A DNA stretch of 64,000 nt, taken from the NCBI RefSeq assembly GCF_000384335.2, contig NZ_KQ031382.1:3421545-3485544 (forward strand). Reading direction: 5' to 3'. The translations under genes were made by a program, and so were the position numbers. The notes under the pieces were generated by a model, which made no database searches, had not been told where the DNA came from, and saw nothing but the letters and a program-made list of their open reading frames with translations. Position 1 is the stretch's first letter. Each line of letters opens with the position of its first letter. Positions 1 through 64,000 of this stretch are shown in pieces. The stretch comes from Hyphomicrobium sp. 99. GTDB taxonomy: Bacteria; Pseudomonadota; Alphaproteobacteria; Rhizobiales; Hyphomicrobiaceae.

Positions 1-107
1 GCACTCAGCCGCGTCGCCTGAATGCCCGCCCTCGCTAATTCCGCTTCGATATGGTTGCGCCGATCGTGATCGCAGTCACGGTTGATGTAGTACACGGCAA
101 CCGACAT
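1..107 (-). CDS. Glycosyltransferase family 25 protein, N-terminus only (runs off left edge)
   Basis: Reading leftwards from an ATG at 105-107, the protein begins MSVAVYYINRDCDHDRR and continues with an acidic helix and AGIQATRLSA. This start matches the GT25/LPS biosynthesis family, whose first strand reads (V/I)xxIN(L/R)xxxxxRR followed by an (A/G)I...RxxA segment. Members transfer sugars to lipooligosaccharide or to proteins. Only about 35 residues are visible, so neither the catalytic region nor the substrate can be judged. A G-rich run lies just upstream of the ATG. The gene belongs to the chromosomal flank left of the island. Confidence 0.65.
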   Translation of the reverse strand, partial: MSVAVYYINRDCDHDRRNHIEAELARAGIQATRLS

Positions 108-332
108 ACGCCCCCCGACGAAAATTAAAACCGCACTCTAATTATCGGCAGACGGAGCGTTATGCTAGTGTGGATGGCGCATATTGATGGGACGGCAGAA
201 ATTGAACTCGACCTGAGGTTGAAACTCGGCGCTTTTGTCCGCTCAGCTACGTGACCATTCGAAAGAACGACTGCGTTCGGATTCGAACCGTTCAAGAGTC
301 CGCATCGGGCCCGTATCCGTTGTGCGCGGCCC

Positions 333-1193
333 TCACACCTGTGTGGCAAGCCGCGCGAACACCTCATGCGATAATTTGAGTTCGGCCGCAGCCAAGTTCT
401 CACCGAGATGCGCGAGCGACGACGTGCCGGGGATCAGCAGAATGTGCGGCCCGCGACGCAACAGCCACGCGAGAGCCGTCTGCATCGGCGTAGCGCCGAG
501 TTCCGCCGCGATCGCGGAAAGCGCCGACGACTGCAAAGGCGTGAAGCCACCGAGCGGAAAGAACGGCACGTAGGCGATGCCAAGGCTTTCCAGTTCGTCG
601 ATCAGCGCGTCGTCATCACGACGCGCCAGGTTGTAGAGGTTCTGAACGCAAACAATATCGGCAAAGGTCCGCGCCTGCCTGAGCTGGTTCGACGTCACGT
701 TGCTGAGACCGATGTGCCGGACCAGTCCTTTGCGCTGAAGCTCGGCCAGCGCATTCATCTGCGGCTCGAGCGAACTCTCGACCGGCCGGTCAAAGCCGCC
801 GACGCGCAGGTTCACCACGTCCAGCTTATCGACCTTGAGGTTGCGAAGGTTGTCGTGCACCGCGCGTGTGAGGTCATCCGGAGAGAGGGCCGGAATCCAC
901 GAGGCATCCGCCCCGCGCACGGCCCCGACCTTCGTCACGATCACCAAGTCATCAGGATACGGGTGCAGCGCCTCGGCGATGATCTGGTTGGTCACATACG
1001 GGCCATAGTAATCGCTCGTGTCGATGTGATTGACGCCACGCGCAACGGCTTCCCTCAACACGGCGAGCGCGGCGCCCCGATCCTTCGGCGGTCCGAACAC
1101 ACCCGGCCCCGCGAGTTGCATGGCGCCATAACCCATCCGGTTCACGGTGCGGTCGCCCAACCCGTAAGTTCCGGCGGCAGTGATATCGGTCAT
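333..1193 (-). CDS. Aldo/keto reductase, YdbC (pyridoxal reductase)-like
   Basis: The 286-residue product is an NADPH-dependent (beta/alpha)8 aldo/keto reductase. The HIDTSDYYGP segment carries the catalytic Asp and Tyr, and VTKVG carries the Lys. The usual catalytic His position reads VVNLR, as in the E. coli YdbC/PdxI branch that reduces pyridoxal; the substrate assignment is by analogy only. A cofactor-binding IPGTSS segment lies near the C-terminus. The start MTDITAAG at 1193 is preferred because the reading frame upstream would run into the tRNA-Gly remnant. The gene is divergent from the former tRNA-Gly locus and marks intact chromosome outside the island. Confidence 0.85.
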   Translation of the reverse strand: MTDITAAGTYGLGDRTVNRMGYGAMQLAGPGVFGPPKDRGAALAVLREAVARGVNHIDTSDYYGPYVTNQIIAEALHPYPDDLVIVTKVGAVRGADASWIPALSPDDLTRAVHDNLRNLKVDKLDVVNLRVGGFDRPVESSLEPQMNALAELQRKGLVRHIGLSNVTSNQLRQARTFADIVCVQNLYNLARRDDDALIDELESLGIAYVPFFPLGGFTPLQSSALSAIAAELGATPMQTALAWLLRRGPHILLIPGTSSLAHLGENLAAAELKLSHEVFARLATQV

Positions 1194-1272
1194 GGCGAGA
1201 TCTCCCGGATAGGACGCCCTTCGAAGCAGTTGCGGGACCGTCGAGAAAGTGTCAAAAACCCGCTTCACGGTC

Positions 1273-1311
1273 GCGGGCGTAGTTCAATGGTAGAACGGCA
1301 GCTTCCCAAGC
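1273..1311 (+). repeat. Left attachment repeat (5' half of tRNA-Gly)
   Basis: These 39 nt are identical to the first 39 nt of the intact tRNA-Gly(CCC) at 42298-42336 and lie in the same orientation. Identity starts exactly at the tRNA 5' end and stops just after the anticodon loop. This remnant keeps the original chromosomal upstream sequence, so it marks where the tRNA stood before integration. It lacks the 3' half and cannot be a functional tRNA. Confidence 0.9.
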
Positions 1312-1370
1312 AACGCTCGCTCCAATCTAAGCATATAAACTTCGAGGCATTTTCCTGATCTATGCTTCGG

Positions 1371-1392
1371 TGCGTAGCTCATGCGTAGCACG
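1371..1392 (+). repeat. Candidate integrase arm-type sites, left end
   Basis: Two tandem 11-mers, TGCGTAGCTCA and TGCGTAGCACG, lie 60 nt inside the left attachment repeat. A near-identical pair (19 of 22 positions) lies at 42177-42198, inside the right end and in the same orientation. Paired short direct repeats flanking the core are typical arm-binding sites of tyrosine recombinases. The assignment is inference from sequence and position. Confidence 0.55.
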
Positions 1393-1707
1393 GCGTCGGC
1401 TGCGTTCGATCAAGACGTAACGACGACTTAACAATCCGCCTCAAAGCCAAAGCGACGGTAGAATGCCCGACTAGCTTCGGGACTCAGGTCATCAGCGCAC
1501 GTCTGGCGGAAATCTCCGACGCGTTCACTCTTAGGCTGTCTCCACCAGGGCTAGTCAGCTCGGTGTCCGAAGGCCCGCCAGCGCTTCCCGCGTCACCTTC
1601 CAGCAACACAAGTTCGTAGAAACGACCGTCGTGAAACTACGTGTCCACGGTCTGCGGGTCGCCCAAACGTATATTTGTATGAGACTAAGTTAAGCAACAA
1701 AAGTCTC

Positions 1708-1801
1708 GTGTACAGACCTTTGTTCCTCGGTGGTCTGCAAAACCATCGGCTTTGAAATTGAGGGATGGTGCCGCGAGGTTCGACTCCTCCGCGACACACC
1801 A
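1708..1801 (+). other. tRNA-like segment with GCA anticodon arm, probably degenerate
   Basis: A perfect 7-bp arm (1728-1748) encloses the loop CTGCAAA, which has a Cys-type GCA anticodon. A canonical T loop (GGTTCGACTCC, 1777-1787) follows, and the segment ends in A plus CCA at 1798-1801. The region between these arms is about 26 nt, longer than a normal tRNA-Cys variable loop. I cannot find a 5' strand that pairs with the 3' acceptor strand CGCGACAC beyond about five positions, nor a normal D arm. It may be a decayed tRNA, an old attachment remnant or an unusual tRNA. Confidence 0.35.
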
Positions 1802-1807
1802 CTTTTC

Positions 1808-1903
1808 GCGAGGGCATCCGCAAGCGGCAAAGCCGAGCGTGTGGTACTCGAGGCTACGCACGCTGGTTTAACTTCGCAGGTTCGAGTCCTGCCCCCTCCC
1901 ACC
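1808..1903 (+). other. Second tRNA-like segment ending in CCA
   Basis: A 5-bp T stem with the loop TTCGAGT is followed by CCCTCCC, A and CCA, ending at 1903. GCGAGGG at 1808-1814 can pair with CCCTCCC with one mismatch, which would give an acceptor stem. One extra C lies between the T stem and the acceptor. The middle contains several strong small hairpins, including a stem near 1835-1863, but no unambiguous anticodon arm; a GTG anticodon can be drawn with one mismatch. It lies 6 nt after the first tRNA-like segment. A functional tRNA is not demonstrated. Confidence 0.3.
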
Positions 1904-1919
1904 AACCAAAGAGACGAGA

Positions 1920-2006
1920 GTGTCGAACGACTTCATGAGCGACCCGGCCAACAAGAAACTCGACGTCGATCTGACGAAGATCACGCGCTTCGAGCTATTG
2001 ATTTGA
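1920..2006 (+). CDS. Possible 28-residue ORF, weak
   Basis: A GTG at 1920 follows the purine-rich AAAGAGACGAGA and opens a 28-codon frame starting VSNDFMSDPANKK. Its stop overlaps a second short frame starting with TTG at 2003 and ending at 2128 (LNREDARAWIGGPRYDK). Neither resembles a family I recognise. They may be remnants of one broken gene just upstream of higBA. Support is limited to the purine-rich start region and the overlap. Confidence 0.2.
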   Translation: MSNDFMSDPANKKLDVDLTKITRFELLI

Positions 2007-2143
2007 ACCGGGAGGACGCCCGCGCCTGGATCGGCGGGCCGCGCTACGACAAAGAGCCGACCGAGATCGCAGCGTCCGTGCAGGGCGGCGGCCGCACGCT
2101 CAAAATCTTCGTGAAGCGCCACCGCTAGCGGAACTTTTTTAGC

Positions 2144-2172
2144 TTGCTCCCAATTTGGTAGCATGGTATAAA
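2144..2172 (+). promoter_or_regulatory. higBA promoter giving a possibly leaderless mRNA
   Basis: TTGCTC (2144-2149) and TATAAA (2167-2172) are separated by 17 bp. The higB ATG starts only 5 nt after the -10 box, so transcription would begin at or next to the start codon. No Shine-Dalgarno sequence precedes the ATG, which fits a leaderless transcript. Confidence 0.55.
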
Positions 2173-2177
2173 GTTGT

Positions 2178-2501
2178 ATGCGATTATTCAGCCGTTCAAC
2201 TCTCGTCAACTACGCCGAGACGCAAAAGAGTGTGCCTCAATATCGGGCGCTCAAATCTCAGGTCAAGGAGTGGTGCAAGGAAGTTGAACGGGCGAAGTGG
2301 AAGAGCACAGCGGACATCAAGGCCGGCCACGCGACGTTGAGCGTGATCACATCCGACCGGGTTGTCTTCAATCTCGTTGGCAACCATTACCGGCTGATCG
2401 TGAGAATAGACTTTGACTGGGGTGTGGTGCTCGTGTGCTTCATTGGCACCCACAAGGAATACGATGACGTCGATGCTGAAACGGTGACATTCGATGATTG
2501 A
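2178..2501 (+). CDS. higB: HigB-family toxin (mRNA interferase)
   Basis: This 107-residue protein matches the HigB toxin family of RelE-fold ribosome-dependent mRNA endonucleases. The conserved core shows ADIKAG, the strand RVVFNLVGNHYRLIVRI and the C-terminal FIGTHKEYD. The Arg and His positions typical of HigB are present. It is followed with an 8-nt overlap by the antitoxin gene, the toxin-first order typical of hig operons. Its probable function is growth arrest by mRNA cleavage when HigA is lost, which would stabilise the island. Translation probably starts on a leaderless message. Confidence 0.88.
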   Translation: MRLFSRSTLVNYAETQKSVPQYRALKSQVKEWCKEVERAKWKSTADIKAGHATLSVITSDRVVFNLVGNHYRLIVRIDFDWGVVLVCFIGTHKEYDDVDAETVTFDD

Positions 2502-2892
2502 GCTTAAACCTATCCGCAACGAAGCGCAGCACAAGGCGGCGCTCAAGGAAATCGAACGCCTGTGGGGCTGCAAGCGCGGCACGCCCGATGGCGATCGCTT
2601 CGAAGTCCTTGGCCTGCTCGTCGAGAACTACGAGCGCGAGCATTACCCGCTCGGCCCGTCGGACCCGATCGAAGCCATCAAGTTCCGCATGGAGCAGATG
2701 GGCTACACGCGTGTCGATCTGGAGCCGTCGATCGGTAGCCGGGGTCGCGTCAGCGACGTCCTGAACCGCCGGCGGCCGCTCACGCTCGCCATGATCCGGC
2801 GGATCAGCGAGCAGCTGAGCATCTCGGCCGAAGTCCTGATCCAGCCGACCGTTAAGAAGGCGAAGAAAGGCGAGAGAGCCAGGGCCGCCTAA
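2494..2892 (+). CDS. higA: HigA-family antitoxin, XRE HTH
   Basis: The 132-residue protein has an N-terminal region that probably contacts the toxin, starting IELKPIRNEAQHKAAL. A helix-turn-helix near residues 75-115 contains SRGRVSDVLNRRRPL and IRRISEQLSI, as in HigA antitoxins. It ends with a lysine-rich tail. Its ATG lies inside the end of higB, so the two are translationally coupled. HigA neutralises HigB and usually represses the shared promoter. The 3' end overlaps a convergent open frame on the other strand by 4 nt. Confidence 0.88.
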   Translation: MIELKPIRNEAQHKAALKEIERLWGCKRGTPDGDRFEVLGLLVENYEREHYPLGPSDPIEAIKFRMEQMGYTRVDLEPSIGSRGRVSDVLNRRRPLTLAMIRRISEQLSISAEVLIQPTVKKAKKGERARAA

Positions 2893-3137
2893 CGCTGCCG
2901 GCCCTGCCGCATCTGGCGGTCGGTCTGCTTGATCAGCAGGATCGTGCGCGGGTCGTTCGTACCGCAAACCGTACAGCGTAGTTTGCCGCGCAGCTCCTCG
3001 TGATCCATCTCGGGGTCGTATGGCGTGAGGTCGATCGGGATGCGCCGAGGGCCTTTGAGGAACCCGTGGTTGCCGTGACAGACGGCGTAGAGCTCCCGGC
3101 CCCGAATAAGAAAGTCTTTGATCTTCCTGGCCGTCGC
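2889..3137 (-). pseudogene. Zinc-ribbon-like ORF fragment without a start codon
   Basis: The minus-strand frame from 3137 to 2889 is open for 82 codons after an in-frame TAG at 3138-3140. It reads plausibly: KIKDFLIRGRELYAVCHGN, then IDLTPYDPEMD, then LRCTVCGTNDPRTILLIKQ. The C-x2-C pair and the earlier CHGNHG suggest a small zinc-binding fold common among short Hyphomicrobiales proteins. There is no ATG, GTG or TTG at a sensible position. It is either a 5'-truncated gene or starts with a rare codon. Confidence 0.4.
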
Positions 3138-3283
3138 CTAGTACGCCCCGGCCGTTCCCAGCGCGATAATAGCGACCGATGGGCGGCCCGTCCACGCCAG
3201 GCGCCTGAAACTTGACGTCAAGCTGGGCTGTGTCATCAATCCGTAAACGGCCTTTGCAATGTCTGCGGAACGGGGAGCTTTCA

Positions 3284-3862
3284 GTGATCACGAGGATCGT
3301 ATTCATCTGTGCAATTTTCGCCTGTGCCGTCCTGCCGGCGCGGGCGACCGAGTGCGAAACGCGCGCAACAATCGATTGGCTCCTCTCTCGCTTCAAGACC
3401 AGGGACACGCCGTTTTCGTTCGCCGAGTCTCTCGCACACCTTGCAAATCCTCGTTCCCGCGAGTCAGCTGAGTACATTGGAAGCCAACTCAAGGAGCTGG
3501 CCGACCGCGTTCCGCCGTCCGCCACGCCGGTGCAAATCAAAGACGCTCATGCGGTCGATTACAACGACAAGATCGATCGCTATCAGTGCGAAGCGACAAT
3601 GGTGCCAGACCCTGAGACCTATCCGAACGTCCTGATGCTTGTGCTGCTGGCGCAGACGTTGAGCAACCAACAAAACCAGACTTCGCTACTGCTTGCCGCG
3701 CTCATAGATGAAGGCAACCTGCCCAAGGTCCAACAAGTGTTTGGCCTTCTGCGCGCCTCATACGCCCCCATCGTCGCCAAGGCGACCGAGCCGCACACCA
3801 TGCGCTACACGGTTCAGAACACCGAGAGCGGCAAACTGATCGAGATCCTAGAGAGCAATTGA
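3284..3862 (+). CDS. Secreted protein of unknown function
   Basis: The GTG at 3284 is chosen because GGGGAG lies about 8 nt upstream and the product then begins with a clear signal peptide (ITRIVFICAIFACAVLPARA, cleavage near ARA-TE). The mature part is about 165 residues, mainly helical, with two cysteines that could form a disulphide. A longer upstream frame exists but would bury the signal peptide. I recognise no family. A 29-codon membrane ORF follows after 2 nt and may be co-transcribed. Confidence 0.6.
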   Translation: MITRIVFICAIFACAVLPARATECETRATIDWLLSRFKTRDTPFSFAESLAHLANPRSRESAEYIGSQLKELADRVPPSATPVQIKDAHAVDYNDKIDRYQCEATMVPDPETYPNVLMLVLLAQTLSNQQNQTSLLLAALIDEGNLPKVQQVFGLLRASYAPIVAKATEPHTMRYTVQNTESGKLIEILESN

Positions 3863-3864
3863 GC

Positions 3865-3954
3865 GTGGACCCCAGCTGGAAACCGGCTGTCGACGGAATA
3901 CTGCTCGGGCTGGTTATCTCCGTCTTTGTGCTGTCGTACGCCTTTCGCCGCTAG
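3865..3954 (+). CDS. Small single-span membrane protein, 29 aa
   Basis: GTG at 3865 opens a frame for VDPSWKPAVDGILLGLVISV followed by FVLSYAFRR. A short N-terminus, one hydrophobic helix and a positively charged end predict an N-out, C-in miniprotein. A TTG two codons earlier is an alternative start. It follows the secreted protein gene by 2 nt. Support is the clean hydrophobic helix and tight spacing; no homologue is known to me. Confidence 0.4.
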   Translation: MDPSWKPAVDGILLGLVISVFVLSYAFRR

Positions 3955-3958
3955 TTGC

Positions 3959-3989
3959 ACTTGACGCAAGTCATGAGTTGCGCTAAATG
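3959..3989 (+). promoter_or_regulatory. Promoter and operator of the XRE regulator, leaderless
   Basis: TTGACG (3961-3966) and TAAATG (3984-3989) are 17 bp apart. The regulator's ATG at 3997 lies 7 nt after the -10 box, so the message would be leaderless. The -35 box sits inside the inverted repeat ACTTG-ACG-CAAGT (3959-3971). A second imperfect repeat (GAGTTGC / GCAAGCTC) spans the -10 box, suggesting autorepression. Confidence 0.6.
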
Positions 3990-3996
3990 CAAGCTC

Positions 3997-4344
3997 ATGT
4001 CGAAGCACCCGAAGCCGAAATCCGTTGATGAACGCCTCGCCGAGATCCGTGAGATCCTCGCCGATGCCCGGCGCGTATCGGGTACGACACAATCGTCTGT
4101 CGCCGATGCGATGGGGTTGTCGAACAGCCAGTATTCAAGGATCGAGAACGGCTCGACGGAGATGAGCCTCCGTCAGTTTCTCGTCGCGTGCAGTGAAGTG
4201 CACCTTGAGCCGTCTGCTGTGCTTGGCGCCCGGGAGGATGTCTCCGTGGCCGATCTGAGGCGCCGTTTGCGCGCCTCAGAAAGCATCATCAAGCAAATCT
4301 CAGGTGTCCTTAAAGTCGGCGACAAGGATGCGTGGGACGACTGA
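3997..4344 (+). CDS. XRE-family transcriptional regulator
   Basis: This 115-residue protein has a helix-turn-helix around residues 25-75, with the recognition region SSVADAMGLSNSQYSRIEN and a following LRQFLVACSEVHLEP helix. The short C-terminal part looks like a coiled segment (DLRRRLRASESIIKQISG). The ATG at 3997 is preferred over the upstream TTG at 3955 because the promoter elements lie between them. It probably represses its own promoter and the downstream VWA gene, which starts 13 nt after its stop. Confidence 0.75.
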   Translation: MSKHPKPKSVDERLAEIREILADARRVSGTTQSSVADAMGLSNSQYSRIENGSTEMSLRQFLVACSEVHLEPSAVLGAREDVSVADLRRRLRASESIIKQISGVLKVGDKDAWDD

Positions 4345-4357
4345 AGGAGTTCTGCAC

Positions 4358-5206
4358 ATGACAGAAGCAACTACGCCGGAGACTGCTCCGGCACTCACGA
4401 CCTCGATCGTTATGGTTCTCGACCGCTCCGGCTCGATGTCGAGCTGCCGCGACGCGACGATCAAGAGCGTCAACAGCTACCTCAAGGAAGCGAAGGGCGA
4501 CGCCAATCTGAAGGACGCCAGCTTCGATCTGATGATCTTCGACAGCCAGTCGATCGATACGATCCGCTCAGGGACGATCAAAGCGATCGAGGACATCACG
4601 CGCGAGGATTTCATGCCCCGTGGCGGCACGCCCCTGCTCGATGCGATTGGCCGTGGCGTCGACAGCCTCGATAAGAAAGCTGCCGACGGCAAGGCCATTC
4701 TGGTTGTTGTGACCGACGGCGAAGAGAACTCGTCCCGCAAGCACAACTACGAGAGCATCAAGGCGCTGATCTCGACCCGCCAGGACAAGGGCTGGCTCGT
4801 GATTTTTCTCGGCGCCGGTCTCGACAGTGCCAAGCAGGGTCTGGCTATGGGCATCAGTTCTGCCAACGTCGCCAACATCGGTCTGGACGAACAGTCGCTC
4901 GCCGCCACCGCGTCGTTCATGTCGGTATCGAGCGCTGCGTACGGCGCCACGCGGTCGATGGCTGAAGCCAAGGGCTACGCCGGCTCGGAAAAGATTTCCC
5001 GGTCGCTGCGTATGTCGATGGGCGACAAGTCCGGCGGCGCCGGCATCGTCGACAACGTCGACGCTGTGATCGCTGGCATGGACAAGACGCTGGTGATCGA
5101 CGATCCGTGGGCAAAAAAGATCCCGCCGCAGGTCTCGCGTTCGAAGACGCCCCCGAAAGACGTTGATGCCTGGGCCGACACCCCGGCCGACAGCTGGGGC
5201 GCGTAA
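4358..5206 (+). CDS. Cytoplasmic von Willebrand factor A (VWA) domain protein
   Basis: The 282-residue protein has a VWA domain over residues 12-190. A complete MIDAS metal site is visible: LDRSGSMS (DxSxS), the Thr in RGGTPLLDAIG, and the Asp in VVVTDGEENS. There is no signal peptide or membrane helix. VWA proteins of this kind scaffold metal-dependent protein interactions. The C-terminal 90 residues are low in complexity, with conserved-looking WA/DPW motifs (DDPWAKK, DAWADTPADSWGA). AAGGAG lies 8 nt before the ATG. It forms an operon with the XRE gene and ends in an intrinsic terminator. No AAA+ partner of MoxR type is adjacent. Confidence 0.75.
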   Translation: MTEATTPETAPALTTSIVMVLDRSGSMSSCRDATIKSVNSYLKEAKGDANLKDASFDLMIFDSQSIDTIRSGTIKAIEDITREDFMPRGGTPLLDAIGRGVDSLDKKAADGKAILVVVTDGEENSSRKHNYESIKALISTRQDKGWLVIFLGAGLDSAKQGLAMGISSANVANIGLDEQSLAATASFMSVSSAAYGATRSMAEAKGYAGSEKISRSLRMSMGDKSGGAGIVDNVDAVIAGMDKTLVIDDPWAKKIPPQVSRSKTPPKDVDAWADTPADSWGA

Positions 5207-5236
5207 GTAAAAGGGTAGGATTATCATACCTTTTCG

Positions 5237-5265
5237 AAAGGCCGGGAGCGATCCTGGCCTTTTTT
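5237..5265 (+). terminator. Intrinsic terminator after the VWA gene
   Basis: AAAGGCC and GGCCTTT form a stem, extended by GG/CC with a bulge, and are followed by a T run (5256-5265). It lies 31 nt past the VWA stop codon. Confidence 0.8.
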
Positions 5266-5371
5266 GCATGAAAGTGCAGGAGATTTGGCTACACCTTCGG
5301 ATTCTGGTTGAAATCCTAAGAACTCCTGCCTACTTTGAGGATACCGCGACCCAAAACAGGAGTAAAAAGTA

Positions 5372-5698
5372 ATGCCGGCACCAGAATTTGGCTTCTCGAT
5401 CGCAAAACGGTTCAAAGATCTTGGCTTCACGTATGCCGATCGCGTCCGCATCCACGAACGGCTTGAGGCAGAGGGCGGCGTTCGCCCAGGCGAGCACAAG
5501 AACGATGCTGCGTTTCGGATCGCGAAGCTAATGAGGGCTGAAGAGGACGCTCAGAAAGCAGCCAAAATCGAAGCATCCGCTCCTGCTCCGGCGGCCCCGG
5601 CGGCCCCGGCAGCGAACGACGACGAGGTCATGGAGTGCACGATCTCAATGAAGACGACGCGCCGGGCACTGCGTGAGTTTTTTGCCACGACCATCTGA
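5372..5698 (+). CDS. Hypothetical protein with Ala/Pro-rich linker
   Basis: The 108-residue protein starts 3 nt after AGTAAAAAGT and has AGGAG 12 nt upstream of the ATG. Residues 1-60 are helical and charged (IAKRFKDLGFTYADRVRIHE). An APAPAAPAAPAA linker and a short C-terminal segment, VMECTISMKTTRRALREFF, follow. The function is unknown. A hairpin at 5725-5744 lies just downstream. It stands alone on the plus strand between the VWA operon and a broken minus-strand gene. Confidence 0.55.
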   Translation: MPAPEFGFSIAKRFKDLGFTYADRVRIHERLEAEGGVRPGEHKNDAAFRIAKLMRAEEDAQKAAKIEASAPAPAAPAAPAANDDEVMECTISMKTTRRALREFFATTI

Positions 5699-5724
5699 CT
5701 GAAGGTGCACATCAAGACGTAAGT

Positions 5725-5746
5725 GGCCGGGATCGCTCCCGGCCTT
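5725..5746 (+). terminator. Hairpin, probable terminator
   Basis: GGCCGGGA and TCCCGGCC form a perfect 8-bp stem with loop TCGC, followed by only two Ts. Its reverse complement is nearly the hairpin at 5241-5260, so the same stem-loop occurs twice in opposite orientation around the 5372 gene. Confidence 0.5.
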
Positions 5747-5776
5747 GACGCTTGGCGAGGTTGTCCATAAGTCTCT

Positions 5777-6139
5777 TTAAGGACTGTCGCCGGGGCAAGC
5801 GCCGCTTTCTTGGCGGCCCGGCGAAGCCAAGCCGCGAAAGCTTCCGCCGTCGCCTCGCTGTTCTCGCCCTGCTCGCCCTCTACGATGATTGAACAGGCAT
5901 TTGCCCTTCTCGAGCGCCTCGAGGTAGAGTTCCGGCAAAAATTCTTTCCGGCTCCGTTGATCCTCGAGCCCCATGCACGAGCAATGCGATCCGTGCACGT
6001 GCCACCACATGCCGCCGTCAAAATAGGCGAGGTCGGCCGAGCCTTCATAAGTCGGCGTCGAATAGACAAACCAGCATGCGCCCGCTCAGGCCGACTTGCT
6101 GATCCGAAGTCCGGTTGCGGCGAGTATCTTCAATCGCAT
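5777..6139 (-). pseudogene. Broken gene with in-frame TGA and a frameshift (phage-type unknown family)
   Basis: From an ATG at 6137-6139, with AAGGAG 5 nt upstream, the frame encodes MRLKILAATGLRISKSA and then a TGA (6086-6088). It continues in the same frame as AGACWFVYSTPTYEGSADLA and YFDGGMWWHVHGSHCSCMGL. Near 5880-5905 the plausible reading moves to another frame (IIVEGEQGENSEATAEAFAAW). The HGSHCSC-GLE region resembles small phage and island proteins of unknown function. Two independent lesions indicate decay rather than recoding. Confidence 0.6.
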
Positions 6140-6347
6140 GGTTGCTCCTTAACGACTCTGACCCTGAGCAGTCGTCGGACCGAAAGCGCGAGCAGACCTG
6201 CGGAGGTCCGCTCTGATGGAGCAATGCGGATGATAGGGGAAGCCCCCGGCAACGACGTGCGCTGCGAACCAATTCGCATGACGAGTTGGCTGTGGAAGAT
6301 GCGCCGTTGGGCGCATCTCCGCTGAGGTAGAACTTCAACACACCGAC

Positions 6348-6962
6348 TTAGATGGTGCTTTTCGCGCCGCCCTTGCTCGCATCAGTTGATTTCGAATGCG
6401 AGGTATCGATATCCCGCAGTTCCTTCATGAACTCGTCGAGACGTTCAGAAGTGGACCTGGGGCGGTCAATTCGCACCTGCTTTGCTATTGCATTCACGAA
6501 ATCCACGACGTGGGTTTCGTACATTCGCTTTCGCACGTCGAAAGGCGTCTCGATGAGCGGCTTCGCTTCACGCTCAAGAGTGCTGTCGTCCCAGTGATAG
6601 GGGCCGCCGGGCATGTCTACGTCGACGTAACCTTCCCACCGGCAATTTTCGTAGAGGATGCGGAACCGGCCACTGTTATCCTTTGACCAGACTAGTGCCT
6701 CTTCCTCGATGAACCCGCTCGCGGTGCCATCCATGTCCAGGCTGATCTCGGCTTCCCGCTGATCTATGGGGCAGAAACATTTGCCCGTGCCCATCCGAAC
6801 CTCTTGAGCCAAGCCAGTTTCGCGGAGGTAGGTCTCCAGTTCTTTCAGATCATTCGAAAGACGTGTCTTCGCGTCATCCGCGCCCTCAAAGGCCTGACGT
6901 GCGGCATCAACCGCCTGTTGCAACTCAGGCGACGAAAATTTTGGTGGTTTAATTCTGGTCAT
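6348..6962 (-). CDS. Hypothetical protein, 204 aa
   Basis: The product starts MTRIKPPKF and contains an N-terminal coiled-coil of about 50 residues (ELQQAVDAARQAFEGADDAK). A central beta-rich part, with GTGKCFCPIDQ, FRILYENCRW and a DMPGGPYHWDDS segment, is followed by a helical C-terminus. I recognise no family. The start at 6962 is preferred because GGTGA lies just upstream; an upstream in-frame ATG at 7022 has no ribosome binding site. It lies downstream of, and on the same strand as, the kinase-helicase operon, but a gap of about 400 nt makes co-transcription uncertain. Confidence 0.6.
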   Translation of the reverse strand: MTRIKPPKFSSPELQQAVDAARQAFEGADDAKTRLSNDLKELETYLRETGLAQEVRMGTGKCFCPIDQREAEISLDMDGTASGFIEEEALVWSKDNSGRFRILYENCRWEGYVDVDMPGGPYHWDDSTLEREAKPLIETPFDVRKRMYETHVVDFVNAIAKQVRIDRPRSTSERLDEFMKELRDIDTSHSKSTDASKGGAKSTI

Positions 6963-7022
6963 GAGATCACCGCTGTTGAACCGTGGTGAAGGCGTCAACC
7001 TTCCGGGTCGTATCCCACTCAA

Positions 7023-7358
7023 GGGTGCAGGTGGCCACTCAAGGCTGACGGATGACTATGCAGTGGGAGGTTGAATGTCAATAGCCATGGCGAATTGTCC
7101 AACGTCGGCTTCCGAATTTGCGGTAGTAGTTTTTGGTCGGTATTGGCCCATCGCCGACGTCAGCACTTGGTCGCTCGATCCCATTAGCGGACCTCAATGC
7201 CTGCACCATTGGTCGCGTGAAGGGCTGCTACGAGCAAGTCAGGTAATTGAGGAATTAGCGTGCGGGAGTGGGCGACATTCCTACCATGTATCGCTCAGCC
7301 TAGGTGGCGGCTACGCTTCTACATGTCTGAGGCTTAAGTGGACCACCATTTTGCCAGA
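7023..7358. other. Gap between the coiled-coil gene and the 204-aa gene
   Basis: These 336 bases contain only short frames without codon-like character. I see no convincing promoter, terminator or RNA structure. Confidence 0.4.
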
Positions 7359-8720
7359 TCACCGCTCCCTCTTCTTGAGCGGTGCAGACGTCGTCCGGCG
7401 CTGGTCACTCAAAACACTTTCAGCTTCAAACAAAACTGGCATCGCTCCCACCGGCGTTGACCGCTCGATCTTCAACTCGCCCTGCTCTTTAAGAACATGC
7501 TTGTGAAGCTTGTCGAAGTCAGAGCACCATACCGTCTCAATGTCCCGATCTTTCGGGTGATCGTTGGCGTTTGCCTCAGAGCCAAACCGCACGGGCCGGA
7601 ACTGTAGCTGTTCGGCCCCTCTCACTTCGACACCCATTTCAGGATTAGCGGCACGGCGCATCACCAACCGGCCATCTTTGACCCAAGCGGTTTCCATACC
7701 CTCGCGAGCTTCGTAGCCGAGGTCTGCGAGCGTCTTTAAAATGGCGCGCCGCTTCGCTGCCAATGCTCTTCCCTTCCGCTCGGCGTCAGTGACGTCTGCC
7801 ACACGTCTCGAAAGTGACGCCGCCCTCGAGGCATCTTCGCGCTGCAAGGCATCCCGTGCTTCCGCGATCAATCCCGTGGCCGCCGGAAGTCTCAGGGCCT
7901 CCAGCTCGGCCACCCTTTCTTCAAGAGCAGAGAGTGCCTTGATCTCATCTCGGCGCTTTTGGATCGCCGCAGAAATCTCAAGCTGGAGCGTATCGGCCAT
8001 CATTCGTTGTCTGGCTTCTGAAGTCTCGCGGGTCACGAGAGTCTGCCGCACTGATAGGGCTTCGGCAGACTTGTCGTCACCCAACATGCACAGCTCCGCG
8101 AGTGCAGCATCGAGGTTGCGCGTACACTCCTCAGAAGCCGAGGGTTGCTTGTCGAGCCAGCTGGCGAAGCTGGTGACTTCTACGCCGCCTCTCAGCTTGT
8201 CCGCCAGCAGTCGCTGTTCGTCGGTTAGGCCCGCTTCCGGCTTACTTTGCGACAAAGCGGCCAACACTTGTGCGAGAATGTTTTCTGCACTCTTTTCATC
8301 GACATCGCCGGCCGCAATCTGCTGAAGCTTCACCGAAAGATCGTCCGGAAGGGCTGAGCCGAGCGTCTTGAGCTCATCGAGCTTCTGGGCTGCCATTCTC
8401 TCGATGCGGCGCTTCCGAAGTTGCGCGTCTGCCTTCTTCTTCGCAGCCTCTTCGATCCTTCGCGCGATGTCCGCTTGCAAAAACTCGACCTCGCGAGGAA
8501 CCTCCTTCTGCAAGTTTAAAAAGCGGTCCTTTGAGAGTAGTCCCTCAATCTCCTTCAAGCGCGTGCGCGTCTTGGCCACTTCGTCGTCGGTCAAAAGGTC
8601 ATTTCGCTTTCCTACCTTCTCCCAGCGGCTGACCGCTTCCCGGAGGTCGGTGAGGCGGGCCTCGCAGGTTGCGATGACTTCTTCCCGAGTCACGACCCGA
8701 ACTACCTTTGGCCCGCTCAT
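7359..8720 (-). CDS. Coiled-coil protein, last gene of the kinase-helicase operon
   Basis: The 453-residue product begins MSGPKVVRVVTREEVIATCE and is almost entirely charged coiled-coil from about residue 15 to 330 (RIEEAAKKKADAQLRKRRIE and similar). A smaller globular C-terminus has conserved-looking GRLVMRRAANPEMGVEVRG and a DIETVWCSDFDKLH segment. No enzymatic motif is visible. It starts 8 nt after the stop of the helicase gene, so it is part of the same operon. A scaffold or sensor role beside the kinase-helicase is inference. There is no membrane segment. Confidence 0.75.
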   Translation of the reverse strand: MSGPKVVRVVTREEVIATCEARLTDLREAVSRWEKVGKRNDLLTDDEVAKTRTRLKEIEGLLSKDRFLNLQKEVPREVEFLQADIARRIEEAAKKKADAQLRKRRIERMAAQKLDELKTLGSALPDDLSVKLQQIAAGDVDEKSAENILAQVLAALSQSKPEAGLTDEQRLLADKLRGGVEVTSFASWLDKQPSASEECTRNLDAALAELCMLGDDKSAEALSVRQTLVTRETSEARQRMMADTLQLEISAAIQKRRDEIKALSALEERVAELEALRLPAATGLIAEARDALQREDASRAASLSRRVADVTDAERKGRALAAKRRAILKTLADLGYEAREGMETAWVKDGRLVMRRAANPEMGVEVRGAEQLQFRPVRFGSEANANDHPKDRDIETVWCSDFDKLHKHVLKEQGELKIERSTPVGAMPVLFEAESVLSDQRRTTSAPLKKRER

Positions 8721-8728
8721 GCCGCCCC

Positions 8729-11700
8729 CTATCTCAGCGCCAGTTCAATAGCCTGCTGCAGCCGTGCCTGTTCCGCCACACGGCTATGGTACCAGCCCCT
8801 TAGCGAAACGCGATGTATGACGGGAATGGCCTTCTGCATGACGCCTCGTCGCCAGATCTCGCGCGCCCGAGCGTGAGCCAGAATAGGATGCCGATGAGCC
8901 CCGCACTCGATTCCCAGCCCGTAGGTGCCACGGGACGGATGATCAATGGCAAAATCAATGCCGAATGCACCGCCGTCACTTGCCCGCGTCGGCCGCACTC
9001 CAAGACTTTCCAAGTAGTGCTGAACTGAATTGAGGAAGCCGTCATCCGCAGCAATCTCATGTTCATCGGCACGATGCCGATCTTTCAAAGTCTGGTCGAG
9101 CAGCCGCTGTGCAACATCATAATTCCCGGCCGTCATCGCCAGAACGTAAGCCATGTAAAGCTGTAGATAATCCCGTGGTGTTTGCGGCTTGGCACCACTT
9201 GTAAAAATGCCCGATACCTCATTGATGGGCATCGACGTCACCAGGGTCACCTTCTGACGCGCGCGCGTGATAGCTACGTTGAGGCGCCGCTCACCACCGC
9301 CCTGGCTCAACACGCCGAAATTCCGGCGAAATGTGCCTCTGCCATTTCGACCGAACGTCGTCGAAAAAATGATCTGATCGCGCTCGTCGCCCTGGACGTT
9401 CTCGACGTTCTTGACAAAGAACCCCATGTCCTCGCCGGCGTCCGTTCGTTGACGTTCGCGAATGTACGCGGCACGGAAGACGGAATCCTCCTCCGCACGC
9501 TGCTCCAAGCCCATTTCGATCAAATCCGCCTGATCGCGGTTGAAGGTGACAACCCCCACGGAAGGAATCGTTTTTCCACGGCCTAGCCATAGTCCGGCTA
9601 GCAAGTCGACGACTCGATCAGCTTCTGCCTTGTTCGTCCGTTCTTCGTAAAGGCCGTCGACCTGAATGAGTTCCAGAGGCTTTTGCCGCAAAAGCTCTGC
9701 CTGCGGATGCCGTACCGGGACGTTTAGCTGGCCATCGTAGAATGCGTTGTTTGAGAACGAAATCAGCTCTCGGTACGCCGAACGGTAGTGCACCTTGAGC
9801 ATGACCGTCGGGAGGGACGACTTGGCCAAATCAAGAAGGTTCGGACAATCCTTGATTTCCCGCCGGTTCCACGAGTCCATGGCTGCCGTCGATTCCTCAT
9901 CGCTCAGGTCCTCTCCACCCTCGTCAACCTCCCCATCCTCGTCATCGGCGACGTCACGGTTCGAGAAGAATGAGGTCGGGGGTAGCTGCTTCTCGTCGCC
10001 ACTGACAACTACGACGTTGCCTCTGAACAGGGAGGGGACGGCAAACTCCACCGGCATCTGAGACGCCTCGTCATAGACGATAGTGTCGAAAAGGGCGGGT
10101 TTCAGCGGCAGCATGCGGCTAGCAACATCGGGCCCCATCAACCAAACAGGCCGCAGCTCCATGAGGCCGATTTCCGACGCTCTGTCCATGAACTCGCGAA
10201 GCCGCAAAGCACGCGGTCCTGTGAATCGGGTGACATCCGTCCATTCCTCCAACGTCCGCAACGATGGTAGATGAATGTTCGACTTGATCGCCTTCCTGTT
10301 GATTTGTTGCAGCTCTGCTTCGGCTGCCGCCAGCGACGACACCGCCGTTTCGAGTTCGTGATCATCGCTTAGAAGCCGCTGGTCGGCATGCTCAAGCCGC
10401 GACTTCCAAGCGAGCAACGATTCTCTCCGGATCAGTCTACCGACCGCGTCAGCGAGTCTTGCCGCGTCCAAAGTCTTCAACCAAGAGGCTGTGGAGCGCA
10501 TGGCTGCAAACACCTTGAGCACACCTCCACCCTGATCCCTGACCCGCACGCGGAATTGCTGATAAGGGACCAAACTCGGTAAAGCATTCACGATCGGTGT
10601 TATGAGATCGGCTGTGGATTGGTTGGCTCGAATGCGATTGTGACAGGCCGCGAGCCACTCGACTTCAAACCACGGCGCCAATGCATTGAGAGCGGAAAGG
10701 CTCGACGTCCGGCCAGCATGCCGGGCAAGTGCATCCTGCACCTGTACGAAATGTTGCCGGACCGCTTCCGCCCGTCGCGTACGAAGAGCGAGTAGCGTTT
10801 CTTTGAGAACCGGCGACGCTTCAATGTACGTTGCGGCCTCTGCCACATACTCTAAGCTAGCCTGCAGCCCATCAAGGTAATGTGTAAGCTCTCTGACCTG
10901 TGCCTTGGCGAATTCTTGTTGCTCAAACCCCAGTTCGACAAAGACGGTATTGAGGCGCGCGCGAAGATCCCTGAGACTTCGTTCATGCTCGGCGGCCGAC
11001 AAAAATGACCCTGCGACGCTATCGGAAATCACAGGGGTCGACTGCCGCAGAAATTGCCAAACTTTCTTCCGCTTCGAATAGCGTGACAAACTTAGACGGC
11101 CGAATAGGGAAGGCTTTCGAAGCGCCTCGCCCGTCAACGCAATCCAGCCCTCCAACGCGAGGTCACTAAGACCATCGACAAGTTCTGCCAAACCTGCATC
11201 CCGTTTGACGGGAGGTAGTGCGGTAAGCTCGTTGCGAATTGTTGTGAGCGTGGCAGAAGCATTTGGTCCGACCGTCTGTGGGCCTTGCTCGTTGACGAAA
11301 GCACCGATGAGGAACCCGAGCTGATCGACTTGGCTCTCAGTCAGGGTCGACAACACAGGATACGCCTGGTCCGCCCAGTCTCTCAGTGCTGAGGCATCCT
11401 CAAAGTCAAAGGCCCCATCCGTGCCCGCCGGTGGGCGCGTGCGCTCGACTACAACGAAACCCTCGAGATCCGCGAAGAACTGCGCGATATGCTGTTGATC
11501 CCAACCAAAAGCCCGCAGCTGCGCAAGGGCGTTGTTCTCGAACTCGGATGGCAACCAGACGGCAGCGAGGCTGGCACAAGCCTCATTGACGGCCTGCACA
11601 TGCTCAGCCGTCATCGTTCCCAGAATCTTGCGTAGACTCAGAACATCCGGAAGAGGTCCGAGGCCCTCGATCAAGATGAGTTCACCTACGATCTCGCGAT

Positions 11701-14700
11701 AGGTAAGCCCCGATACATCATCCCGCCGGTGCAGCGCGTCCTGATGTGAGTTGAGTTGGCTTTCCAAGCGCTTGATACGTTCCAACACCTCGTTTCGCTG
11801 TCGCTGCCATACTGTACTCGGCGCGCCATTTGTGAAGAGCCCGGTCACCTGGTTGCGCACTTCCTGAATGACCGCCCGCCTGTCTTTGCTCTCGTCTCGC
11901 ACGAGCATGATCCGATTATCGAGACCCTCGCGCTGCAGGCGCTTAAACACGACATCTAATGCTGCTTGCTTTTGGCAAACGATGAGGATGCTCTTCTTGC
12001 GCCCGATGGCATCGGCCACCAAGTTGACGATGGTCTGACTTTTGCCGGTGCCCGGAGGTCCTTCTACTACGAGGCCCGGAGCTGAGCGCGACTGCAATAC
12101 CGCCAGATCCTGTGTCGGATCGCTGTCGGCCGTTGTGAAGCGGTCCAAGCCCTCTCCGGCTGGCGTTGGGAGTACCGGTTTTCGTTTCGTTTCCTGAACA
12201 CGCAGCAAAGCCTCCAGGCCTGTGCCTTGAGGCGGAATAGCCTTGAGTTGCCGAATGTCTTCGACAATAGCTTGACCGACAAAGGTGACATGAAACAGCA
12301 CAGCCGCCGATGTCAGCTCTGTGGTTCCGGAGGCGACCTTGGCGTCAGCTGCTGGCAGCTTTGCCAACTCGCTCTGCCGGACCTTCTGTGTAAGCAGCGA
12401 GAATTGATCCATGACGGACATGGCCGTCGTGGATCCGCTCAAAACTGCATCGCGCGCGGCTTTCCACTTTTCAATTTCTTCGGGACTGAAGACATTCTGT
12501 AGCGCCGGGTTCAGCCTGACCTCTTCCCGATCGCGGTCAAAACCCACCGTAATACTTGCCCGTTGCCCCACCTCCATCCCAATGCGGATCGGCCAGAGTA
12601 GAACCGGTGCGATACGCGGCTTTACGCTTTCGCCGCGCGGCTGCACCAGCACAAACGGAAAGCCGAGGTAAAGTCCATTGATCCCTGTATCGCGACGGAG
12701 CAATTCGGCACGGCTCACCAAAGTGCGCAGGCGCGGCTCCAGCGATGGATCGCGGCCAAATACTCCTGGATCAACCGGCAGCGTCGCATCCGAACGCTCC
12801 AGAAGTTGATCCAGCAGCGCCGCAGCTGGAACTCGGGATGTCCCAAGCTCCGTAACGTCGATGCGTGGGCTAGTTTTTGTGATTGTCATTCGGGCGAGAG
12901 CGCCCCGTGATACGCTCGTTGTAATGCGCTTCTCAAAGAAATCGAGAAGTTTGGCGACGTAATCCTGCTTGGGCGGCTGACGCCACAGTTCCTTTGGCAC
13001 CGAAAGAATGACCGCTGCGCGCGGCAGGCCAATGCGCCGTTCGAGACGATACTGATCCGCCCACTCATCCAGGCGCTGCATGCCGCAACGAGAAAAGTTC
13101 TCTATCCGATCGTTTAGCCGGCCGAGCACGTCGCGGCGGGGAAGCTGCAAAAGCGTAGCGGCTACTTGCTCGTCGAACGCAGTGACGCCTTCGCGTCGCG
13201 CAAGTTCTGCCGCGCTCGTGACAAGCTCGTGCAACGGTATAAATTGCCCTTTGCCAGCTGAGAGCAAGAGCACCAGGTCCTCCTCCGTCAGCTGGCGACG
13301 ATCCATAAGGGAGTTGAGGCCCTTATGTTCAGTATCCGGACTCAAGCGACGTTGTGCCTCCCACTGCTCCTCCAGCTTGAGACGCGACGTGCACAGCGCA
13401 TGGATGCGCAGAACATTCTCGTTCAGTTCAATCTCATGCAGCTTCGCGCGCTTGCGCACTTGATCTAGGCGTTGGCTCAGTGCCGTGAGCCATGGTTCGA
13501 AGCCGAACTGCTGCAGCAGGTCTGGCGCTTCTCCGCTGATAAAGCTGAAAGCCTCCTGCGGGAATGCGAGCAACCAATGGGGCGTCACGATATGGCCAGA
13601 CAGCACCAACGGCATGTCAGGGTTCAAGACCTTGAGCGCAATCGCCAGCCGCGTATCATCATCGACGTTGTCCCGTCGCAGCACATTCCTCAGAGCCGAG
13701 CGCATGCGCTCGCCGCCCTTCAGCTCTTCCAACCACGTCGTGATTTGGCCACGAACCAGCTGTTCGCGCGCCTCATCCCAATTCTCGGGTTGTGCTGCAG
13801 CCAGAGCATAGAGGGTGGGCCTGCGATATGACTTTCCACCCAATAGGAAGCCTGACACTTCGGCAGTGTTCAGCAGCGGCGGCTCACTCGGCGGAACAAT
13901 CGGCTCTCCGCGTAGCCATGCCTCAACCTCCGCCCACTGCCAGCGTTTTGCACGGTCCCGGAACAGGAGCCCGCGCAGAAGCACCAAAAATTCATCGGAG
14001 AGGTCTGACGGAAGCTCAACACCATGAGCGACAACACTCATGAGATAGGCCTGATCATTGATCCCAGCAAAACAAGCGCCGTGGGTGAGCCGCTCCAAGA
14101 GGACGATGCCAAAGCTCCACCAATCCGCTGCGGGTGCGACCGCGCCTGCGAGGCATTCTGGTGCCGTATACCGCGTTAGTTCGGACGGAACGGCAGTATC
14201 CAGGTCCCGATTGGAAAGTCTGGCCTGGCCGAACCTGCAAAGCGCGACAGCCGCCGGATCTTCACCGCCAAGGAGAAACGCCTCGGGCCGTAGATCACGA
14301 TGCCGGAGACCGGCCCGGCCCATTGCGTGGATTGCGGCGGCAGCCGAGGCCACGAACGCGCGAGCGATTTCCGGTTGCCAAGTCTCGGTGATGGCGGCCA
14401 AGAGCGTTGCGCCATTCGTGGCAACCACCTCGAAAGCGCGCCCTTGCCATTCCCCCGCGTCTAAGACCGAGGCAACCGGCAGGGGCGCTAACGCCGGCAG
14501 CGCCGCGTAGACCGACGGATCGGGCTTGACCTCGCAAGCCCACAGCGTGAGTACGCCCTCGCCCCGTCCTTCCTGCCGAACGTGGAAGACTTCCGCCAAC
14601 GTCCCGGCAGCATTAACGAGTGAGAGTACCTCCCAACCGGCTATGATTGTCGTCGCGCCATATCCGACTTGGGGCTCTTCTCCAGCACCGGGAGGGACTC

Positions 14701-14953
14701 CGATGCCGTCCGGAGTAATAGGTAGTTCATCGAGAAATACCCCGCACTCTCCGCAAACCAAGTCACCCGGCCGCACGGGATGGCCGCTGGGGCACGTCGG
14801 ACCTATGGGCTGCGTCGTAAGCGCCGGCGCCGGTACGTAGACCGGCTCCAACGTCAGATCCCAATTGCAGGTGCCATCGCCCTCGGGGGTCTGACAGAAA
14901 ACCTCCTCGACCGGCCTCTGCTGTTTGCACTTGGGGCAGATTTTGAAGGTCAT
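8729..14953 (-). CDS. Zinc ribbon / pseudokinase / SF1 helicase / Vsr-like nuclease protein, 2074 aa
   Basis: Domains in order: zinc ribbons (CPKC near residue 6, then CPSGH...CGEC near 55-72); a Ser/Thr kinase fold (about 90-350); a middle region; an SF1B Upf1/Dna2-like helicase with Walker A GPPGTGKSQT near 964, DEAS near 1626, SGDEKQLPPTSFF, QGDERDQIIF near 1854 and LNVAITRARQ; and a C-terminal Vsr-like (MTES_1575-type) endonuclease domain near 1965-2074 with IDFAIDHP and LGIECGAHRH. In the kinase part HRDLRPEA lacks the Asn, and the DFG position reads RFG, so it is probably a pseudokinase. It starts within the stop of the radical-SAM gene. The architecture resembles Mokosh-type antiphage proteins; defence is inferred. 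Confidence 0.85.
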   Translation of the reverse strand: MTFKICPKCKQQRPVEEVFCQTPEGDGTCNWDLTLEPVYVPAPALTTQPIGPTCPSGHPVRPGDLVCGECGVFLDELPITPDGIGVPPGAGEEPQVGYGATTIIAGWEVLSLVNAAGTLAEVFHVRQEGRGEGVLTLWACEVKPDPSVYAALPALAPLPVASVLDAGEWQGRAFEVVATNGATLLAAITETWQPEIARAFVASAAAAIHAMGRAGLRHRDLRPEAFLLGGEDPAAVALCRFGQARLSNRDLDTAVPSELTRYTAPECLAGAVAPAADWWSFGIVLLERLTHGACFAGINDQAYLMSVVAHGVELPSDLSDEFLVLLRGLLFRDRAKRWQWAEVEAWLRGEPIVPPSEPPLLNTAEVSGFLLGGKSYRRPTLYALAAAQPENWDEAREQLVRGQITTWLEELKGGERMRSALRNVLRRDNVDDDTRLAIALKVLNPDMPLVLSGHIVTPHWLLAFPQEAFSFISGEAPDLLQQFGFEPWLTALSQRLDQVRKRAKLHEIELNENVLRIHALCTSRLKLEEQWEAQRRLSPDTEHKGLNSLMDRRQLTEEDLVLLLSAGKGQFIPLHELVTSAAELARREGVTAFDEQVAATLLQLPRRDVLGRLNDRIENFSRCGMQRLDEWADQYRLERRIGLPRAAVILSVPKELWRQPPKQDYVAKLLDFFEKRITTSVSRGALARMTITKTSPRIDVTELGTSRVPAAALLDQLLERSDATLPVDPGVFGRDPSLEPRLRTLVSRAELLRRDTGINGLYLGFPFVLVQPRGESVKPRIAPVLLWPIRIGMEVGQRASITVGFDRDREEVRLNPALQNVFSPEEIEKWKAARDAVLSGSTTAMSVMDQFSLLTQKVRQSELAKLPAADAKVASGTTELTSAAVLFHVTFVGQAIVEDIRQLKAIPPQGTGLEALLRVQETKRKPVLPTPAGEGLDRFTTADSDPTQDLAVLQSRSAPGLVVEGPPGTGKSQTIVNLVADAIGRKKSILIVCQKQAALDVVFKRLQREGLDNRIMLVRDESKDRRAVIQEVRNQVTGLFTNGAPSTVWQRQRNEVLERIKRLESQLNSHQDALHRRDDVSGLTYREIVGELILIEGLGPLPDVLSLRKILGTMTAEHVQAVNEACASLAAVWLPSEFENNALAQLRAFGWDQQHIAQFFADLEGFVVVERTRPPAGTDGAFDFEDASALRDWADQAYPVLSTLTESQVDQLGFLIGAFVNEQGPQTVGPNASATLTTIRNELTALPPVKRDAGLAELVDGLSDLALEGWIALTGEALRKPSLFGRLSLSRYSKRKKVWQFLRQSTPVISDSVAGSFLSAAEHERSLRDLRARLNTVFVELGFEQQEFAKAQVRELTHYLDGLQASLEYVAEAATYIEASPVLKETLLALRTRRAEAVRQHFVQVQDALARHAGRTSSLSALNALAPWFEVEWLAACHNRIRANQSTADLITPIVNALPSLVPYQQFRVRVRDQGGGVLKVFAAMRSTASWLKTLDAARLADAVGRLIRRESLLAWKSRLEHADQRLLSDDHELETAVSSLAAAEAELQQINRKAIKSNIHLPSLRTLEEWTDVTRFTGPRALRLREFMDRASEIGLMELRPVWLMGPDVASRMLPLKPALFDTIVYDEASQMPVEFAVPSLFRGNVVVVSGDEKQLPPTSFFSNRDVADDEDGEVDEGGEDLSDEESTAAMDSWNRREIKDCPNLLDLAKSSLPTVMLKVHYRSAYRELISFSNNAFYDGQLNVPVRHPQAELLRQKPLELIQVDGLYEERTNKAEADRVVDLLAGLWLGRGKTIPSVGVVTFNRDQADLIEMGLEQRAEEDSVFRAAYIRERQRTDAGEDMGFFVKNVENVQGDERDQIIFSTTFGRNGRGTFRRNFGVLSQGGGERRLNVAITRARQKVTLVTSMPINEVSGIFTSGAKPQTPRDYLQLYMAYVLAMTAGNYDVAQRLLDQTLKDRHRADEHEIAADDGFLNSVQHYLESLGVRPTRASDGGAFGIDFAIDHPSRGTYGLGIECGAHRHPILAHARAREIWRRGVMQKAIPVIHRVSLRGWYHSRVAEQARLQQAIELALR

Positions 14954-15609
14954 GGGGCTACCCCCTTAGAGCTCGGTCCTTTATCCTCGGACGTTGATAC
15001 ACGGTGCCCCTCAAGGTCGAGTGAGGCTGCGATTTGGCGAAACGCGTTTTGGCTCGGCACGCCGGCAAACCAGACAGAGCCGTCTTCATCGAACATCACG
15101 TCGAACTTCGGCGCATAGGAGCTCGGCACAGTGAAGGGCGCGAATCGATCCGCGCCGAGCGACGTCAGCAGATGCAGCCGCTGATTATCACTGCCCCGCA
15201 AGGGTAAGCTCTGGGCCATGCCGGCCACAAATGGATCAGTCATCAAGGCATCGATGAGCCCGTCTGCGGCAGATAACTCGCTATGCAGTTTCTCGAACGG
15301 ATAGCCGCTATAGACGAAGATGTCGCCGCTGAACTCTCCGCGAATGGCTTTCAGGAGTGTCACTAACGCGAGCGACTGGTCAAATGGCTCGCCTCCGGAA
15401 ACAGTTATGCCATCGGCGATCCGTAGCCATTTCTGTAATGCGCCCATCACCTCACCAATGGTCGTCGTATGGCGACCAGCAGCCCAGGTGTCCGCAGAAA
15501 TGCAACCCGGGCAGCGGATTGAGCAGCCTTGCAACCAGATGCCGATGCGCTTTCCTGGCCCAAGTGTTGTTACAGGGAAATGCAGTCTGGAAAGCGCGAT
15601 CTCGATCAT
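14950..15609 (-). CDS. Radical SAM protein, 4Fe-4S activase-like
   Basis: The 219-residue protein carries CSIRCPGC (Cys29, Cys33, Cys36), the CxxxCxxC site that binds a 4Fe-4S cluster and S-adenosylmethionine. It also has ITVSGGEPFDQ, the GGE motif contacting SAM. Size and motifs match the NrdG/PflA activase group, which installs glycyl radicals, but no glycyl-radical enzyme is encoded nearby. Overlaps of a few nt at both ends tie it to the AAA+ gene upstream and the helicase gene downstream. The C-terminal 70 residues (FDVMFDEDGSVWFAGVP) are an extra domain. Its substrate in this operon is unknown. Confidence 0.82.
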   Translation of the reverse strand: MIEIALSRLHFPVTTLGPGKRIGIWLQGCSIRCPGCISADTWAAGRHTTTIGEVMGALQKWLRIADGITVSGGEPFDQSLALVTLLKAIRGEFSGDIFVYSGYPFEKLHSELSAADGLIDALMTDPFVAGMAQSLPLRGSDNQRLHLLTSLGADRFAPFTVPSSYAPKFDVMFDEDGSVWFAGVPSQNAFRQIAASLDLEGHRVSTSEDKGPSSKGVAP

Positions 15610-17453
15610 GCGACGCTCCGCAACTCGATACGTGTCACCTTGCCGGGAACGACGGCGCTGATATTCGCGCGGCTTCCTGATTTGATGCCGGCATCAAATA
15701 GCGCGCGAGCCAGCGGATTGATGAGATGCGCTTCGATCTGATTCCGGATACCGCGTCCGCCATTTGAGAGATCCTTGAGGCACAAAGCCCGAAGCGTTGC
15801 CAAAGCTTCTTGGAAAATCTCTATGAAGATGTCTTTGTCAGCGAGGTCCTTGATCGTACTGGCCACCATGGCTTCAAAGATTTCTAACGCGACCGGATCG
15901 CGAATGAAATCGAACACGATGATGTTCTCGCCCATCCGGTTCAGCAGCTCTGGCCGATTGATGACCTGCTTGAAGTGGCGGTCGATTTCGCTGCGAACCT
16001 TGCTCTGAACGGCGGAGAACTCCTCGCTCGGCAATACATTGGAAACACGTTCGCCGTCAGTGCCCTGGCGATAAATACCCAGATTGGAAGTGAACAAGAT
16101 CAAGGCTTCAGAGAAATAGACTCGTTCGCCGCGCCCCGAGGTGAGCAGGCCGTCATCCAGAACCTGTAGAAACTTATCCAGGATGCGGGGATGTGCCTTC
16201 TCAATCTCATCGAAAAGAACGACGCTGAACGGCTTTTCGCGGATGGCGTTCGTAAGTTCTCCGCCAGCGTCATAACCAACATATCCAGGCGGAGCACCAA
16301 TCAAACGCTGGTCGGCGTGTTCGGCGCTGAACTCCGACATATCGAAACGGATGTAGGCGCTCTCGTCGTTGAACAGCAGCTGCGTGATGGTTTTAGCCAG
16401 TTCAGTTTTACCGACACCGGTCGGTCCCGCTAGGAAAGCCACTCCCCTTGGCCGCCCACCGCGTCGTCCTCCGCCAACGCCGGTAATGGCGCGCTTGATG
16501 ATGTCGAGCACATGCACGACAGCATGGTCCTGCCCCTTGACGCGAGCCGTGATGAACTCTTCACCATCCCTGATTTTTTCCTGAGGTATTTTCGCCCATG
16601 GGTCCTCGGTGACCCCTACCTTGTAGTTGCGGACGGCATCCTTGACCTTTGTCACGGGAATGTTCTCGCGACGGGCGAGTACGGCGATCGCCGTGAGATC
16701 AAGCAGCAAAAGCCCCTCTGTTTGCTCAACGAACTCGCGGCCGAGTGTCTCCGCGATTTGGCTATCGAGCGTCGCTCCCTGAGGCATCGTACGCAGCAGG
16801 GACGGGACTAGGACGTTGCGCGCACTATTGTCAGGCTTCGGGATCGGGATGCTGCGGATACGCGGATTATCGATCAGGAACCAATCAGGAAGGTTTCCCT
16901 CACGCTCGGCGATCCACACAATCGTGTTGAACGCCGGAGCTCTGTTTGGACCGGCAGGACGGGCTTTCGCCCGATGTGCCTGAACTAGAGCGTTCGCGAA
17001 CAGCCGATGCTCCCCCTCGCTCAACGTATCCGACCGCACTAAGAGCCGCGACGCGAAGTCGACCAGCAAGGCGACGGGTGGCCCGTCCAAGCTCACGAAG
17101 CGGCCCAATATGTCCATCAACGCGGTTGGGCCCGCTGGTGATTGACCGGATTCACTGACAGTAAGTCCAAGTCGCTCGAGCAGCTGTCGGCTTGCCGTTA
17201 TCTCGTCTGGGTTGAGACCGAACTGACCGAACCCATTCACGAGATCATAGACGATTGTGCCGGCATATCCCGCCGCCCTCAGCTCCCGGTGAACACAGTC
17301 GCTCAGCGACACCGCGCTGTAGGTCCCGGTGCTCGTCTCGCTAACCTGCAGGTCTCTTACATTGCCCGAGAAAACGAATTGGCTTTTGAGGGGAACGTAG
17401 CGCGCAAAATCCCGAAGCCATCGCGGCTTCTCAAAATGACTTAGTCCGGCCAT
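15606..17453 (-). CDS. ClpB-like AAA+ ATPase
   Basis: The 615-residue protein has a degenerate N-terminal AAA-like half (FVFSGNVRDL, ALLVDFASRL) without a P-loop. A full ClpB/ClpA second-module ATPase follows: Walker A GPTGVGKTELAK near residue 343, pore loop GYVGYDAGG, Walker B VVLFDEIEKAH, sensor LFTSNLG and a C-terminal small domain with GGRGIRNQIE. It probably forms a hexameric unfoldase. It is the first gene of a four-gene operon with radical SAM, kinase-helicase-nuclease and coiled-coil genes. The 90-nt upstream gap carries an AT-rich palindrome. Confidence 0.85.
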   Translation of the reverse strand: MAGLSHFEKPRWLRDFARYVPLKSQFVFSGNVRDLQVSETSTGTYSAVSLSDCVHRELRAAGYAGTIVYDLVNGFGQFGLNPDEITASRQLLERLGLTVSESGQSPAGPTALMDILGRFVSLDGPPVALLVDFASRLLVRSDTLSEGEHRLFANALVQAHRAKARPAGPNRAPAFNTIVWIAEREGNLPDWFLIDNPRIRSIPIPKPDNSARNVLVPSLLRTMPQGATLDSQIAETLGREFVEQTEGLLLLDLTAIAVLARRENIPVTKVKDAVRNYKVGVTEDPWAKIPQEKIRDGEEFITARVKGQDHAVVHVLDIIKRAITGVGGGRRGGRPRGVAFLAGPTGVGKTELAKTITQLLFNDESAYIRFDMSEFSAEHADQRLIGAPPGYVGYDAGGELTNAIREKPFSVVLFDEIEKAHPRILDKFLQVLDDGLLTSGRGERVYFSEALILFTSNLGIYRQGTDGERVSNVLPSEEFSAVQSKVRSEIDRHFKQVINRPELLNRMGENIIVFDFIRDPVALEIFEAMVASTIKDLADKDIFIEIFQEALATLRALCLKDLSNGGRGIRNQIEAHLINPLARALFDAGIKSGSRANISAVVPGKVTRIELRSVA

Positions 17454-17482
17454 GCCGCCCCCTGGTTTTAACCGAATGCACG

Positions 17483-17496
17483 TTCATTTAAACGAA
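17483..17496. promoter_or_regulatory. AT-rich palindrome upstream of the ClpB-like operon
   Basis: TTCATTTAAACGAA is an almost perfect palindrome (TTC-N-TTTAAA-N-GAA) 30 nt before the AAA+ start codon. On the minus strand it overlaps a possible -10 (TAAATG), with a TTGTTA 15 bp upstream as a weak -35. It is a candidate operator or promoter element; no regulator is assigned. Confidence 0.35.
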
Positions 17497-17542
17497 GGCA
17501 CTACTTAACAACATAGCCGGACCAGCTGAACCAAAACCATTT

Positions 17543-18907
17543 CTAACTACAAGCACCAACATGACCGAACGCGTACGGTCCGGAAGTCATGGTGACAGCC
17601 TCGATGCCATCCGGATCAACAAGACTGCCAGCAATGCTTTGATAGGATCGACCACCATTGAGGCGGCGGAGCAATTCACTTAGAGCAAACGCTGCCGCGA
17701 CTAGCCCGACGAAGGGAACACCGACAGAACGGGACGCGAGTTGGGCAAGTCCGCAGGTATCCAGACCTTTCGCTTTGAGGGCTTGGTAAGCTGGTTGGTC
17801 AGAAACGTTAGGTCCGCCAGGGACCTTATCTTGCGACCAGAGACGATCTGCATTCAGCGCAGACGGAAATGTGTGCATCGCAAATGCGCGAAAGCCCTCC
17901 GGCCCGCCGCCCAGCCCGGCCTCGACCACGAGACCAAAACCCGCCCTTTCCAGAGAAGCGCGAGAGAGAGGATTGTCCACGCCACAGAGTGCGACTGGCG
18001 GATCATGAGGCGAGACGCGGGTCCATGTGCCGAACCGCTGTTCGTTGATCGCAACGTCCATCCCGCGCTGCTCCAGCCAGGACGCCACAACGCGTGTCTT
18101 ATGCTTGCCTGCCCGGTCGAGTGAAGAAAGCACCGATGTGCTGTCATTCGAGGGCGCGATGCGATCGAAATCCTGCAGCATGAGCCGCACCTGCCCTCGA
18201 TCACCATACGGCAGGCATGCGAGAAGCCAAGCTGTTGCCTGCCCCAGATTCCCCATTCCGATCAGCCACAGTGCAGACGGCAGGTAAGTAAGTCCCGGTC
18301 CTTTGGCATCCGCGTCCAGCCAATGGCTCTTTGGCGACCAAAGCGAAAATCCGCACGAACGGCGACCCGCCATCGGATGATCGCCTGCATGGTATGAAAA
18401 GGCCTCTCCAATACACGCGCAGGCGGCTATGACGGGCGCAAGCGGCATGGCCCCGTCGTCGCACAATGCCGAACCATTGCGCGCAGGGATTACGCCGCCG
18501 CACCAGCCCGACCATAAAAGATGCCACGCCGGCAAACCCGGTCCGGCATGTTCAACATCACCGATCAGCGCGAGCGGCAAAGATGGCGAAAGGGATGAAA
18601 CAAGCTTTCCGCCCAGTTCTTGGACGGCCTCACGAACCGACGGCGCTTCGGCAAGGGGAAGAAGAAGGGGTGCATCGATGAGATCCGCGACTTCAATGCC
18701 GCCGAGGAACGTGCGGCGTGCGGCGTTCACTAAGGTCAGAAGCGCGATCTGGCCGTTGCGTGTCTGCTGCGCCTTCTCGGAAATGCGCACGCCTAGGCCA
18801 AAGCCAGCAAGCATTTCGATCGCTTCGTCCTGCGTCGCTGCTTTGCCGTTGTCCATGAAGAGCTTCGCGGTGCGGTGCATGTGCTCGTGATCAATCGGGA
18901 GGCCCAT
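17543..18907 (-). CDS. E1-like (ThiF-fold) ubiquitin-activating protein
   Basis: The 454-residue protein has an N-terminal domain of about 200 residues and a ThiF/E1 adenylation domain with LWLIGMGNLGQA near residue 217. The latter continues with the acidic LMLQDFDRI strand and a basic KHKTRV segment. A candidate catalytic Cys is in GLDTCGLAQ near 384, followed by the SRSVGVPFVG helix of E1-like enzymes. It would adenylate the C-terminus of the adjacent ubiquitin-like protein and pass it to the E2-like protein. The ATG at 18907 has GGAG upstream and lies 2 nt after the JAB stop. A longer frame to 19012 lies inside the JAB gene and is rejected. Confidence 0.8.
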   Translation of the reverse strand: MGLPIDHEHMHRTAKLFMDNGKAATQDEAIEMLAGFGLGVRISEKAQQTRNGQIALLTLVNAARRTFLGGIEVADLIDAPLLLPLAEAPSVREAVQELGGKLVSSLSPSLPLALIGDVEHAGPGLPAWHLLWSGWCGGVIPARNGSALCDDGAMPLAPVIAACACIGEAFSYHAGDHPMAGRRSCGFSLWSPKSHWLDADAKGPGLTYLPSALWLIGMGNLGQATAWLLACLPYGDRGQVRLMLQDFDRIAPSNDSTSVLSSLDRAGKHKTRVVASWLEQRGMDVAINEQRFGTWTRVSPHDPPVALCGVDNPLSRASLERAGFGLVVEAGLGGGPEGFRAFAMHTFPSALNADRLWSQDKVPGGPNVSDQPAYQALKAKGLDTCGLAQLASRSVGVPFVGLVAAAFALSELLRRLNGGRSYQSIAGSLVDPDGIEAVTMTSGPYAFGHVGACS

Positions 18908-18909
18908 GG

Positions 18910-19431
18910 TCAGCTCCAGAATCCGCAGTAGATGAACCCCGGGCGGCGAGCGGGGCTGCAATCTGTCCATTGATGACTGCCGCGATATTCGAAGACGCCA
19001 AGTCGATCCCACGGGACCGGCGGCGCTGCGAAGTCCGGCGCTATCATCGCGATATGCCCTTCCCTCGCGACCATCGGGTTGGTGCGGTCAGAATGGCTTT
19101 GAAACGCCGCGCCGGGATGGGTGTGGATGTCGGCGACCACGGTCAGGCTGCGGGATCGGCAGATCGACCACAGCTTCGAGAACGCATCAGCGCGAAGGAC
19201 GCAGACGCCGGTCCGGTAGACCTGCGGATCAAGCTCGTCGTAGAACACGAAGTCGTTGACGTTGCGGATGTCACCCGCGCGGCTGCCGAGAAGAAACGCG
19301 CCGGCTTCGTGGACGCCACCGCCACGTCGATGCAGCCCGTCTGTCAATCTGCTCCAGACGTCAGGCGCGCAATTGATCCTGTGCCTAGGCGCCGCGAACG
19401 CCCGTATAATCGCTTTGATCGAGAAGTTCAT
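18910..19431 (-). CDS. JAB/MPN metalloprotease (deubiquitinase-like)
   Basis: The 173-residue protein shows the JAMM zinc site. Its Glu is in [10 protein letters not shown] near residue 42, and HTHP with a Ser and Asp ([13 protein letters not shown]) lies near 101-113. In bacterial ubiquitin-like operons such peptidases trim the ubiquitin-like precursor or release it from targets. The ATG at 19431 lies inside the end of the E2-like gene with a 47-nt overlap. A later start is possible but no better codon is visible. The gene order ubiquitin-like, E2, JAB, E1 matches the multi-ubiquitin neighbourhoods described by comparative genomics. Confidence 0.82.
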
Positions 19432-19870
19432 AAATCTGATCCAGATAACAGGTTATGCCAATGGCCGGCTGCCAGAGGCGGTTGGGATGCTGGTGAAGCC
19501 AGTCACTATGACCTTCGAGCGAGATGCGGTCGCAGGGAAGATACAGACACGTGCCGCCCTTCCACTCGGGCCGGAAGATGGAAGGGACAATCAACTTGCC
19601 ACCAGGCCACCGTGCCGGAGCCAGCGGCGCGTTGGCATCGAAATCCCACGGCTGCGCCGTCACGGGTGATAGCCGGTAGCCCGAGCACTGGAATCGGAAC
19701 GCGTATTCGGCCGGGGATTCCGGCCGTGGTGCCGCCGCAATCGCTATGACGGCGTACGGCCAGGCCACGGACAGCAGACGCCACTTCCCTTCGACCTCGC
19801 CGCACCGAAAACGCGGTGCGGCAAGATCTGCGAGCAGCAACAACTCGCCTGGCGAATTGATGAGAGACAC
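19385..19870 (-). CDS. E2-like conjugating protein
   Basis: This 161-residue protein is divergent but has the E2-like pattern: a beta-rich N-terminal half ([12 protein letters not shown]), then [11 protein letters not shown], in which Cys108 occupies the position of the E2 G-x-[IL]-C-L active site. A Trp-containing segment and a C-terminal helix follow ([19 protein letters not shown]). Its position between the tandem ubiquitin-like and JAB genes supports the call. It would accept the activated ubiquitin-like protein from the E1-like protein. No E3-like gene is visible. The start is 5 nt after the upstream stop. Confidence 0.65.
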
Positions 19871-19874
19871 GGCC

Positions 19875-20369
19875 TTAACCCTCCACGCGCTTTACGGGGA
19901 CGAGATCGAAGCAGACGCTGCACTCGCGCCCGTTCGTAAGCTCATGTAACGGGGTGTCGGTGGCGGGTTCGCGGTCCGTGCCGCAAAGGCGCAGCACGTG
20001 CTCGCCGGCGTCCTTCGGATCGAGCTTGAGCTTGTCGACCGCCCACGCCTTGACCTTACGAACGCGCGCGCCCGGGGCAAACTTGTGATCGATGGTGCGT
20101 TCAAGGAAATTGACCGAGACCGCAATCTTGCGACAGCGGCTGAGATGCAAGCGGCAACCGCGCTTAATACCCTTCACCGTCTTCTTGTGATCGTCGAGTT
20201 CGTGGCCATCCTCGTCTTCATTGACGAAGAGCAGCGCGTCTGCGTCTACCGTGACGCCGTGTTTTGCCATCGCATCGAGAACGTCGCCAACGGTGCTATC
20301 CGCGAGCAGTTCGATCTCAATGATGCCGGGTTTGTCCTGTACTTGAAGAAATGCCAGTGCCTTGTCCAT
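19875..20369 (-). CDS. Tandem ubiquitin-like (multi-ubiquitin) protein
   Basis: The 164-residue protein has two beta-grasp repeats, about residues 10-78 ([20 protein letters not shown]) and 82-160 ([20 protein letters not shown]). Both match the multi-ubiquitin family found beside E1, E2 and JAB genes. The C-terminus is KRVEG, ending with a single Gly instead of Gly-Gly. No residues beyond it need trimming, so the JAB enzyme may serve mainly in deconjugation. Purine-rich AAGGGAGAG lies just before the ATG. A dedicated promoter-like element at 20399-20428 lies upstream, matching the one before the sigma-like gene. Confidence 0.8.
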
Positions 20370-20398
20370 GATGCTCTCCCTTTCGCGCTCTCAGGGAG

Positions 20399-20428
20399 TA
20401 AGCGAAGCCACATGGAAAAAAGCGGAAG
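20399..20428 (-). promoter_or_regulatory. Sigma-specific promoter-like element before the ubiquitin-like operon
   Basis: On the minus strand CTTCCGCTTTTTTC (20415-20428), 8 bp, then TTCGCTTA (20399-20406) lies 30 nt before the ubiquitin-like start codon. The same 14-mer, the same 8-bp spacing and TACGCTTA occur before the sigma-like gene at 25078-25107, with TGAG at the same distance downstream. Duplication with exact spacing is strong evidence for a shared two-part promoter. Confidence 0.72.
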
Positions 20429-20430
20429 TG

Positions 20431-23400
20431 CTAAGCACCGCAGATAAAGTAATACGGGCAGGCCGGGCAATGCCGGTCGGAGCGATCTGGCGGAAAGGCG
20501 CCGTTCTCGATGCCGGTGATGGCGTCCACGTATTCTCCGAGCTTGTCAGCCTCTTTCTTATGGACCGGCACCGATACGGATAGGGCATGCGCCGCGTATA
20601 ACGTTTCGACAGAGGCGCGGTTGGCGCCGTATCGATCGTTGGCCCCTTTTCTCAAGAGCGCGTAGACCGCATTGTCGGGCTCGGATTTTGTCTGTCTTCC
20701 GGTGCGGATCCGCTGAATACGAACGGAGCCGTCTGCACCGATGACGACTCTGTCCGGTCTAACGGACACACTTCTGCCGCTCACATCGACCGACCACTCG
20801 TCACGCTCATAGCGGGCATCTTCACCGCCAACGAGCGTTGCCATGGCAGACACCATCGCATCGGCGCTTTTGCGATAGAAGGGCTCGAAGCCGTGATCGG
20901 CTGGACCGCGTTCGGACCAGTCGCGATCGAGTTGAGCCATCGCCGTAACGGCATCTGCGGGTTCCTGCCTCGCGCGCGCGTCTTCGAGCCACGAGATCGT
21001 GCGATAGACGCAGCCGTGAAACTTCACATAAGCGGAGCTGCGGCCGCCGCCCGAGATCCCGTCGACGAACTCATAGCGATAGCGGCGCGGGCATTGCATA
21101 TAGGTGCTGAGTTCGCGCTCTGTGTAGAACTGTTTGGTGGTCACGTTCACGCGTTCAGGCGCTGCACCCGGCAAGAACGTAGACCCATGCCGTGATTGCT
21201 GCACGCTCGCGACCCTGCCTACGAATGCCGATGCGTTTGACTTTCTGACAGCCGTGTATTGCTCGGCCCGGCTGATGCAGAGGTAGTCGCGGGCCCGAGA
21301 CAACGCTACGAAAAACAGGCACTCTTCTTCGGCTGCGTGATCCTCGCTTGCCGTAGCGAGTGCGGGCAAAGTCGGCGGCGGCGGACAGCGGACTGGATGC
21401 GCACGTGCCGGCATATAGCCGGCAGCCAGTCCCGGAAGGTGGACGGCCGTGAACTCTAGCCCTTTGCTGCCGTGGATGGTCATGACGCGCACGGCGTCGA
21501 GGTCGGACGCTTCGGACGCGACCGGCCGGAACATTCGGTCGTCGTTCAAGGCTTCCAGGCGGCGAACGCGATCGAGAAGTGTGCGGCGCGACGCGTGGCC
21601 TCTGTCAGGATGGTCGATGCACAGCTTGAGGAATTGATAGATCGCAATCAGGCATTGCTGCGATTTGCTGTCGTTCGCTTCGAGAAGCGGGTCCAGATAT
21701 TCGCTGCGCTCGACAAGATACGTGGAAAGCATCGACCACGCCGAGCTCGCCGGACCCATGCCTTGCAGATGCGTGGCCAGGAGGCTGAGCCCCCTCTTCC
21801 CGTCTTCGGTGAGGTCGGCAATGGTGTCTAGGTGTCGGATCGCATCCAATACCGTCTGGCCGGTCTCCGCCACGCGGGAAAGCACCTTGACGGCATCGCT
21901 GCGGGGTATGCGGTATTGCAGGAATCTCGCAACCCGCATAAGGCCGACACCGCCAAATTCAGCGTCGAGAGCCAGAAGGGATTGGAGGTCACGGATCTCG
22001 TCACGCTCGAACAGATCGCCAAGATAAAGCAGCGGCACGCCCATGCTTTCGAGGGGGCCGCAGATTCTCGCGAGAGTGAGATGAGATCGCGCCAGGATGA
22101 CCTGGTCTTCGTAACGGATGCCCTTCGCCCGCAACTCTTCGATGTTTGCCTTTATGGCGGCGGCTTCGGACGTTACGTCCGGTGCAACGACGATTTTGAC
22201 GCCGCCGCTATCCTGGCGGGCCGGAATCCATGAAGGCGCCATGGCGCCGTTTGGCATCGTGCGCGCGAACGAACCAAACGCCGTGACCACATCGGGGACC
22301 GATCGATAGTTGTACTTCAGGGAAAGCGTCTCGCCGCCGAACTCTTCGGTGAATCGCGTCACGTTGCCGGGTTCGGCGCCCCGGAACCTGTAGATCGACT
22401 GTCTGGCGTCGGCGACCACCCACACTTCAGTCTCGGGCTTGCAAAGCGCGCGAAGAAACTGCGCGCTCGCAAGATTCACGTCCTGGTACTCATCGACAAG
22501 AATATGCGCGTAGCCATCGCGATAAGTCTGTGCAATGTCGGCATGCTCCGTGAGCATTCTGGCGGGGAGCATCACAAGGTCGCCGAAATCGACCGCATCA
22601 TTCTCAAGCAACAGCTCTTCGTAGACCTTGTAAATCGAGGCAACTTCCTTCGCTTTCTCTCCGATCTCGCGCACGGCCGGGTCGGCTGACGCGCATGCGG
22701 CGTCAGCCTCGTTCATGTATTGCTGCCAGGGGATCATCTCATCCTTGCAGCGGGAGATGGCCCGCAGGACTTCGCGGAGTTCAAGGGCGGGATCATAGAT
22801 ATTGAGAAAGTGATGCAGGTCGAGGCGGGTCAGGTTGTTCTCAAGCAGTACAAGACATCCGGCCTCGTCGAGCAGCTTGACGTTGATGGTTCGGCCCACG
22901 CGATCGGCGTGCTTCGCAAGAATTTCCCAGCCGAAGGCGTGGAACGTTCCGGTCCACATTTCAATCGCGGCACGCGGGTTCATGGCGCTGATGCGCTCCC
23001 GCATCTCTTCAGCGGCCTTGTTCGAGAATGTCAGCGCCAGAATAGAAGACGGCGCTACGCCATCGTTGATAAGGCGTTCAAGGCGGTGCACAAGCGTTCT
23101 GGTCTTGCCCGTGCCCGGGCCGGCGTCCACCAACAGTGGACGCCCGCGCCACTCAGCGGCTTTGCGCTGCGATTTATCAAGCTCGTATCTTGGCGCCGCA
23201 ACTTCGGGGTCACGCGGCCGCAGTGGCGGAAGAAGTAGCGCTCTTACGGCCTGGTTCATGACGAGGCCGAATGGCAGGCCAAGATCGCGCGCGATGCCTG
23301 CAATATCGCGCTTTCCTGCCAGAAGCTCGGTGCGCAGCCAATCGGAAGGACAAAGGAATTCGCCGGCGAAGATGTCGGCCTGAACCTCTTTGCGCTCCTT

Positions 23401-23769
23401 GGGCGAGTAACCCTGCGCCGCAGCAACGCCGCCGTCAATCTTATCCCCGCCCAGACCCGGCGCGATCATCGTCACATCGCTGCGCGGATCGCGATGCAAT
23501 TCGAAGTGGCCGATTTCGTGGGCGGTAACGACCGCCTCATCTTCGCGGGTCTGCCCCTGGGCGAGGTGAACGATGAAGGCTGGGCGATCAAGAAAGCCCA
23601 ATACCCCCTCGCCGGCCCTCGTGCCGGGTTCAAAATATCTGATCTCGAGATCATGGATTAATAGCGAGGCAGACAGCAACGCCGATGCCCTTCTGTCTCC
23701 AGAAGCGCGATCGAGCGATTGTCCGTGCAAGGCGCGCGCAGCTAACCGGATATCCCGCCAGGCGTCCAT
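20431..23769 (-). CDS. ImmA/IrrE peptidase - UvrD helicase - PD-(D/E)XK-like fusion, 1112 aa
   Basis: Residues 1-180 form an ImmA/IrrE zinc peptidase with AHEIGHFELH near 83 and EVQADIFAGEFL near 130. A UvrD/Rep SF1A helicase follows: Walker A DAGPGTGKTRT near 216, LTFSNKAAEEM, DEYQDVN near 428, RQSIYRFRGA, and VMTIHGSKGLEF with VALSRARD. The C-terminal third looks like an AddB/RecB-type nuclease with CPRRYRYEF and terminal CPACPYYFIC, which suggests an Fe-S cluster. The catalytic strand reads VRIQRIRTGR in place of the usual D-x-K, so nuclease activity is doubtful. It overlaps the upstream XRE-like gene by 28 nt. Confidence 0.85.
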   Translation of the reverse strand: MDAWRDIRLAARALHGQSLDRASGDRRASALLSASLLIHDLEIRYFEPGTRAGEGVLGFLDRPAFIVHLAQGQTREDEAVVTAHEIGHFELHRDPRSDVTMIAPGLGGDKIDGGVAAAQGYSPKERKEVQADIFAGEFLCPSDWLRTELLAGKRDIAGIARDLGLPFGLVMNQAVRALLLPPLRPRDPEVAAPRYELDKSQRKAAEWRGRPLLVDAGPGTGKTRTLVHRLERLINDGVAPSSILALTFSNKAAEEMRERISAMNPRAAIEMWTGTFHAFGWEILAKHADRVGRTINVKLLDEAGCLVLLENNLTRLDLHHFLNIYDPALELREVLRAISRCKDEMIPWQQYMNEADAACASADPAVREIGEKAKEVASIYKVYEELLLENDAVDFGDLVMLPARMLTEHADIAQTYRDGYAHILVDEYQDVNLASAQFLRALCKPETEVWVVADARQSIYRFRGAEPGNVTRFTEEFGGETLSLKYNYRSVPDVVTAFGSFARTMPNGAMAPSWIPARQDSGGVKIVVAPDVTSEAAAIKANIEELRAKGIRYEDQVILARSHLTLARICGPLESMGVPLLYLGDLFERDEIRDLQSLLALDAEFGGVGLMRVARFLQYRIPRSDAVKVLSRVAETGQTVLDAIRHLDTIADLTEDGKRGLSLLATHLQGMGPASSAWSMLSTYLVERSEYLDPLLEANDSKSQQCLIAIYQFLKLCIDHPDRGHASRRTLLDRVRRLEALNDDRMFRPVASEASDLDAVRVMTIHGSKGLEFTAVHLPGLAAGYMPARAHPVRCPPPPTLPALATASEDHAAEEECLFFVALSRARDYLCISRAEQYTAVRKSNASAFVGRVASVQQSRHGSTFLPGAAPERVNVTTKQFYTERELSTYMQCPRRYRYEFVDGISGGGRSSAYVKFHGCVYRTISWLEDARARQEPADAVTAMAQLDRDWSERGPADHGFEPFYRKSADAMVSAMATLVGGEDARYERDEWSVDVSGRSVSVRPDRVVIGADGSVRIQRIRTGRQTKSEPDNAVYALLRKGANDRYGANRASVETLYAAHALSVSVPVHKKEADKLGEYVDAITGIENGAFPPDRSDRHCPACPYYFICGA

Positions 23770-24380
23770 GGGGAGTCCCTTCCAAGCCAGTAATTCTTTT
23801 TCTCTTCACTCATGTCAGTGTTCAGGATGACGGCCTCATATGATTGCGTGTGAACTTCGGGCTTGTTCGATGCTTTGGCATTCCCGAGCATGGGCGCTGA
23901 AAGCGTTCGGGCGATACTTTGCTCCAAATCGCTCGCGGCACTTCCAAGCGCATTCGACAAAGCCTGAAGCAAGCGGGAGTCTATCGGCAGTCGCAACCGT
24001 CCCGCGTTGAGTTCGCCCAGAACCAGACGATCGATCTCAATGCGGCGCGCGAGAGCCGGTATCGTGACTCCTGCCCGTTCCAGCAGCTGGGAGAATGTCT
24101 CGCCGCCTTTTGCAGCCTCCAGCGATCCCGCCTTTTCGGCGTCGTAGATCGCGTTCAACGTCCAGCTCCAGTTGCGCGCGATATCGGCCTCGTCAGGTTC
24201 GACGCCATGCAGTTCCGGCTGCGCTTTCCAGGAAAGCTGATGCTCTGCATGGGCAATGATATCGTCGGCGAATTCCGGATATCGGCTCGTCCACTCCAAA
24301 ATCTGTTCAGCAGTCGGGTGCTCGCAAGCCTCATGGAAGGCGAACAGAACTTCATCTCTGCGGGTGTCGTTCGTGCTCAT
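23742..24380 (-). CDS. XRE-like regulatory protein, probable ImmA substrate
   Basis: The 212-residue protein begins with a helical part of about 75 residues (ILEWTSRYPEFADDIIAHAE) seen in proteins encoded beside sigma factors. A helix-turn-helix-like region follows near 95-145 (FSQLLERAGVTIPALARRIE, VLGELNAGRL). It overlaps the sigma-like gene by 4 nt upstream and the ImmA-UvrD gene by 28 nt downstream. An HTH protein between a sigma factor and an ImmA-family peptidase suggests an anti-sigma or repressor that the peptidase inactivates. That role is inference from ImmR/ImmA-type pairs. Confidence 0.6.
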   Translation of the reverse strand: MSTNDTRRDEVLFAFHEACEHPTAEQILEWTSRYPEFADDIIAHAEHQLSWKAQPELHGVEPDEADIARNWSWTLNAIYDAEKAGSLEAAKGGETFSQLLERAGVTIPALARRIEIDRLVLGELNAGRLRLPIDSRLLQALSNALGSAASDLEQSIARTLSAPMLGNAKASNKPEVHTQSYEAVILNTDMSEEKKNYWLGRDSPWTPGGISG

Positions 24381-25042
24381 TTCGACTCTCCAACCTTCGA
24401 TTTGATGAAGACAAGCATCTCAGCAACCCATTGGCCGGCTGTCTTCTCACTGACCCCCAGTACCCCGCTGATCGAGGTCGTCCCCTTACCCGGTTTCAAC
24501 GGCACACCCTGCAGGTGCAGCCGGACCGCAAGGCGTTTGCGTTCATCCGGCACCAACCGTAAAATTCGCTCCAGATCTGCCCGGAGTTCCGCAAGCTCTG
24601 TGGCGCCGGTAGCCGCGATCATACCTTCGGCGTCATCAAGAGAGATCGAGTCCGGTGTCGTCGCCAGCTTCTTGCGCTCTTCCCTGACCGCATCGATCGT
24701 CCTGGTCTTCACCACGGCCCCGTAGCGCGTCTCCATCTGCCTGCCGTCTGCAGAATTCGGATCGAGCACTGCCGCTATTAGCTGATGGTGAACCCGCTCA
24801 GTGATTTCCTTCCCGTTGTTCCGCCATCCGCTGTTGACCCGGTTTCCGACATCTTTCAGGATGATCCGGTTGAGGAACGCCATCAGCTCACTGAATACGC
24901 GCTTATCCGCCTGGATCGCACGGTGTCGCACAGCCTTGATGACGTCTTCACGCCTCAGCCGTTCGATCTCGCCGGACGCTGCAATCACGTCCGACCATCC
25001 TTTCAAGTCGTCGGGCGGAGGCGCCCCCTTCGTTTCACTCAT
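24377..25042 (-). CDS. Sigma-70-family-like (ECF-type) factor
   Basis: The 221-residue protein has a region-2-like helix bundle (about residues 35-130, with VNSGWRNNGKEITERVHHQL and VVKTRTIDAVREERKK). A region-4-like helix-turn-helix follows near 165-215 (ILRLVPDERKRLAVRLHLQG, VLGVSEKTAGQWVAEML). No sigma 1.1 or region 3 is present, as in ECF factors. It heads the operon with the XRE-like and ImmA-UvrD genes. The promoter-like element at 25078-25107 is repeated before the ubiquitin-like gene, suggesting that the factor drives itself and the conjugation operon. Confidence 0.7.
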   Translation of the reverse strand: MSETKGAPPPDDLKGWSDVIAASGEIERLRREDVIKAVRHRAIQADKRVFSELMAFLNRIILKDVGNRVNSGWRNNGKEITERVHHQLIAAVLDPNSADGRQMETRYGAVVKTRTIDAVREERKKLATTPDSISLDDAEGMIAATGATELAELRADLERILRLVPDERKRLAVRLHLQGVPLKPGKGTTSISGVLGVSEKTAGQWVAEMLVFIKSKVGESK

Positions 25043-25077
25043 AATCAGCCCTCGCCCTGATGGCCCTTCTCACCCTC

Positions 25078-25107
25078 TAAGCGTATCGGCGCAGAAAAAA
25101 GCGGAAG
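25078..25107 (-). promoter_or_regulatory. Sigma-specific promoter-like element before the sigma gene
   Basis: On the minus strand CTTCCGCTTTTTTC (25094-25107), 8 bp, then TACGCTTA (25078-25085) lies 35 nt before the sigma start codon. It shares the 14-mer, spacing and downstream TGAG with the element at 20399-20428. It probably mediates autoregulation. Confidence 0.72.
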
Positions 25108-25379
25108 CGGCCCGTCATCTAATTGATTTCGCGGCCGGTTCTCAAGCTGCAACACACTGAAAGGAGGTCATCGCATGTACTGAAATGTAAGGGGGGCTGA
25201 AGACTGTCTCCGTAGGACATGGAGGCACGACGTCTAGTTTCGGGTCAGCAATGTGCAGGCCGTATCTTAACCGCAGACAGACTTAGGCAGTAACACTGCC
25301 GTAGGATGTCCGCGCCGACCCTGCGGTCGTCCGAAATTGGGCTAACGTGAGCAGGTTTGTGGCCGCCGACGCGAGGCCG
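25108..25379. other. Intergenic region between the sigma operon and a broken gene
   Basis: It contains a strong plus-strand ribosome binding site (AAGGAGG at 25161-25167) followed by a two-codon ORF (ATG TAC TGA at 25175-25183). No longer gene is supported. The rest shows no clear structure. Confidence 0.35.
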
Positions 25380-25945
25380 TCAAACCATCGATGTATCGGG
25401 GAGCCCGAGCTTCTTGCAATAAGCCACTAATGACGCATTTTTCGGCAGCTCGAACGTCTCGTCGCTGATTGGGTTGCCTTGCCAGATTCTCGGTGCCTGC
25501 GGCACGTTCGTACGATTGTGATAGAGTAGATGCCCGGAGCCAGTTGCCCTGATCGAAAGACGGGGGTCCCGCACGAAAAGCACCCGCGTCCCGCTCTTCG
25601 GAGGAGTGAATCGACGAGCTTGCCGTCGGACTGTTCCCATACACTATGAAAATCGCCCACGATGACAGCGTTGCTGCCCTGGCGGAATCTCCAAAGCGCC
25701 CAACCGTGAATGCGCCGGCCGCCACGCTGCTGCACGATATGTTTAGACGATACGTGACAGAACTTTGGTTCGTAACCTCCGCCCAGGTCCTCGAAATCCA
25801 CGAACACAGGGCTGCTCAAATTCCACAGCTTCAAATATTCGAGAACGTCGGCATCTGATCCAGAACCCGGCAGCTCCATCTTGTCCTCCTTGCTGCTCGC
25901 CCCATTTCGCTTTTCGTGCTCAAACAGCGGCAGTTGGCCAGTCAT
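25380..25945 (-). pseudogene. Frameshifted gene of a conserved hypothetical family
   Basis: The first frame (from 25945) encodes MTGQLPLFEHEKRNGASSK and reaches HGWALWRFRQGSNAVIVGDF and HSVWEQSDGKLVD. The second frame continues the same protein with FTPPKSGTRVLFVRDPRLSI and ends at 25380. The switch is a one-nucleotide shift near 25610-25620. Related proteins read GWA-W...E-HAVW...G-L-DiTP...ILF-PDP in one frame, so the two halves clearly belong together. It is most likely a pseudogene; a sequencing error cannot be excluded. Confidence 0.65.
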
Positions 25946-26298
25946 GAACTGAGCTGCGTTGCCAGGCTCACGGTGCCCAAATTATCCAGGCGGCCGACTG
26001 GCTCTCATCGAAGCCACACCTCAGATTCCGGACCTGGTCTTTTGTGCTCGCACTTTGCCGGTCGCACACCGCTCGATGTCGGCAATTGAGATTCAGCGGC
26101 CGTTCATATCGGCATGACCTACAGCATACAGCCCCTACGCACAGTCATTTGCCTCGATTAATGCAGGCATTCTTTTCGTAATACAACGCCCCATTTTCTA
26201 TTGAAAATTCGTCTTTTCGCTGGCCATTTCCGGCCGGTATGGGGAATAGAACTCCACCTCGCCATCATTGCAAAGCGAGCGAGGTCTCCGTGGCAGGC
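25946..26298. other. Intergenic region, nothing recognised
   Basis: The 353 bases upstream of the frameshifted gene contain an AT-richer stretch near 26150-26220. I see no gene, terminator or repeat that can be supported. Confidence 0.35.
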
Positions 26299-26871
26299 TC
26301 AATGAGCTTCAGCAGTATTGGGAGAAGGGGCCTTGTCCGACTTCTCTTGCTCGAGTTTCAATTTACAGTTTGTCTCTGCAAACTGTAGCGCGACCGCCAA
26401 ACCTTCAACCTCATAAGTGTTCTGCGATTGGATCGAATCGTCGATCTTGATTGCTATCCCGAAGCGCTTTTTTGCGGCTAATGCCCGATTGAACAAGGCT
26501 AACACGTTAGGTCCGTTGCCCATGAAGCGGTAGCTGTTCGAAATGATGTCCCAAGAAGCCGGAACTTCAACTCGCGGATCATTGTCCACGATAACAACCA
26601 GTGACATCTTCGGATTGGTTTTGAGGTACTTGGTATCGTCGTCATTTGGCTTCCTGCCGTCGGGAACATAAATAAGAGTCGGCTCGCTTTGCCCAGCGGT
26701 GCAGCTGAACCCCGCTTCTGCAGCGCTAAAAATGTTCCCTTGCGTAACGTAGCTATAGTAGCTGTCGCCGTTGAAGGCGTCTGCATATGTATGCGTTTGC
26801 CATTCCGCCAACGCCGGCGTTGCGATCAGAAGAGCGAGCCCGACTGAAAATAAAATTCTTCTCATAGTCAT
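26299..26871 (-). CDS. Secreted protein of unknown function
   Basis: The 190-residue product starts MTMRRILFSVGLALLIATPA with a signal peptide ending near ALA-EW. The mature part contains two cysteines (AGFSCTAGQ, ETNCKLK) that could form a disulphide. It shows an alternating alpha/beta pattern with LIYVPDGRKPNDDD, VVIVDNDPRVEVP and FGIAIKIDDSIQ. GGGAATG lies just upstream of the chosen start; the in-frame ATG two codons later is an alternative. I recognise no family. It shares strand and secretion with the next two genes (27287 and 27826), but gaps of more than 80 nt argue for separate transcripts. Confidence 0.6.
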   Translation of the reverse strand: MTMRRILFSVGLALLIATPALAEWQTHTYADAFNGDSYYSYVTQGNIFSAAEAGFSCTAGQSEPTLIYVPDGRKPNDDDTKYLKTNPKMSLVVIVDNDPRVEVPASWDIISNSYRFMGNGPNVLALFNRALAAKKRFGIAIKIDDSIQSQNTYEVEGLAVALQFAETNCKLKLEQEKSDKAPSPNTAEAH

Positions 26872-27286
26872 TCCCGTGAACATGCTGCCTTCCAATTCGC
26901 TTACACTTTCGACCGTCAAAGAATCTGCGCACGAACACATCGCAGCAGACTAGGCGCGGATCGAAGCCTGCCCGGAGTCCATAGATATCTCCTGCTACGT
27001 CGGACAGGCACTGTGTCGTCTCGTGTTTGAACAGAATTTTCGTAGGGCTCGCGGTAGATTTCGCCGGGTTGTGGTGAACGCACCGACGAACATCTCGAGG
27101 CCGAGACTAAAAGGCTCGGCTTCGAGCATGATTTGTGGCTCGATGACGAATTGGGGGCTTGAGAGAGCTGGCGAACTATAGCCCCGGCGCTCGCGTTGAA
27201 GACCTACGCCAAAGGATTGAACCAGAAGGCGACGGCCAGCTCTCCTAGCGCCACTTGAATGCACGCCCCGGCTTCGTCTATCTGGC
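26872..27286. other. Intergenic region, nothing recognised
   Basis: The 415 bases between two genes for secreted proteins contain only incidental frames. I see no convincing regulatory or RNA feature. Confidence 0.35.
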
Positions 27287-27742
27287 CTACCGTCCTCTGA
27301 CCGTGTCGGCCATAATGCCGGGCATGAAGCCGTGTATGTCGCTGCGCACTTCGCCCTCCACGGTCGCGCGGCAGCCGGTAGCACAATTGGTGACGATCCA
27401 TTTCCGCATTTCGCGGGGCACTTTCGAGATGTCCACGGCAATGCCGTTCATGTCGAAAGCAGTAGCCGGGTCCGTGAGCATGAACATATCGCCCACATAC
27501 ATGCCTTTTCCCAAGGTCCGAATTCGCTGGCCCTCAAGCTCTTTGATATCGACCTTGAGATCGACGAGCTTAAGATCGGCATAGCTCGCCGTTTCGTGCT
27601 CTTTTGGCGCCGATGGCTGGATCTGATAAGTGCCGTCATCTTTGAGCAAGACCTGACGACCGTCTCCCAAAGTCGCGATCTGGTCGGCGTAGGCAGTTCC
27701 AATCGAGCAGAGGAATAGTACTACAAAGCCAGCTTTTCGCAT
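27287..27742 (-). CDS. Secreted SH3-like hypothetical protein
   Basis: The 151-residue product begins MRKAGFVVLFLCSIGTAYAD, a signal peptide with cleavage after AYA. The mature N-terminus (QIATLGDGRQVLLKDDGTYQ) resembles short beta-hairpin modules of secreted SH3-like proteins. The C-terminal half has a C-x4-C (NCATGCRATVEG) in a beta-barrel-like region, resembling small OB-fold secreted proteins. GGAAG lies 6 nt before the ATG. The function is unknown. Confidence 0.6.
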   Translation of the reverse strand: MRKAGFVVLFLCSIGTAYADQIATLGDGRQVLLKDDGTYQIQPSAPKEHETASYADLKLVDLKVDIKELEGQRIRTLGKGMYVGDMFMLTDPATAFDMNGIAVDISKVPREMRKWIVTNCATGCRATVEGEVRSDIHGFMPGIMADTVRGR

Positions 27743-27825
27743 TTCGCTTCCTATCTAATTAGTCATGCTGACAACAACGCCACAACCACCCGCTCGCCGG
27801 AAAAATCGAAATCCTAAAGCTCGCG

Positions 27826-28407
27826 CTAGTCCGGACACTCCATCATCATTTTTGCAAATACCGGCTTTGCTGAACCGATCGGAATATCTTCCTCGATGGA
27901 ATTTCCTAAAACCGTAAGGGTCGTCACCCTAAGACGAGAACCTGCCATTATCCGTTGAAAATTATCGTCGCCAATGTGAACGGCCCCTATTTGCTGCTCT
28001 ATCTGTGTGGGCAGCTGCATTCCCGATGGCGGATTGTTATCGATCCTGTACTGAAATCCACCGACACCGCCTCGCGCGCGATAGCTTATGTAGAGATCAC
28101 GGCTGGAAATCTGAATGTGCGGTTTCCCTACCGGCAGGAGAAGGCAGGACACCTTGTCGGTCATCGAATCCTTGCTTCGATGAATTTCCCAACCCGAAAA
28201 CCCCGATTGTTGATCTGCCTTTGCCTTGCCCGCCTGTGTGGATTTGCCATCCATTTCCGCCGCCTTTCGGTCGTAACAGGCTAATCGAGCTGACGGATTT
28301 GCAATCGTTTTGCATTCCTCTGCGAATGCCGACTGGGCGGTTGAAATTAGCGTGGCCGAGACGGCCAAGGCAAAAAAACGGTTCTTCTCGATTATAAATT
28401 GCATCAT
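27826..28407 (-). CDS. Secreted protein with C-x(n)-RLACYD motif
   Basis: The 193-residue product has a signal peptide (LAVSATLISTAQSAFA, cleavage before EE). The motif CKTIANPSARLACYDR follows, common to many secreted alphaproteobacterial proteins in which the two Cys probably pair. Residues 70-190 form a beta-rich domain (PHIQISSRDLYISYRARGG) with two further cysteines. No catalytic motif is seen. Type VI accessory VasI-like proteins share this Cys motif, but nothing else here points to type VI secretion. Confidence 0.6.
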   Translation of the reverse strand: MMQFIIEKNRFFALAVSATLISTAQSAFAEECKTIANPSARLACYDRKAAEMDGKSTQAGKAKADQQSGFSGWEIHRSKDSMTDKVSCLLLPVGKPHIQISSRDLYISYRARGGVGGFQYRIDNNPPSGMQLPTQIEQQIGAVHIGDDNFQRIMAGSRLRVTTLTVLGNSIEEDIPIGSAKPVFAKMMMECPD

Positions 28408-28475
28408 ATCCCCCCAATACAGTTCGCCACTATGGCGGGTGGCTATTAATCGTCAAGAGCATAGCCGCAGGGGCA

Positions 28476-29612
28476 TTAGACGACGCGATTATAAGTCTTA
28501 CCATCAAGGACGCGTTGAACTTGATCGGTATTGCGTGCGCCGATCCGCACGACGATCTCCTGAACCGGAAACGAGTTCGCAAGTTCGCGAATAGCACGAA
28601 CTTGATCTACGGAAAGTCGATCGTCACGCCCGCAGATCTGCGCAACTGCCCAGGCGTCGTCTTTCCACTTCTCAGAAACCCAAGGAGCAGGAAGGCCCTT
28701 GCGCGGGTGGTCCCGCAGCCAAGCTTCTAGAATACGGTCCCGCTCGTCGGGCATAGGCACCACGCGATCAGCAAGCATTCCATTTTCGCGTAAGTATCGA
28801 AGTCCGGACTTGCCACCAGGAATCATGTTTAGCCGACGAGCATCGATCCAGTGCCCTTCGACAATCGCTTCCTCTGCCGAATAAAGTGCCTCCAGGTCAT
28901 CGGTAATACCCATCACCTTATGATGGATGTAGGTGACCCGTCCGGCGGCTAGCTCGTCTCGCAGTTTTCTATGAAATAGGAGAGGGCTTCCGGCTTCAAT
29001 GGCCCGGCGGTGTTCAGCCCAGCGCAATTGCCAGCTGCGCGTTGTTACGCCGACGTAGAAGTAACCGTCGCCAGGATATGAACCGCTGTGCCCGAAAATG
29101 TGCTGATAAAGCACGAAGGCTTTCTTTGGCCACGATGACGGGGCGATGAGGTGTTGTGCCGGCGACGAAAAGATTGCGCTTGGAGTTTTGACGTTGAGGA
29201 GCGTTATCGTCGAGTCTCTTCCCAGAGCTTCCAACCGTCCCCCCTCGATGAGCGCCGGATCTTCAACGATTTCCAACCGAATTTCTGGAGTGATGGCGAG
29301 TTCACCCTCTTCGAGCGGTCGTCCGGAGCGAAAGTCGCACGAGCCTACGCCCCGGTGTCCGACTTGCACCCTTTGCTGGGGCACTATGAAAATCGGTTCA
29401 TCACCAAGTGCCACCATGTGCACGACTGGGATCATCTGACCGGGTTTGACCCGCATGAGCCCGCCGCGCTCTCGTGCGACAGTTAGCCAGTGCTTGCCGT
29501 AGCCAGTGCGGCACCAGCTTCGTAGCATTGATTCAACTTCATGCAGGCGCCGGTGCATGACTTTTGGCGCTAGATGTTCCCACCACTGCCTGTTGATTTG
29601 GATCGCTTTCAA
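28476..29612 (-). CDS. GIY-YIG-like nuclease domain protein
   Basis: The 378-residue product starts with TTG, supported by GGAGG 7 nt upstream. Its middle (about 175-285) resembles a GIY-YIG fold: FVLYQHIFG, GYFYVGVTTRSWQLRWAEHR with the YVG and conserved Arg/His, and a Glu in EEAIVEGHWIDARRLNMIPGG ending with Asn. The N-terminal 170 residues contain a beta-rich module possibly of intein/Hint origin (RVKPGQMIPVVHMVALGDEP). The C-terminus has a predicted helix-turn-helix (DQVRAIRELANSFPVQEI). Domain order suggests a mobile-element or homing-type nuclease; activity is not shown. Confidence 0.6.
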   Translation of the reverse strand: MKAIQINRQWWEHLAPKVMHRRLHEVESMLRSWCRTGYGKHWLTVARERGGLMRVKPGQMIPVVHMVALGDEPIFIVPQQRVQVGHRGVGSCDFRSGRPLEEGELAITPEIRLEIVEDPALIEGGRLEALGRDSTITLLNVKTPSAIFSSPAQHLIAPSSWPKKAFVLYQHIFGHSGSYPGDGYFYVGVTTRSWQLRWAEHRRAIEAGSPLLFHRKLRDELAAGRVTYIHHKVMGITDDLEALYSAEEAIVEGHWIDARRLNMIPGGKSGLRYLRENGMLADRVVPMPDERDRILEAWLRDHPRKGLPAPWVSEKWKDDAWAVAQICGRDDRLSVDQVRAIRELANSFPVQEIVVRIGARNTDQVQRVLDGKTYNRVV

Positions 29613-29829
29613 GGCCCTGCCTCCGCGAGCTGTACGCAGGCACGCCGATCCATTTTACGCAGAGCTTTGATTCGCGCTTCCCGTCATTTTAAACCCTCTC
29701 ATAATCGGGAAGCAGTCGGCTAAGATCTAAGCATCATACTTAGACGGCCCTCAGCCGACCGATGCCGCAGAGAGGCTTGAGATTGCACGATAGTCCGTCT
29801 GCCCGGCGGCTTTAGAGAGTGGATATCCA

Positions 29830-30039
29830 ATGCGCCGATGGAAGCGAACAAGACAAGACTTTGCAGAATTTACGAAGGGCCAGGACGTCATTCTTGACGA
29901 ACTGGCAAATGCTGTTTCGGGCGAGATGCTGCTTGATCTTCTGACGTGGCTGGCAGACTTCAAAAGTGCGAAGCAGACGAGTGAGAGGTTTTTAGCCGGT
30001 AAACTTGAGCGCGAGCGAGTTTGGATCTCGAAAAGATGA
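29830..30039 (+). CDS. Small hypothetical protein, 69 aa
   Basis: This basic, helical protein (MRRWKRTRQDFAEFTKGQDV, then LLDLLTWLADFKSAKQTS) has a stop that overlaps the next ATG (ATGA), which supports both frames as real genes. The ribosome binding site is weak. No family is recognised. Confidence 0.45.
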   Translation: MRRWKRTRQDFAEFTKGQDVILDELANAVSGEMLLDLLTWLADFKSAKQTSERFLAGKLERERVWISKR

Positions 30040-30179
30040 TCGCTCGAAGATTTGGGCTGGGTACGGGCTTCTATGGTGAGAAATCGCCTTGGCCCCCAGT
30101 CTATGTATGCGACGAGAAAAATTATCGACTCTGGCTCGACCATGATGGCAGTCTCGGTCGGAAAGATGACCGGACCTGA
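30036..30179 (+). CDS. Small hypothetical protein, 47 aa
   Basis: The ATG overlaps the stop of the previous small gene (ATGA), suggesting coupled translation. The sequence (MIARRFGLGTGFYGEKSPWP, then VYVCDEKNYRLWLDHDGS) looks like a compact beta-rich peptide. No family is recognised. Confidence 0.4.
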   Translation: MIARRFGLGTGFYGEKSPWPPVYVCDEKNYRLWLDHDGSLGRKDDRT

Positions 30180-30556
30180 AGTCGCATTCGAACCAAAACT
30201 AAGCACCTCGGAACACCTCAAACTTTGAGTTGGGAGGCGATTTCTGAAGTGATCCCGCTTGGCCTAATGACTCAAGTTGCGCCTACATAAATAATAGTTG
30301 GTGAGGTCTGTCTCAGATGGCGACCCCGACGGCCCGTGCACAACAGGCACCAACGTCAGACTGGACGCTGCGGGGCGACCCTGCCGGTGGGGTGGACGCT
30401 GCGGCAGGACGCGGGGGCGCGACCCCCATTGGCAGTGGACGCTGCGGCTGTCACCTCCGGTCCCGGCTACCGACGAGTACCGACCCCGACGACATACCGT
30501 GCTTCCGGACCGTGATCCGCTTCGCTAAGAATTGAGGCAATAGAGGATGAGCGAGA
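30180..30556 (+). other. GC-rich region with short direct repeats, no firm gene
   Basis: An open frame from 30317 to 30535 reads as low-complexity Gly/Ala/Arg-rich sequence and has no good ribosome binding site. The region holds three copies of TGGACGCTGCGG (30362-30447). I do not support a gene here. Confidence 0.35.
30362..30447 (+). repeat. Three direct copies of TGGACGCTGCGG
   Basis: Exact 12-nt copies lie at 30362-30373, 30393-30404 and 30436-30447, spaced 31 and 43 nt apart in GC-rich DNA. They may be binding sites upstream of the 30557 gene or a slippage product. Confidence 0.6.
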
Positions 30557-31222
30557 GTGAGCGCGAGCATGAGAGACATAGGCGGTGGGTTCCCCGGTGG
30601 CGGCGGAGACGGCGGCGGCGCGAACGCTGGCATCACGTACACGCTGAAAGTTCAATTGGCCGGACGCCCGAGGCCCAATATGTTTTACATCGCGGGCGGC
30701 GAGAAAGAGGTCGCGCGCCTGCGTGGCCGCGTTGCCGATGGCGGCATCATCGCCTTCAACACGCTGACGCATTCGATCGCGGTGAACCTCGACCACGCCT
30801 TGTGGGTGAACTTCCTCGAAGACTACGGCACATTGAAAGGGACAGGGCCCGGCTGGAAGCTTCCGATCGATAACGATTACGCCGTCGGAATGCTGTTTGC
30901 TGGGCACGAAAAGCCGGTCGTGGTTGCGGTCGATCCCGATGCTAATTCGCCCGTGCGCATGAAGGGCAAGAAGATCCCGGAGCACGAGTTCGACAACGAG
31001 GGCGTCAGCGGCTGGAATTTCCTGATGCACTTCATGATCGATCTTGACGTCTACGGCGACAGCGAGGTGGACGACGCGTTCCTCTCCTTCCCCGACATTG
31101 ACGGCGAAACGTTCCACGTGAACGTCGACCTGTTGCAGCTTGCCGTCATCCCGTTTGAGATCGAAGGCAATCACGACTGCATCGAAGAGAAACCGAAGAG
31201 GCGCAGCCCCAAGAAAAAATGA
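30557..31222 (+). CDS. Hypothetical protein with Gly-rich N-terminus
   Basis: The 221-residue protein has a glycine run (DIGGGFPGGGGDGGGANAG) followed by a globular alpha/beta domain. That domain contains FYIAGGEKEVARLRGRVADG, a VVAVDPDANSP loop, and acidic stretches (FMIDLDVYGDSEVDDAF). It ends in a basic tail, KPKRRSPKKK. Starts at GTG 30557 or ATG 30569 are both possible; AGAGGA lies about 12 nt before the former. I recognise no family and see no signal peptide. Confidence 0.55.
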   Translation: MSASMRDIGGGFPGGGGDGGGANAGITYTLKVQLAGRPRPNMFYIAGGEKEVARLRGRVADGGIIAFNTLTHSIAVNLDHALWVNFLEDYGTLKGTGPGWKLPIDNDYAVGMLFAGHEKPVVVAVDPDANSPVRMKGKKIPEHEFDNEGVSGWNFLMHFMIDLDVYGDSEVDDAFLSFPDIDGETFHVNVDLLQLAVIPFEIEGNHDCIEEKPKRRSPKKK

Positions 31223-31271
31223 CGGACACGACGACACCCGAAACGAAATTGCCAGATACAGTGGGTCAGAG

Positions 31272-31691
31272 ATGAAGACCATCTTGAAGGGCGTTAGCTT
31301 GAGCGTTCTCCTGCCCGCGATTCCGGTCGCCGCCGAGACGCGGGTCGAAGGGGCCATACGACTATCGCAGCTCACGCTCAGCGCTATGGAGTGCACCGTC
31401 TTCGCTAAAGAGGACGCTGAGGCTAATCGGTTGTTTCAAATCGCCATAGACGCGGGGCGAAAATTTCTCGCTCTGGCCCCGACATTGACGCCTGAAGAAC
31501 AGAAAGCCGCAAGCCCACAAATTGCGGTGCTATGGGGAGGCCTGTCGGGTCCATCGGTTGATTTCGTCTTGGGCGAAGCATGGCACGCGATGTCGTCCGC
31601 CGCCTATAAGAAGCTGGGCGATGACACGAAACGCTGGGATACCGAAAAGGTATTCAAGTATGCAGACGCTAATTGCAGGCTCATCCGTTGA
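31272..31691 (+). CDS. Secreted hypothetical protein, 139 aa
   Basis: It starts MKTILKGVSLSVLLPAIPVA, a signal peptide with cleavage near VAA-ET. The mature protein is helical with two cysteines (MECTVFAKEDAEANR and ADANCRLIR) that probably pair. The start at 31272 is the first codon giving a complete signal peptide; GTGGGTCAGAG precedes it. The gene follows the 30557 gene by 49 nt. The function is unknown. Confidence 0.55.
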   Translation: MKTILKGVSLSVLLPAIPVAAETRVEGAIRLSQLTLSAMECTVFAKEDAEANRLFQIAIDAGRKFLALAPTLTPEEQKAASPQIAVLWGGLSGPSVDFVLGEAWHAMSSAAYKKLGDDTKRWDTEKVFKYADANCRLIR

Positions 31692-31728
31692 GCCGTGAGC
31701 AGATTATCTACCTGAATCGAACCACATG

Positions 31729-32631
31729 CTAGGGCAACGGAATGTCAGTGTTGCGTAGCTCTTTTGGAATTTGAGACGCTACATCTGTGGCAGGTTCTTC
31801 GACTTTAGTCATCGCCTGAACCGCTGCCGTGATTTCTGCCGCCCGCCGAAAGGCCTCATCATCAAGATCTCTGCCATGGAGAAAGTTTGCAATGGCAGCC
31901 AGCAACTTCTGCTCGATAGCTCCAAGCAGATAGTAGTAGCCACTAGCGCCAAACTTTTCGATGAACTCGCTCTTCTCGGGCAAGACGGAAATCATCATTG
32001 GCTTTAGGGTATCTTCCTGATTGAGATATCTGATACCACCGTTGCTGAGCGCTTTGAGCACAGCCACAGATTGGATGAGAACGCTCTGGTAGGCCCCGAA
32101 CAACGCCCAGATGTCGGCCGGCACGAAGGGTCGTTCGGAAAGTGCGGAAGCTGGCTTCATATCCAAGCCGTCAAGTCCGGCCATGGTATGCAGATTTTCG
32201 GCAAGCTTCTGCACTCTGGAATCTCCATCTTCCGCCGCTTTGAAAACCTCCTTCAGGTTCAAGTTCGATAGAAAGCGCGCTGCTATTTGCATCTGATCAG
32301 TGGCGATCTTAGCCGACCAGAGCTTTTCAACTGCTTGGAGCCGCCGGACATCAAGCGCCGACTGCCTAGCCGACCGCAACGACAACGTCGCGTCAGCAAT
32401 TGATCGAAGCTGCCTCTCGCGTGCATCGAGTTCTGCGCTGAATTTCTGTTCTGTGCGCCGCAATTCCGATTTCAGATTTTCGATGCGCTGATCAAAATGA
32501 TGCTGAACGAACCCGCCAACATATTTCCCCACCGCTTGTCGAACGAAGGGAAAAGTCAATCCGACGGCCATGAGAAAAATCGAGCCGATGGTAGTGAGCG
32601 CGATAGATGAAAAATCGATGTTGATTGCCAC
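31729..32631 (-). CDS. Membrane-anchored coiled-coil protein
   Basis: The GTG start at 32631 is chosen for GGGGA 8 nt upstream. The product of 300 residues then begins with a single membrane helix (IALTTIGSIFLMAVGLTFPF). A coiled coil at about 35-100 (ENLKSELRRTEQKFSAELDA) and a helical C-terminal domain follow. The topology resembles small membrane effectors of unknown function beside phage-defence genes, but no catalytic motif is visible. Confidence 0.6.
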   Translation of the reverse strand: MAINIDFSSIALTTIGSIFLMAVGLTFPFVRQAVGKYVGGFVQHHFDQRIENLKSELRRTEQKFSAELDARERQLRSIADATLSLRSARQSALDVRRLQAVEKLWSAKIATDQMQIAARFLSNLNLKEVFKAAEDGDSRVQKLAENLHTMAGLDGLDMKPASALSERPFVPADIWALFGAYQSVLIQSVAVLKALSNGGIRYLNQEDTLKPMMISVLPEKSEFIEKFGASGYYYLLGAIEQKLLAAIANFLHGRDLDDEAFRRAAEITAAVQAMTKVEEPATDVASQIPKELRNTDIPLP

Positions 32632-33010
32632 TATCGCTTCCCCGCGTGATGCGAAATCTTCGAGCCCGGTTCGTTCGCATCCATACCACGATGACGGTAT
32701 CGCTCGAAGGACATTGGGGAGCCGATAACTCATCTATCAAAAATCTAAAAGTTTTGATCCCCCTCAAATCATGCTCCGAAATACGGCCTTCTCGTCGATT
32801 ATCAAAACTCCTTCGCTAGCACAGTAGTACCGGCGGTTCCTTGGGTGCCCGGTGAGTCGCTATGTCTTCCGCCGCCGCGCACGCTCAGCAGTCTCGAAGG
32901 TCTGCCCGACTTGAATTGAAGATTCAAAATCAATGGCGGTCAGCCCAAATTCACATTGAAAATTTCTCTTATCGCTAGTAATATATATAGGAGATTCAAT
33001 GAGTTATTGA
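32632..33010. other. Promoter region between divergent genes
   Basis: The region holds the upstream sequence of the membrane coiled-coil gene and, from 32956, the recombinase promoter. Otherwise I see nothing to annotate. Confidence 0.4.
32956..32984 (+). promoter_or_regulatory. Promoter of the second tyrosine recombinase
   Basis: TTGAAA (32956-32961) and TAATAT (32979-32984) are separated by 17 bp. The GGAG at 32990-32993 then serves an ATG at 32999 that opens a three-codon ORF (MSY, stop). Its TGA is immediately followed by the recombinase ATG at 33011. Confidence 0.65.
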
Positions 33011-34066
33011 ATGTCCGAGATCGCAAACAATATCGCCCTCTCTCTGCATCCGACGACATCGCACCTTTCAGAACATGCCCGTCTCTATAGCGCTGCGTCG
33101 CTGCGGCCAACAACGCGCCGCGCTTATGCAGCGGCACTCGAGGGCTGGCTCGAGTGGCGAGATCAAGAAGAGCTCGAACCGGCCCTTCCGGTCGATGTCG
33201 CAAACTACATCGCTGGGCGCGCCGCAGCCGGTCAATCCGTTTCAACGTTGCGCACTATCATCGCCGCACTAAAAGCCGGTCACGAAGCGAAAGGCTGGAC
33301 GTTTGACTCATCGTCTCCAGTAGTCAGCCGCGTACTACGCGGCATTGCCAATTTGGAGTACCGGCTCCCTCGACAGGCCGAGCCCTTGCACGGGGCAACC
33401 TTACTGCGCATCTTGAACGCCATTGCTTCCGTCGAAAGACCATCAATCATCGATCGACGCGACGCGGCCCTCCTCGCGCTCGGCTACACCTTCGCGCTTC
33501 GACGTTCCGAGTTGGTGGGTCTTGACTTCCACGAACAAGGTCGAGGTGAACAACGCGGAACGGGCGTCCTCCGGATGAAAGAAAGAACGATCGAAATTGC
33601 ATTCGCAATCTCGAAGACAGCGAGCGGGCAACCCGAAGTCGTCACGGTTCCTCGTGACGAAGCGATTGAAACCGCGAAAGCCATCGAAGCTTGGCTCGAA
33701 GTATCAAACATCCACTCAGGGGAGCCCCTTTTCCGGAGCGTGTCGAAGAGTGGAAAAATTCGCCAGCGACTAAGTGGACAGAGCGTCTCATTGATTGTGA
33801 AAGCGCGCTTCGCCGAGCACGCAAGGATTGAGCACGGGTTCTCCAGCCACTCCGCCAAGCTCAAGGCGCAACACTATTCCGGACATTCCCTTCGCGTTGG
33901 CTTCTGCGTTTCCGCCGCAGAAAATGGCGCCGACATCCGCTCAATCGCGAGTGTCACACGGCATCGTTCGTTGGTCATGCCGTGTCGGTACGCACAGCGC
34001 GCCGATCAAATTCGGACATCCCCCCATCGCCTTCAAGGAATTGGGCTCAAAAGCATGGAGCAATAG
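33011..34066 (+). CDS. Tyrosine recombinase/integrase (second)
   Basis: The 351-residue protein has an N-terminal SAM-like core-binding domain (about 25-110, TTRRAYAAALEGWLEWRD). In the catalytic domain the first Arg is in FALRRSELVGL, HSLR is in GHSLRVGF, the second His/Arg in TRHRSLVM and the nucleophile Tyr in PCRYAQRAD. It is less similar to classical phage integrases than the recombinase at 40798 and resembles element-borne site-specific recombinases. Two short genes follow with a 2-nt gap and an ATGA overlap, forming a small cassette. It may mobilise a nested element or resolve multimers. Confidence 0.8.
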   Translation: MSEIANNIALSLHPTTSHLSEHARLYSAASLRPTTRRAYAAALEGWLEWRDQEELEPALPVDVANYIAGRAAAGQSVSTLRTIIAALKAGHEAKGWTFDSSSPVVSRVLRGIANLEYRLPRQAEPLHGATLLRILNAIASVERPSIIDRRDAALLALGYTFALRRSELVGLDFHEQGRGEQRGTGVLRMKERTIEIAFAISKTASGQPEVVTVPRDEAIETAKAIEAWLEVSNIHSGEPLFRSVSKSGKIRQRLSGQSVSLIVKARFAEHARIEHGFSSHSAKLKAQHYSGHSLRVGFCVSAAENGADIRSIASVTRHRSLVMPCRYAQRADQIRTSPHRLQGIGLKSMEQ

Positions 34067-34068
34067 GA

Positions 34069-34359
34069 ATGGCGACTTTGATCAAGTTCCCGCGACCTAA
34101 ACAAGAACTTGAGCCGGACGAGGATGTTGTTGCGATTCTGGCCGAACTCTTGGTGCGGGCCGAGGCTGGCAAGCTTCAAAGCCTTGTGGTGGTCACCATT
34201 TCCGAAGACGGTACGCCCGAACTCGCGATGAAGATGGATCGAGGACACGCAGCCAGCGTTATCGGCGGCCTCCATGTCGCCGGCACAAAACTCGCACGGC
34301 TGCTCGACTTCGCGCTGAGTGACGAGACAAGCGAAATTCAGGACGACGAGGAACTATGA
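34069..34359 (+). CDS. Small protein in recombinase cassette
   Basis: The 96-residue acidic protein (EPDEDVVAILAELLVRAEAG, then VVVTISEDGTPELAMKMD) starts 2 nt after the recombinase stop with AGGA upstream. The pattern resembles short alpha/beta proteins often found beside phage-type genes in Rhizobiales. No function is assigned. Its stop overlaps the next ATG. Confidence 0.6.
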   Translation: MATLIKFPRPKQELEPDEDVVAILAELLVRAEAGKLQSLVVVTISEDGTPELAMKMDRGHAASVIGGLHVAGTKLARLLDFALSDETSEIQDDEEL

Positions 34360-34670
34360 GCAACGGCTTCGTCTCAGTTTCAACGAACATTCCGAGGATT
34401 GTTACATCCTCCTGGTTCGTGCCGTTAGAGCCGACCAAATTCTGCCGTGTCGGAATTTCGCGTGGCACTCCACGGGGACAGTCCGGCATCCAAAGTTGCC
34501 GCCGTCACCGCGAATACGGTGCCCGCAACTTCAACTTACCTAACACACAATCAAAGTGGCACTTTGGGCGAATGACTTTTTCTACTTCCCAGAAGTCATC
34601 TGACTCCCGCCCAGGTCCATTTCTTCCACTTTCTTCGAAGCGGAATTGGACACTAACCTCTCCTCGCTGA
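34356..34670 (+). CDS. Short protein related to DUF488-neighbour type sequence
   Basis: Its ATG overlaps the previous stop (ATGA). The N-terminus (VTSSWFVPLEPTKFCRVGIS, then RGTPRGQSG) strongly resembles a conserved TSWF...RxGISRGTPRG-SG motif of small prokaryotic proteins. After residue 50 the resemblance becomes poor and the sequence Ser/Pro-rich, so the C-terminal half may be altered by an old frameshift. Confidence 0.5.
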   Translation: MSNGFVSVSTNIPRIVTSSWFVPLEPTKFCRVGISRGTPRGQSGIQSCRRHREYGARNFNLPNTQSKWHFGRMTFSTSQKSSDSRPGPFLPLSSKRNWTLTSPR

Positions 34671-34960
34671 AACGAAGCTATCGGCTCCCCCTTCCGCCTC
34701 TGGAAGCGCACCTTGCCCGTTAACGAGCCAAATCATAGAAGGTCGTGAAATCCCCCAATGGCGTGCCCAATATTTTCAAAAAACGGGGTCCTGCCCTTCC
34801 AATTAGCACCCGATTGCAAATGGACATCGAACAGCCAAGCCGGAAGACAGATCGAATAGCGATTGCCGCTTCACATTTGGCCACCAGCGGCAAGGAGAAC
34901 CGCTCATGGTAGGGGGCCTACCTTCCGCCAGGAGAGCAATTAGGCACGTCTCATTGATGG

Positions 34961-36304
34961 CTACGTATTGCTTTGTCCGGGCGCGTCTAACCTCATTTCA
35001 GAATGACGGAAGAGTTGGATACAATCATTGATTGCAAACGCGAAGAACGATGAAAAGCTCCTGATAGGCTTCTTGGGGTCTTGTTTCTCCGCCCTTGCCC
35101 AAAGGGTAACGAACAGGCTCGCCGGATCTAAATACGGAATCCTCTTCCACTCCTTCGCCCAGTCTTTCAACGCCGCGACCGTTGCAACACGCTGGTGCTC
35201 AAGGTCAGCCATCATACGGCCGCGAACTGCTTCACAAGCGAGTTCAAAATAGGTTTCATCCGACAAGCCATCGAAGCCACGCTCGTCGATCGACGCTCCC
35301 AGCAGCGACCGATATGCATCGATGCCCAAACGGGGCTTTGGTGCGTCGATGGGACGAGCGACCTCGATCGCGGCAACGGCCTCGCGCGCACGCGCGGAAG
35401 AACGCGCTGCTGCTGCTGCTGCTTCTGCTGTTCGCTGACACGCGCGCAAAGCGCTTTCCCTATTTAACGTAGGTATATGGCTAGAATAGTCTGTATATAT
35501 GACCGGGATTTCACTGCCATCAACTCGGATTTCATCGACCCCAGACCCGGAATTGACGGCCGCGAAACCAAGTATTGATGCATGGTTTTCGGCTATGAAG
35601 ACCGGGCCGTCGTAGGCACCGAAAGCGTCGGCGCCAAACACATCCGCACGGAAGGACAGCCGGTTCGGCCCGACGCATGCAACGACGCCGTCCGCAATGA
35701 GTTCCTTGACGAGCTTGATGACGGTCCTGCGCTTCAATCTCGTCGCCTGGATAAGGTCTTCAAGCGCCACATTCGCAAACCCTTCATCCAGGTCGAAGGC
35801 GGATTGAATCTCAAGGAGAAGCCTGAGTTTTGCTCCAAGGGTGCGCCCGTTCGACTTCAGGCGGCACAAATGCGAATAAAGCGTTCCGTGCGCGATAGCG
35901 ATCCGTGAGCCGAAGTTGCGGCCGAATTTATCGCGATCGGAGGAATCCACGACAAGCAGTTTCTCGGCCGTGAGAACTGCAAGTACCCCACGGCCCTTTG
36001 CTTCCAACGAGTCCTCAGAGATTCCGATCTTGGCGGCAATTTGGGCATGCGTCAAAGCCCGACGTCGCTCGTTATCCCACAGAACACAGGGGTACGGGGG
36101 CTTTCCAGCACGCTTCGCAACAGATTGGAAAAAGCCTAGCGCGAGACCTAGCGCGTCGTGCCCTCCGGTTTTCGACGACGCCAAAAGCTTCAGCGCATCG
36201 GCACTAAAGAAATCAGCAAGCGTACTGGGTGAAAGTTGCGCATGGCGCCGCCAGTGTTGACCGGCAGTTATCGCCCATGCGCGCAATGCCAAATCGGACG
36301 ACAT
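34961..36304 (-). CDS. DNA-binding protein, possibly replication-related
   Basis: The 447-residue protein has an N-terminal helical region, then a winged-helix-like middle (about 165-225, NVALEDLIQATRLKRRTVIK, LVKELIADGVVACVG). An Ala-rich coiled segment (AEAAAAAARSSARAREAVAA) and a C-terminal helical domain follow. This layout is reminiscent of plasmid or island replication initiators and of phage helix-turn-helix proteins, but I cannot name a family. The AT-rich repeat region at 36490-36540, upstream of its start, would fit an initiator binding site. No ATPase or nuclease motif is present. Confidence 0.5.
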   Translation of the reverse strand: MSSDLALRAWAITAGQHWRRHAQLSPSTLADFFSADALKLLASSKTGGHDALGLALGFFQSVAKRAGKPPYPCVLWDNERRRALTHAQIAAKIGISEDSLEAKGRGVLAVLTAEKLLVVDSSDRDKFGRNFGSRIAIAHGTLYSHLCRLKSNGRTLGAKLRLLLEIQSAFDLDEGFANVALEDLIQATRLKRRTVIKLVKELIADGVVACVGPNRLSFRADVFGADAFGAYDGPVFIAENHASILGFAAVNSGSGVDEIRVDGSEIPVIYTDYSSHIPTLNRESALRACQRTAEAAAAAARSSARAREAVAAIEVARPIDAPKPRLGIDAYRSLLGASIDERGFDGLSDETYFELACEAVRGRMMADLEHQRVATVAALKDWAKEWKRIPYLDPASLFVTLWARAEKQDPKKPIRSFSSFFAFAINDCIQLFRHSEMRLDAPGQSNT

Positions 36305-36972
36305 GAGAGCTTACCTAATCGTATGAACACACCGAGATCGGGTTGCCGTGTCGCCAAAACCGACACCGCCTTAGCCCGCCCACTGTCAGTCAGTGTAGCG
36401 CGGAACGCAGTCGAACAGAGGTTTACTCCACAGCAACGTCGGACGCGATATTATCGCACTGCCCACAAGTTACTTGAAAGCAACTGTGGAATTACCAAAA
36501 AGTAAAGACTTGCTTGACTTTTATAAAGTAAAGCCTTCCGAGACTATACAGCAATCGATTGAGCTAATTGAGGAAAATGGAACTCCCTCATTATTGAATA
36601 CTCAATAGAATACGAGCGTCGATGAACGAGACCGCCTAACCAGCGCGCACGCGTCAAAAAAATGCACGTGAAGAAAACAAGCGGCTTGCACATTTGCACG
36701 ACCATCGTTCATCAATCGGAAGGTTTTTTGTAGCGCCTCGGCGGAATACAGAGAACCTTGACGTCGACGCTAGCGAAGCGTTCGTCAAAGTTAGCACCAA
36801 CCGAAATGGATTGCTGGGCCGCCCCAATGGAGGATCACTGGCAGTTCCGGTGAAGGCGCAATTTCGCCCAGTCTTTGTAGCGTGCCCAGTCTCGTGACCA
36901 GTCCTCGTTCCGCGTTGTTATCGGTTTCATTGAACCGCTGACGGCGACGTCTGCGTTCACGAGGGGATTACT
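36305..36972. other. Long intergenic region with AT-rich core
   Basis: It separates the divergent 34961 and 36973 genes. The stretch 36480-36610 is markedly AT-rich against a GC-rich background and holds two direct repeats. The remaining bases contain only incidental frames. A role as replication or control region is possible but unproven. Confidence 0.4.
36497..36536 (+). repeat. Two AAAGTAAAG-CTT direct repeats in AT-rich DNA
   Basis: AAAGTAAAGACTT and AAAGTAAAGCCTT lie about 22 nt apart, two helical turns, within the AT-rich stretch upstream of the possible initiator gene. They are candidate iterons or operator sites. Confidence 0.45.
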
Positions 36973-38547
36973 ATGCTTTTGAACCGCTTCATCATGAAGT
37001 GCGATGAGCATGTGGGCATTGTCCTGATTGGGACAATGCTCGCAGCTAGTCTCGCCGCAAATCTCTATGCCGTCTCGACGCTGATGGACTCTTTCGTCGG
37101 GAGCTGCGTGCAGTTCGCCGTCGTGACCGTCTTCGTCTGCCTTGAGGCTCTGGGACCTATCAAGGCGCGCGAAGCTTTCCGCAACCGGAAATTCGCCGCC
37201 GGGATCTCAATGCTGGCTGCGGTGGCTTTGGCGGTCTGCAACACCACCGTCAACGAGTTGACGTTCTACAATGTCAACTATGCCAACAAATCGCAGGGCC
37301 TCACCAAGTCGAAAATGCTCTCCGATGACCTCGGCACCGAGAAGGCCGAGATCGAAGCGCGTCTCAAGGCAAACGCCAAGATCCGCCCGGCAGCAGAAAT
37401 CGAGGCCGACATCGCAGCCGCGATGGCGAAGATTGTGCGCATTTCGCGCAAGCAGGGAGGCACGCTCAGCGACCTCACGAAAGACTGCACTGCGAAGCAA
37501 GCTGAGGCCTACCTCATGTGCGGCGGCGTCTTCGCATTGCGTTCAGAGCTTGCCAACGCCGTCGCGGCGCTGCCGCAGATGGCAAAGGACCGTGCCCGGC
37601 TTGAATTCATCCGGCAGTCGCGTGAATGGGTCACCTCGATCGGCACCACACATCCCGGCGCGGCGCTCTTTGCCAAATGGGCTTCCATCGACGCCGAGCA
37701 GGCTCAAGGGATTTTTATCTTCCTGACCGTGCTCACCCTGCAGTGCCTGAACCTCATGCTGCCGTTCGCTTGGTTCTATGCCGAGGAGCGGAAGTGCAGT
37801 GCCGTCCCTGCCGAGCCTACTGGCAAGACGCCGGAGGCTTCAGCTCTTACCGGCAAACCCGCCGACAAACTGGCCGTTACCGGTAAGCCCGCAGAGCACA
37901 TTGAAATTGCGGGCATGTTTACCGGTAACGCGATCAACGAGGTTACCGGTAACGCTGCGCGTGCGACCGACACTCAAGCCGAGATTCCACATAAGCCCCT
38001 TGTCAGAGATTCCGTGGAAATTACCGGCAACCTCGCCGAGGGCCTTACGGGCAACGTCAACGCAGGCGAGACTGAGTCGGCTACCGGCAAATCCGATGAA
38101 ACCCATGCCGGTAAGTCTGGCGAGAGTTCTACCGGAAGCGTCGGTCCCCACGCGGATAACGCGCTCAAGTCGGCGCATCATACCGGTAAAGCAAAGCGCC
38201 TCGCCTATGCTGGCATCGAGCGCTTCGCGATGCAGTTCTGCGACATCGGAGAAGGCTTTCACGAATGTACGTGTGACCTGTTCGCGGCATACGCGCCCAC
38301 TACGGATCCCTTATACCGCCTCAACAACGTGCACTTCAGCCGCCGGCTCCGCCAATTAATCGGAAAGGGGACTAACGCGCGCGACACCGCGCCTCGCAAA
38401 AACGGTCGTCGCATCGTCATGGGCCTGCGCCTGAATGACGAGGGCCTCAAGCTGATCGGCCGTTATACGAACAATCTCGCGTCTTCGCCGCTCGCGGCCA
38501 AGGGAGCCTCACGCCGGGCCGCTTCGCATGAGCTCGCAACGGTATAG
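36973..38547 (+). CDS. Membrane protein with TG[NK] repeat region and winged-helix-like C-terminus
   Basis: This 524-residue protein has three N-terminal membrane helices (about 15-35, 42-62 and 75-95), a long helical and coiled region (100-235) and a fourth helix (240-265, IFIFLTVLTLQCLNLMLPFA). A low-complexity part (275-410) has repeated Thr-Gly-Asn/Lys tripeptides. The C-terminal 100 residues (FHECTCDLFAAYAPTTDP ... VHFSRRLRQLIG ... GLRLNDEG) resemble the winged helix at the end of phage primase-helicases. GAGGGG precedes the ATG. It could tether DNA to the membrane; this is inference. Confidence 0.6.
   Translation: MLLNRFIMKCDEHVGIVLIGTMLAASLAANLYAVSTLMDSFVGSCVQFAVVTVFVCLEALGPIKAREAFRNRKFAAGISMLAAVALAVCNTTVNELTFYNVNYANKSQGLTKSKMLSDDLGTEKAEIEARLKANAKIRPAAEIEADIAAAMAKIVRISRKQGGTLSDLTKDCTAKQAEAYLMCGGVFALRSELANAVAALPQMAKDRARLEFIRQSREWVTSIGTTHPGAALFAKWASIDAEQAQGIFIFLTVLTLQCLNLMLPFAWFYAEERKCSAVPAEPTGKTPEASALTGKPADKLAVTGKPAEHIEIAGMFTGNAINEVTGNAARATDTQAEIPHKPLVRDSVEITGNLAEGLTGNVNAGETESATGKSDETHAGKSGESSTGSVGPHADNALKSAHHTGKAKRLAYAGIERFAMQFCDIGEGFHECTCDLFAAYAPTTDPLYRLNNVHFSRRLRQLIGKGTNARDTAPRKNGRRIVMGLRLNDEGLKLIGRYTNNLASSPLAAKGASRRAASHELATV
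37846..38188 (+). repeat. Dense ACCGG[CT]AA repeat inside the membrane protein gene
   Basis: About nine copies or near-copies of TACCGG[CT]AA occur in 340 nt, three as the palindrome-like TTACCGGTAA. They are in frame and encode Thr-Gly-Asn or Thr-Gly-Lys. Spacing between copies is irregular. Conservation of the synonymous positions hints at a DNA-level role. Confidence 0.6.
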
Positions 38548-38864
38548 GACCGATCCTGATACGATAGGTGCAAGGTTCAGCCATAAAAGCTTTGACGTGA
38601 TCCCGAGCGCGGGAGGTGCCCCGCGCCCAGAAAGAGATCACATGGTCATCAGGCTGAGCGCCACATGCGGCGACGACTTAAGGCCGATCGGAATGAGCTG
38701 TCCGTGCTGGCACGATCCGAAAGTGATGGCGCACTTCAGAGAGAGATCAGCGTTGCTCTTGCTTGGGCCGCGTAACCGGCTCAAATATCAGACCGACTCC
38801 ATTTCGGAGCGCCGCGCAAACAAGAGGAGGTTTCCATGTAGGTAAGCAACCCATGGAGCCCAAA
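38548..38864. other. Region without a supported gene
   Basis: An open frame from 38528 to 38845 overlaps the end of the membrane protein gene and shows no ribosome binding site or recognisable sequence. I see no other feature. Confidence 0.35.
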
Positions 38865-39197
38865 ATGGCACACTACAAGCGCCGCAAGGCACGTATTCAT
38901 TGCCCCAGAGCTATTCGAGGCAGCGAGACGAGCTGGCGAGCGAAGAACAAGCTGAAGCCGGTCGTTCTCTCCCGCGAAAGCCGGCTGAAGGCAGGTAATT
39001 GGGAAGGCTGGGCCTTAGCCTGGCATCCCTACAAGCGAATGATGAACAGCTACCCAAAGTCGTGGGATATTCTCTTTCACACTCGACCGAAGCGTCGCGA
39101 GAGTCGGGCGCTCGAAAAGAAGATTATCCAGGGTTACGACGCCGACGGAATCGTCTGGCCCGTCGGAAACCACAAGCCGCACACTTACTATTGGTGA
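38865..39197 (+). CDS. Hypothetical basic protein, 110 aa
   Basis: The ATG at 38865 is preferred over 38853 because GGAG lies 6 nt upstream of it, inside the longer frame. The product MAHYKRRKARIHCPRAIRG is strongly basic, with a Trp-rich centre (GNWEGWALAWHPYKRMMNSY) and the C-terminus GIVWPVGNHKPHTYYW. Such small Arg/Lys-Trp proteins are common in alphaproteobacterial prophages. It ends in a strong terminator. The function is unknown. Confidence 0.6.
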   Translation: MAHYKRRKARIHCPRAIRGSETSWRAKNKLKPVVLSRESRLKAGNWEGWALAWHPYKRMMNSYPKSWDILFHTRPKRRESRALEKKIIQGYDADGIVWPVGNHKPHTYYW

Positions 39198-39201
39198 CGC
39201 C

Positions 39202-39229
39202 AAAGGCCGGACTCCATGCCGGCCTTTTT
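39202..39229 (+). terminator. Intrinsic terminator
   Basis: AAAGGCCGG and CCGGCCTTT form a 9-bp stem followed by TTTTT (39224-39229), directly after the stop of the 38865 gene. Confidence 0.88.
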
Positions 39230-39386
39230 CATTCCATCGGCTCCGCGTCCGTGCTCGAGGCAACCCAGGAATCAAATCGCTGGGTGAAACACCACGAGAG
39301 CCCCATCGAGCGTCGGATCCGTCGTTCTTTGCTATGAATGAATGGCCCATTCGCTGCGTGTTCTCCGGTTTTGGAAGCTCTGCCTA

Positions 39387-39416
39387 TTGCCATAAGGTCT
39401 AGCATCACGATACAAT
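39387..39416 (+). promoter_or_regulatory. Repressor promoter with CACGATAC site
   Basis: TTGCCA (39387-39392) and TACAAT (39411-39416) are 18 bp apart. CACGATAC (39406-39413) overlaps the -10 box, and the same octamer is at 40501-40508 next to the excisionase promoter. It is a candidate repressor binding site. Confidence 0.5.
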
Positions 39417-39491
39417 TATTGCAGACTCGAAGTCCCGACGATGTCGGTCGGCTTGAAACCGCAGCGCAGGTCGGAGTTGGTGGAAGACACT

Positions 39492-40169
39492 ATGAAAGAC
39501 GAAATTAGAAGTCTGGGGAAGCGTCTCAAGGATGCACGGCGAGATGCGAAGATGACCGGCGATGAAGTGGCAAAAATTCTATCAAAAAGTAAGCAACTCA
39601 TAAGTCATTGGGAGGCCGGAAGGTCGGAGATAACGATCGTAGATCTGCGGAAGGTAGCAAGTCTGTATGGGGTGGAGATTGAATGGCTTCTATCAGGTAC
39701 CCCATCGAAGAGCGGCATGAGACTTAAGCCTCGGCAGGGGCGCATTGTATCAAAAGGCAGCAAAGCTGAGATTCTAGAGATCGCGCGTGGCGCTCTGACC
39801 ATAGAAGATATTGCAGAGAAACGGCACACGTATGCGGATTGCTCAGCGCACTCTATCTCCTTCGAGATCTTCGAAGATGCGATGGACGGCGCCAGCATAG
39901 CCGGGGTTACGGCATTCAAACCCGGCCATATCGTCACCGTAGACCGTGAAAAGATGCCTTCTCCTGGCGAGTGCGTAATGCTGGTTATGGTCCGCTCGAA
40001 GGACGTCGTTTTCCGGCGATACAAATCGCAGGGCTTCGGAAAGCCGCTAGCGGTACCGTTCAAGCTAACCGCCGACAATTCGAGCTACGACACGATAGAC
40101 GTGAAGCGCGCCACTGACTTCGTCTTCTTCGGAACGCTCGTTGAGCACGTGATTCTCGGTTCGAAATAA
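39492..40169 (+). CDS. CI/LexA-fold phage-type repressor with altered peptidase site
   Basis: The 225-residue product starts MKDEIRSLGKRLKDARRDA, with GGAAG 5 nt before the ATG. Residues 8-65 form an XRE helix-turn-helix (DEVAKILSKSKQLISHWEAG). The C-terminal half has the S24 fold (ASIAGVTAFKPGHIVTVD, SPGECVMLVM, DVVFRRYKSQ). The usual D-S-M nucleophile motif reads D-A-M, and the Lys of V-K-R is replaced, so self-cleavage is unlikely. It probably represses the excisionase/integrase promoter and must be relieved by another route. Confidence 0.75.
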   Translation: MKDEIRSLGKRLKDARRDAKMTGDEVAKILSKSKQLISHWEAGRSEITIVDLRKVASLYGVEIEWLLSGTPSKSGMRLKPRQGRIVSKGSKAEILEIARGALTIEDIAEKRHTYADCSAHSISFEIFEDAMDGASIAGVTAFKPGHIVTVDREKMPSPGECVMLVMVRSKDVVFRRYKSQGFGKPLAVPFKLTADNSSYDTIDVKRATDFVFFGTLVEHVILGSK

Positions 40170-40528
40170 CCCAATCATGCAGATACCGCGCTCTCGCTCG
40201 ATATGGTCGCCTCCTGCGCGTAACATCCAAATTGAAGTGATCGGCTCGATCAAGGTCGATGACACCTCACCGTCATAGGCGGCGGCGACTTGCCCATGGA
40301 CGGTTTGAGGCGCCACCTCCGAGAGATCCGACGGGCCCTCACGGAAACCAGCAACGCCAAAAGACCTCCCTTCCGCGCTATTCACAAATTTCTCAGGAAA
40401 ACCCGCTGCGAGAGGATCGTAGCAGGCTTTTCTGCAAGGCAGGCGCTGGCGCAGGAAGTATCGTATTGATATACTTCATTTAGACATTATAATTTCAAGG
40501 CACGATACTCTCGCCGGAGCCAAAGGTC
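40170..40528. other. Control region between repressor and excisionase-like gene
   Basis: The last 75 bases hold a strong promoter with an overlapping inverted repeat, listed separately. Positions 40170-40440 contain no gene I can support. Confidence 0.4.
40455..40508 (+). promoter_or_regulatory. Excisionase/integrase promoter with operators
   Basis: TTGATA (40466-40471), 16 bp, then TATAAT (40488-40493) is a near-consensus promoter. A perfect 7-bp inverted repeat, GAAGTAT / ATACTTC (40455-40477), covers the -35 box. CACGATAC at 40501-40508, near the start site, repeats the site at the repressor promoter. Confidence 0.65.
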
Positions 40529-40984
40529 ATGTTTTCGAGCGCGCCGTCATCTGGTGAGCATCATGATGGTCTTGTCATCGCCGACGCGATCCCAGAAACC
40601 TTGCTCAAGGATGTTGAGGCGGTGTTCGCCGGCCGCCGTTATCAGACAACCGGCGTAGTCGCTCATCTGCTTGGGATGACCCCGGTGCACCTACGGCGCT
40701 TGGCAAATGCAGGCGCCATCGGCTCGGTGAAGCTGACGGGCTGCCATCGCCGGTTTCTCAAGGAAGACGTTTTGATGTACTTGAGGAGCAAACGCACATG
40801 TCAGTCTTCCGTGCCCTTCGCCGAGACGGAACTCCAGAGCCGTATTGGCGCTATTCGTTCAAAATGCGCCTCCCTGGGGAACTCAAATCCCGCAAGTTCC
40901 AAGGCTCCACGCGCCAGAAAACGAAAGCTGCAGCCCGCGAATACGAAGAGCAGATACGTCGGAAGGCAGCGACAGGACAACTAG
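40529..40984 (+). CDS. Excisionase-like MerR-type HTH protein
   Basis: Residues 38-90 form an excisionase/MerR-like winged helix: YQTTGVVAHLLGMTPVHLRR, LANAGAIGSVKLTGCHRRF, LKEDVLMYLRS. This is the usual form of directionality factors and DNA-binding partners encoded beside integrases. The frame continues past the HTH into a basic tail overlapping the integrase start by 187 nt. The tail may be a genuine second reading frame or an extended stop. It is co-transcribed with the integrase from the promoter at 40466. Confidence 0.65.
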   Translation: MFSSAPSSGEHHDGLVIADAIPETLLKDVEAVFAGRRYQTTGVVAHLLGMTPVHLRRLANAGAIGSVKLTGCHRRFLKEDVLMYLRSKRTCQSSVPFAETELQSRIGAIRSKCASLGNSNPASSKAPRARKRKLQPANTKSRYVGRQRQDN

Positions 40985-42018
40985 CGACGCTGATGACCAT
41001 CGGCGAGGCGACGGAGCGCTATCTCGATGAGATCCTCCCGACGTCGCCCTCAGACGAAGCTCGCCGGACCCAGCGCCTGCACATGGCCGAGGTTGTGCGT
41101 TACTTCGGTGCCGACACGCTCCTGACGTCGATCACGCAAGCGACCGTCTCCGGGGCTGCCAGCAAGCGCGCCAAGCAGCCGCTGACGCGTTGGAAGCGGG
41201 TGACGCCATTCGTCCGCAAGCGCGACCGCACACCGGCAACCCCGGAAGCCGTTTACGAGCTTCGGTCGATCCAGCAACTGCCGACGCCGGGTTGCGTCAA
41301 TCGCCAGATCATCGAACCGCTGCGCCGCGTCCTCCGCCGCGCTAAAAAGCAGTGGGGCGTCATGATCGACCTCGATCAGTTCACCTGGGGCGGCCGCGAC
41401 GGCGTCAAGCGCAAGGAACCCGACGAGCGCAACCGCGAGCTGTCGCTCAAGGAGGAGCTGCGTTTCTGGGGCGCTCTGCCGAGGGGCTATCACGACATCT
41501 GCGAACTCTTCATCATCTCGGGCAAGCGCCAGTCGATCTGGCTCGGGCTCGAAAAGGACAAGGTCGATCTCGAGGCCCGGACGATTACCTTCCGGCTCCT
41601 GAAGAAGCGCTCGGTGCAGATCGTCACCCAGAGGCTCACCCAGCGCGAGTACGAGATCGTCCGCAAGGCCTACGCGGAAAGCCCGGCCGAGTGCCCGTTC
41701 GTCTTCACGATCGAGAGCGAGCGGAATTTCGAGCACGGCGCCATCCGCGCCATCTCGGCGCAGATGCTCCGCCGCGCCGTCACGGCCGCCTGCGCAAAGG
41801 CCGGGATCGAGGACTTCCACCCCCACGACTTCCGCCACACGTTCGGCTCACGGCTGGCGCGGGCGACGAAGAACATCAAGCTCGTCCAGAAAGCGATGGA
41901 TCACTCGAACATCAAGTCGACGCTGCGCTACGTCTCCGTGCAGCAGGAAGAGATCGTCGAGGCCCGGGGCCGCGTCCAGACGGCCAGGGCACCCTTGCGG
42001 CTCGTCGCCGCTGAGTGA
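40798..42018 (+). CDS. int: Tyrosine recombinase, island integrase
   Basis: The 406-residue protein has an N-terminal arm-binding-like part, a core-binding domain (about 60-150) and a catalytic domain. The latter shows the first Arg in ISGKRQSIWLGL, HDFRHTFGSRL for HxxR, and DHSNIKSTLRYVSV with the final His and Tyr. All residues needed for catalysis are visible. It lies 280 nt from the intact tRNA-Gly and points towards it, so it is the likely enzyme for integration at that tRNA. An intrinsic terminator follows the stop. Confidence 0.92.
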   Translation: MSVFRALRRDGTPEPYWRYSFKMRLPGELKSRKFQGSTRQKTKAAAREYEEQIRRKAATGQLATLMTIGEATERYLDEILPTSPSDEARRTQRLHMAEVVRYFGADTLLTSITQATVSGAASKRAKQPLTRWKRVTPFVRKRDRTPATPEAVYELRSIQQLPTPGCVNRQIIEPLRRVLRRAKKQWGVMIDLDQFTWGGRDGVKRKEPDERNRELSLKEELRFWGALPRGYHDICELFIISGKRQSIWLGLEKDKVDLEARTITFRLLKKRSVQIVTQRLTQREYEIVRKAYAESPAECPFVFTIESERNFEHGAIRAISAQMLRRAVTAACAKAGIEDFHPHDFRHTFGSRLARATKNIKLVQKAMDHSNIKSTLRYVSVQQEEIVEARGRVQTARAPLRLVAAE

Positions 42019-42042
42019 CGCCAATCATCGTTGGACGGCATC

Positions 42043-42070
42043 AGGCCTCGGAGCAATCCGGGGCCTTTTT
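42043..42070 (+). terminator. Intrinsic terminator after the integrase
   Basis: A 9-bp stem (43-51 with 58-66 of this block, one G-T pair) with a 6-nt loop is followed by TTTTT. It lies 25 nt after the integrase stop. Confidence 0.82.
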
Positions 42071-42176
42071 GTTGCCGGGTGCAAGTCCGGGATCTGCACC
42101 CAAATTGCACCCGAACGTGCACCAGGTGCCCTCTCCCCTCCCCGGCCCCTGCCTCGAGGCCGGCTCCCGTGCGTTT

Positions 42177-42198
42177 GACGTAGCACATGCGTAGCACG
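42177..42198 (+). repeat. Candidate integrase arm-type sites, right end
   Basis: GACGTAGCACA and TGCGTAGCACG lie in tandem 100 nt inside the right attachment repeat. They match the pair at 1371-1392 at 19 of 22 positions and in the same orientation. Confidence 0.55.
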
Positions 42199-42274
42199 CT
42201 TTTGCGCCTGCCTTGTTTTTTATTGGCTTTTATGTTCTTTTCGGGCTACGGGAAAACCCTGTGATTTCAGTCAA

Positions 42275-42297
42275 AAAGCCCAGGAAAATCGGGCTTT
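42275..42297. repeat. Inverted repeat abutting the tRNA 5' end
   Basis: AAAGCCC (42275-42281) and GGGCTTT (42291-42297) are separated by 9 nt and end exactly one base before the tRNA. It is absent at the left end. It may be a terminator insulating the tRNA from element transcription, or part of the recombination site. Confidence 0.45.
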
Positions 42298-42371
42298 GCG
42301 GGCGTAGTTCAATGGTAGAACGGCAGCTTCCCAAGCTGCATACGAGGGTTCGATTCCCTTCGCCCGCTCCA
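42298..42371 (+). tRNA. tRNA-Gly(CCC)
   Basis: A full cloverleaf is visible: acceptor GCGGGCG/CGCCCGC, D stem GTTC/GAAC, anticodon stem GCAGC/GCTGC with loop TTCCCAA (anticodon CCC), T stem GAGGG/CCCTT with TTCGATT, discriminator T and encoded CCA. The first 39 nt are repeated at 1273-1311. After integration the 5' half and upstream region come from the element, while the 3' half is chromosomal. Confidence 0.95.
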
Positions 42372-42415
42372 AGATTTCTCGTCCACCGGTAAACGGCCGC
42401 CGCGCATCGGCCCGT

Positions 42416-42634
42416 TCAAACTGCGGATGATGACAGAAGCTCGCTCTCGCGCGCGACGCGCTCGAACACCTCAGCGATCGTCTTGATGCGGTAGAGGCGC
42501 TCGCCACCGTCAGCGGGCATAACGCGCGTAACCTTATAGAGTCTGGCCGACGCCGCGAGCCCTCGCATCGACGGAGAAAAGTCGACCGTCTGCCCCACTC
42601 TGAATTTCGCTATAGCCAAGTTCGTTCTAGACAT
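42416..42634 (-). CDS. Small conserved hypothetical protein, 72 aa
   Basis: The product (IAKFRVGQTVDFSPSMRGLA, LYKVTRVMPADGGERLYRIK) begins with a KOW/SH3-like VGQxVxF strand and ends in a helix (EVFERVARESEL). Proteins of this kind are common in Hyphomicrobiales and Methylobacterium, of unknown function. It is the first chromosomal gene right of the island. The start at 42634 lacks a strong ribosome binding site. Confidence 0.6.
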   Translation of the reverse strand: MSRTNLAIAKFRVGQTVDFSPSMRGLAASARLYKVTRVMPADGGERLYRIKTIAEVFERVARESELLSSSAV

Positions 42635-42720
42635 TTTTCATCTCCGTATGTCGCGCCAGATCTGCTTCGAGATCGGCAAGTTGAAATCAACGATTTTTGG
42701 CATCGTGCCTGCAGAACAAA

Positions 42721-43548
42721 TCAAAGCGCCAATTTGGCGTTTTCCGCGATTTCATCCGTCCACACACGGAAACCTTCCAGCGTGTTGGTACCAAACGTCG
42801 TTGTCATCGCGACGTCCGCCGCGTCCCGTCCACGCGCAATCAGTACGCGACCGATCCGAGGGACATTGTTCCGCGGATCGAACGTACACCAACGATTGCC
42901 GAGGTAGGCTTCGAACCACGCCGCGAAATCTCCCGGCGGATAAGGCGGCAGCGTGCCGACGTCGCCGAGATAGCCGGTGCAGTATCGTGCCGGGATGTTC
43001 AATGCGCGGCAGAAGGCGATAGCCAAATGCGCGTAGTCGCGGCAGACGCCGCGGCGCTCTTCATAGGCTTCCGAGGCCGTCCTCGTGACGCGTGCATGCT
43101 CGTAGCCAAAGGCTATGTGATTGTGCGCGAAATCGCAGATCGCTTGAACGCGTCCCCACCCCGGTGTCGCGTAGCCGAATAGCTTCCAAGCCAAATCCAA
43201 CAGACGATCACTGTCGCAGAAGCGGCTGGCGAGAAGGAAGACGAGCGCCTCTTCCGGAAGCTGTTCGACCGGCACCTGCCACGCATCGGCAATCACCGGA
43301 TCAGGCTGACCGGAATCGCTGACAATTGCATCGGTGGAAATTCGAACGCGTCCCGCCGGCGCAACGATCCGGCTGCACCAATTGCCGAATCCGTCGCGAT
43401 AACCTGAGATCGGCGCCGGAGGGCTGACAATGATATTATCGGGCATCGCGAGATCCGAAACCCGCGTGTAGTGAATGTTGAGCATCAGAATGGCGGGTGT
43501 CGGTTGAGCGAACACATAGTCCAGCTCATAGCCGACCCGAAGCTTCAT
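42721..43548 (-). CDS. Transglutaminase-like cysteine protease family protein
   Basis: This 275-residue protein starts MKLRVGYELDYVFAQPTPAI, with AGGGA 8 nt before the ATG. It has an N-terminal beta-sandwich typical of bacterial transglutaminase-like proteins. The catalytic core follows, with Cys in EERRGVCRDYAHLAIAFCRA, His in the FAAWFEAYLG region (the usual HAWxE motif reads AAWFE) and Asp in WCTFDPRNN. The missing His before AWFE deserves a check. The longer frame upstream (to 43872) is antisense to the 43584 gene region and is rejected. Confidence 0.8.
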   Translation of the reverse strand: MKLRVGYELDYVFAQPTPAILMLNIHYTRVSDLAMPDNIIVSPPAPISGYRDGFGNWCSRIVAPAGRVRISTDAIVSDSGQPDPVIADAWQVPVEQLPEEALVFLLASRFCDSDRLLDLAWKLFGYATPGWGRVQAICDFAHNHIAFGYEHARVTRTASEAYEERRGVCRDYAHLAIAFCRALNIPARYCTGYLGDVGTLPPYPPGDFAAWFEAYLGNRWCTFDPRNNVPRIGRVLIARGRDAADVAMTTTFGTNTLEGFRVWTDEIAENAKLAL

Positions 43549-43583
43549 ACGTTCATCCCTAATCTGGACCAGAGTTGAACCGT

Positions 43584-43814
43584 TCAATGCTGGACGTTCA
43601 GGTTGGCAAGCGCGAGCCGTTTCAGGCCCGGAAGATCGCGCACGCCATTCGCGGATGCTTCTATGACCCGCAGCGCGAGCATGAGGCACGTGCTGTCGGT
43701 CGGAGGCGCAGCGATCGGCCCGCCCGGTTGATTTTGAATATCGAGCAAAGCTGCTGCGTAAGCGCGATAGCAAAGTGCAAATTGATCGGCTGTGAAAGGC
43801 GGGCGAGCGTACAT
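43584..43814 (-). CDS. Small hypothetical protein, 76 aa
   Basis: An ideal ribosome binding site, GGAGG, lies 6 nt before the ATG at 43814. The product (MYARPPFTADQFALCYRAYA, LLDIQNQPGGP, RVIEASANGVRDLPGLKRLA) is helical with no known motif. It lies 35 nt upstream of the transglutaminase-like gene on the same strand and may share its transcript. Confidence 0.6.
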   Translation of the reverse strand: MYARPPFTADQFALCYRAYAAALLDIQNQPGGPIAAPPTDSTCLMLALRVIEASANGVRDLPGLKRLALANLNVQH

Positions 43815-44019
43815 TCGCGTCCTCCGGGGGCAGGCGGGAGCGCGAGCATCTCTCAGCCATCGACGCCAGCAAACATTGCCGATGGTCGGATGATCATGCG
43901 CGGTTGAGGCGAATTTAGCTACCTTTTTTATTCGAAAGGACGGCGATGCATCGGCCGGGAGGATCTAAAACGGCCGGTACACCTCAAAATCGTCAGCATC
44001 CTGATAACCGCTAAAATGC

Positions 44020-44265
44020 TCAGACCCCGGCCCGATGAGCGTCCAAATCGATGATGTTGTCGCCCGGCGCGTTGATGGGCGAGAAGTCCGTGACCTTGTT
44101 GCTGTCGCAGACATACAGCCACTTCGCATCGAAGAGTTCGCCGTCGCGGATATACCCAAGGATGGCGCCGTGCTTGGGGCGCCAGAAAAGTGTAGGCGGC
44201 AACGCCGTCCCAAGCTTCACCCAGTTAGGCTCGACGTACTCTCCGACAGGCTTCCAGTGGATCAT
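44020..44265 (-). CDS. Hypothetical protein, 81 aa
   Basis: AGGA lies 6 nt before the ATG at 44265. The product has a beta-rich pattern with tryptophans (MIHWKPVGEYVEPNWVKLGT, LFWRPKHGAILGYIRDGELF, KWLYVCDSNKV). It resembles small phage or chromosome hypotheticals that bind nothing known. It is soluble with no signal peptide. Confidence 0.6.
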   Translation of the reverse strand: MIHWKPVGEYVEPNWVKLGTALPPTLFWRPKHGAILGYIRDGELFDAKWLYVCDSNKVTDFSPINAPGDNIIDLDAHRAGV

Positions 44266-44487
44266 TATTGTCCTCGGCTTCCTTCATAATGAACGCAGCC
44301 GGAGCTAAGTCCCCGGCAAGATCGATCTCGAGAAGGGTTATAGGTCGATTTCAGCGAGGTGTCCTGGCCGAATATCAAAGCAATGCGATGGGATTATTCG
44401 ATTTGCCCAACCGCGAGCACCTTTGAGATCGATCCTGCGCCGCTACCGACAAATCCAATTTGAACACCCGAAGTCATTGGCATCCGC

Positions 44488-44835
44488 GTGCGCATTTGGC
44501 AGTTGGGGATTGCACAATGGCGTCCGAACCCCCATCTATGGTTTATGTGGAACTATCCCAAGAGTGCGCAGCATCAAGCGGCAATTGATGCGATGAAACC
44601 CGAACGCGATCGCGAAGCTGCAAAATCAAGAGTCGCTGAAGCGAAGCTTCGTCGTCAGCAAGAGGCAATTCAAGCCATCCAAGAGCGCGAAAATGAGCGC
44701 ATCGCTGTTTTGACGAAGACACAGCGTTTGCGGGCTGAACGTCTCGCGCGCGAGGCCCTCGAGGCCCCAGCTCCAAAAAAGGGATCGCGGTCCACCGTCA
44801 AACCGGCTACGAGATCCGCCACAAAACTCAAATAG
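44488..44835 (+). CDS. Hypothetical coiled-coil protein, 115 aa
   Basis: Residues 30-95 form a charged coiled coil (KPERDREAAKSRVAEAKLRR, ENERIAVLTKTQRLRAERLA). A basic tail (KKGSRSTVKPATRSATKLK) follows. The GTG at 44488 has no ribosome binding site; ATG 44545 in the same frame is an alternative start. Neither is well supported. The function is unknown. Confidence 0.45.
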   Translation: MRIWQLGIAQWRPNPHLWFMWNYPKSAQHQAAIDAMKPERDREAAKSRVAEAKLRRQQEAIQAIQERENERIAVLTKTQRLRAERLAREALEAPAPKKGSRSTVKPATRSATKLK

Positions 44836-44863
44836 CCGACGCATTAAACGACCGGAGCCACCC

Positions 44864-45061
44864 TTGCCTAAATTTCTCGAATGCACTGATCTGGCGAGTG
44901 GCGAAGCCATCAACGTCAACTTCGACAATGTCGAAGTGTTCGAAAAGGCCGATCAGTCCGGTCTATCCGGCACGAAGATCAGCTTCGTCGGCGGCCGGTA
45001 TATCTTGGTGAAGCAAACGACCAAGCAATTGACCGACAGCGTCAACGGCGACCAATCCTGA
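44864..45061 (+). CDS. Small hypothetical protein, 65 aa
   Basis: A TTG start at 44864 is supported by GGAG 6 nt upstream. The product (PKFLECTDLASGEAINVNFD, GTKISFVGGRYILVKQTTKQ) is a compact beta-rich protein resembling short FlbD-like or regulatory sheets that set a threshold strand. No function is assigned. It lies 28 nt downstream of the coiled-coil gene. Confidence 0.55.
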   Translation: MPKFLECTDLASGEAINVNFDNVEVFEKADQSGLSGTKISFVGGRYILVKQTTKQLTDSVNGDQS

Positions 45062-45462
45062 AATTCATCTCCCTGTAGTTGGATGCGTGCGGGCCAATTC
45101 CCGCACGCATTTCATTTATGAAACTCGCGCTGCCCAGCGACGAGTTCTGTTGCGCTATCCGATCTGCAGATGAGGCCCCGCCGTCTCGCCTTTCAGAAGG
45201 GGCAAGTCGCGCGGTCTCCCGTTCACGGACCATTCAAGTGCTAACCTGCTGACTCGGGTTTCATACAAAACCGAAGCGGCACGTCAATCAAAGCAAGAAT
45301 AACCGCCTTTGAGGGTGAACTTTACGCGGCCTGATTATATTTTTGGGGCTTTAGATGAACTTACACATTGTGGCCACATAACGTGCCCAAAGCGTTTCGA
45401 CCAACCGTCAACCCGCGTTGCAGTTACGAACGAAAGTAAGAAAGAGAAGAGGATAGCCACGC
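45062..45462. other. Intergenic region, nothing recognised
   Basis: The 400 bases include a possible short hairpin (GCGTGCGGG / CCCGCACGC near 45083-45111) followed by ATTTCATTTAT, which may terminate the 44864 gene. No gene is seen. An AT-rich stretch before 45463 probably contains that gene's promoter. Confidence 0.4.
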
Positions 45463-45909
45463 ATGAACACTCTCATCAAATACACGCTGATAGCCGCCGC
45501 CTTTGCGGCAATGCCGTTCGGAGCGCAAGCGGCTGACGCGGACAAGGGGCTCGAGCTGGCATTCTTGCCCAGCGCGCGAGAGGTCACGTTGCTCAACGAG
45601 GGCGGCAAGTTCGTCACCGTCGACATGAAGAAGCTTGCGAAGGGCGATAAGTGCCATCTCGAAAAGGATGCGGTCATTGTGAAGGTCGGCCCTGGCGCCA
45701 CTCCGGCAACGACTCTCGTCCGCTACGCCGCGCCCAATCTCGCTCACGGTGGATGCCCATTCTTGACCGAGTTCGAAATATCGGACGAGGACTACACGGC
45801 AGCACGCGCAGCGTTCACTGCCAAGACGGATGAAGCCTCCAAGAAGGTCGACGATCTCAAGAAACAGCTCGGCGATAAGTGGAACGAGCTGACGAAGACG
45901 AAGCAGTAG
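45463..45909 (+). CDS. Secreted hypothetical protein, 148 aa
   Basis: A clear signal peptide (MNTLIKYTLIAAAFAAMPFG, cleavage near AQA-AD) precedes a beta-rich domain (EVTLLNEGGKFVTVDMKKLA). Two cysteines (GDKCHLEK, HGGCPFLTE) follow, then a C-terminal coiled helix (DEASKKVDDLKKQLGDKWNE). AGAGGA lies upstream of the ATG. It is probably periplasmic. No family is known to me. Confidence 0.65.
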   Translation: MNTLIKYTLIAAAFAAMPFGAQAADADKGLELAFLPSAREVTLLNEGGKFVTVDMKKLAKGDKCHLEKDAVIVKVGPGATPATTLVRYAAPNLAHGGCPFLTEFEISDEDYTAARAAFTAKTDEASKKVDDLKKQLGDKWNELTKTKQ

Positions 45910-45935
45910 TCAGCGGAAGCCGTAGAATGACGAGA

Positions 45936-45971
45936 GCGAAAGGCTTCCGGCTATTTGGCCTTTCGCTTTCT
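45936..45971. terminator. Hairpin between convergent genes
   Basis: GCGAAAGGC (45936-45944) and GCCTTTCGC (45958-45966) form a 9-bp stem between the 45463 and 45951 genes, followed by TTTC. It can act as a terminator in either direction. Confidence 0.55.
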
Positions 45972-46064
45972 TCTCGCCGGGTCGTTGCGAAGAAGTGAGA
46001 TCAGATAGATCCCAAGCGCTATCGGCGCGCCGATAGCCAAAATCATCTTGATATCCTCAAGCAT
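45951..46064 (-). CDS. Small membrane protein, 37 aa
   Basis: ATG at 46064 with GGGAG 8 nt upstream opens MLEDIKMILAIGAPIALGIY, LISLLRNDPARRKRKAK. One hydrophobic helix followed by a strongly basic tail predicts an inner-membrane miniprotein with the C-terminus in the cytoplasm. Confidence 0.6.
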   Translation of the reverse strand: MLEDIKMILAIGAPIALGIYLISLLRNDPARRKRKAK

Positions 46065-46273
46065 CGCACAGGCTCCCAGAGCGATCCGCGAGCCGCCTTG
46101 ATAGCACACGCGCGGCCAACGCTTTTGAGCGCGCTGTGCAGCAAATAATTATCCCCTCGCTTTTCTCGCACCTGATGCCTGAAATCATCAGTCGAGAGAT
46201 CATGTTGTTCGGGGCTGATTTCAAAGGCCGGGAAGACAACGCCCCCCGACCTCAAGATAAACATTACTGCTGC

Positions 46274-46543
46274 TTAGCAGCCCAGTTGCAACATGCACCT
46301 ACTATAATTCAGGCCTCCAGGAACCCATCGACTACCGCACACCTCCTGCACGGCATCGCAACTGTTGACGCCGGAGTAGGGAGGACCGCCAGGACCACTG
46401 GGCCGATCTGGCCAACCGAAATGCTGAATGCGCTGAACCAGCGTTTGATCCGGTGGTGCAGTCGTGATTCGTGGCTCTGCGAGAGCCGACGTTGCAACCA
46501 CGGCAACACCACAAGCAATAAACCCGAACACGATTTTTTTCAT
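46274..46543 (-). CDS. Small secreted Cys-containing protein
   Basis: The 89-residue product starts MKKIVFGFIACGVAVVATSA, with AAGGAG upstream. A signal peptide is followed by a mature part with four Cys (SCDAVQEVCG, RCMLQLGC). It is a paralogue of the neighbour at 46799-47080: both share the signal peptide, the AEP...PP..Q.LVQ start and C-terminal Cys pairs. Secreted, disulphide-rich and of unknown role. Confidence 0.65.
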   Translation of the reverse strand: MKKIVFGFIACGVAVVATSALAEPRITTAPPDQTLVQRIQHFGWPDRPSGPGGPPYSGVNSCDAVQEVCGSRWVPGGLNYSRCMLQLGC

Positions 46544-46798
46544 TGTGCGTCTCCTTGCTGGGAAGCAAGAAGAGTCTAGCGCCACCTCAGTGCGAGAATG
46601 AACTTTCGCACTTCGCGCTGAACATCCAGTTCACAGACGGATTCCTTTGAGCCATGTTTCATGACGCGCTGCACACGCCGCGCGACGAATGAGAAATTGA
46701 TCTTCGATTGCAGAAAGAGGTCATGAAACCCGAACCGAAAAAAAGCCGGGAAGCTGAAACCTCCCGGCCTCGAAAATTGATTTGGTAAGTCGCGCCTG

Positions 46799-47080
46799 TC
46801 AGCAGCCGTGACGCCACAGGCAACGGCGGAATCCAGGACCGCCCCAACCCCAGCGGTCAGCGCAGAGATGCCGCACGCCGAAGCAGCCGCGATATCCATA
46901 ACCCCAACCCGGACCACGCCAGCCGGGACCACGCCAGCCGCGATGCCAGTGGTGATAGTAATCGGCTTTCTGAACCAACGATTGAGATGAAGGAGGCGTC
47001 GGGAACATCGGCTCCGCTGAGGCCACAGTCGCGAACAGGGAGCTGCTGAGTGCAATAAATCCGAGAGCAATTTTCCTCAT
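46799..47080 (-). CDS. Small secreted His/Trp/Gly-rich Cys protein
   Basis: The 93-residue product starts MRKIALGFIALSSSLFATVA, with GGAGAC upstream. The mature part holds YYHHWHRGWRGPGWRGPGWG and C-terminal Cys (GCFGVRHLCADRW, RCLWRHGC). It is clearly related to the 46274 protein in its signal peptide and Cys spacing, suggesting tandem duplication. The His/Trp/Gly-rich part may bind metal or surface; this is inference. Confidence 0.65.
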   Translation of the reverse strand: MRKIALGFIALSSSLFATVASAEPMFPTPPSSQSLVQKADYYHHWHRGWRGPGWRGPGWGYGYRGCFGVRHLCADRWGWGGPGFRRCLWRHGC

Positions 47081-47233
47081 TGGGTGTCTCCATTGCAGTA
47101 GAAGCAAGAGACATTTCTGACCCAAAAAATTGCGGAATTTGTGCGCTTACGAGAATGTATGGAAGACGCACGAAAATGAACATACGTTCACGATTTCCGC
47201 GCAATCAGCAGCATTCAGAAGATGCATTGGGTG

Positions 47234-47473
47234 CTAAGGAGGCGGTTGCGACCCGGAAGGGTGAAAGCGATTTAAATCGGGTTCACCCGCAGGCGCACTT
47301 GCCGCCGGAGCACTCGCCCCCTGAAGCGGCACCTTGGGATTCATCTGCCCATAATAATAGGCGCTTGCGCCCAACGCGAACGCCGCGAGCAGCACTGCCA
47401 CAAGCACATTCAGCGTTGTGTCCGTTCTTCGAACCACCTCATTGATGCCGCGGCTCTCGCTCCAGAAGGCCAT
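47234..47473 (-). CDS. Small membrane protein, 79 aa
   Basis: The start at 47473 follows GAGGAGA by 4 nt. The product (MAFWSESRGINEVVRRTDTT) has one membrane helix (LVAVLLAAFALGASAYYYG) and a Pro/Ala/Ser-rich C-terminus predicted outside the membrane. It lies 16 nt downstream of the 47490 gene and resembles it in length and topology. Confidence 0.6.
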   Translation of the reverse strand: MAFWSESRGINEVVRRTDTTLNVLVAVLLAAFALGASAYYYGQMNPKVPLQGASAPAASAPAGEPDLNRFHPSGSQPPP

Positions 47474-47489
47474 GATCGTCTCTCCTCGC

Positions 47490-47717
47490 CTAAGGCGTGT
47501 TTGGCTTTGGAGTGTCGAATGCGACAAGCGCCGCAGGCGATGTCGAAACAATTCCTGCGTCGTCGGTTAGGATGCGTCCGTACATCAGCACCGATAGCAG
47601 CACGATACCGAGAACGAACGAAACAAACACGCCGATCCAGACAATGCGCCGTGCGTCGCGACGCGCGAGCGCTTCGTCCGCGACGTCGATGAAATCGTGG
47701 TCTCGTTTTAACGCCAT
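47490..47717 (-). CDS. Small membrane protein, 75 aa
   Basis: GGAGG lies 8 nt before the ATG at 47717. The product (MALKRDHDFIDVADEALARR) has a basic, then hydrophobic helix (IVWIGVFVSFVLGIVLLSVL) followed by a short polar tail. It forms an operon with the 47234 gene. An upstream ATG five codons earlier is less favoured by spacing. The function is unknown. Confidence 0.6.
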   Translation of the reverse strand: MALKRDHDFIDVADEALARRDARRIVWIGVFVSFVLGIVLLSVLMYGRILTDDAGIVSTSPAALVAFDTPKPNTP

Positions 47718-47808
47718 GGCGTTATCCTCCAAACGACTTTGGTAGGAAAACGGCGCGCGAGGAACGTAGTTCCGGATGAATTTTAGAATTAATCCGCATA
47801 AAGAAAAA

Positions 47809-47970
47809 GAGAGCGGCGCTGTAAGCCGCTCTCTTCCTTGAGCTTATCGCTCATAGACAGAACCATTTGGGGACGGCGCGGTTCTGCCAGCCACCGATCA
47901 AACCTCTGGGGTAGAGGTTGCCATGTAGATCCATGGGCAACAACTACTCAGCACTAATGCTGCTGTCGGC
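47809..47970 (-). ncRNA. Candidate small RNA with intrinsic terminator
   Basis: On the minus strand a TTGACG box (48002-48007) lies about 30 nt upstream of 47970. The transcript would contain several stable stem-loops: AGCA/TGCT, GTTGCCCATG/CATGGCAAC, AACCTCT/AGAGGTT and AGAACC/GGTTCT. It would end in a 9-bp stem (47809-47833) followed by TTTTTC. No ORF is present. The -10 box is poor (ATTGCT or CTTAGC). No Rfam family is recognised. Confidence 0.42.
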
Positions 47971-48163
47971 ATTCGCTAAGCAATCTGATTTGGGTGCAGA
48001 GCGTCAAGCCCGTCGTGATAATGACGCCAACCAAATAATGCCATGAGCCACGCCGGACACACCACCCGAGGCCCGCTTCTCGGGCGAAATATCGCGGCAG
48101 GGAACCACAGGTAATGACAAGCGTTTTTGACCCCGAGCGCGGCATTTGCCTCGCTCTGTTAGG

Positions 48164-48192
48164 ATGCCGGCTCGGTGCGGACGAGCCGGCAT
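48164..48192 (+). promoter_or_regulatory. Perfect 11-bp hairpin upstream of small gene
   Basis: ATGCCGGCTCG and CGAGCCGGCAT enclose 7 nt, 21 nt before the 48214 ATG. There is no T run, so it is more likely a leader structure or protein-binding site than a terminator. Confidence 0.45.
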
Positions 48193-48213
48193 TCCGTTGG
48201 TATTAGGAATGAC

Positions 48214-48408
48214 ATGCAGATCACGTGCTACAGCTCGGATGAGCTAAAGAAACTCGCTCACATCATCACTGAAATTCTCGCAGAAACACGCAGCCGCTAC
48301 CCGGAGCTTTCGACAGATGACGTCGTTCAGCGCGTCTGCGCTATCGCCGACCAAGGCGAGCGCGACATATCGAAATTCCGTAAAGCCGTCATGATGGACG
48401 CAGCTTGA
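48214..48408 (+). CDS. Small hypothetical protein, 64 aa
   Basis: AGGA lies 7 nt before the ATG at 48214. The product is helical and acidic (MQITCYSSDELKKLAHIITE, LAETRSRYPELSTDDVVQRV, AIADQGERDISKFRKAVMM). The longer frame from 48175 begins inside a hairpin and lacks a ribosome binding site. Its 3' end overlaps the end of fcl on the other strand by about 20 nt. It is conserved-looking but of unknown function. Confidence 0.55.
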   Translation: MQITCYSSDELKKLAHIITEILAETRSRYPELSTDDVVQRVCAIADQGERDISKFRKAVMMDAA

Positions 48409-49390
48409 GCGGTAGTCCGGCCATCAACCTGCGTTCAGCCTGCCTACGCTGTTCGCCGGAGGCAGTTTGGAGGAACCAAGCGTAGGTATCCGCGAGACCA
48501 TCGTGGAGGCTCGTTCGCGGCTTCCAGCCGGTCGCCGAAAGACGCGAAACATCGAGAAGCTTGCGTGGCGTCCCATCGGGCTTCGAAGGGTCTGTAACGA
48601 TCTTGCCTTCAAACCCGACCACGCGGCAAATCAGCTTCATGAGCTCCAGGATCGTGATGTCTTCGCCCGAGCCGATGTTGACATGGTGTCCGCCGGAATA
48701 CCTCTCCAGCAAATGCACGATTGCATCCGCAGCATCGTCGACATGCAGGAATTCACGGCGAGGCGTGCCACTGCCCCATATCGAAACCTCGGAGGCGCGG
48801 CCGAGCTTGGCCTCATGCGCCTTGCGAAGAAGCGCTGGAATGACGTGCGACGTCTCAAGATGAAAATTGTCACCCGGTCCGTAGAGGTTGGTCGGCATCA
48901 CCGAAAAGAAATCGGCGCCGTATTGCGCGCGATAGGCTTCGCACAACTTTAGCCCGGCTATTTTTGCAATGGCGTAGCAATCGTTGGTGGGCTCAAGAGG
49001 ACCGCTGAGTAACGCCTCCTCTCGGATCGGCTGCGGCGCGAATTTGGGATAGATGCAAGAAGACCCGAGAAACACGAGCCTCTCCACGCCAGCTCGGAAT
49101 GCGGAATGGATGACATTCGTCTCGATGACGAGATTTTCGTAAAGAAATTCCGCCGGCAGGGTACTGTTCGCCTGAATGCCGCCGACCCGAGCAGCCGCAA
49201 CGATGACCGCGTCAGGTCGCGCTTCGAACATGAAGCTGCGAACGGCCGCCTGATCGAGCAGATCGAGACGGTCCCGCCCGGCAGTAATCAGTTCGCAAGG
49301 CTTGCGCCGAAGCCGGCGCATCAGCGCAGCTCCGACCATCCCACGATGACCGGCAACAAAAACGCGTTTTCCCGAAAGATCGTAGAACAT
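48389..49390 (-). CDS. fcl: GDP-L-fucose synthase
   Basis: The 333-residue short-chain dehydrogenase has the NADP-binding GHRGMVGAAL near residue 14 and GSSCIYPK. Catalytic YAIAK lies near 138-142, and NLYGPGDNF and RREFLHVDD are typical of Fcl/WcaG. It converts GDP-4-keto-6-deoxy-D-mannose to GDP-L-fucose (epimerase plus reductase). It lies 15 nt downstream of gmd, which makes its substrate, so the pair supplies GDP-L-fucose for surface polysaccharide. The length is slightly above the family norm owing to a basic C-terminal extension. Confidence 0.93.
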   Translation of the reverse strand: MFYDLSGKRVFVAGHRGMVGAALMRRLRRKPCELITAGRDRLDLLDQAAVRSFMFEARPDAVIVAAARVGGIQANSTLPAEFLYENLVIETNVIHSAFRAGVERLVFLGSSCIYPKFAPQPIREEALLSGPLEPTNDCYAIAKIAGLKLCEAYRAQYGADFFSVMPTNLYGPGDNFHLETSHVIPALLRKAHEAKLGRASEVSIWGSGTPRREFLHVDDAADAIVHLLERYSGGHHVNIGSGEDITILELMKLICRVVGFEGKIVTDPSKPDGTPRKLLDVSRLSATGWKPRTSLHDGLADTYAWFLQTASGEQRRQAERRLMAGLPLKLRPS

Positions 49391-49405
49391 CTGCGCGCCA
49401 ACCGC

Positions 49406-50482
49406 TCAGGCAGACCGGTCCAAGCGCCAATGCTCTCGATCGACGAGAAGCAAATCGGCGTCGACCATTTCGGCCACCAATTCGGCAAATGACGTCTTGT
49501 GTCTCCAACCGAGTTTGGCGAATGCCTTGGAGGGATCGCCGTGCAAAAGATCGACCTCCGTTGGCCGGAAGTATTCGGGATCGACGCGCACGAGCACCCT
49601 GCCGCTGTTCGCATCGCGCCCGACCTCATCGGCTCCAGTGCCCTCCCAGCGGAGAAGGCGCCCGGCTCTTCGGAATGCGAGTTCGACGAATTCGCGAACC
49701 GAATGCGTTTCGCCAGTCGCCAGAACATAGTCGCCCGGCTCATCCTGCTGCAGCATGCGCCACATGCCGTCGACATAATCGCGGGCGTGGCCCCAATCGC
49801 GCTTCGCATCGAGATTGCCGAGGTACAGCGTGCGCTGGATACCTTTCTCGATCGCCGCCACACCGCGCGTGATCTTCCGCGTGACGAAGGTTTCACCGCG
49901 GACCGGACTTTCGTGATTGAAGAGAATGCCGTTCGAGGCGTGCAGCCCATAGGCTTCGCGGTAGTTGACCGTAATCCAATAGGCATAAAGCTTGGCGACG
50001 CCGTAGGGAGACCGCGGATAAAACGGCGTTGTCTCCGATTGGGGCGTTTCCCGGACGCTCCCGTAAAGTTCAGACGTCGAGGCCTGATAGAAGCGCGTCG
50101 ATCCGGCGAGCCCTAAGATACGGATCGCTTCGAGCAGCCGAAGCGTACCGAGTGCGTCGGCATTGCCTGTGTATTCCGGCGTTTCAAAGCTCACGCCCAC
50201 ATGACTTTGCGCGGCGAGATTGTAAATCTCGTCAGGTCGAATTTCTTGCACAAGACGAATGACGTTCGTCGTGTCCGTCAGATCCCCGTAGTGGAGATGA
50301 AAGTGCGTCGCCCGCTCTCGTGGATCGCAATAGAGGTCGTTGATGCGCTCCGTATTGAAGGACGACGAGCGCCGTTTGATGCCATGAACTTCATAGCCCT
50401 GCTGAAGCAGAAGGCGCGCGAGATAGGATCCGTCTTGCCCGGCCACGCCTGTTATAAGTGCCGTCCGTCTTCGCTCTGCCAT
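49406..50482 (-). CDS. gmd: GDP-mannose 4,6-dehydratase
   Basis: The 358-residue protein begins with the Rossmann motif [16 protein letters not shown] and has [19 protein letters not shown] and catalytic [15 protein letters not shown]. It also carries [16 protein letters not shown] and [10 protein letters not shown], all diagnostic of Gmd. It converts GDP-D-mannose to GDP-4-keto-6-deoxy-D-mannose. It is first in the gmd-fcl operon. The length is normal for the family. Confidence 0.96.
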
Positions 50483-50674
50483 GCGCCCCCTCGTCCGATC
50501 ACTACCTGAGATAGTAATGGAATCGATTGTGCCCGCAATAGTAGATACGCAGAAAGCGGCTCAACTGCAGATTGTTTCGCACTATATCAGTGGAGAACGG
50601 GACGAATGAGGGCGGGCACAATATTCCCGTGGCACCGCCCCTTTGGCCAAGGCATTACGACCGGCGGCTCACTC

Positions 50675-50956
50675 TTAATCAGCAGTACCGCTCATCGAAG
50701 GCGACTCCGGATTTTCAGGATCGACCCGCTGACTTAGTGGGACGTTCCGGCCCTGATCCGTCGACTCGTATTCCTCCGGCGCAGTTGGCCTTTCGACCTT
50801 GTCACCGATGTCATCGCTTCCGCTCCACCGGGGACCGTACCCCGATGGGGCAGTCCTCCCAGAGTCATTGTAATAAGCGCCGGGCGATTGGGCGATCGCG
50901 GGCGCCGTAGTCATGAGCACACCAATTATTCCGGCGAAAATCAAAGGTATCTTCAC
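50675..50956 (-). CDS. Small secreted protein, 93 aa
   Basis: The signal peptide MKIPLIFAGIIGVLMTTAPA (cleavage near IAQ) precedes a polar, Pro/Gly/Ser-rich mature part without cysteine (GAYYNDSGRTAPSGYGP, PENPESPSMSG). It probably remains unfolded in the periplasm or at the surface. GGAGGAGCAAATACTG lies upstream of the start. No family is known. Confidence 0.6.
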   Translation of the reverse strand: MKIPLIFAGIIGVLMTTAPAIAQSPGAYYNDSGRTAPSGYGPRWSGSDDIGDKVERPTAPEEYESTDQGRNVPLSQRVDPENPESPSMSGTAD

Positions 50957-51129
50957 AGTATTTGCTCCTCCACGAGCTAATCGGCGGAGAACCTGAAATA
51001 CCTATAAATGTTCCGTCATCAGATTGTCACAGATCCGTCACTGTGCCTGGCCGGACCGCGCGAGGAACCCTCATTCGTAGCTCGCGTTGCAGGGATGTCA
51101 TTGGTGCATTGCGCGATTAGGAGCGGGTC

Positions 51130-51354
51130 ATGACGATCGAGAACCTCGCCGTAAGCAATAATGAGCCCGCCGAGCTGTTCGATGCGCGATCCCGCATTGC
51201 GCGTCTGGAAGCCAAGGTCCAGCAGGCTGATTATCTTTTGAGCGATGCGTTGGATTCGGCCCTCGATTACGAGGATATGATCCGAAAACTACAGATGGCC
51301 CAACAAACTCTGAAAGAGGCGTTGGGCCAGCAAAGCGCTCTTATGCGCGCCTAG
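51130..51354 (+). CDS. Small coiled-coil protein, 74 aa
   Basis: GGAG lies 7 nt before the ATG. The product (FDARSRIARLEAKVQQADYL, EDMIRKLQMAQQTLKEALGQ) is one long coiled coil of about 55 residues after a short polar start. Its 3' end overlaps the convergent 51351 gene by 4 nt. The function is unknown. Confidence 0.6.
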   Translation: MTIENLAVSNNEPAELFDARSRIARLEAKVQQADYLLSDALDSALDYEDMIRKLQMAQQTLKEALGQQSALMRA

Positions 51355-51536
51355 ACCGGACCCGCATGCACGATGCGGTATTGGTACGGTAAGTCCGAGC
51401 AGTAATGGGCCCCGGCACGCTCAGCATCCTCAAAGGACTCGAACGCGCCATCGATGACCTCATTGCCGCCGCCGAAACATCCCTCATCGTCGCCCCGGCA
51501 GGATTCACACCAGACGACCACGCGAAATTTTTCCAT
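51351..51536 (-). CDS. Small Cys-rich hypothetical protein, 61 aa
   Basis: The start at 51536 (MEKFRVVVWCESCRGDDEG) is chosen because GGGGTGG lies just upstream. The rest of the longer frame is not protein-like. The remainder reads CFGGGNEVIDGAFESFEDAE, RAGAHYCSDLPYQYRIV. The Cys-x2-Cys and later Cys residues could bind a metal. Related short proteins are common in Hyphomicrobium-like genomes, but that is memory, not a search. Confidence 0.5.
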   Translation of the reverse strand: MEKFRVVVWCESCRGDDEGCFGGGNEVIDGAFESFEDAERAGAHYCSDLPYQYRIVHAGPV

Positions 51537-51847
51537 TTGCCACCCCGTGAAACGCTTCGCACGAGCATACGAATCGGCCTGCCGTGCAGGTCTTCTTTCT
51601 GATTTCCCTTCTGAATTTCGGATGAATGTTTTCGTGAACTTCGTGTGCGGCCGTTCACGGATTTCGAACGGGCAGACCAGATCCCTCGAAACTCCGCCCA
51701 CCGTACTCGACCCTCTACTAAGGCATACGGTGTGAACAAGTGCCGCATCAACCCTGCCAATTCGGTCGCAGGGGATTGAATGTGAGAGACGGGAGCTTTA
51801 TCTCGCCAAACTCGTTTCCAGGACGCAGCCAACTCTGAGTTTTAGGT

Positions 51848-51994
51848 ATGCCGAAGCAGGCAGTGAAAATCCGGTTCGAAGACGTAGAGGCTGCCGCATC
51901 TGACGGCTACTATGTCTTTCTCACTCTCCTAGGCGCAGTCGCCACAACGACGCTCGCGATCATCTTGAGCCTGAGCCTCGAAATGCTCGGCTAA
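51848..51994 (+). CDS. Small membrane protein, 48 aa
   Basis: ATG at 51848 opens MPKQAVKIRFEDVEAAASDG, YYVFLTLLGAVATTTLAIIL, SLSLEMLG. A short soluble start precedes one membrane helix. The ribosome binding site is weak (TTTAGGT). It lies about 170 nt before the acyltransferase gene. Confidence 0.45.
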   Translation: MPKQAVKIRFEDVEAAASDGYYVFLTLLGAVATTTLAIILSLSLEMLG

Positions 51995-52161
51995 GACGTC
52001 GATCAACGCGAGCATTGTTGCGGAATAGCTTTATCCAAAGACCTTGCGAACGGCGATGTCGGGAGATAATTGCACCCTCGCATCATTGGGATACTTTTGG
52101 ACTCCCGCAAGCGTTACTCGCTTACGGTCAAGGCTCAAAAGTAGCACGCTGGTTCGACGAA

Positions 52162-52899
52162 ATGGCCCGGGTATCGAGAAAAAATAAGTTTCTGGCAGCG
52201 ATCGCGGGCCGCGTGGTCGTTGGACTGATCAAAGCCGTCAAAAAAACCTCCCGACCCGTCTACCAGCCCCCGACTTTTTTCGACGACCTTCGCGCTGAGG
52301 TGCCCTTCATCATGGCGATGTGGCACGGGCAGTTCATGATGCTGGCTGATCTCAACACGCGCGAATACAAAGTCGCGGCGATGGTCGCCCGCCACGGCGA
52401 CGGCGAGATCGTCGCGCACTTTCTCCGCCAGTTCGACATCTCGGCAATTCGCGGAGCTGGCGCAGGTCACAGAAAAAGGGATCGCGGAGGCGCATACGCC
52501 CTTCGGGCGGCGGTGCGCGCTCTCGAAGAGGGAACGATCGTCGCAATGACCGCTGACGTGCCTCCGTCACGGCCGCGCCATGCGGGCAATGGCATCGTTA
52601 CATTGGCCCGCCTCTCCGGTCGCCCGATCATTCCGGTCGCCGCGGCGACCTCCAGATTTATCGTGCTCAACACCTGGAGCAAGATGACGATCAATCTGCC
52701 CTTCTCCGATCTCGCGCTCGTCGCAGGCGATCCGATTTTCGTCGCGCCTGATGCCGATGATGCGGAACTCGAAAGGAAGCGGCGTGAGGTGGAAAACTCA
52801 CTGAATGCCGCGACGAGCCGGGCCTACGAAATCGCGCAAGCGACCGAACCGAAGCTCGATACCTCGACCTCACAAACGACGAGCAGCCGAAACACCTGA
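52162..52899 (+). CDS. Lysophospholipid acyltransferase-like protein (DUF374 type)
   Basis: Numbered from ATG 52162 the product is 245 residues; an upstream ATG at 52015 in the same frame is less protein-like. It shows IMAMWHGQFMMLADL (the HGQ equivalent of the acyltransferase His motif), a degenerate ARHGDGEIVAHFLRQF block, TADVPPSRPRHAGNGIVTLA and GRPIIPVAAATS. These are the signature blocks of DUF374 proteins related to lipid A or phospholipid acyltransferases. It is probably membrane-associated. The exact acyl acceptor is unknown. Confidence 0.75.
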   Translation: MARVSRKNKFLAAIAGRVVVGLIKAVKKTSRPVYQPPTFFDDLRAEVPFIMAMWHGQFMMLADLNTREYKVAAMVARHGDGEIVAHFLRQFDISAIRGAGAGHRKRDRGGAYALRAAVRALEEGTIVAMTADVPPSRPRHAGNGIVTLARLSGRPIIPVAAATSRFIVLNTWSKMTINLPFSDLALVAGDPIFVAPDADDAELERKRREVENSLNAATSRAYEIAQATEPKLDTSTSQTTSSRNT

Positions 52900-52911
52900 G
52901 CTAACGACAAC

Positions 52912-54162
52912 TCACTCCGCGGCAACGCTTTGGTGCGTTTCCTGCTCGCGGCCGCGCAGTTTGTCTTCTTCCGCGCTTATATAGCTGCGGACCCGCGGCA
53001 CAGCATCGACAGTCTTCGCGAGCTGTATCTGGAAAACCATGAGCCCGCCGTAACGGAACCCGGCTTCCGCCGCCGCCAGATAGAATTCCCACATTCGGCA
53101 GAAACGCTCATCGAGCACCGCAGCCGCTTCCGCGCGCCTTGCCATAAACCGGCTTCGCCAAGCCGAAAGCGTATCCGCATAATGCAGCCGTAGGATCTCG
53201 ACATCTGTCACGATGAGACCCGCTCGCTCGATAGAGGGAAGCACCTCGGCGAGCGTCGGAAGATAGCTGCCTGGAAAGATATATTTGGCAAACCACGGGT
53301 TGGTCGCGGACCGGCCGTCCATCCGGCCGATGGAATGAATCAAGGCCACGCCGTCATGCTTCAGACTTCGCCGGACCGTATCGAAGTAGGTATCGTAATC
53401 CTTGAGGCCGACGTGCTCGAACATCCCGACGGAGACAATCCGGTCGAAGCACTCATTCAGCGCACGATAATCTTCGAGACGGAATTCGATATGTGAGCTG
53501 AGGCCGCGCTCGTCGGCTCGCCGTTGCGCCACTTTAAGCTGCTCGGGTGATAGCGTCAGTCCGGTGACATTGGCGCCTGCGATATCGGCAAGATAAAGTG
53601 CGAGACCACCCCACCCGCATCCGATATCCAGAATTTTAGCCTGGGGCTTGATAAGAAGCTTCGCCGCTATGTGCCTTTTCTTGGCGAGTTGAGCTGCATC
53701 CAAACTCTGGCCAGGAGTTTCGAAGTAGGCACACGAATACTGCCGGTCGGGATCGAGAAAGAGCTCATAAATGCGATCGTCGATATCGTAATGGTAGTGA
53801 ACATTCACGCGCGCCCGTCGCCGCGAATTCCGCAACGTCCATCGGCCGAATGCATTGCGCACCATGCTGCGCAGACGTCCGAGTTGCGGCGGCGTAAGGC
53901 AATTCAGATTCCGGCCCAAGAGCTCCAGCAGATCATAAATTGACCCGCCCGAGACCTGCAGCCGGCCATCGGTGAACAGCTCACCGAGCGCCATTTGCGG
54001 ATTGAAGAAAAGCTCAGTTCCGGCTTTTGAATCGAGCAATCTGATGGTCAGCGGCAACCCGCTGCCGTCACCCGCTGAGAGCCGCTCGCCCCCAGGCAAC
54101 TCCAGCGTCAAGGAACCCTTTTGGACGCAACTATTGAGAAGGGATTGCAATGCGCGTTTCAT
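52912..54162 (-). CDS. Cyclopropane-fatty-acyl-phospholipid synthase-like methyltransferase
   Basis: The 416-residue protein has an N-terminal lipid-binding part (SLTLELPGGERLSAGDGSGL). A SAM-dependent methyltransferase domain with LDIGCGWGGLALYLA near residue 185 follows, with VGMFEHVG and a Cfa-type C-terminus (ARFCRMWEFYLAAAEAGFRY). It methylates unsaturated acyl chains on phospholipids. The start MKRALQSLL at 54162 is the family-like start; upstream residues do not fit. It is convergent with the acyltransferase gene. Confidence 0.85.
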   Translation of the reverse strand: MKRALQSLLNSCVQKGSLTLELPGGERLSAGDGSGLPLTIRLLDSKAGTELFFNPQMALGELFTDGRLQVSGGSIYDLLELLGRNLNCLTPPQLGRLRSMVRNAFGRWTLRNSRRRARVNVHYHYDIDDRIYELFLDPDRQYSCAYFETPGQSLDAAQLAKKRHIAAKLLIKPQAKILDIGCGWGGLALYLADIAGANVTGLTLSPEQLKVAQRRADERGLSSHIEFRLEDYRALNECFDRIVSVGMFEHVGLKDYDTYFDTVRRSLKHDGVALIHSIGRMDGRSATNPWFAKYIFPGSYLPTLAEVLPSIERAGLIVTDVEILRLHYADTLSAWRSRFMARRAEAAAVLDERFCRMWEFYLAAAEAGFRYGGLMVFQIQLAKTVDAVPRVRSYISAEEDKLRGREQETHQSVAAE

Positions 54163-54319
54163 CGGTTTGCAAAACTCGAGCCGAACAACCAAGAGAAACA
54201 ACCGGAAAGCATTTTAGTTCCGCATCAAATGCACTCCGTCAATAGGAACTTAGAAGACCACCTCCAGTTTTTCACGTGCATTGCAGTAACTGAGTAAAAT
54301 CAGTCTAAAGGATTGTCAT

Positions 54320-54670
54320 TTGCGCCAGAGCGATAAGCATTTGAAGCACGCGCCAAAAGCTCGTCCGCGTGCCAATCAGAATAAAGTTCAGAAGCGGTCA
54401 AAGCACCTATGGTCCGCGGACGTTACGGAAAATAGCGATGCACTCGATCTCGAGAACCATGTGTTCACGCGCAAACCGGCCGCAATTGCGCAATCGCTGA
54501 AGCGCTCCGCCGAGCGAAGCCACAGACGCAAGACGACGCCATTCCAATCGGCGATGTCCATGCTCAATTTTTACATTAATCGTGCGGGCAAGAACCTGAC
54601 TGCCAAACGCCGGCAGACTTTGGATCGTGCGAAGGACGAGTTGCGAAAAGCATTCGGCCGCACGAAATAG
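54320..54670 (+). CDS. DUF3175 family protein
   Basis: A TTG start at 54320 follows AAAGGA by 8 nt. The core (DVTENSDALDLENHVFTRKP, AIAQSLKRSAERSHRRKTTP, FQSAMSMLNFYINRAGKNL) is the hallmark of DUF3175, a short family of basic proteins from alphaproteobacteria and actinobacteria. The N-terminal 35 residues are a Lys/Arg-rich tail. The function is unknown; nucleic-acid binding is suggested only by charge. Confidence 0.75.
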   Translation: MRQSDKHLKHAPKARPRANQNKVQKRSKHLWSADVTENSDALDLENHVFTRKPAAIAQSLKRSAERSHRRKTTPFQSAMSMLNFYINRAGKNLTAKRRQTLDRAKDELRKAFGRTK

Positions 54671-54682
54671 CAGCCGAAATAA

Positions 54683-56194
54683 TCATGGTAGCGGCCTCCG
54701 CGTTCGGCTCACGCCGTGCGTGGTCTTTTCCCAGTAAAACGGCCTGAGCACGAGGTCGGCGATCGCGCGATAGGCAGCGAATGAAATCGCGAGCCAATAG
54801 ACGGGCAAAAATAAAACGGAGACGAGCCGTCGCGGCGCCCCTGTCCCCGCTGACGTGACGGCAATGAGCGACGCAGCCGAAACATACCCTGTCGCGAGAT
54901 TTAATCCGCACAGCCAAAGCAGCAAGTCGCTGTCCGGCAGAATGCGCATGCCGAGAACGCCATGGATTGCGGCGAAAACATAGAACCAGGGATGACAGAG
55001 CATCGAGACGAGCATCGCGCAAATGGTCACCTGAAAACCTGCAAACTTCCACGGACCGAGATCACGCCAAAGGCGTGTAGGCCGCCGCATATGCACGAGA
55101 TAGGTCTGCATCCAGCCCTTGATCCACCGGGTACGTTGACCGAGCCACGCCCGCCATGTCGTCGGCGCTTCCTCCATCGTTTCGGAATCGATCATGGAGA
55201 CCTCATAACCGAGGCGAGCTAAGCGGATCCCGAGGTCGGCATCTTCCGTGACGTTGAAAGGATCCCAGCCGCCGCACTTCAGAAGAACATCGCGCCTGAA
55301 ATGATTTGACGTTCCCCCAAGAGGAATTGCCCAGCGCAAATGGTCGAGGGCCGGAAGCAATCCCCGAAAGAGCGCCGAGTACTCGAGCGTAAACTGCCGG
55401 CTGAAGAATGACTCGTCGGCGTTCGAAACGGCAAGCCGCGCCTGCACGCAGGCGAGCCGCGGCCCTCCTTCGATGAACGCGCGCGCCGCCCGGCGAAGCT
55501 GATCCGGATCCGGAAGGTCTTCCGCGTCGAAGACTGCAACGAGCGCGCCGCGCGCATCCTGCAACGCGTAGTTCAGCGCCCTGGGCTTCGTCTTGGGTTG
55601 CCCGTGAGGAACCGTTACAGTCCGCATGTTCGCATAAAGTCGCGAGGTCTCAATCGCCCGCCGCGTGGCATGATCGTCCTCCTCTGTGATGAAAAGGATC
55701 TCCAGCAGCTCGCGCGGATAGTCGAGACGCCCCAGCGCTTCCACCAAACCCGGCACGACCGCGACTTCCCGGTAGAGCGGAATGAGCACGGAAAATGTCG
55801 GGAGCCATTTGTCGTAGCGGCGGTCGAATGACGGAGAATTTGAACCTCCCCGAGGACTTCGCAGTGCGCGCAAAAATGCGGCCACGCGAAGCGCGGAGAT
55901 CATGAAGAACGGGATCGTAATCGTCAGCGACCAAAGAACGAGACCGAAGTCCTCAAGCAGGATCAACCCCGCAGTCAACGCCGAAAGCGCCGACAGAAGC
56001 ACCGCGCGCTGCCACGCGAGGAGCGGAGAAGCCGCGGAAAAGTCCGGTGCGCGGCGCCTCAAATCGTTGACCGCGCGATCAAGTTGCCCAATATCGCGCT
56101 GGAACCGCGAATGCGAGGAACGAGATCTCCGGCCACGACCGCGCGATGTGCGGGCAGCTCGCACAGGCGGCGTCTTTGACCGAGCCCCGAACAT
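54683..56194 (-). CDS. Family 2 glycosyltransferase, membrane-bound
   Basis: The 503-residue protein has an Arg-rich start, two helices (about 65-110), and a GT-A domain with SVLIPLYREVAVVPGLVEAL, VFDAEDLPDPDQLR (DxD-like), TEDADLGIRL and QRTRWIKGW. Three C-terminal helices follow. The D, D, TED and QRxRW motifs are those of processive cellulose-synthase-like GT2 enzymes. Without a PilZ domain or a bcs operon the product is unknown. It probably makes or exports an envelope polysaccharide. Confidence 0.85.
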   Translation of the reverse strand: MFGARSKTPPVRAARTSRGRGRRSRSSHSRFQRDIGQLDRAVNDLRRRAPDFSAASPLLAWQRAVLLSALSALTAGLILLEDFGLVLWSLTITIPFFMISALRVAAFLRALRSPRGGSNSPSFDRRYDKWLPTFSVLIPLYREVAVVPGLVEALGRLDYPRELLEILFITEEDDHATRRAIETSRLYANMRTVTVPHGQPKTKPRALNYALQDARGALVAVFDAEDLPDPDQLRRAARAFIEGGPRLACVQARLAVSNADESFFSRQFTLEYSALFRGLLPALDHLRWAIPLGGTSNHFRRDVLLKCGGWDPFNVTEDADLGIRLARLGYEVSMIDSETMEEAPTTWRAWLGQRTRWIKGWMQTYLVHMRRPTRLWRDLGPWKFAGFQVTICAMLVSMLCHPWFYVFAAIHGVLGMRILPDSDLLLWLCGLNLATGYVSAASLIAVTSAGTGAPRRLVSVLFLPVYWLAISFAAYRAIADLVLRPFYWEKTTHGVSRTRRPLP

Positions 56195-56331
56195 TCAAGC
56201 CCCTGGTTGCCCCCGCGGCGACCGCCGTCGCCCAGCCAGTGACAAAGTATATGCTCAAGGTGTGCAGATTTGAAAGACGTTCAAAAAGGTCGCCCGGGTG
56301 AAACCGTCAGCGCCGGGAGCATGAGGGAAGC

Positions 56332-57192
56332 ATGAAGGCTCGAAATCGAGTTCGGGACGTTTTCCTCGCCCTCGCGGCTTTCGCGGTTTTGACTTTCGGC
56401 CATTCCGTCGACGCGATATCCGAAGGGGCGGGCCCGGAACGAGTTGCAGCAACGTCCACCCCGCCGCCCACAGACTCTGGCCCCACACGCCGGGTCGTCA
56501 TCCGGTTTCTGACCGACAGCGACTTTCCGCCCTTCAATTTCTACGATGAAGACGGCGTGCTGGTCGGCTTCAACGTCGATCTCGCGCGCGCCATTTGCTT
56601 AGAGCTCGGCACATCCTGCGATATCAAAGCCCGGCCCTGGGAGGAGCTTTTCACGGGCCTGAAGAAAGGCGAGGCCGATGCCGTCATCGCCGCCCACAAA
56701 GTCACGGCCTCAGCGCTGAAAGATGTCGACTTCACCGACCGCTACTTCCACACACCAGGCCGGTTCGCCGGACGCAAGGACGAGCCGCAAGTCGAAATGT
56801 CTCCGAACGGCCTCGATGGAAAGCGCATCGCCGTCGCCCGCGGCACCGCGCACGAAGCTTTCCTCAAAGCCTTTTTCCGCGACAGCCCGCTGGCGATTTA
56901 CGAAAACGCCGATTTGGCGCGCGAGGCTCTCGCCGCCGGCAAGGCCGATTTCATATTCGACGACGGCATCTCCCTCGCCTTTTGGCTGAATGGAACCCTA
57001 TCGCGACAGTGTTGCGAAATGCGCGGCGGTCCCTTTTTGGAACCGAAGTTCTTCGGCGACGGTATCGCAATCGCGGTACCGAAAACCGACCCTGGAATTA
57101 GGCTCTTGCTGAACAAAGCTCTGGACCGGGTAAGGGCGTCGGGGCGGTTTGAAGAACTCGTTCAACGCTACTTTCCCGTCAGAATTTATTGA
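56332..57192 (+). CDS. Family 3 extracellular solute-binding protein
   Basis: A signal peptide (FLALAAFAVLTFGHSVDA) precedes an SBP_bac_3 domain (about 55-286). The domain shows FLTDSDFPPFNFYDEDGVLV, GFNVDLARAICLEL, FTGLKKGEADAVIA and the C-terminal IAVPKTDPGIRLLLNKALDR. The family delivers amino acids or similar small solutes to ABC permeases. No permease or ATPase gene is adjacent, so it may act alone or with a distant transporter. GAGGGAAG lies before the ATG. Confidence 0.85.
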   Translation: MKARNRVRDVFLALAAFAVLTFGHSVDAISEGAGPERVAATSTPPPTDSGPTRRVVIRFLTDSDFPPFNFYDEDGVLVGFNVDLARAICLELGTSCDIKARPWEELFTGLKKGEADAVIAAHKVTASALKDVDFTDRYFHTPGRFAGRKDEPQVEMSPNGLDGKRIAVARGTAHEAFLKAFFRDSPLAIYENADLAREALAAGKADFIFDDGISLAFWLNGTLSRQCCEMRGGPFLEPKFFGDGIAIAVPKTDPGIRLLLNKALDRVRASGRFEELVQRYFPVRIY

Positions 57193-57289
57193 GATTAATA
57201 GTCCTCGAAGCTGGGCGTCGCGCAAAAGCAGGCCTAATGCTTTTTGCCTTCGTCGAGCCGACTGGTCTCAACCCGACATCGTCGAGCGA

Positions 57290-58645
57290 ATGATCAAGAC
57301 CATTGCCCGGGCAGTTCTTCTCGCTTTCCTTTCGGTGACGCTATTGCCGTCACTGGAAGGAACCAGCGATGCCCATGCCGCATACGCGCGCAAATATTCG
57401 GCCCGCGCCCGATACAAAGCTGCCCGCATCTATCGTCGAAACCGCATGCTGGCGCTTCGCGCAGCAGCCGTCTCCGCAGCCAAGGCCCAGGCGGGGCACG
57501 CGCAAGGAACACCGCAACGCCCGCTCAAGCTCCTGACGAGAGATCAGATCCTCGCGTCAGACCCCGTACGCCTCGAGCGCCTCGGAAACCGCCTCGTCGT
57601 CGGCTTTCAAAGCTTTTCCGAGGTGAGACCGCTCGTCGAGAAAAAAGCCATCGCCGGCATCTTCATTACCGACCGCAACGTCCGCGGCCGGAAGGCCGCC
57701 GACGTGGCCAAAGACATTCAAGACCTGCAGAACATCCGACGGGCACAAGGCATGCCGCGCCTCATCGTGGCCGCGGATCAGGAAGGCGGATACGTGTCGC
57801 GCCTTTCGCCGCCGCTCAAATGGCAACCAACCCTTGGAATGATCATCGCCAAGCTCAAGACCGACAACGAACGGGAGAAAGCCGTCCGTGATTACGCGGA
57901 GGCGCAAGCGCGCGAACTCGATCGCCTCGGCATCACCATGAACTTCGGACCCGTCGTCGACCTGCGGCTGGGCGCGCCATCCCGCAACGACGGCGAAACA
58001 CGCATCTACTGGCGCGCCATCGACAGCGACCCTTATCTCGTCGCCAAGGTCGCCGGCTGGTATTGCGATACGCTGACGAAGTTCAACATCATTTGCACGC
58101 TGAAGCATTTCCCGGGCCTCGGCCGGGTAGCGCGCGACACTCACGTTACTTCAGGCGAACTCACCGCGAAGCAAAGTCAGCTCGAACTCAGCGACTGGCT
58201 GCCGTTTCGCCGCGTCATGACAGAGCCCGGCATCGCAACGATGGTCGGCCACGTCCGCGTCGATGCCGTCGATAAGGAAACGCCCGCTTCGTTCTCCGAT
58301 GCCGTCATCAACACGGTGATCAGACCGCGCTTCGAGAACGACGGTCTTTTGATCACGGACGATTTCAGCATGGGCGCCGTGACGGGTTCGAAAGACGGAC
58401 TGGGCGGCGCTGCCGTAAAAGCCCTCAACGCCGGCGTAGACCTGATCCTGCTCTGCACGATCGACGGCCACTACGACATCCTGATGTCGGCATTGATCGA
58501 GGCGGACATCAAAGGCGAGACGGCCCTCGCCCGCGAGAGTGAATCCAACGAAAGACTGAAGCGCTACGTCTTCGTCGATGACCGTGAGCTGCCGCCATCG
58601 ACACCGCTCCAGGCCGAGCAGACGGGCCCGGCAATTTCGCCGTAA
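57290..58645 (+). CDS. Beta-N-acetylhexosaminidase, GH3 (NagZ-like), exported
   Basis: The start MIKTIARAVLLAFLSVTLLP at 57290 gives a signal peptide. The mature enzyme has the GH3 motifs GIFITDRNV, VAADQEGGYVSRL, KHFPGLGRVARDTH (the NagZ KHFPGxG...D-[ST]-H catalytic loop) and the nucleophile in LLITDDFSMGAV. NagZ removes N-acetylglucosamine from muropeptides; the signal peptide suggests an exported variant. It overlaps no neighbour and follows the solute-binding protein gene by 97 nt. Confidence 0.85.
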   Translation: MIKTIARAVLLAFLSVTLLPSLEGTSDAHAAYARKYSARARYKAARIYRRNRMLALRAAAVSAAKAQAGHAQGTPQRPLKLLTRDQILASDPVRLERLGNRLVVGFQSFSEVRPLVEKKAIAGIFITDRNVRGRKAADVAKDIQDLQNIRRAQGMPRLIVAADQEGGYVSRLSPPLKWQPTLGMIIAKLKTDNEREKAVRDYAEAQARELDRLGITMNFGPVVDLRLGAPSRNDGETRIYWRAIDSDPYLVAKVAGWYCDTLTKFNIICTLKHFPGLGRVARDTHVTSGELTAKQSQLELSDWLPFRRVMTEPGIATMVGHVRVDAVDKETPASFSDAVINTVIRPRFENDGLLITDDFSMGAVTGSKDGLGGAAVKALNAGVDLILLCTIDGHYDILMSALIEADIKGETALARESESNERLKRYVFVDDRELPPSTPLQAEQTGPAISP

Positions 58646-58682
58646 AGCTGAATCGCTCAGCAAAAGCAGCCCCCGACGAGAC

Positions 58683-59243
58683 TTAAAGCGGCGGCGACGG
58701 CTTGCTCGCGGGCGCGCCCGCCGGCTTTCCCAAGCCGCGCCGGTCTGCAGCGAGGAAATGACGAACGATCGACCACGTCCCGTCTTTGAGCGCGTACTCC
58801 ATCGTATAGGTTCCCCCGAGCACGGCCCGCGTGCCCTTACGCTCGCCGGTCAAACGATAGGTGACCGGACCACTCACCACGGCCGTCCCGCAATCCGACG
58901 TCAGCGACGACGGCCTGATTGAAATCATCGGCCGCTTGGCGAGCAGATCTTTGTAATATGCCCGGATCGCCTCTTTCCCTTTGTGAGGTTCGCCGTCCTT
59001 GCTCGCAATGAGCGTCGCCGCATCCGCATAAAGCGCGGCAACCCGCTCCACATTGCCGCTCGTGAATTCCGCCTTCCATCTGTTTTGGAGCTGCACGGTC
59101 TCGACATCCGACAGCTTGATACACGGCGCTTCCGCCCGCGCCGGACCCGTCGTTCCGATGTTTACGATCACCGCCGCAACGCCGGCGATTGAACCGAACA
59201 CTAGCGACCTAAGCGAGCGCCTGAAGAATACCAATCCGTCCAT
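58683..59243 (-). CDS. Exported SnoaL/NTF2-like protein
   Basis: The product (186 residues) starts MDGLVFFRRSLRSLVFGSIA with an N-terminal helix or signal peptide. A DUF4440/NTF2-like cone fold follows: QNRWKAEFTSGNVERVAALY, GKEAIRAYYKDLLAKRP and the C-terminal KDGTWSIVRHFLA. Such proteins bind small molecules or act as steroid-isomerase-like folds; no catalytic residue is assigned. The start 33 nt upstream (59276) is possible but less likely. Confidence 0.75.
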   Translation of the reverse strand: MDGLVFFRRSLRSLVFGSIAGVAAVIVNIGTTGPARAEAPCIKLSDVETVQLQNRWKAEFTSGNVERVAALYADAATLIASKDGEPHKGKEAIRAYYKDLLAKRPMISIRPSSLTSDCGTAVVSGPVTYRLTGERKGTRAVLGGTYTMEYALKDGTWSIVRHFLAADRRGLGKPAGAPASKPSPPL

Positions 59244-59516
59244 GCGTGCAGCCCTCCACCTCCCTCCGGTTTTCACGATTCCCAGCCAAAAGGCGACCGC
59301 CCGCCCGACGGCTGGGGTGACGAGTGGGGGAATTGCGCGCGGCCCGCAAAAATACTTTCCTCAACCGCGACGAACACTCACGCAGACCCAATTGCCAATC
59401 ATCGTTGTGTTTGCTACAAGGCACTCAGAAAAGAAGCGCGGGCCCGGCGGCAAAACCACCGGCGTCGGTGTTTTTGTGCATCCCGATAATCTGGATTCTT
59501 TAGAGGATACAACCGC

Positions 59517-59879
59517 TTGCAGGTTCTCGTTCGCGACAACAACGTTGACCAAGCTCTCAAGGCGCTTAAGAAAAAGTTGCAGCGCGAGGGCGTCTTCCGC
59601 GAGATGAAACTTCGCGGCCATTTTGAAAAGCCTTCTGAAAAGAGAGCACGCGAGAAGGCCGAGGCGATCCGCCGGGCCCGTAAGCTCGCACGTAAGAAAT
59701 TGCAGCGTGAAGGCCTTCTTCCGAGCAAGCCCGCCGTAGCGCGTGGCGGTCCCGGTGGTAAGGGCGGTCCGGGCGCCGGTCGTGGTGGCGCAGGCGGCAG
59801 CAGCGGTGGTGGTTTCGGCGGCGGCGGTTTCCGCAGCAGCGGTGGCCAGGGTGGCGCTGGCGGCGGCAGCAGCTTCTAA
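59517..59879 (+). CDS. rpsU: 30S ribosomal protein S21 with Gly-rich tail
   Basis: The product begins [20 protein letters not shown], with the conserved [20 protein letters not shown] of S21, which binds the 16S rRNA 3' domain. After about residue 75 it carries a 45-residue glycine/serine tail ([20 protein letters not shown] and on) that is longer than in most bacteria. The start is TTG, supported by GAGGA about 9 nt upstream. A terminator follows at 59911. Confidence 0.92.
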
Positions 59880-59910
59880 GCTTCAGCCCTTTCGGGCTAT
59901 GCGAATATTC

Positions 59911-59939
59911 AAGGCTCGCGATTTTTTCGCGGGCCTTTT
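59911..59939 (+). terminator. Intrinsic terminator after rpsU
   Basis: An 11-bp stem with one T-G pair and a five-T loop is followed by TTTT. A small AGCCC/GGGCT hairpin lies just before it (59884-59898). Confidence 0.75.
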
Positions 59940-59983
59940 CGTTTGGCCAACGTTTCGTTTGACCAGCGCCCCCAGTTCGCAGC

Positions 59984-60799
59984 CTACGATCGCGCGGCCC
60001 TGAGCCTGCTGATCCAACCGTCGACAATGTCGAACGACGGCCCGTCGTGAATGACGTGTCCACCGTCCGGAATAGTGCTCATCTCTTTGGGTTCATTGGC
60101 CGCCGCGAAGAGCCGTTTCCCCATCCGCACCGGCACGACGTCGTCGGCTTCGCCATGCAGGATGAAAAGGGGAGCGTGAACGTCGCCGATGTGGCCGATC
60201 GAATCGTAACGATCCTTCAGCAGCCAACCGATGGGCAGCCAGGGATAGTACATCGACGCGAGTTCCAGGATCGACGTATACGGGCTGTCCAGGATGACGC
60301 CCGCCACCTTCTTTTCTCGCGCCACCTGTATCGCGACGCCACTGCCCAGCGATTCGCCATAGAGGATGATATCGTCCGGACTGACGCCCTCGCCAACCAG
60401 CGAGTCATAGGCGAGCTTTGCATCCGCGATGTTGGCCGCTTCCGACGGCGAACCGGTCGAGCCGCTATACCCGCGGTAGGCCATCATGAACACGCCGCGA
60501 CCGCGATCGAGATACCGGCGGATCGTTTCACGCCTCAGCTCCAACGCTCCGCCGTTACCGTGGAAATAGAGAATCGTCGGCTGCCCGGGCTTCGCGTTGC
60601 CGTACCACGCGACGATTCTTTCGCCGTCCGGCGTCGACAGGATCCGTTCCGAGACATCAGGAAGATTGGCTGCGGCCGGCAACGTGCGCGCCGGATCGGG
60701 GAAGTAGATGAAATGGCGCTGTGCGATATACATGACCCCCACCGCTGCAGCGTAAATGGCCGCAGCAATCCCAATGACGACTTTAGTTATCAGAAGCAT
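59984..60799 (-). CDS. Alpha/beta hydrolase (serine aminopeptidase/BEM46-like)
   Basis: The 271-residue protein has an N-terminal membrane helix (VVIGIAAAIYAAAVGVMYI). A hydrolase domain with oxyanion TILYFHGNGGALELR, nucleophile elbow ILYGESLGSGVAIQ, acid in FILHGEADDVVPVR and the His in PDGGHVIHDGP follows. This matches the ABHD13/BEM46-like membrane-anchored esterase family. The substrate is unknown. Confidence 0.85.
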   Translation of the reverse strand: MLLITKVVIGIAAAIYAAAVGVMYIAQRHFIYFPDPARTLPAAANLPDVSERILSTPDGERIVAWYGNAKPGQPTILYFHGNGGALELRRETIRRYLDRGRGVFMMAYRGYSGSTGSPSEAANIADAKLAYDSLVGEGVSPDDIILYGESLGSGVAIQVAREKKVAGVILDSPYTSILELASMYYPWLPIGWLLKDRYDSIGHIGDVHAPLFILHGEADDVVPVRMGKRLFAAANEPKEMSTIPDGGHVIHDGPSFDIVDGWISRLRAARS

Positions 60800-60811
60800 A
60801 CCGAGCTTGTT

Positions 60812-62200
60812 TTAGCGCCCACGCCGGACCAGGTACCCAATCCTGTTGCCTTCCCGCTCGCGAATTCTTTCGAGCGCATCCATCACATCCAGACCATGCA
60901 GCGGCACCCCGGTATCGGCGACCGCTTCCTGATTGAGTTTTAGAAGCTCGTGGTAGATCGGCTCGGCGGTCTTGTGCAGCATCGCGACGACCGCCACCGT
61001 CTTTCTCGGCATGTTTACGGGAACGCGCGGGAAGACCGAAGAAAGCACTTCCTTGGCGTTGTCCGAGAAATGCGACGCAAAGCGTCCAAGCACCGAAACA
61101 AGCTTGATGGCTGCCGTCTCTTCGAACCGGTAGTTGTAGCGCTCCATCCATTCGAACAGCTTGTCCATCGTGAAATCCTGGAGCCGGATGCCCGCCGTCT
61201 CCCGGTAGTCTTGCCATTCAGCCACCAGGTCGAACTCCGATTCCATATCGATATCGGCCGGCGCGAAGGTGAGATCCGTCGCAACGCCGACGCGGTCCAG
61301 AAAGTCTTTGTTCTTTCGCGCGATCTTGGTCGGATACGTTGGCAGCTTGAACATACCGAAGCTGCCCTGTTCATACGCAAGCCTAACGAGCTTCGAGCAG
61401 AACAGGTTTCGCGTGTCGTCGGTGCGCATCGAGAAATCATAGAGGATGCGCTTGCCGCCCTTCGCGTGCGACGCAGCCACATAATCGAAGATGCATTTCG
61501 CCGCCCGCGCCGCGAGGTCGGCATCGCGATTGCGATAGAGCACCGCCCGGACGATGTTGTGATCGAGCGCTTTGGCGAGCGGCGTGATGACCGCGCCGTC
61601 CTCGATCAGGCTTTCGACCATCCAGTGATCGCCCGCGGGATCGATGTACACGATCCCGATGTGGCTGAACTGGCTGTCGACGTCTCCGATACGCGCTATG
61701 GCGGCGCTGTTGTGAGCGGTGCCACGGACAAGAATAACGTCGCCCGACCGGAAATTCTGCGCCGCGCCGCTTTGGTAGAAGGGATAATTCACGAGCGTAT
61801 TGTTGTCGGACCCCGTGAACCCGCGCAGCAGATAGCCGCCCTCACTCACCCGCGGATGACCCGTGGTGATCTCGCCGAGCATGTCGGACACATAGCGAAG
61901 CACCCTAAACACGTCGCGAAAGCCCTGCGTCACGTCCGGCGTCATGAGCCCGAGCATCTCGTAATGCCCGAGATGATTGCGCAGCCCGACCCTGAGATCG
62001 AAAAGCCGGTAGATCAGCGCCTGCGCGTTTTTGGCGATCGCCGCGACATCGTAATCGGCGAAGCGCGCCTTGGAGGCTCGCTCGTAGATATATTGCAGGT
62101 TGCGCGCCAAAAGGGCCGAACTGGTCACCGGAGTGGCAGCCAGAATCTCGATGTACTCGATGTCTCTTTCGAATGACGCCGACGCAACGGGAGCCAACAC
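60812..62200 (-). CDS. YiiX/YebB-like cysteine amidase domain protein
   Basis: The 462-residue protein has an N-terminal helical part and a permuted NlpC/P60 (YiiX-like) domain. His lies in DSQFSHIGIVYID near residue 185 and Cys in TRNLFCSKLVRLAYE near 275. The RSGDVILVRG strand before the His is typical of this family. It probably hydrolyses lipid or peptide amide bonds; the substrate is unknown. It lies 12 nt upstream of the hydrolase gene and may be co-transcribed. Confidence 0.75.
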   Translation of the reverse strand: MLAPVASASFERDIEYIEILAATPVTSSALLARNLQYIYERASKARFADYDVAAIAKNAQALIYRLFDLRVGLRNHLGHYEMLGLMTPDVTQGFRDVFRVLRYVSDMLGEITTGHPRVSEGGYLLRGFTGSDNNTLVNYPFYQSGAAQNFRSGDVILVRGTAHNSAAIARIGDVDSQFSHIGIVYIDPAGDHWMVESLIEDGAVITPLAKALDHNIVRAVLYRNRDADLAARAAKCIFDYVAASHAKGGKRILYDFSMRTDDTRNLFCSKLVRLAYEQGSFGMFKLPTYPTKIARKNKDFLDRVGVATDLTFAPADIDMESEFDLVAEWQDYRETAGIRLQDFTMDKLFEWMERYNYRFEETAAIKLVSVLGRFASHFSDNAKEVLSSVFPRVPVNMPRKTVAVVAMLHKTAEPIYHELLKLNQEAVADTGVPLHGLDVMDALERIREREGNRIGYLVRRGR

Positions 62201-62318
62201 GGAAAACCCCTCAAGACCAGAATTCGTCGAAGCTATAGCAGACCAATCCCGGTGCTGGGCGAAACCGGTCCGATGGGCAAACGATTGTTGCCGATCTGCC
62301 GCTATCCCTGGACTCGAT

Positions 62319-63737
62319 CTACTCTGCGAGAGCTTTAACGATCTCTTCGGTCATTTTCTTGGCATCGCCAAGAACCATGACGGTGTTGTCGCGGTAAAAT
62401 ACCGGGTTGTCGATGCCGGCATAGCCGGAAGCCAGCGACCGCTTGTTGAAGAACACCGTTCCCGCCTTCCAGACCTGGAGCACGGGCATCCCGTAAATCG
62501 GCGACGACTTATCGTCTTCGGCAGCCGGGTTGACGACGTCGTTCGCACCGATGACGTAGACAGCGTCGGCCTGCGCGAACTCGCTATTGATATCCTCGAG
62601 TTCGAAAACTTCGTCATAGGGAACGTTGGCTTCGGCGAGCAGCACGTTCATGTGCCCCGGCATGCGCCCGGCGACCGGATGAATGGCGTATTTCACCTCG
62701 ACGCCCGCCTTCTTGAGCGCATCGCCCATCTCGCGAAGCGCGTGCTGCGCCTGCGCGACCGCCATGCCGTACCCCGGCACGATGATGACCTTCGCGGCAT
62801 TCTTCATGACGTATGCCGCGTCCTCGGCCGATCCGAGCTTCACCGGCTTCTGCTCGCCGCCGCCCGCACCGGCTGCCACCGTTTCACCGCCGAACCCGCC
62901 CGCGATGACGGACAGGAACTGCCGGTTCATCGCCTTGCACATGATGTAGGAAAGAATGGCGCCCGACGATCCGACAAGCGCGCCAGTGATGATCAGCGCG
63001 ACATTGCCAAGCGTAAAGCCGATGCCCGCGGCCGCCCAACCCGAATACGAGTTCAGCATCGATACGACGACCGGCATGTCCGCGCCGCCGATCGGAATGA
63101 TGATCAGCACGCCGAGCGCGAGGGCTGCGAGAACGATCAGCCAGAACAGCCACGCCGAACCGGCCGACTGGATGAAGGCATAGATGAGGAAAATCAGAAA
63201 CAGCGCGAGGGCGCCGTTGATGACGTGCCGCATCGGCAGCAGGATCGGCTTGCCGGACATCCGCCCCGAGAGTTTCGAAAAGGCGATCACCGAGCCAGTG
63301 AACGTGATGGCGCCGATGGCGACGCCGAGCGACATTTCGAGAAGGCTGCCGCCCTTGATGCCTACGCTCGGGTCCAGAGGATCGGCGAGAATACCGAACG
63401 CCGACGGCGCGTAGAGCGCGCTCGCCGCAACGAAAACCGCAGCCAAACCGACGAGCGAGTGAAACGCCGCGACAAGTTCCGGCATCATCGTCATCGGAAT
63501 TTCGCGCGCCGTCTTGGCGCCGATGAAGCCGCCGATACCGAGCCCGAGAACGATGAGGATCCACGACGTCGCCGTCGGCTCCGCGAGACCGAGCGTCGTC
63601 AGGATGGCGATCGTCATGCCGATCATGCCGTAGAGATTGCCCTGTCGCGACGTTGCCGGGCTCGACAACCCCCTGAGCGCGAGAATGAAGAGAACTCCCG
63701 AGGCGAGGTAGAGCAGTGCGGCGACGTTTGCGGACAT
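62319..63737 (-). CDS. pntB: NAD(P) transhydrogenase subunit beta
   Basis: The 472-residue protein has about nine membrane helices (domain II) and a C-terminal NADP(H)-binding domain III with VPGYGMAVAQAQHALRE and DINSEFAQADAVYVIGANDV. It couples proton entry to hydride transfer from NADH to NADP+. It follows the pntAB-type gene on its right in the usual order. Confidence 0.95.
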   Translation of the reverse strand: MSANVAALLYLASGVLFILALRGLSSPATSRQGNLYGMIGMTIAILTTLGLAEPTATSWILIVLGLGIGGFIGAKTAREIPMTMMPELVAAFHSLVGLAAVFVAASALYAPSAFGILADPLDPSVGIKGGSLLEMSLGVAIGAITFTGSVIAFSKLSGRMSGKPILLPMRHVINGALALFLIFLIYAFIQSAGSAWLFWLIVLAALALGVLIIIPIGGADMPVVVSMLNSYSGWAAAGIGFTLGNVALIITGALVGSSGAILSYIMCKAMNRQFLSVIAGGFGGETVAAGAGGGEQKPVKLGSAEDAAYVMKNAAKVIIVPGYGMAVAQAQHALREMGDALKKAGVEVKYAIHPVAGRMPGHMNVLLAEANVPYDEVFELEDINSEFAQADAVYVIGANDVVNPAAEDDKSSPIYGMPVLQVWKAGTVFFNKRSLASGYAGIDNPVFYRDNTVMVLGDAKKMTEEIVKALAE

Positions 63738-63806
63738 TGGATCGTTTCCCCGGTCCCGTTGTCTGATGTCTTGGGCGCTTCTCTTGTGACCAGTCGAGCG
63801 TGAGCG

Positions 63807-64000
63807 TCAGCCGTCCTTTTTCACTGGCGCGTCTTTTTTCTTGTACATCGCGAGCATGCGGTTGGTGACGAGGAAACCGCCGAAGATGTTGACCGACGCC
63901 ATCGTCAAGGCGAGGAAGCCAAACACTTTGGCGATGGTGCTATCGGATGAGGTCAGCGAAACGCCGACCGCGAGAAGCGCACCGACCACGATGACGGATG
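63807..64000 (-). CDS. pntAB: NAD(P) transhydrogenase subunit alpha part 2, partial
   Basis: The frame reads in from the right edge as SVIVVGALLAVGVSLTSSDS, KVFGFLALTMASVNIFGGF and ends LAMYKKKDAPVKKDG. This is the membrane part of the transhydrogenase alpha chain in the three-gene (PntAA/AB/B) arrangement of alphaproteobacteria. Its start lies outside the window. It is 69 nt upstream of pntB. Confidence 0.88.
   Translation of the reverse strand, partial: SVIVVGALLAVGVSLTSSDSTIAKVFGFLALTMASVNIFGGFLVTNRMLAMYKKKDAPVKKDG

Follow-up and report, generated by a model that had tools for sequence, protein, structure and literature searches.

A candidate self-amplifying sigma switch with a protease–helicase fusion upstream of a BilABCD ubiquitin-like conjugation operon

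What do a sigma-like factor, an Xre-type protein and a protease–helicase fusion do directly in front of a set of ubiquitin-like conjugation genes? The window, i.e. the whole stretch of 64,000 nucleotides from Hyphomicrobium sp. 99 that was analysed, carries seven minus-strand genes in the order SIG-XRE-UVR-BilA-BilB-BilC-BilD, which run from 25042 to 17543 (Table 1). The block is real and lies as it was placed in the original prediction, made from the sequence alone. The overlaps then claimed between most of its genes occur at only three of the six junctions (SIG/XRE, 4 nt; XRE/UVR, 28 nt; BilB/BilC, 47 nt), the remaining three being gaps of 61, 4 and 2 nt. The interpretation of the operon given there is supported, and neither of the two outcomes named there as refuting it was observed. 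The answer that we favour, with a probability of roughly 0.6, is that the BilABCD operon stands under a dedicated, self-amplifying sigma switch, and that its front end probably turns the tagging genes on when the DNA of the cell is under attack.

Table 1. Positions of the operon, its predicted promoters and the surrounding island in the window.
Feature	Position	Strand	Remarks
Left attachment repeat of the operon-bearing island	1273..1311	+	39-nt perfect direct repeat with 42298-42336
BilD, E1-like	17543..18907	-	PADLOC 1.6e-165
BilC, JAMM-type isopeptidase	18910..19431	-	PADLOC 4.3e-66
BilB, E2-like (DUF7665)	19385..19870	-	PADLOC 3.2e-61
BilA, ubiquitin-like modifier, ends in Gly (VEG)	19875..20369	-	PADLOC BilA 1.3e-52
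Predicted SIG-type promoter upstream of bilA	20397..20429	-	23.0 bits, top motif score in the 64-kb window
UVR, ImmA/IrrE (M78) metalloprotease - UvrD/Rep helicase - PD-(D/E)XK fold with 4-Cys motif, 1112 aa	20431..23769	-	
XRE, N-terminal helical domain and Xre-type HTH (residues ~90-161), 212 aa	23742..24380	-	
SIG, ECF-like sigma factor, 221 aa	24377..25042	-	
Predicted SIG-type promoter upstream of SIG (CTTCCGCTTTTTTC-N10-CGCTTA)	25076..25108	-	bipartite motif, 16.8 bits
Tyrosine integrase of the island	40798..42018	+	Pfam Phage_integrase 1.3e-20; 280 bp before tRNA-Gly 42298-42371

The conjugation genes belong to a known system. Their order (Ubl, E2, JAMM, E1) is that of BilABCD, the bacterial ISG15-like system, with which the window shares the four genes and the catalytic residues given in the available part of PMC11354881, and the PADLOC profiles match nearly full length. 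The ubiquitin-like, E2-like, JAB and E1-like genes of the original prediction, and with them the conjugation folds, are confirmed by these profiles (BilA/BilB/BilC/BilD, 1e-52 to 2e-165). In Pfam, BilB corresponds to DUF7665 (8e-60), Prok-JAB (3e-4) and ThiF (8.5e-6) stay under the cut-offs, and BilA, in which two tandem ubiquitin-like domains are expected, matches the PADLOC BilA profile over its full length and gives only a weak UN_NPL4 match. The multi-ubiquitin frame in which these genes had been set was discarded: the conjugation genes stand, and the Ubl is BilA, since Multi_ubiq (PF14452) has no Pfam match among the window proteins or in the organism's own genome.

C113, E119, H121 and H126 of the window BilB reproduce the CEHH spacing of the catalytic residues (C, +6 E, +8 H, +13 H) in the published text available to us (PMC11354881); across the family the Cys is kept in 81 of 87 proteins and the first His in 85 of 87, and the other two positions vary. 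H103, H105, S112 and D115 of BilC (HxH...SxxD) are present in 88/88 proteins and E42 in 87/88, as are, in all 88 BilD proteins, the GxGxLGQ motif (G217, G219, L221-Q223) and C385, presumably the catalytic Cys. A terminal Gly ends 65 of 87 BilA proteins. Translation of BilD probably starts at ATG 18907 instead of the GTG of the 489-aa ORF.

What the window adds to these genes is the SIG-XRE-UVR front end and a shared promoter motif, the accessible text of PMC11354881 describing the four Bil genes only. The original prediction knew of no description with the sigma and peptidase–helicase module, and searches of open papers found none of the front end either, which makes it, within that literature, the undescribed part of the operon; in the available main text of Iyer 2006 (PMC1779556), the words 'helicase' and 'sigma' are absent.

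The sigma assignment is weak for the window SIG taken alone and holds for the SIG family. The window protein matches TIGR02937 at 8e-4, under the NCBIfam cut-off, and has no Pfam match at 0.01, and Sigma70_r4_2 is found in 25 of 46 family members. A Foldseek search with its AlphaFold model (pLDDT 89.8) returned nothing at E<=0.001, the best row being a WhiG sigma complex at 0.025; once re-aligned, nearly all rows are sigma factors and span regions 2 and 4. The sigma-like factor originally read from the sequence is thus upheld by its family and by structure, with the window protein below the cut-offs.

XRE is proposed to be an anti-sigma protein or repressor and the target of the protease. Among the Xre proteins that its HTH resembles are CapH, DdrO and ImmR. 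The near-invariant columns L12, P35, P163 and P174 fall outside the span of this HTH (about 90-161); P0062-P0064 join the N-domain to a LexA-type peptidase and, by eye, lack the HTH. Both features suit a protein-binding role. For the genomic context of the LexA-fused domain, a viral scan gave no relative, and the window's own XRE was the sole match among 297 genomes of the order at E<=1e-25. The HTH also allows a repressor or co-activator role instead of an anti-sigma one.

UVR contains, in Pfam, Peptidase_M78 (1.5e-10), UvrD-helicase (2e-67), UvrD_C (4e-26) and PDDEXK_1 (1e-11) domains. The HExxH motif, E128, the Walker A K/T, the DE box and the four Cys are invariant in 83/83 proteins. By contrast, the D-x-K columns of 6ppu_A, an active AddB/AdnA-type nuclease motif, are mostly R-x-R/K in UVR: position 1020 is R in 68/83 and D/E in none of the 81 listed, and position 1022 is R or K in 81/83. 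Because this alignment is weak (E 0.05), the nuclease part is graded only as probably dead catalytically. The domains of the peptidase–helicase–nuclease fusion first described therefore stand, and its nuclease activity probably does not. UVR is split into two ORFs in 5 of 62 triad loci (L021, L028, L033, L076, L088).

The bilA gene is preceded by a bipartite motif, TTTCCGGTTT-N12/13-nCGATTAA, which in most loci also stands ahead of SIG. The two sites of the window have 20 fixed bases in common at equal spacing, and were also recovered as direct repeat D2 by a repeat search that was not aimed at them. By the general matrix the SIG-side site, at 16.8 bits, is no outlier, unrelated window sites reaching 18.0. 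A strict pattern written from the two sites finds both by construction. What is informative is that they share 20 bases and that the 4.1-Mb genome holds no further copy at <=3 mismatches (strict SIG-side copy, 25078-25107; the reversed control gave one match per strand).

The motif trained on UVR-bilA gaps recurs at >=12 bits in the 200-nt stretches upstream of SIG in 54/74 loci, compared with rates of 6.1% in shuffled sequences and 4.8% in random stretches of 200 nt, and is missing at 12 bits in 20/74 Bil loci; the motif and tree counts leave out L001, which comes from the organism's own genome, and L070, which shares its record with L004. Five-fold cross-validation recovered the bilA side in 63/77 and the SIG side in 44/70 (random 120-nt stretches, 1.8%), a held-out test that is not fully blind because both promoter sides of 18 loci had been viewed before the seeds were picked by eye, and because the training set kept relatives of the held-out loci. 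The two sites covary within loci (52 loci with both, 28 SIG clusters; 0/10,000 permutations as high). The bilA motif tracks the presence of SIG: it was found in 4/4 SIG+XRE loci without UVR, in 0/4 HTH+ImmA loci and in 0/2 single-HTH loci. At L035, which has a divergent SIG gene, the bilA side scores 8.7 bits and amounts to no motif (22% of random windows reach that), and the SIG-side site of L037 is weak (8% of random windows). That SIG reads two predicted promoters, its own and that of bilABCD, is strongly supported at the sequence level.

The SIG and ImmA–UvrD genes are kept beside the conjugation genes in other genomes. Of 68 informative loci, spread over five phyla, 62 have SIG, XRE and UVR all upstream of Bil. 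These loci were taken from the best 80 of 201 relatives, which favour kin of the seeds; the other 12 of the 80 are too short upstream. A UVR search yielded nine other genome loci with SIG-XRE upstream in 9/9, followed by Bil in 2 and multi-ubiquitin Bub in 7, and seven of the eight plasmid loci picked from it adjoin Ub-like operons. XRE was found in the same 6 genomes as UVR in a phylum sample (6/398 and 6/396 in two scans), where the profile search scored 2 UVR candidates per genome and up to 7 for XRE; since the UVR profile was built from loci adjoining Ub-like operons, all except L096, distant UVRs elsewhere could be missed. Chance or defence-island co-location of the front end is ruled out by the 62/68, 9/9 and same-6-genomes counts.

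The front-end position is nevertheless replaceable. SIG and XRE occur without UVR in at least four loci (L037, L039, L091, L149), so that UVR is dispensable or replaced there, and an HTH+ImmA pair adjoins bilA in L054, L151, L152 and L155. Eight more distant plasmid Bil loci comprise three with HTH+ImmA, two with a single larger HTH gene, one with SIG+XRE and no UVR, one with UVR, a SIG match ~2 kb further upstream past an IS and no XRE match, and one with IS66 upstream in which BilD is the only Bil match; L054, the fourth HTH+ImmA locus, is not among these eight. Two loci depart from the pattern on the output side. In L096 the triad is followed by IS66. L108 is a viral contig whose ORFs look phage-tail-like by eye; it carries XRE-UVR together with what reads by eye as a sigma region 4, and the roughly 8 kb downstream yielded no Ub-like gene. 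Gene order, promoters and replaceable position together point to SIG-XRE-UVR serving as a control module, not as another effector.

The operon is carried on an island (Table 1). A downstream ClpB-like gene was considered as a further member of the unit and rejected: no motif of >=14 bits precedes it on the minus strand, it forms a separate operon that is present without Bil in a Rhizobium plasmid, and the genes 3' of bilD vary among plasmid loci.

The same front end precedes Bub-type multi-ubiquitin/E1 operons in 12 loci, in which multi-ubiquitin, another E1 and mostly DUF6527 take the place of BilABCD. We take these DUF6527/multi-ubiquitin operons to be Bub (bacterial ubiquitination-like). 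The output promoter is recognisable in 9 of the 12, but a SIG promoter in no more than about 3, which means that self-amplification does not hold generally. On a quick tree of UVR with one long branch (L052), the Bil/Bub partner label switches at least three times.

XRE, encoded by a gene that overlaps the SIG gene, would hold SIG or its promoters off in resting cells. UVR would engage abnormal DNA, for instance the ends or single strands that phage attack or damage produces, by means of its helicase and the probably dead nuclease fold. Its ImmA protease might then cut XRE, by analogy with those ImmA/IrrE proteins that cleave HTH repressors on binding ssDNA. Once released, SIG would amplify its own operon and flood the cell with BilABCD, which would conjugate BilA to targets. 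In the available texts, cleavage of DdrO by PprI/IrrE is activated by ssDNA (PMC10904395), and CapP is reported to cut CapH upon ssDNA binding (PMC13373217). The complete scheme is a private, all-or-none and self-amplifying sigma switch, shared and swapped between Bil and Bub, in which a DNA-inspecting helicase–protease acts on an anti-sigma-like target and the sigma factor has a regulon of two promoters; it is advanced tentatively, at slightly under even odds.

Comparable switches are known. CapH+CapP, as presented in the accessible part of PMC13373217, likewise places an HTH protein and an ImmA/IrrE-type HExxH protease beside an immune operon, and a pair of this kind fills the front-end position in other Bil loci. 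Unlike that two-gene module, which has a stand-alone protease and no sigma factor, the window has its protease fused to a UvrD helicase and PD-(D/E)XK fold, and a sigma gene that would provide positive control through a dedicated promoter. PprI(IrrE)-DdrO of Deinococcus is also a protease–repressor switch with an ssDNA signal; it is described as a two-protein switch, however, and the text available of PMC10904395 mentions no helicase fusion or sigma factor. The available part of PMC13373217 reports CapW, CapH+CapP or CapK+CapS as neighbours of Bub, and the word helicase does not occur in it. There, CapK+CapS, anti-sigma-like proteins that control immune operons after DNA damage and are reported beside Bil too, is described as a kinase and a STAS repressor, with no own sigma factor, protease or helicase.

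Other roles for the front end fit parts of these data. XRE could be a DNA-binding promoter repressor, with SIG constitutively active and cleavage a plain derepression, in effect CapH+CapP plus a sigma factor. The likeness of its HTH to those of CapH, DdrO and ImmR speaks for this and the near-invariant columns outside the HTH, as well as the HTH-less fusions P0062-P0064, against it, and we consider it rather unlikely. It is a variant of the regulatory reading, and its odds overlap with those of the best explanation. A more distinct proposal makes UVR an anti-phage effector whose helicase attacks phage DNA, in a two-armed, seven-gene defence with SIG and XRE as mere regulators. UvrD-family helicases belong to known defence systems, as GajB-like PADLOC matches indicate, and full-length UVR nearly always stands beside Ub-like operons (9/9 genome and 7/8 plasmid loci). 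Yet the nuclease motif is lost and the protease motif invariant, UVR stands after two regulators and ahead of the output promoter, and four SIG+XRE loci manage without it while HTH+ImmA pairs take its place elsewhere, which makes an effector role improbable.

A link of UVR to the conjugation chemistry, as a preferred BilA target or as an E3-like adaptor bringing the E2 to phage or DNA complexes, is suggested by its company with both Bil and Bub and by the label switches on the tree, unlike the spread of CapH+CapP type regulators, which the accessible text of PMC13373217 reports beside CBASS and other systems. We judge such a link very unlikely, given that Bil loci with HTH+ImmA or SIG+XRE only are without UVR and that Pfam finds no E3-like domain in the seven proteins of the window. 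Still less probable is that SIG-XRE-UVR forms a mobile module of its own, for defence or stress, which merely often lies beside Ub-like operons. L108 and L096 would fit that idea, but the motif before the conjugation genes covaries with the SIG-side motif, all nine genome loci are joined to a Ub-like operon, and pairwise distances of the seven proteins correlate (r 0.79-0.94, 69 loci, shared descent not controlled).

The sigma switch favoured here offers a concrete, testable answer to how bacterial ubiquitin-like defences stay silent and then fire. Its components would be a cognate sigma factor and its predicted promoters, a protease whose active site is known and which has a likely target, and, as the sensor, a motor that engages DNA. 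Sigma–promoter pairs covary across lineages and could serve as orthogonal expression parts. Often, the four-gene Bil cassette makes up no more than the output half of a unit of seven genes, so that tests of bilABCD alone may miss its trigger.

The seven minus-strand genes of the block span positions 25042 to 17543 of the window, with junctions of -4, -28, +61, +4, -47 and +2 nt in gene order from SIG, which encodes an ECF-like sigma factor, to BilD. The ubiquitin-like, E2-like, JAB and E1-like genes of the original prediction are borne out by the PADLOC profiles for BilA, BilB, BilC and BilD (1.3e-52 to 1.6e-165). BilB (E2) has Cys113 with the published CEHH spacing, the JAMM ligands of BilC are intact, Cys385 is present in BilD (E1), and BilA terminates in Gly. 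Because of these matches and the active-site residues in place, the conjugation half represents an ordinary member of the known BilABCD system. The GTG start (19012) of a 489-aa BilD reading frame is probably placed too far upstream. The earlier observation stands and grows: a known BilABCD is joined to a front end wired by its own predicted promoters.

Coordinates of genes and repeats in the window
Feature	Position	Strand	Remark
Repeat, tRNA-Gly 5' half	1273-1311		39 nt, perfect
453-aa unknown protein	7359-8720	-	
Kinase/DUF4011/helicase/MTES_1575 protein	8729-14953	-	2074 aa; PADLOC PDC-S37
NrdG-like radical SAM	14950-15609	-	
ClpB-like AAA	15606-17453	-	
BilD	17543-18907	-	PADLOC profile 1.6e-165; ATG after BilC stop
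BilC	18910-19431	-	PADLOC profile 4.3e-66
BilB	19385-19870	-	PADLOC profile 3.2e-61
BilA	19875-20369	-	PADLOC profile 1.3e-52
UVR	20431-23769	-	
XRE	23742-24380	-	
SIG	24377-25042	-	
Second integrase, inside island	33011-34066		
Integrase	40798-42018		
Repeat, second copy	42298-42336		

SIG, XRE and UVR are immediately upstream of Bil in nine of ten plasmid loci first collected by BilD similarity (exception L008); seven of the ten plasmids are typed conjugative. Among the best 80 of 201 relatives from the genome collection, a sample biased to kin of the seeds, 68 loci extend far enough upstream, and the whole triad precedes Bil in 62 of them (UVR split into two ORFs in five), so the predicted conservation of the sigma and ImmA-UvrD genes with the conjugation genes is found. 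Two of the 68 have SIG and XRE without UVR, three have a UVR-like match alone (remnants in L018 and L066, a stand-alone ImmA gene in L054), and one has no triad gene. By record labels, Pseudomonadota, Acidobacteriota, Chloroflexota, Planctomycetota and Nitrospirota were sampled. Regulators other than the triad are common in remoter Bil loci. BilABCD is already known; no earlier description of its SIG-XRE-UVR front end, common to multi-ubiquitin systems and with promoters of its own, could be found in the openly accessible literature, which does not cover the key Nature papers, and the original prediction likewise knew of no conjugation genes joined to a peptidase-helicase and sigma module.

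The predicted peptidase-helicase-nuclease fusion is recognizable in UVR as an ImmA/IrrE (M78) protease, a UvrD/Rep helicase and a PD-(D/E)XK fold (Pfam PDDEXK_1, 7.5e-13) with a degenerate nuclease motif. All 83 full-length homologues keep the HExxH motif, the candidate third ligand E128, Walker A K/T, the DE box and the four cysteines without exception. The nuclease D-x-K motif is not retained: in a weak alignment (E 0.05) to the AdnA-type structure 6ppu_A, the column of its D is R in 68 of 83 homologues, with no D/E among the 81 listed, and A in structures 6ppj_A and 9np6_A; at the column of the K, 67 homologues have R and 14 have K. The predicted structure of SIG is confident (pLDDT 89.8); its Foldseek search gave no match reaching E 0.001, and the re-aligned matches are nearly all sigma factors, covering regions 2 and 4. 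In XRE (pLDDT 81), an N-terminal domain precedes an HTH at about 90-161; this HTH resembles that of many Xre proteins, CapH, DdrO and ImmR included.

Between UVR and bilA lies a gap, with a median length of 102 nt, that contains the bipartite motif aTTTCCGGTTT-N12/13-nCGATTaA. When a matrix built from 61 non-redundant gaps was run upstream of SIG, 54/74 loci reached 12 bits or more; shuffled sequences did so in 6.1% of cases and random 200-nt stretches in 4.8%. Under five-fold hold-out of loci, the motif was recovered at 63/77 gap sites and 44/70 SIG sites; the rate for random 120-nt stretches was 1.8%. Both sites were found in 52 loci, with equal spacing in 42, and paired sites agree at 16.1 of 20 positions across 28 SIG clusters, a value reached in none of 10,000 permutations. 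The motif precedes bilA in 4/4 loci that have SIG+XRE but no UVR and in two loci whose sole trace of the triad is a UVR remnant; it is absent there from 4/4 HTH+ImmA loci, 2/2 single-HTH loci and L081. The motif follows the presence of SIG, with two counter-cases: L035 has a divergent SIG yet no motif before bilA, and L008 lacks the triad yet has a weak motif (a score reached by 3% of random windows). At 9/12 multi-ubiquitin loci the output-side motif ranks among the best 3% of random windows; the SIG-side motif is among the best 4% at 3/12. Both copies in the window read CTTCCGCTTTTTTC-N10-CGCTTA. No third copy was found genome-wide at up to 3 mismatches, and the SIG regulon may therefore comprise only its own predicted promoter and that of bilABCD.

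Searches with a UVR profile, without Bil as bait, matched 6/398 phylum-level genomes (E<=1e-150) and 5/385 class-level genomes (E<=1e-120), the window's own included in each; all profile seeds but one came from loci beside ubiquitin-like operons, so remoter UVRs could escape. In each of the other nine loci UVR stands between SIG and XRE on its upstream side and a ubiquitin-like operon on its downstream side; seven of these operons are multi-ubiquitin/E1 (Bub; six with DUF6527) and two are Bil. An XRE profile picks the same six phylum-level genomes (6/396). Seven of eight plasmid loci chosen from 40 listed UVR matches carry a Bub or Bil operon; the eighth, L096, has IS66 in its place. Since starred branches of the UVR tree carry three or more switches of the Bil/Bub label, the module has been swapped between conjugation types. 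Multi-ubiquitin genes occur in 12/396 genomes, only four of which carry UVR (G190, G246, G319, G340), which argues that most such operons use something else; the stretches fetched from the other eight, including a 3.4-kb contig in G236, hold no triad, with weak UVR-profile matches in three.

Viral contig L108 encodes a divergent full-length UVR with no ubiquitin-like operon within ~8 kb downstream. Besides XRE-UVR, the contig (stretch 1-4316) has phage-tail-like ORFs and, at the cut left end, sigma region 4, both recognized by eye; a phage-borne copy, a hijacked regulator and a cargo edge are possible readings. In L102 (13223-14425), a protein that joins multi-ubiquitin to a Prok-E2_E domain is encoded downstream of the triad. 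The Klebsiella pneumoniae plasmid locus L166, typed conjugative, has UvrD-helicase, multiubiquitin, ThiF and DUF6527 annotated consecutively (4756-11663), with two small genes upstream. An SbcD-like DNA repair exonuclease and an AAA/SMC/YhaN ATPase are annotated as a pair near the ubiquitin-like operon in seven plasmid loci (L002, L004, L010, L011, L092, L098, L150).

A 41-kb genomic island at tRNA-Gly (1273-42336), marked by the repeat and an integrase, holds the operon. G1005 and G1010, two genomes of the same genus, have the left flank within ~200 bp of tRNA-Gly; the right flank of the window is not beside it there. A search with metagenome protein cluster P0062, whose N-domain matches XRE, returned at E<=1e-25 only the window's own copy (1.9e-28) and nothing from the other four genomes listed for the genus. 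Given the island features and this absence, the operon is probably mobile cargo. A separate minus-strand operon of four genes (7359-17453) is a candidate defence system; Rhizobium leguminosarum locus L165 has a four-gene arrangement alike in kind and sizes, and no Bil.

Loci L013 of Caulobacter sp. RHG1, L018 of Collimonas sp. OK412 and L152 of Paraburkholderia caffeinilytica have the triad intact, decayed and replaced by HTH+ImmA, respectively. These are strains of published Bil work in which bilABCD alone reportedly protected E. coli. If so, the front end is control rather than effector.

What the sequences show is a conserved unit in which SIG has a sigma-like fold, the motifs are paired and covary, and UVR keeps its protease and helicase residues but has a degenerate nuclease motif. 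SIG would read its own promoter and that of bilA, XRE would restrain SIG or the two promoters, and UVR would sense DNA and then cut XRE. Precedents for this last step are the ssDNA-activated cleavage of DdrO by PprI/IrrE (PMC10904395) and of CapH by CapP (PMC13373217). The regulator position is exchangeable: a stand-alone ImmA protease and a gene of the classic HTH type adjoin bilA, upstream or divergent, in L054, L151, L152 and L155, in the same layout as CapH+CapP; an 'exonuclease domain' gene is annotated directly after the protease in L151 (5006-6412) and L155 (5041-6456). In three metagenome clusters, P0062-P0064, the XRE N-domain is joined to an S24 peptidase of LexA type and no HTH is seen by eye; they are possibly a self-cleaving form of the switch. 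Together, the HTH+ImmA pairs and the LexA-type fusions suggest that the trigger is proteolysis of XRE: a partner protease would do the cutting here, and P0062-P0064 would cleave themselves.
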